A stretch of 36,634 bases of DNA from Acidobacteriota bacterium. Lineage in GTDB: Bacteria; Acidobacteriota; Thermoanaerobaculia; Thermoanaerobaculales; Sulfomarinibacteraceae. Positions 1 through 36,634 of this stretch are shown here, one piece after another. Below the pieces are notes generated by a model, which was given only the letters and a program-made list of their open reading frames with translations, had not been told where the DNA came from and did not search any database. Numbering within the stretch: the stretch's first letter is position 1; each line of letters begins with the position of its first letter. The translations under genes were made by a program, and so were the position numbers. Location of the stretch: the NCBI GenBank assembly GCA_015493585.1, contig WGCW01000133.1:1-36634 (forward strand). Reading direction: 5' to 3'.

Positions 1-717
1 GGATGCTTTGGCCCATGGCTCCGGTGGACCGCCGTACGCTGAGAGCAGGTACAGCCCGGGCTCGAGGTGGGCGACCAGGCGGAATACGTGGAGCGGCTGA
101 CCCTCGTGTGGCGTGACCTTATCGCGCTTCGGTGCCACGCCGACCAACCAGCTTCCATCGCGCCAGAGCCGCAGATCGTTCAGTGCACGTCCTCCAGCCT
201 CGACATCGATCCAGCGTTCCTGCGTCACATTGATCCAGTACGACCGCTGCTCCCGGTCACCGAGGGTCGTTTGAATCACCTTGCTCTCGACGAGTTGGGG
301 AGCCGGCACGCCGTTCTTCTCCACAAACGGAACGATCTGGATCTTTGCTGTGCCTGATCCTTTCCCGGGGCCGCGCGTGATCAGCTTGTACTGGCCCTTA
401 TCGAGCAGGACATTGAGGCGGCCATCCCTCTTGCCCGGTTCGCCGGCGTGAGCTGACAGCCCCGTCATCCGCGAGACCAGCGTCAGCCCGACACCTTGAT
501 CGCTCGAGGCCACGATGGCATAGGCACCAAGCCGCTCGACCGTAAAAACCACCTCGTGACGCCCTGCCACCGGCACCGGAGCCACGTCAGGCGTAACCAC
601 CTTGCCCGTGACCGGCACCAGTGTCTGGGCCTGAACACCGGCCCCGGACACGAGCATCGCCACGCCACACACCAGCGTTACGATCCACCCATCAATCCGC
701 CGCATGAAAAACCCCAT
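1..717 (-). CDS. Secreted protein of unknown function, 5' part only
   Basis: An open frame of 239 codons runs off the left edge of the window, so the C-terminal part is missing. The start at 717 (MGFFMRRIDGW...) has an AAGGGGG Shine-Dalgarno five bases upstream; an in-frame ATG at 705 is the alternative. Residues 1-31 form a signal peptide (basic start, hydrophobic core, cleavage near VQAQT). The rest is beta-rich, with segments such as GRHEVVFTVERLGAYAIVAS and SYWINVTQERWIDVEAGG that resemble beta-sandwich (PPC/CBM-like) domains. N-termini of this kind occur on large exported proteins, possibly including bacterial alpha-2-macroglobulins, but the visible part does not settle the family. It has its own promoter (746-774) and is not obviously coupled to the Nudix gene upstream. 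Confidence 0.8.
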   Translation of the reverse strand, partial: MGFFMRRIDGWIVTLVCGVAMLVSGAGVQAQTLVPVTGKVVTPDVAPVPVAGRHEVVFTVERLGAYAIVASSDQGVGLTLVSRMTGLSAHAGEPGKRDGRLNVLLDKGQYKLITRGPGKGSGTAKIQIVPFVEKNGVPAPQLVESKVIQTTLGDREQRSYWINVTQERWIDVEAGGRALNDLRLWRDGSWLVGVAPKRDKVTPHEGQPLHVFRLVAHLEPGLYLLSAYGGPPEPWAKAS

Positions 718-745
718 TGGATCCCCCTTGGAGGCTACAGATACA

Positions 746-774
746 ATTATTCGCCCGCGCCTTTTGACCGTCAA
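746..774 (-). promoter_or_regulatory. Sigma-70 type promoter for the secreted protein at 717
   Basis: On the minus strand TTGACG (774-769) is separated by 17 bases from AATAAT (751-746), close to the sigma-70 consensus. The predicted transcript starts near 739, giving a leader of about 22 nt that contains the AAGGGGG ribosome-binding site. This is the best -35/-10 pair in the window. Confidence 0.6.
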
Positions 775-864
775 GGTACAAGCGCCCCTCCGGTATGCTT
801 CGCCAGACACAGGCGGGATGACCTCGAATGTGAGGAGCCGCTCACGGGACGGCCGGGAAGGCGT

Positions 865-1440
865 TTACGGACGCATGAGGCGTTGCAGCTCGCGGAGGAT
901 TCTCGCTGTGGCGCCCCAGATGACGTGCCCCTCCCAGACCAGGGCTTCCGTGCTGATCAGCAACCCGTTCGATCGCTGCGTCACGTTCTGAAACGCCCCG
1001 GGGCTCAGCAGGAATGACACGGGGACACGAATGAGAAAGGCGACCTCGGATGGCGAGGGACACAGCGTGACTGGCCCAAGAACGGAGCCGGCGACCGGTG
1101 TAATCACGAAGCCGGTGGGCGTCCGGATGTCGGACAGCAGCCCAAGCACGCGGATCTGATCCCGGCCGAGTCCGATCTCCTCGTTGGCTTCTCTTAAGGC
1201 CGTTTCGACGATCGTTGCATCGCCGGGATCCGCAGTACCGCCGGGAAACCCGTACTGGCCGGCATGATGTGCCAGATTCCCGGCCCTGCGCTCGATCAGG
1301 AGATCGAGGCCATCGGCATCCGCAAGCAACGGCACCAGCACCCCGGCGACCCGTTCCCCCGAACGCGCCCGCATCACCCGCCGCTTGCGGTTGTGCAAGA
1401 CCTGTTCGAGGTGCCTCTCCTGCGCCAACAGCTCCCTCAC
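865..1440 (-). CDS. Nudix hydrolase, CoA pyrophosphatase type
   Basis: A 191-residue protein of the NUDT7/YeaB-like subfamily, whose members hydrolyse CoA or related nucleoside diphosphate compounds. The Nudix box lies at about residues 67-91: GFPGG, then DPGD, then REANEEIGL with the metal-binding glutamates E84, E87 and E88. The preceding LLIERRAGNLAHHAGQYGF segment is the extra motif that marks the CoA subfamily. The first Glu of the textbook Nudix box is an Asp, as is common in this subgroup. The start overlaps the stop of the upstream glycosyltransferase by four bases (ATGA), so the two are translationally coupled. Substrate is inferred from family; other nucleotide diphosphates are possible. 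Confidence 0.88.
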   Translation of the reverse strand: MRELLAQERHLEQVLHNRKRRVMRARSGERVAGVLVPLLADADGLDLLIERRAGNLAHHAGQYGFPGGTADPGDATIVETALREANEEIGLGRDQIRVLGLLSDIRTPTGFVITPVAGSVLGPVTLCPSPSEVAFLIRVPVSFLLSPGAFQNVTQRSNGLLISTEALVWEGHVIWGATARILRELQRLMRP

Positions 1441-2618
1441 AGATCGAGCTCCCCGAGAAATGCAGCCAGCTTCTGCGCGACGTCGGACGGACGATGTTCA
1501 CCCGCAACGTACGCCGTCCGGGCCGCCTTTCGCCTCCGGGCGGCCGCTCCGCTCCGAAGCTCTTCGGAGGCTTTCAGGAAAACCCGCACCAGCTCAGCCG
1601 TCCCGCTCGGACCGGGCGTAATCCTGGCGACCGCGCTCGAAGGCCATTCCAGGAACTGGTTGAGCCCGCCGACCACGACAGGCGTCCCGCACGCGAGGAA
1701 CCGGACCACAGCGGCCGAGGTCTCGCCCGCGGATGGCGAGCGGAGCACGATGCCGAGATCGGCTGCCGCCGGGAGCGAAACGAACGTCTCGTACGGCGTC
1801 CACCCCGTCGCCGAGACCCGGTCTCCGATCCCGAGCCTCTTCGCCGCGTCCTGAATGCCTTCGAGCGCCTGTCCCTCCCCCACGAGCACGAGCCGGATCG
1901 CCACACCCATCCTCGTTGCGACCGACAACGCTTCGAGAATCGTCTCCAGCCCCTTTGCCGGCGTCAGGAAGCCGAGGTGCATCACGAGCAGCTCGCCGTT
2001 CGTCACGCCAAGGCTGCGCCGGATCTTCATCCGGTCGATCGCCGTTCCGGGATCGTACGCGGGCATGGCGAGGTGCAGAACCGGCATCTCTGGAAACTCA
2101 CCCAGGACGTGACGGCGAGCCCATGCAGAATGGACGACAACCGCCGTAGCGCCATTGACAAACGGCACCCGCGCCGGAAACAGGAATGGATCACGGGCTG
2201 CTGTAAAACCCATCTTCCGGCCGTCTGCCAGCGCCGCGCCAGCCTCGCCGTACGCCTCGACGATCCGCCGCCGGTAGCCGTCGTCGTCCCCGCGAGCCAG
2301 CGTCGCCTCGACGAGCAGGTGGTGGAGCACCAGGTCATGGAGCACGAGCACACGCCGGGCATCTTCGAGGTGATCGAGCAGCCAGAGGTGGTACGGGTTG
2401 TTCCCAAGGTGAATCAGCGCGACCTCGCCGCTGGCTGGCCGCGTGTCCTCCGGAACCAGCGTTATGCCGGGCACGGCGAGCTCCCCATTCCACCCGGGAG
2501 GCTCCAATACCCGCACCCCGGCCAGCCTCGCAAGTGAGGGCAGGAGCTCGGCCGCGTAGTCGCTCACGCCGGATCGAATCGGAGGCAGCGGGGATCCCCA
2601 CAGGAGTCGCAGCATCAC
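1437..2618 (-). CDS. GT4-family glycosyltransferase (GT-B fold)
   Basis: A 393-residue retaining glycosyltransferase of the glycogen synthase/WbaZ-like superfamily. The N-terminal acceptor domain has a glycine loop (PIRSGVSDYA, 13-22). The C-terminal nucleotide-sugar domain has LTPAKG (218-223), GEG near 247, and the donor-binding SAGETSAAVVRFLACGTPVV at about 296-315 with E299. This is typical of enzymes adding hexoses to lipid carriers or polysaccharides. The start is either GTG 2618 or the next codon, ATG 2615. Neither has a Shine-Dalgarno, but TAGTGT (2630-2625) lies six bases before the GTG, fitting a leaderless mRNA. It is the first gene of a two-gene unit with the Nudix hydrolase. Donor and acceptor cannot be read from sequence. 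Confidence 0.85.
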   Translation of the reverse strand: MMLRLLWGSPLPPIRSGVSDYAAELLPSLARLAGVRVLEPPGWNGELAVPGITLVPEDTRPASGEVALIHLGNNPYHLWLLDHLEDARRVLVLHDLVLHHLLVEATLARGDDDGYRRRIVEAYGEAGAALADGRKMGFTAARDPFLFPARVPFVNGATAVVVHSAWARRHVLGEFPEMPVLHLAMPAYDPGTAIDRMKIRRSLGVTNGELLVMHLGFLTPAKGLETILEALSVATRMGVAIRLVLVGEGQALEGIQDAAKRLGIGDRVSATGWTPYETFVSLPAAADLGIVLRSPSAGETSAAVVRFLACGTPVVVGGLNQFLEWPSSAVARITPGPSGTAELVRVFLKASEELRSGAAARRRKAARTAYVAGEHRPSDVAQKLAAFLGELDL

Positions 2619-2743
2619 AGCAACACACTACCACGCCTTCGGCCGCCCCTCTCCGTGGATCGCCATCTGCGTCAGCCTCCCGGCGCTGATGAGCTCAAGC
2701 CCCAGCGCCCTCTCGTCCGTTCGCGGAATCCAGGGGTGCAGGT

Positions 2744-2749
2744 TATGAT
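2744..2749 (+). promoter_or_regulatory. -10 box, probably leaderless promoter of the gene at 2756
   Basis: TATGAT lies six bases before the ATG at 2756, so transcription should begin at or beside the A of the start codon. No convincing -35 and no Shine-Dalgarno are present. Confidence 0.45.
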
Positions 2750-2755
2750 GGCGCG

Positions 2756-3004
2756 ATGAAGATCGTTCGGCTCTTTCTCCTGCTGATCTACGTCGGGTAT
2801 CTCGTCGATGCCGGTCTCCTGATGATCATCCTCCCCTGGAGCCCGATCTGGGCGGTCGTCGTCTCAGTGGTGCCGCCCTGGGCGATGACGTTCTTCGATG
2901 CGCCGGCGGTTCGCGGCATGATCAGCGCTTTCGGCGCCCTTCACCTCGCGCTCGTTCTGCTCGAGCTCTTCGCGCCGGGGATCCGGGCCCGGCAGGCCTC
3001 ATGA
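2756..3004 (+). CDS. Small membrane protein of unknown function
   Basis: Encodes 82 residues with at least two hydrophobic helices (about 4-28 and 31-50, possibly a third at 56-73) and a short basic tail. I recognise no family. The stop overlaps the acpS start (ATGA at 3001-3004), so it is co-translated with acpS. The upstream ATGs at 2745 and 2748 are out of frame or stop at once, which fixes the start at 2756. Overlap with a convincing neighbour, membrane-helix periodicity and a -10 box at 2744 support it as a real gene. A role linked to lipid or acyl carrier metabolism would be guilt by association only. Confidence 0.65.
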   Translation: MKIVRLFLLLIYVGYLVDAGLLMIILPWSPIWAVVVSVVPPWAMTFFDAPAVRGMISAFGALHLALVLLELFAPGIRARQAS

Positions 3005-3387
3005 TTGCCGGTCTCGGAATCGATCTCGTCGCGGTCCATCGCGTCGAGAAGCTCCTCACTAGACACGGCCACCGCTTCCTCGCTCGGTGTTTTTCTCCCG
3101 GCGAGCTCGTGCGTCCGGACGACCCCGAGCACTTGGCCGGCATCCTCGCCGCCAAGGAAGCTGCCTTCAAGGCGCTCAACCCCCCTTTCCCCTCGGGGAT
3201 CGGGTGGCGCGACATCGCCATCGTCCACGAACCACGGTCGGGGCGTCCCTCGATCGTCTTTCACGGCCAGGCCGCCGTCGTGGCGTCGAAACACGACATC
3301 ATCCGTACACATCTCAGCATCACCCATCAGGCTGGGATTGCTGCCGCTGTCGTCATCGTGGAAAGTGGCACAACGCCGGGAGCTTGA
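3001..3387 (+). CDS. acpS: Holo-[acyl-carrier-protein] synthase AcpS
   Basis: A 128-residue phosphopantetheinyl transferase that moves 4'-phosphopantetheine from CoA to the serine of apo-ACP, activating it for fatty acid synthesis. Family signatures are clear: GIDLVAVHRVEK with magnesium ligand D8, FSPGEL at 31-36 and AAKEAAFKAL with E53. The length matches the AcpS family. The frame then continues to LSITHQAGIAAAVVIVE, the conserved last strand. It overlaps the small membrane protein upstream by four bases and ends about 30 bases before the response regulator. Confidence 0.93.
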   Translation: MIAGLGIDLVAVHRVEKLLTRHGHRFLARCFSPGELVRPDDPEHLAGILAAKEAAFKALNPPFPSGIGWRDIAIVHEPRSGRPSIVFHGQAAVVASKHDIIRTHLSITHQAGIAAAVVIVESGTTPGA

Positions 3388-3406
3388 TCACCGCAAAGCG
3401 GCTCCG

Positions 3407-3412
3407 TATGCT
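3407..3412 (+). promoter_or_regulatory. -10 box, probably leaderless promoter of the response regulator
   Basis: TATGCT is exactly six bases before the ATG at 3419, the same geometry as 2744-2756. No Shine-Dalgarno precedes the start codon. Confidence 0.4.
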
Positions 3413-3418
3413 CAACGC

Positions 3419-3790
3419 ATGGAGGGCCGCATTCTCCTCGTCGACGATGAGCCATACATCCTGAAGATTCTGTCGTTCAAGCTCCGGCAAGAGGGATGGG
3501 CCACCGTCGAAGCGCGGACCGTCGAGGAGGCGTTGCACCACTTGGAGAGCGGTCCAGTCGATCTGGCCCTGCTCGACGTCAACCTGGGCACGCCGCTCAC
3601 CGGCTTCGACCTTGCCCGCTCGATCCGCGAGAATCCAGCCACTGCCAGCCTTCCGATCATCATGTTGACCGCCCGGGATTTTGTCACCGATATCCGCCAG
3701 GGCCGCGAGATCGGCGCAGCCGGATACATCACCAAACCGTTCTCGATCGCCGATGTCGTCGAGCGCATCCGGTCCATTCTCGGATCTTGA
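3419..3790 (+). CDS. Receiver-only response regulator (CheY-like)
   Basis: A stand-alone 123-residue receiver domain. All phospho-acceptor residues are present: acidic pair D9/D10 (ILLVDDEPY), phosphorylation site D53 (LALLDVNLG), T84 (IIMLTARD) and K106 (YITKPFS). There is no DNA-binding or enzymatic output domain, so it must act through a partner or a phosphorelay. No histidine kinase is in the window. The start at ATG 3419 leaves only the receiver; a longer in-frame opening back to 3005 would run antisense-like through acpS in another frame and is rejected. It converges on the phosphatase gene at 3814 with 23 bases between stops. Confidence 0.9.
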   Translation: MEGRILLVDDEPYILKILSFKLRQEGWATVEARTVEEALHHLESGPVDLALLDVNLGTPLTGFDLARSIRENPATASLPIIMLTARDFVTDIRQGREIGAAGYITKPFSIADVVERIRSILGS

Positions 3791-3813
3791 GCCAGGACCC
3801 AGGACGAACCGGA

Positions 3814-4611
3814 TTACACACCAACCCTCTGGCGGAAACGCGTGACGGCTTGTATGAACCCCGGGGGGCCCATCTCCGGGATGCGGGTCAGCGAGCACGG
3901 GATTTCCTCATCGGCGACGAGTGAGCCCAGCAGAAAACCGTGATCGACCCAGCACAGCATCGGGACATCGTTCCACGCGTCCCCGATCCCCGCCCGCGGG
4001 ATCGTTTTGAGGCCCGGAAACTGGTCTTCGAGCTTCCCAACCGCGGTCCCTTTTCCGATGCCGGCTCCGAGAAGGTGCCAGAACCGGTCCCCTCGAACGG
4101 TTGTGGCACCGAGCTCTTTGATGCGAAGGCTGAGCGCAGCCGCATCCACGTGCTCGCCCTCGTTGATGACGAACGGCTCGCTGCCGAGCCGGTCCATCGC
4201 ACGGAGCGCCCCCGTGCGATCGAGGCCGGAAACCTGGCACACCGTGTCCACATCCATTTGAGAGACACCGGTGATGGGCCACCCCTCCCGCTGGAGCTGT
4301 TCGAGCTTCTCGACGAGCGAGCTTCGCCCCGGTCCGGCCAGCTCTGGGTCCTTGCCGCCGATCATCAGAACCGCTCCGCCCTCGACGATCGCCAGCGGGG
4401 CCAACGGCAGGCGATCCCCGAGCCGCATCACCTCGGCCGCCGTCTTCGATGTCACGGGAATCACCAGAACACGGCTGCCCGCAAGCTCTTCGATCATCGC
4501 CTCCACGCCGGGCCCGGGTTCGAACGTCTTCGAATCGACGAGCGTGCCATCGAGGTCCGAATAGACGACGCCCCGTGCCGCCTGGATGGCATCCATTCCA
4601 AGCGTACGCAT
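3814..4611 (-). CDS. mpgP: HAD-IIB phosphatase, mannosyl-3-phosphoglycerate phosphatase-like
   Basis: A 265-residue HAD phosphatase. The nucleophile motif is YSDLDGTLVD (D19, D21), motif II is VTSKTAAEV (T54-K56) and motif IV is GDAWNDVPML (210-219). The SKT triad and the overall order match mannosyl-3-phosphoglycerate phosphatase, which makes the compatible solute mannosylglycerate from its phosphorylated form. A generic Cof-like sugar phosphatase is the alternative. The ATG at 4611 lies one base after the stop of the phosphoglycerate mutase gene, with GGAG six bases upstream; a second in-frame ATG is at 4596. The neighbour handles 3-phosphoglycerate, the acceptor in mannosylglycerate synthesis, which supports the call. 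No mannosyl-3-phosphoglycerate synthase is present in the window. Confidence 0.72.
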   Translation of the reverse strand: MRTLGMDAIQAARGVVYSDLDGTLVDSKTFEPGPGVEAMIEELAGSRVLVIPVTSKTAAEVMRLGDRLPLAPLAIVEGGAVLMIGGKDPELAGPGRSSLVEKLEQLQREGWPITGVSQMDVDTVCQVSGLDRTGALRAMDRLGSEPFVINEGEHVDAAALSLRIKELGATTVRGDRFWHLLGAGIGKGTAVGKLEDQFPGLKTIPRAGIGDAWNDVPMLCWVDHGFLLGSLVADEEIPCSLTRIPEMGPPGFIQAVTRFRQRVGV

Positions 4612-4612
4612 C

Positions 4613-5836
4613 TCAGGCTCCAAACTTCTGGAACTTGTGGGCATGGGCCAACGCAATCGGCAGGAGGTTACTGAGCCGTTGCCGGCCCAACCCCCCTTTG
4701 ATGCACGCCCGTTCGCCGAACGACGACACCTCGTCGGGCCGAACCGTTGCCGGTGCCCACAGCAATGTCGGCACGGGGTGCCACGAGTGCGCCTTGAGCG
4801 AGGCCGGGGTCGAGTGGTCTGCCGAGACGACCAGAACGTCCGGTCCAAGATCGAGGATCTTGGGAATGAACCGGTCCACCTGCTCAATCACCCGGACCTT
4901 GCGTGCGAAGTCCCCGTCTTCCCCCGCCTTGTCCGTGTACTTGACGTGCAGGAAGAAGAAGTCGTGATGATCCCAAACGGCCTTCAACGCGCCGGGAAGA
5001 TCGTCGAGCTCGGCCGGCGCCGCCGGCAGATCCATGCCGACCAATCGGGCAAGGCCGCGGTACATCGGGTACTGCGCGATACAGACCGGCCGCAGCTGAA
5101 ACCTCTCACCGAGCGATGGGATGTCCGGACGCCGGTCGAAGCCCCGAAGCAGGATGCCGTTTGCTTTCGGCTCACCGGCGAGCAGCTCCCGAACCCTTGC
5201 CACGATCTTGCGAACGAGCTCTGCCGTCCGCTGCGAGGCTGCATCCTCCCCGCATGCGTCGATCGGCGGGACGCCGGTCGCCTGCGGATCCGTATCGCAC
5301 ACCGCTGCTCCGAGCCCATCACCCCGAAGCACGAGAAGACCCCGGTGCTCGCTGACCGTCTCCACAAACACCTTGACATCGCCGAAAGCGTCCCCGAGCT
5401 TTGCGTGGAGCAGCGCAGTCAACCTCTGGTTCTCCTGGGTGCTGATCCTTCCAGCGCGCCGGTCGGTAATCCGCCCCTCGCCATCGAGCGTGCAGTAGTT
5501 GAAACGGGCTGCCACATCGGCCGGCTCGAGCGGAAAGTCGATCCCCAGCGCCGCCAGCACCCCCCGGCCAACCGGGAACTGCAACGGGTTGTATCCAAAC
5601 AATCCGAGATGCCCGGGCCCGGACCCGGGGGTGATACCTGGCGCCACCGGATCGAACTGGCCGCAGACGCCCTCGGCCGCCAAACGGTCAAGCACCGGAG
5701 CGTCCGCGGCTTCGAGCGGCGTCACACCGTCGGGACCGGGCAGATCACCCAGCCCGTCAAAGATCAGAAAGACGATCCGAGCATCGTTTTGCAGGCTCAA
5801 CTTCCGGTAGGCACCCTCTTCCAAGGACCATGGCAT
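4613..5836 (-). CDS. apgM: Archaeal-type 2,3-bisphosphoglycerate-independent phosphoglycerate mutase
   Basis: A 407-residue member of the alkaline phosphatase superfamily. It interconverts 3- and 2-phosphoglycerate in glycolysis and gluconeogenesis. Metal-binding D27 sits in IVFLIFDGLGD, the phosphoserine nucleophile S72 in PGSGPGHLGLFGY, and the C-terminal metal site in ADHSTP (339-344) followed by SWHPVP. Size and motif order fit ApgM, which is shorter than the classical 510-residue GpmI. The ATG at 5836 has a strong GGAGGTG ribosome-binding site. It lies immediately upstream of the HAD phosphatase and is probably co-transcribed with it. A TACAAT box at 5901-5896 could be its promoter. Confidence 0.9.
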   Translation of the reverse strand: MPWSLEEGAYRKLSLQNDARIVFLIFDGLGDLPGPDGVTPLEAADAPVLDRLAAEGVCGQFDPVAPGITPGSGPGHLGLFGYNPLQFPVGRGVLAALGIDFPLEPADVAARFNYCTLDGEGRITDRRAGRISTQENQRLTALLHAKLGDAFGDVKVFVETVSEHRGLLVLRGDGLGAAVCDTDPQATGVPPIDACGEDAASQRTAELVRKIVARVRELLAGEPKANGILLRGFDRRPDIPSLGERFQLRPVCIAQYPMYRGLARLVGMDLPAAPAELDDLPGALKAVWDHHDFFFLHVKYTDKAGEDGDFARKVRVIEQVDRFIPKILDLGPDVLVVSADHSTPASLKAHSWHPVPTLLWAPATVRPDEVSSFGERACIKGGLGRQRLSNLLPIALAHAHKFQKFGA

Positions 5837-6304
5837 GGCTCACCTCCAAAGACCACGGAGAGCCCGGCATCGTGCCAGGTCTCGCGCTCTGTCCGATTGT
5901 ACAGGAGGTCATCGGCCACGATACGGCGTCCACCGCTTTGGTGCCTGTGCGCCCGGTCCACTTGGCCGGTTGTCTCCCCTCTCGCCCGCCGGGCCCAGCC
6001 GCGCCTCTGCGTGACGAGCCATCGCGTTTGGGGGTTGTTGCGCTGTGCGGAACCCGTGTGATCCCAGCGGATACGACCACGATCGAAGCACGCTCACCCC
6101 AACGCCAAGGCAACCGGTCGCGGGGAGAGCGCCCGAGGGAGCGCGGACTTCAGTCCGCATCGTACGCTCAACGCGTTCTGGTACAAAAAGATGCGGACCT
6201 AAGTCCGCGCTCCAAAGCTGCCTCCGGCCGACGGGGCACAGCGCAACAACCTCAAGTCCGCCCTCTCTCGCTCCGCGGCGCGCTTCAATCCGTCTGGGTG
6301 CAGG
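5837..6304. other. Gene-free stretch holding mobile repeat copy A
   Basis: No gene is convincing in these 468 bases. The part next to apgM contains a possible minus-strand -10 (TACAAT, 5901-5896). Bases 6032-6252 are the first copy of the 221-bp repeat described separately. The rest shows nothing recognisable. Frames that read through here are products of the high GC content. Confidence 0.7.
6032..6252 (+). repeat. 221-bp MITE-like palindromic repeat, copy A
   Basis: Ends are inverted repeats reading GGTTGTTGCGCTGTGC inward (6033-6048 and complement at 6236-6251). Inside is a 24-base inverted repeat with two mismatches (arms 6138-6161 and 6190-6213, about 28 bases of loop). Each arm carries a REP-like core GCGGACT-TC-AGTCCGC or a decayed version of it. 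The whole unit matches copy B (14408-14628), in opposite orientation, with the same length and roughly 94% identity by eye. No target duplication is visible here, and the second arm and a subterminal hairpin are mutated, so this looks like the older copy. It has no coding capacity, so any transposition would need an enzyme supplied elsewhere. Confidence 0.8.
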
Positions 6305-8020
6305 TCACAAGCGCCGGGCAATCGCCCGGGTCAGCATGCGAAGCCGGTCACGCCACGGCAGGCGCAGGAAGTTCGTCTTGAGAACCCCCCTCGTGAAGTA
6401 GGTCTTCATCGAGCCGTCGATGGCGACTTCGACCATAGCCGGGTTCCCCGAACGAGTGGCCTCGAGCGCAGCTTCAATGACCCCGTCGAGCTCGGCGTCA
6501 TGCAGAATCCGGAAGTACCGGCAACCCGTCGTCCGCGCCAAATCCTCGACTGAATAGTCGGGCAGCACGGTGCACGTCGACCGGTTGAGCGGAACCTTTT
6601 GAAACTGGGCGATCTGGCCAAGCTTGCCGTCGCGCAAAACACAGATCATCGGGGCAATTCCGTAGGACGACGCACCGATCAGCTCAAGGGCGGTCATCAG
6701 CAGGGCACCGTCTCCAGCGAGGGCAATGACATCGCGCTCGCGGTTTCCCCACTTGGCACCGATGGCGCCAGGCACGGCATAACCCATGCACGAGAAGTCG
6801 ACAGGACCGATGAAGCAGCGGGGACGGCTGAGCCGCAGATGCTCCATCGCGAGGAAGGTGCCGTTCCCCGAATCGGTCGTGTAGACCGTGTCCGCACCGG
6901 CATGCCGCTGCAACGCTTCGAAGAACGCGAACGGCGTCACACGATCGCGACTCGGGGACTTCCGCCATCCATCACGTACCGCCGCATGACCCGATCTGAT
7001 CGCACGTGTGAGGCTCTCCGAGCCGGTACGTTTCCGGAGAAGTGGGAGGAGGGCGCTGGCGAATGCGCGGGCATCGCTGGGAATTCCCACCGCGACGGGG
7101 AAGTTCTGGCCGATGACAGCGGGGTCGATGTCGACATGGATGAGGTTTTCAGGCGGCACCAAACCGTAACTCGCCGTGGCGACCTCGCCGAAACGGCATC
7201 CGACCGCAAGCAGGACGTCGCAGACATCCATGGCCTTCCGGACGAAGGCGGGTGCGGAAGCGCCAAACCCGTTCCACAGCCAGAGCGGATGATCTTCGGG
7301 AAAAACGCCCTTGCCCTGAATGGTCGTCGTCACAGGCGCCCCAAGCCGCTCGGCGATGGCGATGAGCTCCTCCCGGGCCGCAACAGCTCCCGCACCGAGG
7401 TAGAGCGCTGGCTTCCGGGCGGCGTTGAGGAGATCTGCGGCCCGTCGAAGGAGGTCGGGATCCGGCATCGCTGGCGCATTGGGGGTTGGAGCGAAGCGGA
7501 TCTCCTCGATCTCCTGACTGAGCAGGAGAAAGTTCGCCGGTATCTCGACGGCGACCGGGCCTGGGGTGCCACGCGTGGCCAGCTCGAATGCGCGCCGGAT
7601 CAGCGGATAGATCTCATCCGGCGTACTGGCGTGGAAGGCCCCTTTGGTGACCGGCGTGAGCACCGCAAGCTGGTCGATCGCATGGAGCTGATACGCCTTC
7701 CCCGTGTCGGTGCGGATCCCCGCAGCAATAATCACCATCGGCACGTTGTCGAGGTACGCCTCGGCGATCCCCGACAGCGCGTGCGTCACCCCGGCTCCGG
7801 GGACCAGGTTGAGCACGCCAGGCCGGCCCGTCGTTCTCGCCAAACCATCGGCGATGAAAGCTGCTGCCTGCTCGCTCGTCACCAAGACCGGTGTGATCAT
7901 CGCGCTCCGTTCGAGCTCGTCGTAGAGCTCGATATTGTGCGTTCCTGGAATGCCAAAGGTGTACCGTACCCCCTCGGCTTCGAGCGCCTGAACAATCAGC
8001 CGTGCGCCGGATGTCCTCAT
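6305..8020 (-). CDS. Thiamine-diphosphate-dependent enzyme (acetolactate synthase-like)
   Basis: A 571-residue, three-domain ThDP enzyme of the acetolactate synthase/pyruvate oxidase/decarboxylase superfamily. The N-terminal PYR domain has GIPGTHN and catalytic E50 (TSEQAAAFIADG). The middle domain is about 190-320. The PP domain has GDG at 436-438; the residue aligned with the usual second Asn of the metal motif is Asp (LRDGKLG, about 463-466), so the canonical NN is RD. The C-terminal tail after residue 535 is basic (KTYFTRG, RLPWRDRLRML). The ATG at 8020 overlaps the GMC gene stop (ATGA), which is why a longer upstream in-frame extension is rejected. Context with a GMC oxidoreductase argues against a housekeeping branched-chain amino acid role, as no small subunit is nearby. 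The substrate is unknown. Confidence 0.82.
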   Translation of the reverse strand: MRTSGARLIVQALEAEGVRYTFGIPGTHNIELYDELERSAMITPVLVTSEQAAAFIADGLARTTGRPGVLNLVPGAGVTHALSGIAEAYLDNVPMVIIAAGIRTDTGKAYQLHAIDQLAVLTPVTKGAFHASTPDEIYPLIRRAFELATRGTPGPVAVEIPANFLLLSQEIEEIRFAPTPNAPAMPDPDLLRRAADLLNAARKPALYLGAGAVAAREELIAIAERLGAPVTTTIQGKGVFPEDHPLWLWNGFGASAPAFVRKAMDVCDVLLAVGCRFGEVATASYGLVPPENLIHVDIDPAVIGQNFPVAVGIPSDARAFASALLPLLRKRTGSESLTRAIRSGHAAVRDGWRKSPSRDRVTPFAFFEALQRHAGADTVYTTDSGNGTFLAMEHLRLSRPRCFIGPVDFSCMGYAVPGAIGAKWGNRERDVIALAGDGALLMTALELIGASSYGIAPMICVLRDGKLGQIAQFQKVPLNRSTCTVLPDYSVEDLARTTGCRYFRILHDAELDGVIEAALEATRSGNPAMVEVAIDGSMKTYFTRGVLKTNFLRLPWRDRLRMLTRAIARRL

Positions 8021-9528
8021 GATCCCAACTCCTTGAACCGTTCGCGGACCCGTTCGGCGACACGGTCGGCAAGCGCCATGACGGTCACGTAGGGATTGAC
8101 CTCCGAACACCGCGGGAAGAGCGATGAATCGGCGATGAAGAGCCACGGAAAACCGTGCACCTGGCCCCACGCATCCGTCACCGATGTTTTCTCATCGGCT
8201 CCCATCCGGCAGCCTCCCATCAGATGCGCACTCGAAATCGAGATCCCTCCTGGACGGACGTTGGCCCGTGGCACGAGCGCCTCCAGGCGATCCTGGTCCT
8301 CCCGTTTGACGAAGAAGGTTTCGGCGGCGGGCACATGAACCCGGCTCGCTCCGGCCGCGAAGAAGATCCGTGCGGCCTCAATCATCGCGCGGTGCAAGCT
8401 GTCGAGCACGGTGTGCGCCAGCCGGTACCGGACGACCGGCTCTCCGTGGTGGCCGATCTCGACACGGTTCGTCTCAAGAGGTTCATCGAGCGCCAGGACG
8501 AGAATCTGCTGCTGGAACTGGAGATGCCGCATCATGGCCTCGTGTTCCTCGCCGAATCCGTTGAGGTTTTTGGCCGTCGTGAACGGGTAGTACATGCAGG
8601 TTTCAAGCAGGAACCGCTGATCATCGCGGAACTGGTCAGAGTAGTAGCTCTTCGGAAAGCCAAAGAAGTTCGTCAGCGGATGATCGTGCTGTGCTGCGAG
8701 GATCAGCGCCGGATGGAGCGTGATCCCACGGCCGAGGGCGGGAAGGTATTCTCCCAGTCCCGAACGGAAGAGCAGCGCCGGGCTATTGATCGCATTACCG
8801 GCTACAACGATGATCCGCGCCTTGACGATGTACTCACCGGGTTCCCACGCCGATGGCTCGCCGAACTTCCTCGATCTCACACGAACGGTGCACATCCGTT
8901 TGGCCACACTCGTCACCGTTGCATTCGTGACAACCTGGACGCCCTGCCGTTCGGCCAGTGGAAGCTGCACGCGGTTCGTCCCCTGCTTTGCACCGTTGGG
9001 GCAGCCGAGGTTGCAAACGCCAGCCCCGTGGCACCCTTTGACATTGATGGGGAACTGCTGCACACGGTACCCGAGCGCCCGGCATCCAGCGACAAAGAGC
9101 CGGTTGTTCTCGTTGATCAACTCGTCCTCGAGCAGGTGCACGTTGTTCTCGGCGAGCGCCTTCTCCGAGCGGCGCCGTACATCATCCCATGCCAATCCGG
9201 GCACGTCCCATTTCTTGAGGACATGCTCGGGAACGACCATCGACGTCCCGGTGTACACCGTCGTCGAGCCCCCGTAGGCACGCGCCCAGGCCAGCGTCAT
9301 GCTCCGGTCATGGGTCAGCATGCCGCCGGAATCGAAGTAGAGACGGCTGGCCATCTCAATCTCCCGGCCGGTCAGCTCTTCATCCTTGAGCTTCGGCCCC
9401 TGCTCGAAGACGACGATCCGTACGCCATCGGCACACAACGGTGCCAGCTCCTTCGCAACCGTTCCGCCTCCGGCGCCGGAACCGACGATGACGATATCCG
9501 CTTGGACCTCACGCATGCAGCGCCTCAT
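8017..9528 (-). CDS. GMC-family FAD-dependent oxidoreductase
   Basis: A 503-residue flavoprotein that oxidises an alcohol. The FAD-binding start is DIVIVGSGAGGGTVAKEL (about 11-28). The conserved C-terminal active site has HLMGGCRMG (H435) and SEVNPYVTVMALADRVA (N478). A cysteine-containing insert, CNLGCPNGAKQG, is typical of the bacterial GMC branch that works with a small partner subunit. Starts at 9528 (MRRCMREV, AGGA upstream) and 9516 (MREVQAD, GAGG upstream) are both plausible; either way it overlaps the upstream subunit gene. It sits between that subunit and the ThDP enzyme, overlapping both, so the three products probably act together. The electron acceptor and alcohol are not deducible. 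Confidence 0.88.
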   Translation of the reverse strand: MRRCMREVQADIVIVGSGAGGGTVAKELAPLCADGVRIVVFEQGPKLKDEELTGREIEMASRLYFDSGGMLTHDRSMTLAWARAYGGSTTVYTGTSMVVPEHVLKKWDVPGLAWDDVRRRSEKALAENNVHLLEDELINENNRLFVAGCRALGYRVQQFPINVKGCHGAGVCNLGCPNGAKQGTNRVQLPLAERQGVQVVTNATVTSVAKRMCTVRVRSRKFGEPSAWEPGEYIVKARIIVVAGNAINSPALLFRSGLGEYLPALGRGITLHPALILAAQHDHPLTNFFGFPKSYYSDQFRDDQRFLLETCMYYPFTTAKNLNGFGEEHEAMMRHLQFQQQILVLALDEPLETNRVEIGHHGEPVVRYRLAHTVLDSLHRAMIEAARIFFAAGASRVHVPAAETFFVKREDQDRLEALVPRANVRPGGISISSAHLMGGCRMGADEKTSVTDAWGQVHGFPWLFIADSSLFPRCSEVNPYVTVMALADRVAERVRERFKELGS

Positions 9529-9949
9529 TGCCGTCCTGGCGGGGTTCGTATCCGAAGAGCGGCCAGAGCTCCGGTTGGCCGTAGTACCCCATGAACACGA
9601 TCGTCTTGAGCGCCCAGAAACCCTGTCTGAGCAATCGAAGCCGTGTTCGTTGGAGCCAGCGGAGGAAACGGTCCTGGCGCCTGGCCCCGATGCGATCGAA
9701 CGATGCCCCCCATCGCAGGACGGGCAGCCAGCGAATCAGGCCGAGGAATGCGCCCAGTTGACGCCGGACGGGCGCCGGCCGGTCACCCAAGGCGGCGTCA
9801 ATGATCCCGAAAAACCGTGAGACACCCTCCGCTTCCATCCCGGCAATGGCTGGGACGATCCGCCCGGCCACCACGAGGAGGAAGCGTGCGCGTTCCTGGG
9901 AGAGGTACCTCACGCCCGTTATTTCACCAAAGATGAGACCTGGATGCAA
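9509..9949 (-). CDS. Gluconate 2-dehydrogenase subunit 3-like partner of the GMC enzyme
   Basis: A small helical protein (up to 146 residues) that fits the subunit-3 family that accompanies membrane or periplasmic GMC dehydrogenases. Evidence is the helix-rich RYLSQERARFLLVVAGRIV start, a C-terminal FWALKTIVFMGYYGQPELW segment characteristic of this family, and direct overlap with the GMC gene. No twin-arginine signal is visible, unlike classical members. The start is uncertain: the longest frame begins with TTG at 9949, while GTG at 9913 (MRYLSQERARF) looks better as protein. It is the first gene of the three-gene cassette and is divergent from the thiolase. Confidence 0.68.
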   Translation of the reverse strand: MHPGLIFGEITGVRYLSQERARFLLVVAGRIVPAIAGMEAEGVSRFFGIIDAALGDRPAPVRRQLGAFLGLIRWLPVLRWGASFDRIGARRQDRFLRWLQRTRLRLLRQGFWALKTIVFMGYYGQPELWPLFGYEPRQDGNEALHA

Positions 9950-9964
9950 CCACGTCTCTGCGCG

Positions 9965-9970
9965 TACAAT
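9965..9970 (+). promoter_or_regulatory. Probable -10 box of the thiolase gene
   Basis: TACAAT lies 44 bases before the GTG at 10015, in the short divergent region shared with the GMC cassette. A recognisable -35 is missing, so confidence is limited. Confidence 0.35.
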
Positions 9971-10014
9971 GTGACGGCGCCTCGTTGGCGTAACATCTGC
10001 CCTGGGAGGACATC

Positions 10015-11211
10015 GTGAGCCAGTCCGACATCGTCATCGTTTCTGCCGTCAGAACGCCGATCGGTTCGATCGGAGGAGGGCTCTCCCCTCTTCAGGCCGA
10101 GGATCTTGCCACGGTCGCCATCCGCGGAGCGCTCGACCAAGGTGGCATCGATCCGGCGCTCGTCGAGTACACCTGTATGGGATGGGTGATGCAGGATCCC
10201 CGCTCGCCGAACGTCGCGCGCAACGCCGCGTTGCGGGCCGGCATTCCGTTTACATCGCCGGCGACGACGTTTCACGAGAACTGCGCGTCGGGCGGGGCGG
10301 CGATTCACAGCATCGCGCGACGCCTCATGCTCGGAGAGATCCGGTTGGGCGTCGGTGGAGGCGTCGAATCGATGAGTAACGTCGCACGCTACCTGTTCAC
10401 CGGCAGAATCAAGCGGCAGCTCTACGGAGACATGAAGCTCGTCGATGGGCTCTTTGGCGCGCTCACCGACACGCACGTTGGAAAAGGTGAGCTCATGGGC
10501 CTGCTCACCGAACGGATCGTCCAAAGGTACAGCTTGACCCGGGAAGAGCAGGACGAGATTGCGTACCGGAGCCACCACAACGCGCTTGCCGCGTGGGAGG
10601 GTGGATTCTTCGACGGCTATGTCATCCCCGTGGAAGTCCCAGGCAGGGGTGGAAAGAGCACCGTTGTGTCCCGCGACGAAGGGCCCCGGCCGGTCACGAT
10701 GGAGGAGCTCGCAGCGGCGCCCGCATACTTCAAGCCCGATGGGGGCACAATCACGACGCTCAACGCCTCCAGTGTCAATGACGCCGCCGCCGCGGTGGTG
10801 CTGACCACACGGCAGTACGCCACGGAGCTTGGGCTCACGCCGCTCGCCGAGCTCCGGACCTTCTTGGACGTTGGCGTCGAACGGGAGTACATGGGCGAGG
10901 GGGCCTTCAAGGTCATCCCTCCGCTCCTGGAGCGTGCAGGGATTGAGCTCACCACAATCGATCTCTTCGAGCTCAATGAGGCGTTTGCGGCTGTCCTCGC
11001 AGCGGCATTTCGCTTCCTGCCCGCCCTCCAGCCCGAGAAGGTCAACCTCTGGGGCAGCGGGATCGCGCTCGGACACCCGGTCGGATGCACCGGCGCGCGT
11101 CAGGTCGCCGACATGGTTCATCAGCTCCACCGGCGCAACGGCGAGATCGGTGTGACGACCCGCTGCGTCGGCGGCGGCATCGGGAGCGGCGAGGTGATCG
11201 TCAGTCTGTGA
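10015..11211 (+). CDS. Thiolase (acetyl-CoA acetyltransferase family)
   Basis: A 398-residue thiolase that condenses or cleaves acyl-CoA thioesters. Catalytic residues are all present: nucleophile C90 in ENCASGGAA, H354 in GHPVGCTGAR and C384 in CVGGGIGSG. The NEAFA motif (LFELNEAFAAV) is also present. The GTG start at 10015 has GGGAGGA upstream. The gene stands alone, divergent from the GMC cassette and 230 bases ahead of the radical SAM gene. Motifs do not distinguish biosynthetic from degradative (FadA-like) use. The Cys motif NCASG departs from the common VCGSG of PhaA-type enzymes, which leans towards a broader-specificity acyl-CoA thiolase. Confidence 0.9.
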   Translation: MSQSDIVIVSAVRTPIGSIGGGLSPLQAEDLATVAIRGALDQGGIDPALVEYTCMGWVMQDPRSPNVARNAALRAGIPFTSPATTFHENCASGGAAIHSIARRLMLGEIRLGVGGGVESMSNVARYLFTGRIKRQLYGDMKLVDGLFGALTDTHVGKGELMGLLTERIVQRYSLTREEQDEIAYRSHHNALAAWEGGFFDGYVIPVEVPGRGGKSTVVSRDEGPRPVTMEELAAAPAYFKPDGGTITTLNASSVNDAAAAVVLTTRQYATELGLTPLAELRTFLDVGVEREYMGEGAFKVIPPLLERAGIELTTIDLFELNEAFAAVLAAAFRFLPALQPEKVNLWGSGIALGHPVGCTGARQVADMVHQLHRRNGEIGVTTRCVGGGIGSGEVIVSL

Positions 11212-11301
11212 TGAAGGCCTCGAACGGGCCTGTGAGCGGGCGGTAGATCGAAGCCCGGATGACGTTGATCGCGTAACCGCATCTGCTGTTCGAACAGGGG
11301 C

Positions 11302-11330
11302 TTGCCATCTCCCAAACCATCGCCTACGTT
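11302..11330 (+). promoter_or_regulatory. Possible promoter of the radical SAM gene
   Basis: TTGCCA (11302-11307) is followed after 17 bases by TACGTT (11325-11330). Transcription would start near 11337 and give a leader of about 105 nt that opens with the stem-loop at 11343-11363. Confidence 0.4.
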
Positions 11331-11342
11331 GTAAGGAGAGGT

Positions 11343-11363
11343 GCTTCGCAACGGCTGCGAAGC
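11343..11363 (+). promoter_or_regulatory. Stem-loop in the leader of the radical SAM gene
   Basis: GCTTCGCA and TGCGAAGC form a perfect 8-bp stem around a five-base loop. No T-run follows, so it is not a classic terminator. It may protect the 5' end of the message or act as a regulatory leader structure. Confidence 0.4.
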
Positions 11364-11441
11364 GATGTTCTTTGAAGGCCCCGCCGATCCGCCGCGTGAC
11401 GAACCGGAACGGGAATGTCCAAACCCCGAGGGAGGCGTATC

Positions 11442-12953
11442 ATGCTTGATTCTCTCCGCATCGACGCTGTTTGGAAGTCCCTTTCCACCGGACTTCTCGA
11501 CACGTCCCTCAAACAGGAATTCGTTCGAAAATGGGCACTGAAGAAGGGCGAGGAGCTACTCTACCAGCGCTATGTCGTCGATAACCCCGACAACAGACCG
11601 CGCCGGGTTGAGGAGCTGAGGGTTCAGGTGCTCACCAACCTCTTTCATACGGTGGACCGTGCCTTGAGCGAGGGACGGATCTCGCCGCAGGTACGGCGCG
11701 CCTTGATCCGCAATTTCGTCGGCAACGTCATCATCGGGGAGCATGACCGCCAGGCACCGTTCGTCGAGAAGTACGGCTTCAGCCCACCCAGCTTCGTGAC
11801 GGTCAGCCCCACCAAGCACTGCAACCTCCATTGTGTTGGATGCTACGCATCGAGCACAGCCGCCAACACCGAGAAGCTCGACTACGAGGTCTTCAAGTGG
11901 ATCCTGGACGAGAAACGGCGCGATTGGGGCTCGTTCTTCACGGTGATCTCCGGTGGTGAACCGTTCATGTACAAGACCGATGATGGCCACGACATCTTCG
12001 ACATCTTCCGTGAATTTAACGACAACTACTTCATGGTGTACACCAACGGCACCCTGATCACGCCGGAAGTCGCCCAGCGTTTGGCCTGGCTGGGAAACGT
12101 CACACCGGCGATCTCAGTCGAAGGCTTCGAGAAAGAAACCGATGAGCGCCGTGGCAAGGGTGTCCACAAGAGGATCCTCCAGGCGTTCGCCAACCTGAGG
12201 GAGGCCGGGGTTCCGTTCGGCATCTCTGCAACGGCGACCCGCTTCAACATGGACATCCTGACCAGCGACGAGTTTGTCGACTTCTACTTCAATGAGCAGG
12301 GCGCCGTGTACGGGTGGATGTTCCAGTACATGCCGATCGGCCGCAGCTTCACCCTCGACCTGGTGGTCACTCCGGAGCAGCGGCTGCGCATGTACGAACG
12401 TGAGGAGCACATCATCTTCGACAAGAAAATCTTCCTGGTCGACTTCTGGAACGGCGGCCCAATCTCCAACGGATGTATTTCCGCCGGACGGCCCGGCGGC
12501 TACTTCTACATTGACTGGAACGGACACGCTGCACCCTGCGTCTTCTTCCCGTATCAGGTCGCCGATGTCAACGAGATCTATCGCCGTGGCGGTCACCTCT
12601 CCGAGGTGCTGATGCACCCGCTGATGGTTCGGATCCGGGAGTGGCAAAACGCCTACGGGTACACACGGAAGCCGGACAAGGTCCAAAACCTGATCGTTCC
12701 TTGCCCGATCCGCGATCACTACGCATTTGCGTACAACGCCATCCGGAAGACGGGTGCGCAGCCGATGGATGAGCCAGCAGCCGCTGCACTGGACGACAAA
12801 CAATACCGGGAGGGCCTGATCGACTACGGTCATCAGGTCGCCAAACTGACGAATCCGGTATGGGATCGGGAGTTCATCGAGCCGGAACGCAGGGAGAAAC
12901 GCGGAGAGCAGGCGCCTCCCTCGCAGGAACAGCGACTGGCCAAGGGGGCGTGA
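11442..12953 (+). CDS. Radical SAM protein with C-terminal cysteine region
   Basis: Encodes 503 residues. The radical SAM core begins after a 115-residue helical N-terminal region. The cluster motif CNLHCVGC supplies C127, C131 and C134, followed by Y135. ISGGEP and later strands (YTNGTL, ISVEGFEKETDERRG) complete the TIM barrel, so S-adenosylmethionine is cleaved to a 5'-deoxyadenosyl radical. The C-terminal region has separate cysteines in NGCISAG, APCVFF and VPCPIRD, suggesting a SPASM/twitch-like auxiliary Fe-S site. The ATG at 11442 has GAGGGAGG at ideal distance; a longer frame from 11415 has none. No peptide precursor or obvious partner is adjacent, so the substrate is unknown. Confidence 0.85.
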   Translation: MLDSLRIDAVWKSLSTGLLDTSLKQEFVRKWALKKGEELLYQRYVVDNPDNRPRRVEELRVQVLTNLFHTVDRALSEGRISPQVRRALIRNFVGNVIIGEHDRQAPFVEKYGFSPPSFVTVSPTKHCNLHCVGCYASSTAANTEKLDYEVFKWILDEKRRDWGSFFTVISGGEPFMYKTDDGHDIFDIFREFNDNYFMVYTNGTLITPEVAQRLAWLGNVTPAISVEGFEKETDERRGKGVHKRILQAFANLREAGVPFGISATATRFNMDILTSDEFVDFYFNEQGAVYGWMFQYMPIGRSFTLDLVVTPEQRLRMYEREEHIIFDKKIFLVDFWNGGPISNGCISAGRPGGYFYIDWNGHAAPCVFFPYQVADVNEIYRRGGHLSEVLMHPLMVRIREWQNAYGYTRKPDKVQNLIVPCPIRDHYAFAYNAIRKTGAQPMDEPAAAALDDKQYREGLIDYGHQVAKLTNPVWDREFIEPERREKRGEQAPPSQEQRLAKGA

Positions 12954-13055
12954 CCCGTTTGATTGAATCGTGATTGGCTCGATCTCGCAACGGTCGCCGG
13001 TGCATCTCACGGGCGAAAACGGTTGGACTGTGTTCTCTGACGGTCAGGCCCTCGT

Positions 13056-13595
13056 TCAGAGTGGAGGAAACTGCGCCAGGATCCGGTGGACAGCGTCCCG
13101 GATTTGCTCGTGACGGAGGAGAAGACGCGGACTTTGCCCGCTGGCCGTTCCGGTCCAGACGGGATCATCGTGGCCGGGCAGACCGAGTGAGATCATCATG
13201 AATCCCGTGCGTACGTAGGCTCCGCCGTAGGGCTGAGGGTTCATCGAACCTGGCGCCTGTGTCACCGGCGTTCCCCGGTTCGCCGAGGTCATGGCAACTT
13301 CGAACGAAACCCAAAAATCAGGTGTCCCGTTGACGGCCATCCGGTAGCCACGGCCCTCGAGCTCATCCGTGATCGCACGGCGGACCCGGTCAACGAGAGG
13401 CCGGTACGTATCAGCCGATGCCTTCACGAGCCCGCCATCCGACCCGGGCTTCCACGCAAAGACCTTGAATGAGGGAAAATCAACACCCTGCGCCGCCCAG
13501 CTCTTGATCTGAAGCTGCCGTACTCCCCGGGACGACGTACACGCCATCCCCAAGCCGAGCGCCACGACCAGCACCAACCCACGCTTCATGATCAT
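13056..13595 (-). CDS. DUF4136-like lipoprotein
   Basis: A 179-residue predicted lipoprotein. The signal peptide ends in a lipobox with C19 (LGLGMAC), so the protein should be lipid-anchored at the membrane surface. The mature part has FKVFAWKPG, a long helix DRVRRAITDELEGRGYRM, then a beta-rich half ending in RDAVHRILAQFPPL. This order is typical of the DUF4136 family found in many Gram-negative bacteria; its function is unknown. The ATG at 13595 (MIMKRG) has GGAGGT upstream; longer in-frame starts lack one. A TACAAT box at 13634-13629 overlaps the last codons of radC and could be a private promoter. Confidence 0.8.
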   Translation of the reverse strand: MIMKRGLVLVVALGLGMACTSSRGVRQLQIKSWAAQGVDFPSFKVFAWKPGSDGGLVKASADTYRPLVDRVRRAITDELEGRGYRMAVNGTPDFWVSFEVAMTSANRGTPVTQAPGSMNPQPYGGAYVRTGFMMISLGLPGHDDPVWTGTASGQSPRLLLRHEQIRDAVHRILAQFPPL

Positions 13596-13626
13596 CTTGA
13601 CCTCCCGTCCCGATGAACCCCTGCCT

Positions 13627-14328
13627 TCATTGTACAACGGGTGCGAACAGGCCAGGATGCACCGTTCTCAACGAGAGCCATCGCGTGCCTGCCACGATCA
13701 GGTGATCGAGCACATCGGCCCCGATGAGGGCTCCACCAGAGACAAGCCGCTTGGTCAGCTCGAGGTCATCGCGACTCGGATCAAGGGTTCCAGAAGGATG
13801 GTTGTGGTAGAGCACCAGCCCGGACGCCCCATCGAGGACTGCGATCCGGAAGAGCTCACCGCTGTCGACGGGAGCTGTCCGCCGTGTCCCGTTCGAAAGG
13901 TCATGAACCCGGATCAACCCGCGTCTCCCATCGAGTGAGAGGAATCCAAAGACCTCGCGCCGGTGGTGCGCCAGATGCTGCACGAGGAAGGCTCCGACCG
14001 CTTCGGGCCTGTCCAGCCGGTCTCGCCGGCTCAGCTCGGCGGTGGCGAGACGATGGGCGAGCTCGAGCGCCGCGGCCAGCGTCGCCGCCTTGGCCGGTCC
14101 GAGCCCTGGCCGTACCGCAAGGCTTTGGGCGCCGGCCCGCGCCAGTCCGGCCAATCCCCCCTCCATTTGCAGGAGCTCCTGTGCCAGATCGATCGCACTG
14201 TGTCCTCGACGGCCGGTCCTCAGAAGGACGGCCAGAAGCTCGGCATCGGTCAGAACTCGCGGACCGTGCGCCAACAGCCGCTCCCGCGGCCGCTGCGACG
14301 GCTCGATATCGCAGATACGCATGTTCAT
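13627..14328 (-). CDS. radC: RadC/JAB-domain protein (UPF0758)
   Basis: A 233-residue protein with a helix-hairpin-helix (RPGLGPAKAA, 73-82) followed by an MPN/JAB metal-binding domain. The JAMM signature is HNHPSG (H175, H177), then PSRDD (D187/D188), with upstream E158. The family was once thought to be a DNA repair factor but its biochemical role is unsettled; some members sit in mobile elements. Length is normal for the family. The N-terminal MRICDIEPSQRPRERLL is the usual family start. It is followed by the DUF4136 gene, with the lipoprotein leader overlapping its end. A TACGAT at 14369-14364 may be the -10 box. Confidence 0.92.
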   Translation of the reverse strand: MNMRICDIEPSQRPRERLLAHGPRVLTDAELLAVLLRTGRRGHSAIDLAQELLQMEGGLAGLARAGAQSLAVRPGLGPAKAATLAAALELAHRLATAELSRRDRLDRPEAVGAFLVQHLAHHRREVFGFLSLDGRRGLIRVHDLSNGTRRTAPVDSGELFRIAVLDGASGLVLYHNHPSGTLDPSRDDLELTKRLVSGGALIGADVLDHLIVAGTRWLSLRTVHPGLFAPVVQ

Positions 14329-14675
14329 TGGCTACGCTCCCCGCAGCCGTGGATGGTAGGTCCATCGTACCACACACCGGTACGCCCTCGTGTCCGGGCG
14401 CACGACGAGGTTGTTGCGCTGTGCCCCGTCAGCCGCAGGCGGCTTTGGAGCGCGGACTTCAGTCCGCATCTTTGTGTACCAGAACGCGTTGAGCGTACGA
14501 TGCGGACTGAAGTCCGCGCTCCCTCGGGCGCTCTCCCCGCGACTGGTTGCCTTGGCGTTGGGGTGAGCGTGCTTCGATCGTGGTCGTATCCACCGGAATC
14601 ACACGGGTTCCGCACAGCGCAACAACCCCACGACGCACGGCAAAGCTCGCGCGGAGCTCCGCATGTGGGAAGAGC
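14329..14675. other. Gene-free stretch holding mobile repeat copy B
   Basis: No gene is convincing in these 347 bases. They contain the likely radC promoter region, the 221-bp repeat copy B (14408-14628) with its flanking direct repeats, and a 12-base perfect palindrome GCGGAGCTCCGC at 14651-14662 just past the end of the HAD phosphatase gene. Confidence 0.7.
14401..14635 (-). repeat. 221-bp MITE-like repeat, copy B, with 7-bp flanking direct repeats
   Basis: The element proper is 14408-14628 and is the reverse complement of copy A. It has the same 16-base terminal inverted repeats (GGTTGTTGCGCTGTGC) and identical length. CACGACG flanks it directly on both sides (14401-14407 and 14629-14635), as expected for a target-site duplication. 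The internal 24-base arms (14447-14470 and 14499-14522) are perfectly complementary here, and a second perfect hairpin AGCCGC-AG-GCGGCT sits at 14431-14444. Intact symmetry plus flanking repeats suggest a more recent insertion than copy A. No transposase is nearby. Confidence 0.8.
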
Positions 14676-15443
14676 TCAGATGCCGAGCCACTCCGGGAGA
14701 GCGGCGATCGAGTCAAGAACAGCCTCAGGCGCGTGATCGAGGTGCTGGAGGTCCTCTTCGCAGAACGAGCCGGTTCGCACGGCCACCGCCTGACAGCCCG
14801 CTCCGTGTCCCCCTCTCACGTCATTCTCAACGCTGTCTCCAACCACGACGATCCGTTCGGGAGGCACATCGAGGTGGGCGATGGCGGTCTGGAAAAACGG
14901 GCGCGCCGGTTTTCCCATCAAAACGGCCTGAGCGCCGGTCGCATACTCAAGCGCTGCAACGAACGGGCCAGCATCGAGTTTGAGCCCGGTCCCGTCGTCC
15001 CAAAACCGGTTCTTCTGAATCGCAACGAGCCCGGCACCGGCCCGCACCGCGAGAAACGCAGCGTTGAGCCGCTCGAACGTCCACTCGCTCCCAAGATCCC
15101 CGAGAACAACCGCCTCGGGCTCCACCTCGTCCATTTCGAAGCCGTCGAACTCCTCGAAGCTCGCCTTGGGAAGGAGCAGGGAAACCCTCCGGATGCCGCG
15201 CGAACGCAGCCAGCGCGCACTCGCCAACGGCGCTGACCAGATCCCAGAGGACTCGACGCGAATGCCAGTTGCGGTGAGCCTCTCCGCCAGCGCGCGCCTC
15301 GGGGAGCGCGTCGTGTTCGTTGCGAACACAAAGGGGATACCGGCCCGTCTGAGCGCCTCGATCGCCTCAGGAGCACCGGGGACCGGGCCGGACGGCGTCA
15401 TGATCGTGCCATCGAGATCGATGATGCAGGCCTGAGCACGCAT
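14676..15443 (-). CDS. HAD-IIA phosphatase (NagD/HDHD2-like)
   Basis: A 255-residue HAD hydrolase. Motif I is CIIDLDGTIM (D9, D11); ATNTTRSPR follows as motif II; a type-IIA cap lies between; motif IV is GDSVENDVRGG (202-212). Substrates in this branch include nucleotide monophosphates, sugar phosphates and phosphoglycolate-type damage products, so the substrate is open. The ATG at 15443 comes one base after the RNase D stop; an in-frame ATG at 15455 overlapping that gene is the alternative. It is the last gene of the long minus-strand run. Confidence 0.85.
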   Translation of the reverse strand: MRAQACIIDLDGTIMTPSGPVPGAPEAIEALRRAGIPFVFATNTTRSPRRALAERLTATGIRVESSGIWSAPLASARWLRSRGIRRVSLLLPKASFEEFDGFEMDEVEPEAVVLGDLGSEWTFERLNAAFLAVRAGAGLVAIQKNRFWDDGTGLKLDAGPFVAALEYATGAQAVLMGKPARPFFQTAIAHLDVPPERIVVVGDSVENDVRGGHGAGCQAVAVRTGSFCEEDLQHLDHAPEAVLDSIAALPEWLGI

Positions 15444-15444
15444 T

Positions 15445-16602
15445 TTAGCGGGCATCCTCAGCAGAAACCGCGCGGATCGCTTCGGCAAACGCCGGACCCA
15501 GGCAACGCAGCCGCCATCCTTCCAAGCCGCAGGAGGCGAGATCGGCCGGTTCACGGACCGGGCGCTGACAGACGGCGAGCGTTTCCATCAACGCCTTTGG
15601 ACACAGGAGCCCCGGTTCGAGCTTAAGCTCGGTAGCGACCGCATCACGTGCGGCCTTGAGGCGCCTGAATCGGGCCTGTTGCGATGAGCTGAGCTGCCGC
15701 TGAGGAGACCTCCGTTGATGGGCCGGCGCCCCCGAGGGATGGGTCAGCACGCCAAGGATCTCCCTCCCCCATCTCCGGGCGAAGCGAGCCCCAAGCCCTG
15801 AACGCCCGGCCAGCTCCCGGAGGTCAGCAGGTGGACCGGCTGCAAGAGCAACGAGCTGACGGTTCCCGAGGATCTTGAAAGGCGGGATATCGAGCTTTTG
15901 CGCCGTCCGGTCCCGCCACAAGAACAACGAATACGCGCGGTCGCGCGCCTCGCCACGCAGTGCACGGACATCCTTGATGCGCTCGAAGGCGAGCGGATCA
16001 GCCGGGGGCTCGCGGAAACGGATCTCCTCCATCCGCCGAAACTCCTCAACGGCCCACTCCCACCGTCCGATCGCTTCGAGCCGGACCCGGAGCCTGGCGT
16101 TCAACGGCTCTAAGAACGCCGTGTCGGCAGCGGCATAGGCCAGCATCTCGTCCGGAACCGGACGGCGGCCCCAGTTGGCCCGCTGGTACTTCTTGTCCTG
16201 GGTAATCCCGAGCTCACGTTCGAGCAGCGTCCCGAGCCCGGTCTTCGGCTCACCGAGCAGCCGGGCCATGGCCTCGGTGTCCTCGAGCCCGCGGATCCGT
16301 GCTCCAAAGTCGCGATCCAGCATCCGGATATCGTAGTCAGCGCCGTGCATCAGCACGGGTAAACCCCGGTCCCCAATCACGTCGAAGAGCGGTGCCAGCG
16401 CCTCCCGATCGAGAGCCAAAGGATCGATGAGAAAATGGCGGCCGCTGGCCGACACTTGAATCAGGCACACCTTGTGAAAGTACGAGTGCAGCGAATCCGC
16501 TTCCGTGTCAAGGGCGAACCGGCCGGCTTCACGGCACGCCTCAGCAGCCTCCGTGACTCCCGAAGCCGTGTCGATCCATTGGGGCTTCAGCCGTTGCAAC
16601 AT
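15445..16602 (-). CDS. rnd: Ribonuclease D
   Basis: A 385-residue 3'-5' exoribonuclease of the DEDDy family, used in tRNA and small RNA 3' maturation. Active-site residues are visible: D32 and E34 (ALDTEADS), D91 (HGADYDIRML), and Y156/D160 (YAAADTAFL). HRDC-type helical domains follow (about 205-285, with a second more diverged copy towards the C-terminus). The ATG at 16602 has GAGGG at the right spacing; a TTG two codons earlier is unlikely. It lies 59 bases after the secreted beta-helix gene and one base before the HAD gene. Confidence 0.92.
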   Translation of the reverse strand: MLQRLKPQWIDTASGVTEAAEACREAGRFALDTEADSLHSYFHKVCLIQVSASGRHFLIDPLALDREALAPLFDVIGDRGLPVLMHGADYDIRMLDRDFGARIRGLEDTEAMARLLGEPKTGLGTLLERELGITQDKKYQRANWGRRPVPDEMLAYAAADTAFLEPLNARLRVRLEAIGRWEWAVEEFRRMEEIRFREPPADPLAFERIKDVRALRGEARDRAYSLFLWRDRTAQKLDIPPFKILGNRQLVALAAGPPADLRELAGRSGLGARFARRWGREILGVLTHPSGAPAHQRRSPQRQLSSSQQARFRRLKAARDAVATELKLEPGLLCPKALMETLAVCQRPVREPADLASCGLEGWRLRCLGPAFAEAIRAVSAEDAR

Positions 16603-16661
16603 CTTCAACCCTCACTCCTGCCGGCACACCGTGCGGCATATCCGGCCGAAGTATACCCGCG

Positions 16662-18275
16662 TCAGCGCATGCGCTTGAGCGGGCGGACGCTCCGGGAGGC
16701 ACGGTGTGCCACCGCTGCCAGGTCGACCGAGCCCGTCAACGTCCTTCCCCACCCGTCGGTCAGCACGAGCCGGAGCCCGGATGCATGGGCGGCCCCGGAT
16801 CCGGTCCAGATGCCGAGGAGGCGGTGATCCCCTGACGTCGGGCCGTTGCCCAACACTGAGAGGATGCGTCCACCGCCGTCGACAGCTTCGAGCTCCCACG
16901 ATCCAGGGGCTGGCCCATCGGGGAGGCTGTAGAGGGCGGCGATACCGTACAGGGGGAAGGCCATCCCCATAGCCGGAGGCAGCAACGGCGCGTTTTCGAT
17001 CCACGTTCCGGCGATCAGCCCCTGACCCCCGAGCGCCGGTGTCGTTGCAGTATCGGTCTCGTCGAGCAGGAGCCGGGCGTGGTCGAACGCCCCAAATCTG
17101 GTGAAGGCACCGGTGGCATCATCTGGGTACGGCTTGACGTGGCAGGCGTGGAGCTCGATCGTCGCCTCATCGGAGGCTTGGATATCGCACGTGAACGTGC
17201 ATTGCCGTGCGGCCGATGTCGACGTGTCTGTCGCACCGAAGTAGCCGCCGCTTCCATCGACGGTGGTCCTCTCGAGCACGGAATGAGCACCGCCAAATGT
17301 GATCATCTCGCCGATCACAGCATCCTTGACGGTCACGGTGGCGCCATTTTCCGGATAGAGGTTCCAGGTATCGATCGATGCATTCTCGAGATGGATCGTC
17401 CGGTCATCGAGCGGGAGAACGGCGTCGTCGTACATCTGACCATTCCTGAGATCCGTGATCGTTTCTGGATGCGGCAGGTGCAGGCCGACGACGACCCAGT
17501 TGTCCTGCGGGATATCGCGAAGCGTCAGGTTCGCACCCGGTTTGACCAGCAACGGCCACAGGAGCACCTGACACCGTTTGAGGTGGCAGGTGTCTGGAAT
17601 CCCGGTCGAACCGGCCGGCGGAAAGTCCCACGCCTCAACGAACCCGGTGGCCGGCGGCGTGTATACCGCTGTGCTTCCCTCGGGAAACTCCGGCCAGACC
17701 CAGAGGTTGCCGCCCCCGGGATCGCGGGGGATATCCTCAAGCGCGATCTGCCCGGAATCCTGGAGGATCACCTCAAAGTGGCCATCGAGCCGCGCGGCGT
17801 CGATCCGGGAGCTTCCGGTCGCGATCAGTTGCACACTCCCGAAGCCGGTGTCCGTGATGGTGATCGAGCCGTTGCCGCCAGACCAAAGCGCATGCTGGAC
17901 GCCGTTGGGCACCCGGTAGTCGCAATCCGAAATGGTGGCGGAACCATCGTCCACGACCGCGAGCGCGTACTGCCCGTGATACGTGCTCATGAATTGGATG
18001 ACCGAATGTGTCAGGATCACGGTCCCGTGCCCAAGGACCATGAGGCTCCCGGTGAAACGAACGCCGGGATCGGGGACGTTTGCGATCGTGAGAAGCCCCC
18101 CGTCTGCAACGACGACATCTCCAAGATCCTCCGGCTGACTGATCGTGACCGGCGTCGTGATGATCCAAGGCTCGTCCGCATGGACCGTTCCCGGCACGGC
18201 TGCTCCGAGCCCTCCGGGGAGCGCTATCGCGAGCACGAAGCGGACGAGACGGGGGCGCATGCCGTTACGGAACAT
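16662..18275 (-). CDS. Secreted right-handed beta-helix-like protein
   Basis: A 537-residue exported protein. Residues 1-33 are a signal peptide (RPRLVRFVLAIALPGGLGAA core, cleavage near VHADE). The body has repeated short strands separated by turns (GTVILTHSVIQF, GSATISDCDY, GSITITDTGFG, ATVTVKDAVIGEM, ATIELHACHV), the pattern of parallel beta-helix proteins. A separate C-terminal domain (about 440-537) ends in a basic tail. No catalytic signature is recognised. Its start overlaps the end of the GGR-like gene by 11 bases, with GAGGT eight bases ahead of the ATG. As the only secreted protein in the glycosylation-like run it may be a substrate or surface-layer component, which is inference. 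Confidence 0.75.
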   Translation of the reverse strand: MFRNGMRPRLVRFVLAIALPGGLGAAVPGTVHADEPWIITTPVTISQPEDLGDVVVADGGLLTIANVPDPGVRFTGSLMVLGHGTVILTHSVIQFMSTYHGQYALAVVDDGSATISDCDYRVPNGVQHALWSGGNGSITITDTGFGSVQLIATGSSRIDAARLDGHFEVILQDSGQIALEDIPRDPGGGNLWVWPEFPEGSTAVYTPPATGFVEAWDFPPAGSTGIPDTCHLKRCQVLLWPLLVKPGANLTLRDIPQDNWVVVGLHLPHPETITDLRNGQMYDDAVLPLDDRTIHLENASIDTWNLYPENGATVTVKDAVIGEMITFGGAHSVLERTTVDGSGGYFGATDTSTSAARQCTFTCDIQASDEATIELHACHVKPYPDDATGAFTRFGAFDHARLLLDETDTATTPALGGQGLIAGTWIENAPLLPPAMGMAFPLYGIAALYSLPDGPAPGSWELEAVDGGGRILSVLGNGPTSGDHRLLGIWTGSGAAHASGLRLVLTDGWGRTLTGSVDLAAVAHRASRSVRPLKRMR

Positions 18276-19443
18276 CGAACGTTACCTCGGACCCGCTCAC
18301 GTGCGACGGCATGAACACCGGTGCGAGCGCCGCCGCGCGGGCCAGCAGCCCCGGGTATCCCATCTCACCCCGGATGACCTGCACGAACCAGCCGCACACC
18401 TGCCGGTTCCGGAACAGATATTTCATCGCACTTCGTGGATGATGAAACAAGAGATCGGAGAGTCGGCGTGCGAGCACAAACGGCGCGTGGATCTTCCACC
18501 ATACCCGAAGGGTGTAGCCGTCGAGCGGCCGTCCACTCCGGAGCATCGCGTCGATCGCAGCCGCGGCAAAGTGGCCCGTCATCAACGCGTACGAGATCCC
18601 CTCGCCTGTCACCGGATCCACGGTGTCCGCTGCATCACCGGCTAAGACGGCACGGTTGGTATTGAGGCGTGCGCGGCTTCCTCCGACCGGGATTCTGTAC
18701 CCGCGGGAGCGCACGGGCGCAGTGTCCTCCAGTTGCGGCCAGCGCGAGATGAAACGCTCAAGCCGTCGTATCGCTCTTCGGCCCGACCCGGAGCCTCCCT
18801 CGACGTATCCGCCGATCGAGCAGGTCAGCCGCTTGGGGAAGGCCCATCCGTAGCCGCCAGGAAACGCTTCCAGATCGAAGAGCGCAGTTGCTGGTCCTTC
18901 TTCGCGATGAGGCAGCCGTGCTTCCATCTCGTAGGTGGCGGCGACCTCGCGCTCCTCCCCCGGGAAGAGAGCCTTCCGGACGCGGCTTTCGACGCCATCG
19001 GCCCCGACCAGCGTCCTCCCATGCAGCTCCCCACACGAGGTGTCGAGGATCATTTCATGCGCCGTCTCGATCACGCCACGAACGGTGCAGCCCTCCATCA
19101 CATCGACCCGTTGCAGCGTTCGGACGAGCTCCAGATGCGCCGCGTCAAAGGTCTCCCGATGCACCATCCATCCGACGGGACGGGACGACCGGACACGGGT
19201 CACGAGCCCCGGTCCGTACGAAATCACCGCCTCGGACATCTCCCGCTCGAAGAGATCGCGTAGCTCCGGTGGGAGGTACGGCTCCGCCTTGGCTGTGATC
19301 CCCCCCGCACACGGTTTCCACCGGGGAAACGACGCCCGGTCGACGAGCAGCACCTGCCATCCCTTGCGCCCGAGCTCCCACGCGGCGTGACACCCGGCCG
19401 GACCGGCGCCCACGACGATGACGTCCCACCGCGGTCCTGCCAT
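18265..19443 (-). CDS. Geranylgeranyl reductase-family flavoprotein
   Basis: A 392-residue FAD-dependent reductase. The dinucleotide-binding loop is VVGAGPAGCHAAWEL (about 10-24). FPRWKPCAGG (39-48) is the family's substrate/flavin motif and GDAADTVDPVTGEGISYAL is the second FAD motif. Members hydrogenate isoprenoid double bonds in archaeal lipids, dolichyl phosphate, menaquinone or chlorophyll side chains. Here the neighbours are a DPM1-like GT2 and two polyprenyl-linked glycosyltransferase-like membrane proteins, so saturation of a polyprenyl-phosphate carrier is a reasonable inference. The ATG at 19443 shares one base with the preceding stop (TGATG). Other halogenase- or epoxidase-like flavoproteins of this fold cannot be excluded. 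Confidence 0.8.
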   Translation of the reverse strand: MAGPRWDVIVVGAGPAGCHAAWELGRKGWQVLLVDRASFPRWKPCAGGITAKAEPYLPPELRDLFEREMSEAVISYGPGLVTRVRSSRPVGWMVHRETFDAAHLELVRTLQRVDVMEGCTVRGVIETAHEMILDTSCGELHGRTLVGADGVESRVRKALFPGEEREVAATYEMEARLPHREEGPATALFDLEAFPGGYGWAFPKRLTCSIGGYVEGGSGSGRRAIRRLERFISRWPQLEDTAPVRSRGYRIPVGGSRARLNTNRAVLAGDAADTVDPVTGEGISYALMTGHFAAAAIDAMLRSGRPLDGYTLRVWWKIHAPFVLARRLSDLLFHHPRSAMKYLFRNRQVCGWFVQVIRGEMGYPGLLARAAALAPVFMPSHVSGSEVTFDVP

Positions 19444-20411
19444 CAACCGGCTCCGCCCGCCGTCTGCGCCGGTGCACGCATGATCACGCCCGTCATGCAT
19501 GCGATTCCCCCGGCAGCCTTGGCCAGCTCCGGAATCGCAGCCTGGATCACGCGGACACCATTGTCCTCGAGCCACCGCCGCGTGCGCGGATTTCCAGCCG
19601 GCATCAGCACCCGGCGCGGCGAAAGAGGCACGAAATTCAATGCCTGCCCAGCCGAGAGCTCGGGGCTCTCCGGTGCAGTCAAAATGTCAAAACCAGCCTC
19701 GTTGAGGATGGCACGCGTACGTGTTGGAACGGCTCCCGGCCGGGCGATGGCGAGGTCCCGGTCCACGAGACGCAGCGTCCCCATCAGGTGCATCGCCCCT
19801 GGCACGATCTCAACCTCCACCGCGTCGATGCCCAGCTCCTGCAGGCATCCGGCGGCCTGCCGCGCACCGTCGCGATTCGTCCGGAACCCAACCCCAATCA
19901 TCACCCGGTCCGGCCCAAGCCACATCGCGTCCGCACCCTCGAACGTTCCCCGGCCCCGGATCGTCCGCAGGATGGGGATCCCAAGCGCCGCAAGCCGGTA
20001 CGCCACGAGCCGCTCCTCGCCTGCCCGGACGGTCGAAGCCGGCCGTCCGATGACGGCGCCTTCCGCCGTCATAAAGAACAGGTCCGCTGCAAACACCAGA
20101 TTTGGCGGTGGCGTCCCGTCCGGCTCAATCAGGTCGACGCGAATGCCAAGCTCCCGGTACGCGGCTTCAAGCGCCTCATGCTCGCGCCGCGCTTCCTCCC
20201 ATTCGACCGGTTCCAGCATCTGCACGCTCCCGGGATCAGAAGAAGCGCCAAGCTCGGCTCCGGGACGGTGCATCAGCACCCGTTTGAGCGGCATCCATTC
20301 CGTATCGGCGCCACAGCTCGACCACAGAGTCCCGATCTCTTCCCGCAGTGATGCCGTGCGCGGTGACCATCCCGGTCCACCGAGTGCGGCGGGCAGATGC
20401 GGGTCTCTCAT
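19443..20411 (-). CDS. Amidinotransferase/dimethylarginine dimethylaminohydrolase-fold enzyme
   Basis: A 322-residue guanidino-modifying enzyme of the arginine deiminase/DDAH fold. Catalytic C305 sits in AGGIACMTG. FEGADAMWLG and HLMGTLRLVDRDLAI supply the acidic and His parts of the active site, and VLMHRPGAE is the usual first strand. The family hydrolyses or transfers the amidino group of arginine or methylarginine; similar enzymes also make ornithine. It overlaps the GT2 gene by four bases (ATGA) and the GGR gene by one base. Its place inside a glycosylation-like run is unexpected and unexplained. Confidence 0.85.
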   Translation of the reverse strand: MRDPHLPAALGGPGWSPRTASLREEIGTLWSSCGADTEWMPLKRVLMHRPGAELGASSDPGSVQMLEPVEWEEARREHEALEAAYRELGIRVDLIEPDGTPPPNLVFAADLFFMTAEGAVIGRPASTVRAGEERLVAYRLAALGIPILRTIRGRGTFEGADAMWLGPDRVMIGVGFRTNRDGARQAAGCLQELGIDAVEVEIVPGAMHLMGTLRLVDRDLAIARPGAVPTRTRAILNEAGFDILTAPESPELSAGQALNFVPLSPRRVLMPAGNPRTRRWLEDNGVRVIQAAIPELAKAAGGIACMTGVIMRAPAQTAGGAG

Positions 20412-21406
20412 GTTCCGTCCGGCTTGGGCCCGTTGGGATGTGGCCGGGAGCTTCCCCTGCCGAGGACACCAACCGTGTGATCGGTGCTCTCGCCGACCAG
20501 GTAGAGCGGCCTATGCTTAACCTCGTCGAAGACGCGGCCGAGGTACTCCCCAAGGATGCCAATCATGATGAGCTGGACGCCGCCGAGGAAGAGGATCGAC
20601 GCCATCAGCGACGTGTACCCAGGCCAGTTGATCCCGGCCAGCTTGAGCCCGATGACAACCAGGATGTAAACGAAGGCGAGCGCCGAGACGGCAAACCCAA
20701 GCCACGTCGCCAGCCGGAGCGGCACGAACGAGAACGAGGTGATCCCGTCGATGGCGAAGCGAACCATCTTTTTCAGCGGATACTTGGTCTCGCCGGCGTG
20801 ACGGGCTTGACGGTGATACCGGACCCCGGTCTGTTCAAAACCGACCCAACTGACCAGACCCCGGATGAAGCGGTTGCGCTCATCGAGCGCCCGGAACGCC
20901 TCAAGCGCCCGCGGCCCCATCAGCCGGAAATCACCGGTGTCCACCGGGATATCGACGTTCGTGATCGCTCGAAGCGTCCGGTAAAACGCCGCAGCCGTCG
21001 CCTTCTTGAACCAGCTCTCCCCTTCCCTCGCCTCGCGCTGGGCGTAGACAACCTCAAACCCCTCCCGCCACTTTGCGATCAGCTCAGGAATGACCTCGGG
21101 CGGATCCTGAAGATCGGCATCGATGATGACGGCGGCCTCGCCCCGCGCGGCGTCGATCCCGGCGGTCACCGCAGCCTGATGCCCGAAATTGCGCGCGAAC
21201 CGGATGCCACGGATCCGCGCGTCCCCCCTGGCCAAACCGGAAATGGCATCCCATGTCCCATCCTGCGAGCCATCATCGACGAAGACGATCTCAAAGCTGC
21301 CGGCCACCCCGTCGAGCGCCGCGGTCACACGTTCGTACATCGGTACGACGTTGGCCTCCTCGTTGTACGCGGGGATGACCACGCTGATCTCGGGACGCTC
21401 AGCCAT
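20408..21406 (-). CDS. GT2 glycosyltransferase, DPM1/GtrB-like (polyprenyl-phosphate glycosyltransferase)
   Basis: A 332-residue inverting glycosyltransferase that transfers a hexose from a nucleotide sugar to polyprenyl or dolichyl phosphate on the cytoplasmic face. The GT-A domain has SVVIPAYNEEANV (8-20), VDDGSQDGT (43-51) and the metal site DADLQDPPE (96-104), the signature of the DPM1 group. Two C-terminal transmembrane helices (about 225-250 and 263-290) match the GtrB type. The ATG at 21406 has GGAGGT five bases ahead and overlaps the end of the Agl23-like gene by eight bases. The product, a lipid-linked sugar, is the donor expected for the GT-C-like membrane proteins encoded just upstream. 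Confidence 0.88.
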   Translation of the reverse strand: MAERPEISVVIPAYNEEANVVPMYERVTAALDGVAGSFEIVFVDDGSQDGTWDAISGLARGDARIRGIRFARNFGHQAAVTAGIDAARGEAAVIIDADLQDPPEVIPELIAKWREGFEVVYAQREAREGESWFKKATAAAFYRTLRAITNVDIPVDTGDFRLMGPRALEAFRALDERNRFIRGLVSWVGFEQTGVRYHRQARHAGETKYPLKKMVRFAIDGITSFSFVPLRLATWLGFAVSALAFVYILVVIGLKLAGINWPGYTSLMASILFLGGVQLIMIGILGEYLGRVFDEVKHRPLYLVGESTDHTVGVLGRGSSRPHPNGPKPDGT

Positions 21407-23792
21407 GGGAGACCTCCAGAACCCATACTTTACCGGAGAGATCGCCGATCGCCAGCTCGTGCGCGCCCTCATCCCACGCGACACCGGTCGGATCGATGCC
21501 AAAACGGCCAAGATCAATGCGGGAGATGGCCGTTCCGCGAATCCGCCACAACGCCTTGCCTGGAGTGTCACTGACGACCCAGTCGTTGCGTGCGAGCACG
21601 GCAATCTGCGGCCGCGAATAGAAGTCACTCCAGGCCGTGGACAACGGGATCATCCGGAGCACCTTCCCGCTGACAGAAAAAACCTGGAGGCGGCGATTTC
21701 CTGTATCGCAGACCACGAACGAGCGGTAGTCGAGCCAGGCGATGCCGACCGGTTCGATGAGCTCGCCCGGGCCCGTCCCCGGCTTGCCGATGACCTTCAG
21801 ATGGCGCAGATCCGGGCTGTAGAGGATGACCCGCTTGTCGCCAGTATCGGTGACGGCAACGGAGCCGTCCGGCCCAACGGCGATCCCACGCGGACCGTAC
21901 CACCCTCCATCCGGCGCTGGAAGGACCCATACCTGGCCTGTTGCGGTATCCGCACGGATGACACGCTGACTCCACGTGTCCGCAATGAGGAGCGTCCCAG
22001 GACCGAGCCACGCCACCGACTCAGGTTGGCTGAGCCCGGCGACATCGACACGCTTCGCGCTGCCCTCCGGATCGAGGATCATCACCTGGGAAAGCGCCGC
22101 ATCTGCAACCGCCACGCGGCCCTCCCGCATCGAGAGGCCACGGGGCTCCCCAAGCCACCCTGTCCCCAGCATCTTCAACGAGACGGCATCGAACGTCTCT
22201 GCGAGCTCCCGCGGGACGGGAACATTGGTGATGACGGGCGCCGTCTTTTTCAGGCGCGTCAGGACAATGACGTCCGTCGAGCCGATGCTCCCCCAGGGGA
22301 TTCGCGTCAGCTCGTACCGTGCGATCTCCCAGAGCGATGGCCTCCGCTCATACATCAGCCACCACGCCCTGAGCGGGATCCTGCGCCGGCTGTATCCCGG
22401 CCCGAGCAGGCTGCGCGCTTCCGCTTCCGAGGGCGGATCACAGATGACGATTGGCGGCCGCTGGCCGGGATGCGGCAGGCTCCACTCGACGCCGATCTTT
22501 CGCCAGTACCACATCAGCGGCCACACCGCCTCCCCCGACACCGCGGCCACGACACCATTGTCCTGCCGTGCAAGCCGCAGCCCTTCCTTCGCGACATCCC
22601 GCAATTCCGGGCAGGTCTGGACGAAAATCATCGATTCGACGCGTCGTTGCGCCGGTGTGATCTCGTCGAGCACGAACGACGCGACGAGCGCGATGACGAG
22701 CGTTGCGGCAAGCCCTGTGGCCGTCAGGCTCCGGCTCCACCATCGCCCTCTCCGGCCGAAGGTTCTCGCGAGCTGAGCACCAGCCAGTGGAATGAACGCC
22801 CACACCTGATGCACCTCGAGCCACGGCGTCTTCTCGCCGAGATAGCAGTACAACCCGATTGAGAGCACGCCAAAGCTGAAGAGAAAGACCTCGACCGGCT
22901 TGAGCCGCCTCCGCCGCCGGATCACCCAGATCAACGCCAGCACGATCGGGAGGAACTCGTACTGCGCCAGGCGCGGCAGGTGATACCACCACGGTCCACC
23001 GACGCGGGCGATTTGACTCTGATGCCACCAGTAGAGAATGGCCTTAACCGGAAAGCACCAGTCTGCAAGGTGTGTGAATCCAACGGTATAGATCGGAATC
23101 GTGACGACGACAAAGACCGAGACGGCCGTTGCGATCCCCTGCCACTGCGACTCGATCCAGGAAAGCGCGCGGCCAAAGCTTCGCCGGACCCCGAAAGACA
23201 GAACCGTCATGCCACCGGCGAGCACGGCGAGGAAAGCCGTGACGTACGCATTTTCCTTCGTCGCAAACGCGAGCCCGGCCCAGAGGCCGAGCCAAGGCCA
23301 CGCACGCTCCGACCCGTGCACGGCCGCATACAGGGCGAGGAAAGCCGCTGACGCCGTCACGGCCTCGAGCAGATCCATCCTGAGAAACCGGCCGTAGTAG
23401 AGAAAGATCGGAGAGATCGTGAAGAGCAGGCCGGTCCACCACGCCGCCTTCTCGCCGAACGGTCTCCTCAACCTCCACGCCACAGCCAGCATCAAGATGC
23501 CCGCTACCGCAATTGGCAGCCGCGCCGTGAAGTCTGAATCGCCCAACACGGCGAAGGTTCCCGCTGTCAGCATGTACAGTAGCGGGCCGTGGTAGGTCGG
23601 ATCGTACCGGTAACTCCCCTCGTGGAGGAAATCCCACGAGAGCCGCGCATGAATCGATTCGTCGTGATGAAATGACCGTCCGCCAAGCCCCCAGAGATGC
23701 AGCACGACCGTCAGCAGCACGAGGGCGATCCACGCCCACCGCCGCCTGCGCTGCACGCGTCCGGCACCACTCACAGCGGCTCCCCCGTTCAT
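21399..23792 (-). CDS. Agl23/TIGR03663-like membrane glycosyltransferase with C-terminal NHL propeller
   Basis: A 797-residue protein. Residues 1-390 form a polytopic membrane domain related to GT-C/PMT-type transferases. It has the DE dipeptide in FHHDESIHAR (D44-E45), HGP at 68-70 and the conserved arginines of the TIGR03663 family (flippase activity-associated protein Agl23). Residues 390-545 are a soluble domain. Residues 547-797 hold six NHL-type repeats (PRGLSM, PESVAW, PRGIAV, PVGIAW, PQIAVL, PTGVAW, each followed by a D-T/S-G turn), enough for a six-bladed propeller. The ATG overlaps the DUF2298 stop (ATGA). Family members almost always neighbour a DUF2298 protein, as here. The biochemical role of the family is unproven. 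Confidence 0.82.
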   Translation of the reverse strand: MNGGAAVSGAGRVQRRRRWAWIALVLLTVVLHLWGLGGRSFHHDESIHARLSWDFLHEGSYRYDPTYHGPLLYMLTAGTFAVLGDSDFTARLPIAVAGILMLAVAWRLRRPFGEKAAWWTGLLFTISPIFLYYGRFLRMDLLEAVTASAAFLALYAAVHGSERAWPWLGLWAGLAFATKENAYVTAFLAVLAGGMTVLSFGVRRSFGRALSWIESQWQGIATAVSVFVVVTIPIYTVGFTHLADWCFPVKAILYWWHQSQIARVGGPWWYHLPRLAQYEFLPIVLALIWVIRRRRRLKPVEVFLFSFGVLSIGLYCYLGEKTPWLEVHQVWAFIPLAGAQLARTFGRRGRWWSRSLTATGLAATLVIALVASFVLDEITPAQRRVESMIFVQTCPELRDVAKEGLRLARQDNGVVAAVSGEAVWPLMWYWRKIGVEWSLPHPGQRPPIVICDPPSEAEARSLLGPGYSRRRIPLRAWWLMYERRPSLWEIARYELTRIPWGSIGSTDVIVLTRLKKTAPVITNVPVPRELAETFDAVSLKMLGTGWLGEPRGLSMREGRVAVADAALSQVMILDPEGSAKRVDVAGLSQPESVAWLGPGTLLIADTWSQRVIRADTATGQVWVLPAPDGGWYGPRGIAVGPDGSVAVTDTGDKRVILYSPDLRHLKVIGKPGTGPGELIEPVGIAWLDYRSFVVCDTGNRRLQVFSVSGKVLRMIPLSTAWSDFYSRPQIAVLARNDWVVSDTPGKALWRIRGTAISRIDLGRFGIDPTGVAWDEGAHELAIGDLSGKVWVLEVSHG

Positions 23793-25846
23793 TTGGTGCT
23801 TCCACCGGCATCCGCGTGCCGTTCCACCTCGACCAGCATTGTCCCCTCCTCATCCAGAATGATCCGTCCTGCCCGCCGGATGGCACCCTCGTCAAGCTGC
23901 GGGTAGCGCCGCCGCTCCATGCCGCCAACCGCAATGATATCGAACGGGACTTCCCTCGCAAGCTCCCGGATCGTCGCCGCCGAGCCACAGGTGTAGACAC
24001 GCCGGATCAGTTTCCGCCGCCGGTCGAGCTCGGGGCCGATCGATCCGCCACGCCAGACCAGCTCGTGGTTCGCCCACCCGAGCACTGCAGGCACTCCGGA
24101 GGCCGACGATAGCCGTGCAAAGTCAGTGTACGCACCTCCCACCGCCTCGACGAGCGCCGTCCCTTGAGGGAGCCCGCGCAAAGTCCGGACTGCCGCACGA
24201 TCCCCAGCCGTCATCCAGCCGAGCCCGGAGACTCCAAGCTGCTCCGCGCGCAACGGCGCCGTCATCACGGTTGCCAGGTGCGGCAACGCGGGAAGCACGA
24301 GCACAGCCGTCAGGACCGCTCTTCCGGCCCGTTTCCGCGCCGCCCGGCGAAACAGCACCGGCGCCGCGATGGCGAGGAAGATCCACGCCTGGAAATACGC
24401 CTTGAACACCGTGTTCATGCGGTGGAGCTCGGCACCATAGGGATCGCGGACAAAGATGATTTCTGGCACCAGGAAGAGAAAGACGCCAAGAGCTGCGAGC
24501 CACACCGCGCCGCGATCGGGTTCCTCCCCCGGCGCCGTTCCCCACCAGATCAACATCGCCAGCAAGCCGGCCAGCAGCACGAGAACGGGACGTCCGCTCA
24601 ACGCGGCCATGACCACGAGCCACGCCGCGGTCAGCCAGATCCACACCCGGCGCAGGCTGGCATCGCTCGTTGGCCTTTGGAGGACGAAACCCAATGCGCC
24701 GCAAACCACAACGGTCAGGAGCGATCCCGCATACATCAGCAAATCGGGCAGCGGCGTCCATGCGTGCACGAAGCCGATCCCCTCGAACGGCGGATGGAAC
24801 TCCAACAGGAAGGGAAGGACGGCGAGCGCGCCCCCAATCCCCGCAGCTCCCGCAGCGGCCCATCGTGTGAGCCCCTCTCCGGCCGGCCAACGCCACCGGC
24901 CATCTCCGGCGATCAACATCAGCGCTATCGCAGCGAACGTCGGTGGCATCGCCCACGGGTTCGCCGCCCACGTCGCGCCGAAGGCAACGGCGATCCCTGC
25001 CAGAATCGCCGGGCGCACCCCCTTCGCCGCAGCGTGGGCCGCCAGCGCCACGCCCAACAGTGCCAACGGCAGCGACAGCAGATGCGGATGCAGATCCCCG
25101 AGCCAAAACGTGAAGAGGGGAAACTCGGTGATCGTGTGGGGCACCTGGCGCGAAGAGGCCCAGAGATCGAGCGAGCTGAGGTTGCGGCCCGCGAGAAGCT
25201 GCCTCAGGCCGTCCGGCGTTCCTGCCAGCATCGCCAGAAAAACCGCTCCCATCCCTGCGGTCTTCGATCGTGCCAGACGAGACGCAAGCACCCAGATGCC
25301 AACAGCCGTCACCCCTCCCAGCAGGGCGACCACGAGGTTGTAGCCGGTTCCCAGTCCGATACCACCGAGTGTCAACGGGATGGTCCAGATCAGGGCGCCC
25401 CAGTAGTAGTACGGCAACGAGAAACCCGAGAGCCACATGTCAGGAGGCGGGAACGATCTCGTGCGAAGCAGCGTCGCCAAGATCCCGAGATCCATCGGTT
25501 TCTCCGTCCCACGGATGGCGGGATGGTCGAGCCGCAGGAGGAGCACCGCCACCCAGCCAACGGTAAACACAGCCTCCGCCACCAGCAGGTCCCGCCACGC
25601 TGGACGCCGCCGCCACATCGTCCCAAGACCGGCGAGAGCACCCGCGATCAGCACCGCCCCACCGATCCAACGCCACGCCCCAACTCCCAGCGATCCCGCC
25701 CACCACGAGGGCCACGCCACCAGTACCAGCCCTGCAATACGTCCGAGCCCCCAGGCCTCTCCATCGGGAAGCCCGAGGTACACGAGCACCCCATACCCCG
25801 CAAAGCCTGCGACGAGCACAACCAGGAAGAACGAGATGATCGTCAT
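23789..25846 (-). CDS. DUF2298 (TIGR03662/Chlor_Arch_YYY) polytopic membrane protein
   Basis: A 685-residue membrane protein with roughly a dozen or more helices. Family motifs are EKPMDL (115-120), FPPPDMWLSG then YYYWG (132-150) and GDLHPHLLSLP (250-260). DUF2298 proteins occur in archaea, Chloroflexi and scattered bacteria and resemble GT-C glycosyltransferases; activity has not been shown. A soluble C-terminal domain of about 180 residues follows the last helices. The ATG at 25846 has GAGG seven bases ahead; GTG 25849 is the previous codon. It lies nine bases after the LpdD-like gene and overlaps the Agl23-like gene. The strong partnership of DUF2298 and Agl23-like genes supports both calls. 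Confidence 0.85.
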   Translation of the reverse strand: MTIISFFLVVLVAGFAGYGVLVYLGLPDGEAWGLGRIAGLVLVAWPSWWAGSLGVGAWRWIGGAVLIAGALAGLGTMWRRRPAWRDLLVAEAVFTVGWVAVLLLRLDHPAIRGTEKPMDLGILATLLRTRSFPPPDMWLSGFSLPYYYWGALIWTIPLTLGGIGLGTGYNLVVALLGGVTAVGIWVLASRLARSKTAGMGAVFLAMLAGTPDGLRQLLAGRNLSSLDLWASSRQVPHTITEFPLFTFWLGDLHPHLLSLPLALLGVALAAHAAAKGVRPAILAGIAVAFGATWAANPWAMPPTFAAIALMLIAGDGRWRWPAGEGLTRWAAAGAAGIGGALAVLPFLLEFHPPFEGIGFVHAWTPLPDLLMYAGSLLTVVVCGALGFVLQRPTSDASLRRVWIWLTAAWLVVMAALSGRPVLVLLAGLLAMLIWWGTAPGEEPDRGAVWLAALGVFLFLVPEIIFVRDPYGAELHRMNTVFKAYFQAWIFLAIAAPVLFRRAARKRAGRAVLTAVLVLPALPHLATVMTAPLRAEQLGVSGLGWMTAGDRAAVRTLRGLPQGTALVEAVGGAYTDFARLSSASGVPAVLGWANHELVWRGGSIGPELDRRRKLIRRVYTCGSAATIRELAREVPFDIIAVGGMERRRYPQLDEGAIRRAGRIILDEEGTMLVEVERHADAGGSTK

Positions 25847-25855
25847 CACCCCGCC

Positions 25856-26245
25856 TCACCGCCTCCCGGCCGCCCGGACGAGCGCATCCTCCAGACGCCG
25901 CGCCAGCTCCAGGTAGCTCTCGATGCCGGCGGTGTCGAGCCCGTCCTCGTGGATCCCGGCCGTCACCACGACGGCATGGCCAAGCTCGATGGCAAGACGT
26001 TCCGCGATTCGTCGCGCAACCGGTTCGTCCTTGTGCCCGGGAAGGTTCAGAATCGAAGATGTTGCCGAACGTGCCGAAGGGTCGGAGCCAGATGGGCGTG
26101 GCGCGGCCAGCACGACCGAGCCTACGTGTGGCTGCGTACCGCCACTGACGGTAACGACCAGATCATCCCCCACCCACCGCCACCATGCGGAGATCGTTCG
26201 TCCGTCTCCGGAGATGCTGACCTCGCCGCTTTCAGCTCCCGCCAT
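25856..26245 (-). CDS. LpdD-like (prenylated-flavin chaperone-like) domain protein
   Basis: A 129-residue single-domain protein. The pattern DLVVTVSGGTQPHVGSVVLA, then SILNLPGHKDEPVARRIAERL, then VVVTAGIHEDGLD resembles the LpdD-like family associated with UbiD decarboxylases and present, without UbiD, in many archaea and Firmicutes. Active-site-like residues H, GHK and GIH are present but the molecular function is not established. The ATG at 26245 (MAGAES) has GGAGGA seven bases ahead; the ATG at 26251 is too close to it. It is the first gene of the long minus-strand run and no ubiD is in the window. Family assignment rests on recalled motifs only. Confidence 0.55.
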   Translation of the reverse strand: MAGAESGEVSISGDGRTISAWWRWVGDDLVVTVSGGTQPHVGSVVLAAPRPSGSDPSARSATSSILNLPGHKDEPVARRIAERLAIELGHAVVVTAGIHEDGLDTAGIESYLELARRLEDALVRAAGRR

Positions 26246-26335
26246 CGTCATCTCCTCCCGCCGGGTCGTCCAGTTGGCACCCTGCAAGGGTACCCGATCA
26301 CAGCCCGCCGTTGTTCCGCCGCCGGAGCCCGGTGG

Positions 26336-26341
26336 TACACT
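26336..26341 (+). promoter_or_regulatory. Possible -10 box of the lipoprotein gene at 26372
   Basis: TACACT lies 30 bases before the start codon, with a weak TTGTTC 19 bases upstream. The leader would carry the AGGAGG site. The element sits in the divergent region shared with the LpdD-like operon. Confidence 0.35.
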
Positions 26342-26371
26342 TTTCCCCGGACAGGAGGAAAGGAACCTCGT

Positions 26372-26827
26372 ATGACTGGGAAACTGATCAAGGGATTCGC
26401 CATCTGCATCGCCATCCTCGCCCTATCGGCATGCGGCCCGAAGACAACGCCGGAACAGAGGGTTCAGAAGCTCCGGATGCAACACGAGATCACGCCTGTC
26501 GGAACGACAACGGTCACGGACGATCAAGGAAACCCAACGCTGATCGTCGACCTGCGCGTCGTCAACAAGGGAACGGTGCATCTGCCCCACCTGACGGTCA
26601 AGGTGGAGGTACGCGGACCGGATGGGACGATCAAGGTTTCACGGCGGGTCACGTTGGACCTAGCTGAGGCGCAGCCCGGCGTCGGGCTCCAGGTCGCAGC
26701 CCGGCTTCCTGGCGTCACGTTGGGTCCAGATGATCAGGTGACCGTCGAGCTTGAGAACCCGCTCCCTCCCGCCGTCATCCGGACACTTCCGGAATTTGCC
26801 GATATTGCCGGGGCCCACACGAAGTGA
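26372..26827 (+). CDS. Small lipoprotein of unknown function
   Basis: A 151-residue predicted lipoprotein. The signal peptide ends in LALSAC with lipobox C21. The mature part is a single beta-sandwich-like domain (LIVDLRVVNKGTVHLPHLTV, VKVEVRGPDG, VTVELENPLPP), similar in look to FxLYD or CARDB-type domains used in surface proteins. No enzyme motif is present. An AGGAGG ribosome-binding site 11 bases ahead of the ATG fixes the start. It is divergent from the LpdD-to-HAD run. Confidence 0.82.
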   Translation: MTGKLIKGFAICIAILALSACGPKTTPEQRVQKLRMQHEITPVGTTTVTDDQGNPTLIVDLRVVNKGTVHLPHLTVKVEVRGPDGTIKVSRRVTLDLAEAQPGVGLQVAARLPGVTLGPDDQVTVELENPLPPAVIRTLPEFADIAGAHTK

Positions 26828-26883
26828 TGGGCCATCGTCTGGCGGGGATCACGCCGGCACCTCGCGGGAGCTGGGGGTGGACG

Positions 26884-27138
26884 TCAGTTCACACGGCGAA
26901 ATGGATCGGCACAGATTCCAAAACACTGAAGGAGCCGTTCGTACAGCTGCGGACGGATGAACCGCACGAAGACGTCGAGCCGGTCCGCGCCTGCCCGGGC
27001 GCACGCCGTCTCGACCGACCGGAGCAAGCGCAAACCCTCGCAGAGGCGAAGCTCGGGATCTTTTGTGAGCACGTCCTCGACGACGGCCAGCATCAATCGC
27101 GTCCGGCCGTCGAGCTCAACATCAGTCCGGGTTTCCAT
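26884..27138 (-). CDS. Small conserved-looking helical protein, unknown
   Basis: An 84-residue protein, METRTDVELDGRTRLM at the start, predicted to be nearly all alpha-helical and ending in PFRRVN. The ATG at 27138 has a perfect AAGGAGG at ideal spacing, a strong sign of a real gene; longer in-frame starts lack it. I recognise no family. It is divergent from the inositol monophosphatase gene with only 38 bases between starts, so the promoters must overlap. Confidence 0.65.
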   Translation of the reverse strand: METRTDVELDGRTRLMLAVVEDVLTKDPELRLCEGLRLLRSVETACARAGADRLDVFVRFIRPQLYERLLQCFGICADPFRRVN

Positions 27139-27176
27139 GCGCTCCTCCTTCGAACCTGACAACGTGGAGATGCACC

Positions 27177-27995
27177 ATGACATTCCTCGATATTCCCGCA
27201 TTGCTTGAAACTGCCGTTGCCGCCGCACGCACCGGTGGTGACGTGCTCATGCGGTACTGGCGGGCGATGGACCCTTCCCAGGTGGCTGAGAAGGCCCCCA
27301 ACGATCTCGTGACGGAGGCCGATCGCGCAAGTGAACGAGCCATCCTTGCCCTCATTCACGAACACTTCCCCTCCCATGCCATCCTCGCCGAAGAATCGGG
27401 GCTCAGCGGGCTGAAGGAAGAAGGACGTCCAGTCTGGATCGTCGACCCGCTGGACGGGACGACCAACTTCGTGCACGGCGTGCCGCACTTTGCCGTCTCC
27501 GTTGGAATCGCTGTGGACGGAGCCCCGGTCGCCGGCGTCATCCTCGATCCGGTCAAAGATGACCTGTTTACCGCGGGCAGCGGCGCAGGAGCACGCTGGA
27601 ACGGCAAGCCGTGCCACGTCAGCACCCGGGAAGGCCTGGCCGGAGCGCTGCTGACGACCGGTTTCCCGTTCAAGGCGCACCAGCTCCTCGATCCTTACCT
27701 CGCAATTTTTCACGATGTTTTTCTGCGCGCGAAGGCGATCCGGAGGCCAGGCGCTGCGGCGCTCGACCTCGCCTACGTCGCCTGTGGCATCTTCGACGGT
27801 TTCTTTGAGTTTCAACTTTCCCCGTGGGACCTCGCCGCCGGTGCAGCTCTGATCCGCGAGGCGGGCGGGCGCATCACCTCCATGACCGGAGCGGACGACT
27901 TCCTCGAAACCGGAGATGTCGTCGCCGGGCCAGCCGGCCCGCACAAAGAGCTGCTTCAGGTGATCGGACGCTACCAGTCCCAATGGAAACAATAA
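27177..27995 (+). CDS. Inositol monophosphatase family protein
   Basis: A 272-residue magnesium-dependent phosphatase of the SuhB/IMPase family, acting on inositol phosphate or related sugar or nucleotide phosphates. Metal ligands are E72 and E73 (AILAEESG), the motif DPLDGTTNF (90-98), and W217-D218 in SPWDLAAGAALIREAGG. The size is normal. GTGGAG seven bases upstream supports the ATG at 27177. The TPR gene begins 27 bases downstream. Family sequence alone does not separate inositol from other substrates. Confidence 0.92.
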   Translation: MTFLDIPALLETAVAAARTGGDVLMRYWRAMDPSQVAEKAPNDLVTEADRASERAILALIHEHFPSHAILAEESGLSGLKEEGRPVWIVDPLDGTTNFVHGVPHFAVSVGIAVDGAPVAGVILDPVKDDLFTAGSGAGARWNGKPCHVSTREGLAGALLTTGFPFKAHQLLDPYLAIFHDVFLRAKAIRRPGAAALDLAYVACGIFDGFFEFQLSPWDLAAGAALIREAGGRITSMTGADDFLETGDVVAGPAGPHKELLQVIGRYQSQWKQ

Positions 27996-28022
27996 GCGTG
28001 AGCTACGGTATGATGGAGTCCG

Positions 28023-28502
28023 ATGATGGATGACACGCCGCAGAACCTGAAGGAAGAGGTCCGTCACGCGATCGATCTGACCCGTGACGGCCAACTCGAA
28101 GAGGCGATCGGGATCTTCGTCAAATGCATCCCGGCATTGACAGCGGGAACGATCGACGAAAAGCGGTTCGCCGCCGCGGCAATGTCGTACTACGGGCTCT
28201 GTGTCGCGCTCGTGCAACGCCACTACGCTGAGGGGGTCAAGTACTGCCAGATCTCGATCAGGGCCAATTCACTCGATCCCGAGCACCTCTACAACCTTGC
28301 CAGAATCTACTTCGAGCGGGATGACCGCCGGCATACCGTCGAGGCGATCGAGAAAGGACTCCGCCTTTCGCCGGGGCACAAACGGCTCAATGCGCTCCTG
28401 GGGGAGATCGGCCGGCGCAAGAAGCCCGTTATCCCGTTCTTGAACCGCAACAACCCTCTCAACGTCTGGCTCGGTAAGAAACGGCGCCGGAACCAGTCCT
28501 GA
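28023..28502 (+). CDS. TPR-like repeat protein
   Basis: A 159-residue helical repeat protein. At least three tetratricopeptide-like pairs are visible: AIDLTRDGQLEEAIGIFVKC, then AMSYYGLCVALVQRHYAEGVKYC, then EHLYNLARIYFERDDRRHTVEA. The C-terminal 30 residues are strongly basic (GRRKKPVIPF, GKKRRRNQS). TPR proteins act as adaptors; no partner is obvious. The start is 28023 or 28026. GGAG at 28015 could serve the latter, while a TATGAT at 28009-28014 suggests a very short leader. It converges on the metalloprotease gene. Confidence 0.85.
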   Translation: MMDDTPQNLKEEVRHAIDLTRDGQLEEAIGIFVKCIPALTAGTIDEKRFAAAAMSYYGLCVALVQRHYAEGVKYCQISIRANSLDPEHLYNLARIYFERDDRRHTVEAIEKGLRLSPGHKRLNALLGEIGRRKKPVIPFLNRNNPLNVWLGKKRRRNQS

Positions 28503-28534
28503 CGGCCAGCACCGGCCGGTTCCATGACCTCAGA

Positions 28535-31500
28535 TCACCGCCCGGCAACGTTCACTGAATCACCGGAAATGTTGTCGACCTGCGTTGCGTAGAGGATCAG
28601 GTCAGCCGGGTTCGAAACAGCTTCGATCCAGCCCTGACCGTCTCCCTCGAGGACACTGGAGCCGAAGAGGGCTTCCAGCGAACGCTGGATGAGGCTCGCG
28701 GCCGGGATCGTCACTGGCGTCTCGCCAAGGATGACGCCATCGATTCCGTGAAGGCGGAGCGTCACCGTACGCGAGGTTGCGCTCAGGTTGACGAGACCAG
28801 CGTTGGTGCGGAACGCGCTCCCCCACCGTACCCAGGAAATCACACCCTGCCGAAGCTCCATCCGGTCCAGATCGATGCCCGGCACCGTTTGACCCATCGT
28901 TCCTGGCCCATCCGGTCTCGGCGTCACCACACGCGCCGTCGCCACGACCGGCACATCGGAGTCGATCCGAATGCTTCCGAGTCCCTCATCGATGCCCCAC
29001 AGCGTCGGCTGCACCTGATCGAACCGCCGCGTTTCCCCCGGTGCCAGTGTTCGGGCTACCGTCACTCCGCCGCTGCTATTGTCCTGATTGCCTGGCAAGT
29101 AGACGAGGTTGAGATGTGCGCTCTGAGGTCCTGGGTTGAACACCGTCAGCGCCGAATCCCACCATGTATCCTTCCGGCCGGGGCCCCGGCCGATCACCGG
29201 AATCAGAATATGTTGTGCGGCTGGAGAGCCGGAGATGTACGCCGGATCGCCGGAGTCGTTGTCGATCACGGAGACGTAGACAACGGCCGGCTGATCGATT
29301 GTCACTGCCACGCTGGCCGCCGTGACCCCGTCAAGAGCATGCTTTCCGACGAGGGCGGTCAGGTTCCACTGCGAATGCGCATGCGGCGCCAAACCGAGCA
29401 TCGGGCCGTTGATACGTCCTGTGGACGTCACCAATACCGGCTGGACATGAAGAACCGCACCGGATGCTGACGTGATCCCAAAATCGGTCCGGTATCCCGG
29501 CGCTCCCCGGATCCCGGTTAGGTAGATCGTCCCAGGCCGCTGAGGCATCTCAAGCGGGATCGACTGTCCATACGTTCCATCGGTACCTGAGGTAAACGTT
29601 CTGCTCGTCATCTCCGGCTTCTCCCCGGAGGTCATCTGAACGCCGATCGATCCGCTGAGCTGCCCGGATCCCATCAGGCCGACGACATCATCGAGCTCAA
29701 GCAGGTGCCCAGACGCGACCGTGAAAGATCTGGATGCCGTAGCCACGCCATCGCCGTTCCTCAGGATCAAGCGGCCTGATGATCCCGCAGACGACAGGTT
29801 GAGCAAGGCCATGTCGGTTTTCCAAAACGTACCGAGGTTGCCGGGGGTGTGCGCCGCAGCGGCGATCACGGAGGGAGCTGCACCAACCGTCACCTGATGA
29901 CCGGCCGTTGCCGAAGCGCCCCCCTTTGCCACGACGAGTGTGACCGTATAGGTCCCCTCTTGTGCGAAGGCATGAACCGCGCTCGCCCCGGTGGCATGGC
30001 CGCCGTCGCCGAAGCTCCACGAGAAGCTGTCGGGATCGCCCGTCGCGTCGGCCGTAAATGTCACCGGTTCCCCAGTCCACGGCTGCGCCGGCAAAACGGC
30101 GAAGTCCGCCGCCAGGCCTCCACCGGACGCCGGAACGGTCACCTCGGCCACTTCGCTCCATGCCGACGTGCCGCAGGAGCTCGACGCCCGTACACGGTAC
30201 TGGTAGACGGTGCCTGGAGTCACCGAGCGATCGCTGAAACTGGTCGTGCTCCCCGTCAGTGTTGCGCGTAGGACGAAGGTCCCAGCCCTTGCGGCCCGGT
30301 CGAGCTCGATGGACGTCTGTGCCGTGCTGCCGTTCGTCCAACCGATTTCGACGTCGTCCGAAGACACCGCCGTCGCGTGCAGGTTGGCGGGGGCAGGAGG
30401 CACCGATCCGGGCGTTGTCGCGGTTGCCGTATTCGAGGCGCTGGATTCACCGGTATCGTTGAACGCACGTACCTGATACTGGGCGGTCGTGCACGGTCCG
30501 ATCCCCGTATCGGTGAAGCTCTGCACATTTGCCGCCGTCGACGTGATGAGGCTGAACCCTCCCCCGAGCGAGCGGTACACGTGGAAGCCGCTCTCATCGT
30601 CAGAGTTGTCCGTCCACGTCAGCGTAATTTCCTGCTCCCCCACCGCCTGTGCGGCCAATGCTGCCGGCGGCGCCGGCGGGGAGCTTTGGCTTTGCTCAGG
30701 ATACAGATACGCCGCGCAGGTGCTGTCGGTCGAGGCCAAGGCAGCGCCCCTCGGGTAGTGGCAACACTGGGAATACATCGTTGCATTGGAATCATGATGA
30801 TGCCCGAAGCCCAATCCGTGCCCGAGCTCATGCGTCATAACCTCGGCGAAGTTAATCGCACCCACACACTGTGCGCCGTCGTTGACGACGACGAAGAGCT
30901 TTTGAGCCGGATGCCACGGCGATCCATCGAACTGCTCGGTTGCCGTCGAGAAGACGGGGCCCCCGTAGGCGAGCGTCCCAGAACAATTGTTGAGCGCCTC
31001 GATGTCGCCGCACGGGTCGTTGAAAACCACGGCGTTCGCCTGATAATCGTCACCGGACGTGCAACTGATCTGCTGCGCCGTCGTTCCACCGTAGCTTAAG
31101 AGAATGTGTGAGCTCGAGTCGTTGGTCCACGCCTGCGCTGCACCCGAGACCGCACCGGTTCCGCCGTCGTCGAGCCCCTCCTGGCCAGGCGTCGTCGCCA
31201 TGATCGTCGCAGACACGCCATCGGCAAAGCTGAACCAGCGAATGCCGTTTCCGTCGCCATCATATGTCATGAACTCACAAACGGATGGAGCCTCCTGAAC
31301 GTGGGCACTGGGTACGCTGACATCCGGTGTCAGAACTGAGGCGCCGTTCCAGCGGGCGCGGCCGCGGATGACATCGCGCAGGTGGGAGATCAGAGCTTGC
31401 TCCCGGTACGTACCCGGAATTTCGACGTCGAACCGGTGCACGATCCCAATCTTTTCGCGTTCGGCAACAGGCCTGACGATCGTGGTGCCATTGACCTCGA

Positions 31501-31888
31501 CCTGCTGGAAAACGCCCCAGGCCATCCCACGCGTGCGCCACGAGCCGTCCGGCATCCGGTTGAGAAAGAGGAGATAGGTCGTACCGGGAGAAAACCGGGG
31601 GGATCCCTCGATCTCAGCAGCGATGCCTCCGAATGCACCCCCCGGCTCGGAAACCTCAAACGTGGACGGCAGCTTCGCTCCTCCGACGACATCGAGCCGT
31701 TCGAAGGTCGTCACGGTATGCGGGATGTATGGCCCAGCTACCCCTGACGAGGAGAGCGCCTTCGCCAAGACCACGCTGTCGCTCATCCGTGCGAGCTCGC
31801 CAAGGTTTTGAGGGGGGACGATCTGGGCTCCAAAGGAGTACAGGCCACCCAGGACCACAATCAGAATGACACAACTCAGCCGTTTCAT
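28535..31888 (-). CDS. Secreted multidomain metzincin metalloprotease
   Basis: A 1117-residue exported protein. Signal peptide at 1-21 (MKRLSCVILIVVLGG). A propeptide-like region precedes the catalytic domain, whose zinc site is HELGHGLGFGH (H353, E354, H357, H363) with the Met-turn ATMYS (M371), diagnostic for metzincins such as matrixins. Cysteines at 266, 293 and 302 and others around the site suggest disulfides. Two fibronectin type III domains follow (about 405-500 and 510-600), then a PKD domain (about 605-690, FSWSFGDGG). The C-terminal 420 residues are repeated beta modules (GTFWKTDMALLNLSS, KDTWWDSALTVFNPG, GSAFRTNAGLVNLSA) found on many exported proteins of soil bacteria. The ATG at 31888 has GGAG upstream. 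Confidence 0.9.
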   Translation of the reverse strand: MKRLSCVILIVVLGGLYSFGAQIVPPQNLGELARMSDSVVLAKALSSSGVAGPYIPHTVTTFERLDVVGGAKLPSTFEVSEPGGAFGGIAAEIEGSPRFSPGTTYLLFLNRMPDGSWRTRGMAWGVFQQVEVNGTTIVRPVAEREKIGIVHRFDVEIPGTYREQALISHLRDVIRGRARWNGASVLTPDVSVPSAHVQEAPSVCEFMTYDGDGNGIRWFSFADGVSATIMATTPGQEGLDDGGTGAVSGAAQAWTNDSSSHILLSYGGTTAQQISCTSGDDYQANAVVFNDPCGDIEALNNCSGTLAYGGPVFSTATEQFDGSPWHPAQKLFVVVNDGAQCVGAINFAEVMTHELGHGLGFGHHHDSNATMYSQCCHYPRGAALASTDSTCAAYLYPEQSQSSPPAPPAALAAQAVGEQEITLTWTDNSDDESGFHVYRSLGGGFSLITSTAANVQSFTDTGIGPCTTAQYQVRAFNDTGESSASNTATATTPGSVPPAPANLHATAVSSDDVEIGWTNGSTAQTSIELDRAARAGTFVLRATLTGSTTSFSDRSVTPGTVYQYRVRASSSCGTSAWSEVAEVTVPASGGGLAADFAVLPAQPWTGEPVTFTADATGDPDSFSWSFGDGGHATGASAVHAFAQEGTYTVTLVVAKGGASATAGHQVTVGAAPSVIAAAAHTPGNLGTFWKTDMALLNLSSAGSSGRLILRNGDGVATASRSFTVASGHLLELDDVVGLMGSGQLSGSIGVQMTSGEKPEMTSRTFTSGTDGTYGQSIPLEMPQRPGTIYLTGIRGAPGYRTDFGITSASGAVLHVQPVLVTSTGRINGPMLGLAPHAHSQWNLTALVGKHALDGVTAASVAVTIDQPAVVYVSVIDNDSGDPAYISGSPAAQHILIPVIGRGPGRKDTWWDSALTVFNPGPQSAHLNLVYLPGNQDNSSGGVTVARTLAPGETRRFDQVQPTLWGIDEGLGSIRIDSDVPVVATARVVTPRPDGPGTMGQTVPGIDLDRMELRQGVISWVRWGSAFRTNAGLVNLSATSRTVTLRLHGIDGVILGETPVTIPAASLIQRSLEALFGSSVLEGDGQGWIEAVSNPADLILYATQVDNISGDSVNVAGR

Positions 31889-31913
31889 GATGCTCCGCCT
31901 CTCGCTCATCCTA

Positions 31914-31929
31914 GGCTCTATTTTGAGCC
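31914..31929 (-). promoter_or_regulatory. Stem-loop in the leader of the metalloprotease gene
   Basis: GGCTC and GAGCC pair around a six-base loop, about 26 bases before the start codon. It could lie in the 5' leader, or end read-through from mrp. No T-run is adjacent. Confidence 0.3.
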
Positions 31930-31997
31930 GGAGTATCATTCACGTCTGTGACCCGGATTACTGGCGCTGCCGTCTCTCCTTGCGCTGCTCGCGACTG

Positions 31998-33077
31998 TTA
32001 TTGATCAAGCACGGCCGCGACCTTACGTGCGATCTCGACGAACGCCTTTGCCGCCGGCGAATCGGGACGCGATGCGACGATCGGCTTGCCGGAATCGCCG
32101 CCCCTGACGATCTCAGGATCGATCGGGATCCCTCCAAGGAACGGCACTCCAAGCTGCTCAGCCGTCCGCTCCCCCCCGCCGTCGCCAAAGATGTGCTCGA
32201 CGTGACCACACGAGGGGCATTCGTAGTAGGACATGTTCTCCACGATGCCGAGAACCGGCACATCCATCTTCTGGAACATCGCCAACGCTTTCCGGGCATC
32301 GATCAAAGCAACGTCCTGGGGCGTCGTCACAATGACAGCCCCAGCCATCGGAACGTTCTGACACAGGGTGATGGCGATGTCGCCGGTTCCAGGTGGCAGA
32401 TCGACCACCATGTCGTCGACATCTCCCCAGATCACATCGCCGATGAACTGCTCCAACGCCTTCATCAGCAGCGGACCCCGCCAGATCACCGGCTGATCAG
32501 GGTCGATGATCAAACCGAGGGACATGACCTTGACACCCCCCGGGGCCTCGACCGGGTAGATCTTGCCGCTCTGATCGGCCATCGGTTGACCGCCGCCCAT
32601 CATCATTTGCTGCGACGGGCCGTAGATGTCGCCATCGAGCAAGGCAACGGCACGCTTGTCACGGGCGAGGGCCAGGGCCAGGTTCGCCGCAACGGTCGAC
32701 TTGCCGACGCCGCCCTTGCCGGAAGCGACCGCAACAATATGCTTGATCCCCTTCACCCGGTCGGCCCACGCCGGATTCTGCTGACTTCCAACTTGTGGCT
32801 GGGCCGGCGCTGCCTGACCACCGGCTTGGACCGGCATGATTCTGACATCGACCAACGCTTTCTCCACCCCTTCGAGCTCCTGCAGGACCCGGGTCGCCTC
32901 AGCACGAACAGTATCGGCATGGGCCGGGTTCCCACCGGGCAGCGTAATCAGCACGCGGACCGTTCCGCCTTCGATCTCCATCTGACGGACCAAACCGCTT
33001 TCAACGATACTGGCCGTCGCTCCAGGAACGGTCACGCCTTCTAAAGCCGTCGTCACACTCTTCTGTGAAAGAGACAT
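31998..33077 (-). CDS. mrp: Mrp/ApbC-type P-loop ATPase, Fe-S cluster carrier
   Basis: A 359-residue protein. An N-terminal MIP18/DUF59 domain (1-95) is joined by a Gln/Ala/Pro linker to a MinD-like ATPase. The deviant Walker A motif GKGGVGKST is at 120-128, DLPPGTGD at 226-233, and the Fe-S binding pair CPSC is at 287-290. Such proteins bind and deliver 4Fe-4S clusters to target enzymes, with a radical SAM protein among possible clients in this genome. The ATG at 33077 has GGGAGAAGAG upstream; a longer frame to 33164 would overlap plsC and lacks a start signal. It lies 22 bases downstream of plsC. Confidence 0.93.
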   Translation of the reverse strand: MSLSQKSVTTALEGVTVPGATASIVESGLVRQMEIEGGTVRVLITLPGGNPAHADTVRAEATRVLQELEGVEKALVDVRIMPVQAGGQAAPAQPQVGSQQNPAWADRVKGIKHIVAVASGKGGVGKSTVAANLALALARDKRAVALLDGDIYGPSQQMMMGGGQPMADQSGKIYPVEAPGGVKVMSLGLIIDPDQPVIWRGPLLMKALEQFIGDVIWGDVDDMVVDLPPGTGDIAITLCQNVPMAGAVIVTTPQDVALIDARKALAMFQKMDVPVLGIVENMSYYECPSCGHVEHIFGDGGGERTAEQLGVPFLGGIPIDPEIVRGGDSGKPIVASRPDSPAAKAFVEIARKVAAVLDQ

Positions 33078-33099
33078 CTCTTCTCCCTTCAATGCATCA

Positions 33100-33879
33100 T
33101 CACGATGCGGTTGATGTGTTCTCAGTCTCGAGATCCCGATCGGCGATATGCCCGCGAGGCCCACGCAACCGGTCGATTGCCCGCCGGGTTCGTTGCATCA
33201 AATCTTTCCTCGCGCTCACGCCCAGACCCTCCGTCGGGATTGGATCGCCAATCCGGACCGTGACAACGGTGCCGGCCTGAACGACCTTCCCTCCCGGAGG
33301 CAACAGGATCCGGGCGCCCTCGATTCCCACCGGCAGGATCGGAAATCCCGCCTTGAGCGCGATCAGGAAGCCACCCCGCTGAAACGGAAGCAATCGTCCA
33401 TCACTCGTTCGAGTCTCTTCCGGGTACAGCATGATTGAGTTTCCGCCCGAGGCCTTTCCCATCGCCTTTTGGAACAGCTCAGGCGCCGTGGCGCGGTTGA
33501 CCCGGTCAACCGGAAGAAACCCCAGGCTCCGCATTGCCCAGCCGAGGAATGGGATTCGGAAGAGCGATTCCTTGGCCAGGATCCGCCCACCCAGCCGTGA
33601 CGGCACTGCGGCAATGATCGCCGGGATATCAGCCAGCGATTCGTGATTGGCCATGATCACGTACGATTTCGACAGATCGAGCTTTTCACGCCCCTCGACC
33701 CGGAATCTCGCCCCCGCAACGACGAGAATCAGCCGTGCCCACACCCTCGCCAGGTACAGCCCGGGCCGTCCCCTCGGCGCCAGCGGCGTCAGCACCACCG
33801 CCAGCGATGAAAAGACGATCGTGAGCAGCACTGCGGCTGGCCACACGAAGAGGCTGAAGAGAACGTTCACGACCTTCAT
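33100..33879 (-). CDS. plsC: 1-acyl-sn-glycerol-3-phosphate acyltransferase
   Basis: A 259-residue membrane-associated acyltransferase that makes phosphatidic acid from lysophosphatidic acid. An N-terminal transmembrane segment (about 5-33) precedes the catalytic NHESLAD motif (H79, D84), the FLGWAMRSLG stretch, and the second motif PEETRT (153-158), where the usual EGTR is EETR. The ATG at 33879 has no Shine-Dalgarno; a TACAAT box (33894-33889) is nine bases ahead, suggesting a leaderless or nearly leaderless message. It is followed by mrp. Confidence 0.9.
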   Translation of the reverse strand: MKVVNVLFSLFVWPAAVLLTIVFSSLAVVLTPLAPRGRPGLYLARVWARLILVVAGARFRVEGREKLDLSKSYVIMANHESLADIPAIIAAVPSRLGGRILAKESLFRIPFLGWAMRSLGFLPVDRVNRATAPELFQKAMGKASGGNSIMLYPEETRTSDGRLLPFQRGGFLIALKAGFPILPVGIEGARILLPPGGKVVQAGTVVTVRIGDPIPTEGLGVSARKDLMQRTRRAIDRLRGPRGHIADRDLETENTSTAS

Positions 33880-33888
33880 CAGGCGCGT

Positions 33889-33894
33889 ATTGTA
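33889..33894 (-). promoter_or_regulatory. -10 box of plsC
   Basis: TACAAT on the minus strand, nine bases ahead of the start codon at 33879 with no ribosome-binding site between them. Confidence 0.45.
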
Positions 33895-34030
33895 GCGCGC
33901 ACGCCCCTGTTCGGCCCACCATCAGATGGTTAATCAAGAGCTTGAGGAGCACTCGCCTCATCTGCAGAGACATGCGCGGCTCGAGCGCGTCAACCCGGCT
34001 TAACGGAGCTCGTGCGGCAATGGAAGGAAT

Positions 34031-34077
34031 CGGCAGCCGTTTCTGCCGTACCGTATGATGAAGGTGTCTCGAGACAC
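34031..34077 (+). promoter_or_regulatory. Promoter flanked by two inverted repeats, upstream of the orphan gene at 34121
   Basis: A -10 box TATGAT (34054-34059) lies between two inverted repeats. CGGCAG-N6-CTGCCG (34031-34048) covers the -35 position. The perfect 14-base palindrome GTGTCTCGAGACAC (34064-34077) covers the expected transcription start. Both are plausible binding sites for a dimeric regulator, or the second could form a 5' hairpin. Confidence 0.45.
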
Positions 34078-34120
34078 GGAATGTGTTCTACGGCGCCTGA
34101 CATCGAGGAAGGAGGCGGCA

Positions 34121-34414
34121 ATGGCGGTCGCAGCGAGTGGAGCAGGAGCAGCAGGAAGTGGAGCGGCAGCGGCGGCGATTCAGGCGGTCAAGGCTTCGGG
34201 CGTCATCGTGAGGCTGACGACGGAGGAGTTTCGCAAGCTGCTGGCCCTGATCGAGGATCCTCTGATCGTTACGTCAACGACGAGCTTTCTGGGCACGCGA
34301 TACCACTACCTGACTTCGTACCGTGGCCTGGCCTTCTATACGAAATCGAAGGAACCGGTCGAGATCGGGATGGCCGAGGTCATCGCTGCGAAGAGGATCT
34401 GGGTCCCCACCTAG
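34121..34414 (+). CDS. Small Ala/Gly-rich-leader protein, unknown
   Basis: A 97-residue protein. Residues 1-24 are a low-complexity Ala/Gly run; the rest (SGVIVRLTTEEFRKLLALIE then FLGTRYHYLTSYRGLAFYTK) is a compact alpha/beta domain. I recognise no family. The ATG at 34121 has GAAGGAGG upstream, which fixes the start; in-frame ATGs at 34055 and 34058 overlap the promoter. It precedes the hydrolase and dus genes on the same strand. The Ala-rich start is too polar for a signal peptide. Confidence 0.7.
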   Translation: MAVAASGAGAAGSGAAAAAIQAVKASGVIVRLTTEEFRKLLALIEDPLIVTSTTSFLGTRYHYLTSYRGLAFYTKSKEPVEIGMAEVIAAKRIWVPT

Positions 34415-34493
34415 CCGGGAGAGGTGCCGGCAACCCGTCCCTGCCAACCCGGAAACCGGGCGCCACATGCCTGGTTCGAGCGGCAAATCCGGG

Positions 34494-34524
34494 TAGAATC
34501 GTCCGGCCGGCCTTCGATGGCCGG
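34494..34524 (+). promoter_or_regulatory. -10 box and hairpin beside the ribosome-binding site of the hydrolase gene
   Basis: TAGAAT (34494-34499) would start a transcript near 34506, which opens directly with the stem CCGGCC-TTCGAT-GGCCGG (34507-34524). The stem touches the GGGAGGGAGG ribosome-binding site for the ATG at 34535, so it could limit translation. Confidence 0.4.
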
Positions 34525-34534
34525 GAGGGAGGCG

Positions 34535-35341
34535 ATGATGGCGCACGCAGCGAACGGGCCCGTGACGATCTCTTACCGTGACGAGGGCGATGGTCAACCG
34601 GTGCTCCTGATCCACGGTCATACGCTCGATCACACCGTTTTCGATGACGTTACTCCCAAGCTCCTTGCGGCCGGCCTGCGCGTGGTCCGCCCGGATCTAA
34701 GGGGACATGGGAAGAGCTCCATGCCGGAAGCGGGCTACCGCTTCTCCGATCATGCCGCTGACATGTGCGCCGTCCTTGATGCCGCCGGGCTCGAACGGGC
34801 CGCGGTCGCCGGGTTCTCCCTCGGCGGTGGGATTGCACTCGAAATGGCACTGACAATGCCGGAGCGGGTCGGCCGCCTGGTCCTGATCGATCCCGTGATG
34901 CCCGGCCGTCCTTTTGAGCCCGCGTTCATGGAGAACATCCGGCAGGTTGCCAGGACCGCCCGGACCAAGGGGATCCGCGCCGCCATGGAAGGGCCATGGG
35001 CCTCGAGCCCGCTCTTCGCCCACTCGTTGTCCAAACCCGGCGTGCGGGAGAAGCTGACGGCCATCGTGCAGCACTTCCCCGGCGCCGAGTACCTGGCTGC
35101 CCGGCGCGATGAGCCAGCTCACGATTGGAAGGTCCCCGATCGTCTCGGCGAGATCACGATTCCCGTCCTGGTCATCGCCGGAGAGCAGGACATGCCCGGG
35201 TTTCAGGCGTTCGCCCGCGAGGCCGCCGATGGCATCCCGGACGCACGCCTGATCACTATCCCCGGCTCCGGCCACCTCGTTCCGCTTGAAGACCCGGAGA
35301 CCCTGGCGCGGCTCATCGTCGAACACGTCATGACCGGTTGA
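34535..35341 (+). CDS. Alpha/beta hydrolase
   Basis: A 268-residue alpha/beta-hydrolase fold enzyme. The triad is S95 in VAGFSLGGG, an Asp in AGEQDMPGF (about 219) and H247 in GSGHLVPLEDP. The oxyanion strand LLIHGHTLDH and the RPDLRGHGKS loop are typical of lyase/thioesterase/esterase relatives, including MenH and enol-lactone hydrolases; the substrate is unknown. The start at 34535 has GGGAGG; 34538 is the next ATG. The stop overlaps the dus start region by a few bases. Confidence 0.88.
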   Translation: MMAHAANGPVTISYRDEGDGQPVLLIHGHTLDHTVFDDVTPKLLAAGLRVVRPDLRGHGKSSMPEAGYRFSDHAADMCAVLDAAGLERAAVAGFSLGGGIALEMALTMPERVGRLVLIDPVMPGRPFEPAFMENIRQVARTARTKGIRAAMEGPWASSPLFAHSLSKPGVREKLTAIVQHFPGAEYLAARRDEPAHDWKVPDRLGEITIPVLVIAGEQDMPGFQAFAREAADGIPDARLITIPGSGHLVPLEDPETLARLIVEHVMTG

Positions 35342-36318
35342 AAACTGTGGCCGCGATCGGTTCCGTCACCATTGATCCTCCGTTGATCCTCGCCCCGATG
35401 GCGGGGATCACCGATTCTCCCTTCCGGAGGATGATCCGTTCTCTCGGAGGCTGCGGCCTCGTGACCATGGAGTTCATTTCATCCGAAGCCCTGACACGGG
35501 GAATCGGTAAGGAGCTCGGCAAGCTCCCCTTTCACCAATCGGAGCGGCCAATCTCCATCCAGGTGTATGGGTCGCGCCCTTCTGCTCTGGTGGATGCCGC
35601 CAAGACGATCCAGGATATGGGCGCCGACATCTGTGACGTCAACATGGGGTGTCCGGCACGTAAGATCCTCAAGGGATCCGCAGGCGCCGCGCTGATGGGC
35701 GATCTCGGCCTGGCGCGCCGGATCATCCGTTCGCTGAGAAAGGCGATCACAATTCCGCTGACCGTCAAGTTCCGGAGCGGGCTGAGGCCGCCGCAGATCA
35801 ATTATCTCGAGCTTGGCCGCATCTGCGAGGGGGAAGGCGCCGATGCCGTCACCCTGCATCCCCGCACCGCCGTCCAGCAGTACTCGGGGCAGGCCGATTG
35901 GGATCAGATCGCCCGGCTCAAGCAGGAACTGTCAATCCCGGTCATCGGAAACGGTGACATCGCAATTCCTGACGACGCCGTCCGGATGTTCTCGCAGACC
36001 GGGTGTGACATGGTGATGATCGGCCGGGCGAGCCTGACCAACCCGTGGATCTTTACCCAAACCGCCTCCCTCCTCGAAACCGGGACATATCGCGAGCCTT
36101 CCTTGAGCCAGCGGGCCGCCTTCGTCCGCCGCCATGTTGAGATCCTCACACAGGAACTCGCTGGCAAGGAGCTCCTCCACAAGCTCAAAGTTTTTACCGG
36201 CAAGTACACCCATGGTCTCCCCGGTGGCCGTGACCTCCGCCGCCGTCTGACCCAGATACACAACCCCCAGGAGCTTCTCAGCGCTCTCAACGCCTTCTTT
36301 GACAATCTCGTAGGCTGA
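35338..36318 (+). CDS. dusB: tRNA-dihydrouridine synthase
   Basis: A 326-residue FMN enzyme that reduces uridine to dihydrouridine in tRNA. LAPMAGITDSPFR (18-30), the catalytic cysteine C105 in VNMGCPARKI, KFRSG, the HPRTAVQQYSG motif and GNGDI are all present. Best match by eye is the DusB branch, but DusA/C cannot be ruled out. The start is uncertain: TTG at 35338 overlaps the hydrolase stop (TTGA), and GTG at 35347 is the alternative; neither has a clear ribosome-binding site, consistent with translational coupling. The hairpin at 36378-36392 follows some 60 bases after the stop. Confidence 0.92.
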   Translation: MKTVAAIGSVTIDPPLILAPMAGITDSPFRRMIRSLGGCGLVTMEFISSEALTRGIGKELGKLPFHQSERPISIQVYGSRPSALVDAAKTIQDMGADICDVNMGCPARKILKGSAGAALMGDLGLARRIIRSLRKAITIPLTVKFRSGLRPPQINYLELGRICEGEGADAVTLHPRTAVQQYSGQADWDQIARLKQELSIPVIGNGDIAIPDDAVRMFSQTGCDMVMIGRASLTNPWIFTQTASLLETGTYREPSLSQRAAFVRRHVEILTQELAGKELLHKLKVFTGKYTHGLPGGRDLRRRLTQIHNPQELLSALNAFFDNLVG

Positions 36319-36634
36319 GCCAGCCGTCATCGACGCCCATGGTCAGCTTCTTGAGCCTCAGCGAAACCCCTGCTCCTCCCCTCATGCAGGGGAGACGAGC
36401 TCCTCTCTTCCCTTGTGTTGCAAAACAGGCGGAGCCGGTGCACCCGATTCCCCCACCCAGATCCTTCGCGGCGCGCCTTTGGCGCACCACTCAGGATGAC
36501 AAGGGGGGATGGCTTTGCCTCCGGCCCGCGACTCAGGATGACATTGAGGGTGGCGTTTCGAAACGGCGGGAGCGGGCGGCCTGGACTCGGGACGAGACGA
36601 GGGTCTGTCAACCTGAGGAGGCGCAGCTTTTCCC
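36319..36634. other. Non-coding tail with short stem-loop repeats
   Basis: No gene is supported in these 316 bases. A hairpin CCCCT-CATGC-AGGGG (36378-36392) lies downstream of dus. Then come two copies of ACTCAGGATGACA (36489-36501 and 36531-36543). The first ends a fold in which ATCCT pairs with AGGAT around an inner GCGCC-TTT-GGCGC stem. Similar GGATGACA intergenic units recur in many environmental bacterial genomes. Confidence 0.6.

Follow-up and report, generated by a model that had tools for sequence, protein, structure and literature searches.

A predicted polyprenyl-phosphate-sugar glycosylation module with a GT-C-like DUF2298 protein and clade-specific additions in an acidobacterial operon

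The window analysed here is a contig of 36,634 nt (WGCW01000133.1, assembly GCA_015493585.1) from a MAG of the Acidobacteriota (Thermoanaerobaculia). Its minus strand carries, between positions 16662 and 26245, a run of seven open reading frames in the order LpdD-like, DUF2298, Agl23-like, GT2, DDAH-like, GGR and secreted protein (Table 1). The gene junctions were taken directly from the DNA sequence. The stop of the LpdD-like gene lies at 25856 and the DUF2298 gene starts with a GTG at 25849 or an ATG at 25846, leaving a gap of 6 or 9 bases. All further junctions are overlaps: 4 bases between DUF2298 and Agl23-like (23789-23792), 8 between Agl23-like (stop 21399) and GT2 (ATG 21406), 4 between GT2 and DDAH-like (20408-20411), a single base (19443) between DDAH-like and GGR, and 11 between GGR (stop 18265) and the secreted protein (ATG 18275). 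The first-pass annotation had described seven tightly joined minus-strand genes in this order, and the operon anatomy bears this out.

Table 1. Genes of the seven-gene run, listed in gene order, with the profile match of each product
Product	Length	Position	Strand	Match
LpdD-like / bacterial PAC-like protein	~130 aa	25856..26245	-	Pfam PF21758, E 1e-29
DUF2298 (TIGR03662, Chlor_Arch_YYY) membrane protein	686 aa	23789..25849	-	TIGR03662, 367 bits
Agl23-like (TIGR03663) PMT_2 membrane protein	797 aa	21399..23792	-	TIGR03663, 247 bits; PMT_2, 57 bits
GtrB-like GT2 with C-terminal TM region	332 aa	20408..21406	-	PF00535, 1e-32
Arginine deiminase / DDAH-superfamily enzyme	322 aa	19443..20411	-	PF02274, 4e-20
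Geranylgeranyl-reductase family FAD enzyme (GGR)	392 aa	18265..19443	-	TIGR02032, 195 bits (cut-off 159)
Secreted protein with apparent Sec signal peptide	537 aa	16662..18275	-	No family matched

The GT2 matches the solved GtrB sll0501 over residues 6-306 of its 332 (5e-94) and ArnC at 8e-47, while the archaeal DPMS is matched far more weakly (1e-20) and over the catalytic part only. It is a bacterial GtrB-like protein and, as judged from these alignments, a predicted polyprenyl-phosphate sugar synthase. Scores against the PgfS profile (289 bits, cut-off 500) and the archaeal DPhHxTase_Halo profile (26 bits, equivalog cut-off 375) fall short. The archaeal features that had been ascribed to the run are, in the case of the GT2, not upheld by these comparisons. 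The GtrABC, ArnC/ArnT and PgfS systems likewise combine an undecaprenyl-phosphate sugar synthase with adjoining GT-C partners; unlike in GtrABC and ArnT, the partners here are DUF2298 and TIGR03663 proteins rather than GtrC or ArnT. Within the seven-gene run, no small GtrA-type flippase was identified.

The DUF2298 family is uncharacterised and spans Chloroflexota, Acidobacteriota, haloarchaea and methanogens. The profile name of TIGR03662 hints at a chloroflexotal origin of the window, which was rejected because its named relatives belong to the Acidobacteriota (Thermoanaerobaculia). The protein encoded in the window scores well above the curated cut-offs of this family (TIGR03662, 367 against 300 bits; Pfam, 293 against 27.8), and its AF2 model has a pTM of 0.89. 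Residues ~76-680 of the model match STT3, DPY19, PMT4, ALG9/12, ArnT, PglB and AftA/AftD at Z ~12-16.5. The closest comparisons are with OST/STT3 (VIA Z 16.5, 466 residues, rmsd 7.4), DPY19 (VIA Z 16.2; Foldseek 8e-7) and PMT4 (VIA Z 14.7, 341 residues, rmsd 4.3). Among the 50 matches listed in the fold search, the first 48 (Z of at least 8.7) are GT-C-type proteins or complexes, and the next unrelated one has a Z of 5.4. According to the model, the membrane domain is thus a predicted GT-C fold, with three extra N-terminal helices and a distinct C-terminal part that set it apart from DPY19, PMT and ArnT. These three are GT-C transferases acting on lipid-monophosphate sugars, to which the protein is ~10% identical; like them, it has this fold and, in the first loop beyond GT-C TM1, an acidic residue. 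In DUF2298 this residue would be E116 of an EKPMD motif. E116 comes directly behind the helix aligned with GT-C TM1 (85-107) and is invariant in 130 homologues (99 distant and 31 near). E242, D252, H254, R477, N479 and K483 are conserved in ~100% or 100% of the same set. E116 is hence the candidate catalytic Glu of the modelled fold, and the preceding RRRPAWR loop is the sole basis on which it would be placed on the extracytoplasmic side of the membrane. The likeness of DUF2298 to GT-C transferases, which the first-pass annotation had pointed out, is accordingly seen in structure prediction, and an acidic residue that never varies occupies the place where GT-C enzymes have theirs. In some members of the window's family a second DUF2298 paralogue carries an NHL-type propeller. 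A search of a plasmid collection returned a sole DUF2298 match, from Pseudobutyrivibrio.

The Agl23-like protein also exceeds its curated cut-offs (TIGR03663, 247 against 126 bits; PMT_2 PF13231, 57 against 26), and its HHDE motif (residues 42-45) is invariant in nine homologues. Its model has a pTM of 0.64 with a low-confidence membrane part, and the matches listed in the fold search are taken up by its C-terminal part (residues ~536-794), an NHL propeller with six blades that is matched at Z 31.8 over 245 residues. This propeller is absent from the earlier annotation. Haloarcula hispanica Agl23 is a putative hexose-P-dolichol flippase; the purified protein flips lipid-linked oligosaccharide in vitro and suppresses a yeast rft1 deletion (PMC11182771). 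The Agl22/Agl23 system of that organism, which forms lipid-linked hexose intermediates, similarly joins a TIGR03663 protein to a glycosyltransferase for lipid-linked sugars (PMC11182771). It differs from the present operon, where the GT2 is bacterial and GtrB-like, DUF2298 is a partner, Agl23 bears an NHL propeller and the carrier is presumably undecaprenyl phosphate.

The identical seven-gene order was found in a genome of the same genus (G200; 68-86% protein identity) and in one of a different genus (G257; 55-76%), and none of the window's flanking genes were found around the block in the latter. Since the order recurs in both genomes and the flanks are not shared in G257, it is not due to chance. 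Across distinct acidobacterial DUF2298 loci, 26 of 66 hold DUF2298, Agl23-like and GT2 genes together, and 35 of 66 hold DUF2298 with a GtrB-like GT2. Agl23 is located on a separate contig from DUF2298-GT2 in several genera; the core set is therefore not obligatorily together. The proposal of a conserved lipid-linked-sugar module of GT2, Agl23 and DUF2298 is supported by the 26 complete loci, the predicted GT-C fold of DUF2298 and the bacterial GtrB-like GT2.

The distribution of the remaining genes is much narrower. It had been proposed that GGR and DDAH genes belong with this module; in the neighbourhood survey they are not missing from all related loci, but absence is the rule. GGR is present at four of 105 distinct DUF2298 loci (one clade, three genera) and in four of 20 family genomes, and the DDAH-like and secreted genes at three of 105 (two genera). 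Orthologues of GGR lie in the same operon in G200, G257 and G252, and those of the DDAH-like gene at the equivalent place in G200 and G257 only; G252 has neither a DDAH-like nor a secreted gene there. The GGR carriers fall in one clade (support 0.94), and one gain and one loss, in G258, explain the distribution. GGR, the DDAH-like gene and the secreted gene are later additions, outside the general module. Mutual dependence of GGR and Agl23 was also considered: Agl23 is present in every GGR carrier, yet most members of the family possess it as well, and the co-occurrence of the two therefore allows no inference.

GGR retains the active-site Cys in KPCAGG and a YGWAFP (YxWxFP) motif, and has GEG, the motif of non-archaeal GGRs, instead of the archaeal GGG (PMC6309074). 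It scores above the TIGR02032 family cut-off and under every equivalog cut-off, the archaeal ones included (DGGGPL_reductase, 75 against 580 bits; Halo, 44 against 700); here, too, an archaeal character does not hold. With BchP/ChlP and the archaeal DGGGP reductases of TIGR02032 it shares the FAD domain, the active-site Cys and YxWxFP; it stands apart in having GEG rather than GGG, in sitting in a glycosylation operon and in forming a clade of its own, ~30-36% identical to the other GGRs in the comparison. No further copies at similar identity were found elsewhere in the four carrier genomes. We found no report, in the literature searched, of a GGR beside polyprenyl-phosphate glycosyltransferases in bacteria.

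The DDAH-like enzyme, when aligned to Pseudomonas aeruginosa DDAH, has the triad E158-H208-C305 and an altered guanidine pocket (D60>N104, E65>A109), and it scores 86 bits against a dimethylargininase equivalog cut-off of 340. The LpdD-like gene stands first in the operon across the window's own family, to which all of its 12 distinct loci belong. Its product aligns with solved LpdD (E 4e-7) and conserves the metal ligands H35, H61 and D63 (PH and HKD residues), the Asp being replaced by Glu in most family homologues. The secreted protein has no Pfam, NCBIfam or PDB match and has homologues outside the operon in genomes G271, G135 and G005; its sequence motifs, three sequons of the type N-X-S/T and none of the type WxxW, are not informative as to whether it is a glycan target.

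We interpret the GT2, Agl23-like and DUF2298 core as a bacterial polyprenyl-monophosphate-sugar glycosylation module, with a probability of roughly 0.65; we infer every chemical step, the identity of sugar and acceptor, and whatever GGR or the DDAH-like enzyme may contribute to the pathway. At the cytoplasmic face, the GT2 would use a nucleotide sugar to load a single sugar onto a polyprenyl phosphate, for which undecaprenyl phosphate is the most likely candidate. The lipid-sugar would then be flipped, a step that may fall to the Agl23-like protein, as it does to its haloarchaeal counterpart, and the sugar would be moved to an extracytoplasmic acceptor by the Agl23-like protein (through an acid in HHDE) and/or DUF2298 (through E116). 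The NHL propeller may aid binding of the acceptor or the cell surface. One clade of Thermoanaerobaculia gained a GGR-family prenyl reductase behind the GT2; two genera of this clade additionally acquired a guanidine-modifying (DDAH/ADI-fold) enzyme and the secreted protein. The added reductase may saturate the carrier, although its presence does not require this.

A GT-C fold is by itself no proof of transferase activity, and the published assay of haloarchaeal Agl23 is one of flipping (PMC11182771). Agl23-like and/or DUF2298 might be lipid-sugar flippases or scaffolds built on this fold, in line with the NCBIfam name of TIGR03663, 'flippase activity-associated'. We consider this rather unlikely, given that both proteins have invariant acids at the catalytic position of GT-C enzymes, along with other invariant polar residues of the kind found in enzymes. 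A different question is whether, as first proposed, the whole seven-gene run serves a single glycosylation pathway, with GGR saturating the polyprenyl phosphate carrier and the secreted protein being the target that is glycosylated. The overlapping genes, the occurrence of all four GGRs of the clade in this operon across three genera, and the retention in GGR of Cys and YxWxFP, as in active prenyl reductases, point that way, as does the loss of saturated dolichol phosphate upon GGR deletion in H. volcanii (PMC10821996). We nonetheless judge it quite unlikely: GGR is lacking at 101 of 105 distinct DUF2298 loci and in 16 of 20 family genomes, G252 has GGR without the other two genes, homologues of the DDAH-like and secreted proteins elsewhere live apart from the module, and it is adjacency that speaks for carrier saturation or for the target.

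Nearly even odds are given to GGR acting on another isoprenoid (a quinone side chain, a C20 or other prenyl chain) and being merely co-transcribed, with DDAH as a stand-alone guanidino-compound hydrolase. Indeed, the GGR family reduces menaquinone, chlorophyll, GGPP and others (PMC6309074), and the phylum's other GGRs lie away from DUF2298 genes. In G030, G043, G068 and G281, close relatives of the DDAH-like protein are encoded among genes such as those for HD-GYP, a papain-type protease and NAPRTase, and the stretch read there contains neither GGR nor any core gene. However, the order GT2-(DDAH)-GGR is retained over three genera at 52-79% GGR identity. The retained LpdD metal ligands, the presence of UbiD in 18 of 20 family genomes and the isoprenoid nature of GGR would also be consistent with a mixed isoprenoid operon, linked by the LpdD-like protein to prenylated flavin (UbiD/UbiX) and thus to quinone metabolism. 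This is very improbable, as UbiD of the window's genome lies on another contig (C156) and the LpdD-like gene also occurs in operons of family members without GGR. For the latter reason, the LpdD-like protein is also unlikely to serve GGR as a flavin chaperone.

Should the core be the glycosylation module proposed here, the DUF2298 family would gain a concrete and testable role, that of a GT-C enzyme with a named residue, and this assignment is unaffected if GGR proves unrelated. By textbook accounts, bacterial and archaeal/eukaryotic glycosylation differ in the saturation of the lipid carrier. It is an unlikely prospect that a bacterial lineage hydrogenates its own undecaprenyl-phosphate carrier by means of the operon GGR, thereby producing a dolichol-like or further saturated carrier for GT-C glycosylation independently of Archaea. 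The operon offers one clear bacterial case for testing if lipid-carrier saturation can arise in bacteria.

All seven genes that the first-pass annotation had described on the minus strand between 26245 and 16662 are present on this contig, which is part of a 3.1-Mb MAG. Overlaps of 1-11 bases occur at five of the six gene junctions, the first junction being a gap of 6-9 bases, and an RNase D gene lies downstream. Just upstream, on the same strand, a gene at 28535-31939 encodes a 1134-aa protein of secreted type, in which M10 peptidase-like, fn3 and PKD domains are found; at 6305-9528, a TPP-dependent enzyme gene overlaps a GMC oxidoreductase gene.

Genes of the run, in 5' to 3' order
Order	Product	Family	Coordinates	Strand
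1	LpdD-like protein	PF21758	25856-26245	minus
2	DUF2298	TIGR03662		minus
3	Agl23-like with NHL propeller	TIGR03663	21399-23792	minus
4	GT2			minus
5	Arginine deiminase/DDAH-fold enzyme			minus
6	GGR-family flavoprotein			minus
7	Secreted protein, no family assigned			minus

When 84,980 named species genomes were scanned with a DUF2298 alignment, the close relatives proved to be Acidobacteriota records, mostly Thermoanaerobaculia. DUF2298 occurs in all 20 genomes of the family and, at any strength, in 33 of 247 sampled phylum genomes (14 above the curated cut-off); copies of the whole block were found in the same genus (JAADFN010000181, L128) and in a second genus (JAJDNH010000142, L129). Sixty-six distinct acidobacterial DUF2298 loci were then scored with profiles from family members: 35 carry a GtrB-like GT2 and 26 combine DUF2298, Agl23 and GT2, whereas only four carry the GGR and three each the DDAH-like and secreted-protein genes. 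The proposed seven-gene module thus holds for its conserved core, but not for the added genes as a general part of it. Since the latter are rare and lineage-bound, and their relatives elsewhere lie apart from the core, the run is a conserved core with a lineage-specific extension. Among 39 further distinct DUF2298 loci, mostly of Chloroflexota, no GT2, GGR or DDAH scored >100, although the profiles, having been trained on acidobacterial sequences, undercount the weaker Agl23 or GT2 genes of Chloroflexota. Family and class members also encode a second, longer DUF2298 paralogue of 1300-1900 aa (L079:8470-12417, L127:7446-13256, L084:4789-9891), with an extra N-terminal region of ~620-740 aa and, in some cases, a C-terminal NHL/ScyF-like propeller.

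The GGR carriers (the window's genome and its congener G200, G257 of another genus, and family member G252) form one clade together with G258, with a support of 0.94 in the DUF2298+GT2 tree. In G252, GT2 is directly followed by the GGR, without DDAH, and the downstream gene is unrelated. Parsimony suggests a single gain of the GGR behind GT2, followed by its loss in G258, while DDAH and the secreted gene would have been present or gained on the branch of G257 and the window's genus, for which support is only 0.54. No further long GGR match above ~35% identity was found elsewhere in the family genomes; other GGRs of the phylum show ~30-36% identity, and none adjoins the core. In other acidobacterial families, proteins closely related to the DDAH-like enzyme (424-450 bits) are encoded (L239-L242, in G030, G043, G068 and G281) with no GGR or core genes in the surrounding stretch that was read, and homologues of the secreted protein in three genomes (G271, G005, G135) are apart from any such gene. 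The DDAH-like enzyme possesses the Glu-His-Cys triad, lacks D60 and E65 of the DDAH pocket (positions from the alignment to DDAH), and scores far under the DDAH cut-offs.

The LpdD-like gene heads the DUF2298 operon across the whole family, to which all 12 of the 66 loci carrying it belong. The metal ligands of LpdD (PF21758) are preserved in the window's protein; no UbiD/UbiX genes adjoin its gene, and UbiD is present in 18 of 20 family genomes.

The archaeal features initially ascribed to the run fail on both the GT2 and the GGR. For the GT2, the match to GtrB sll0501, a bacterial enzyme of solved structure, reaches 5e-94 and covers almost the full length of the GT2; ArnC gives 8e-47, and the archaeal dolichol-phosphate mannose synthase 5mlz 1e-20, over the catalytic part only. 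Every GGR with demonstrated reduction of prenyl chains has an active-site Cys and YxWxFP (PMC6309074); the GGR of the run retains both, with GEG, described for GGRs of photosynthetic organisms, in place of the archaeal GGG (PMC6309074). It is therefore, judging by its motifs, a plausible prenyl reductase of non-archaeal type. The Agl23-like protein satisfies the TIGR03663 and PMT_2 profiles, its HHDE motif is invariant among nine homologues, and a six-bladed NHL propeller is fused to its C-terminal end (Z 31.8 over 245 residues). Agl23 of H. hispanica is a putative hexose-P-dolichol flippase, and the purified protein flipped a lipid-linked oligosaccharide (PMC11182771). TIGR03663 proteins in general may act as flippases, as transferases or as both.

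The DUF2298 protein, as modelled by AF2 from an alignment of 14 sequences (mean pLDDT 85, pTM 0.89), is GT-C-like. Foldseek returned six matches <1e-3, all DPY19, AftA or PglB entries, and VIA-align gave Z-scores of 16.5 for STT3, 16.2 for DPY19, 15.8 for AglB, 14.7 for PMT4, 13.9 for ArnT and 13.3 for PglB; the top 48 entries (Z >=8.7) are GT-C-type proteins or complexes containing one, and the next scores 5.4. As the GT-C alignments start at approximately residue 76-90, helix 85-107 would be the equivalent of GT-C TM1. The loop following this helix contains EKPMD, and E116 is a putative catalytic acid or base. E116, D252, H254 and K483 are each 100% conserved across 99 distant homologues and 31 near ones. 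DUF2298 may already be grouped with GT-C families in Pfam.

That the GGR saturates the lipid carrier is a minority hypothesis, and a testable one. Predicted structure and synteny together provide good support for the core as a putative glycosylation module.
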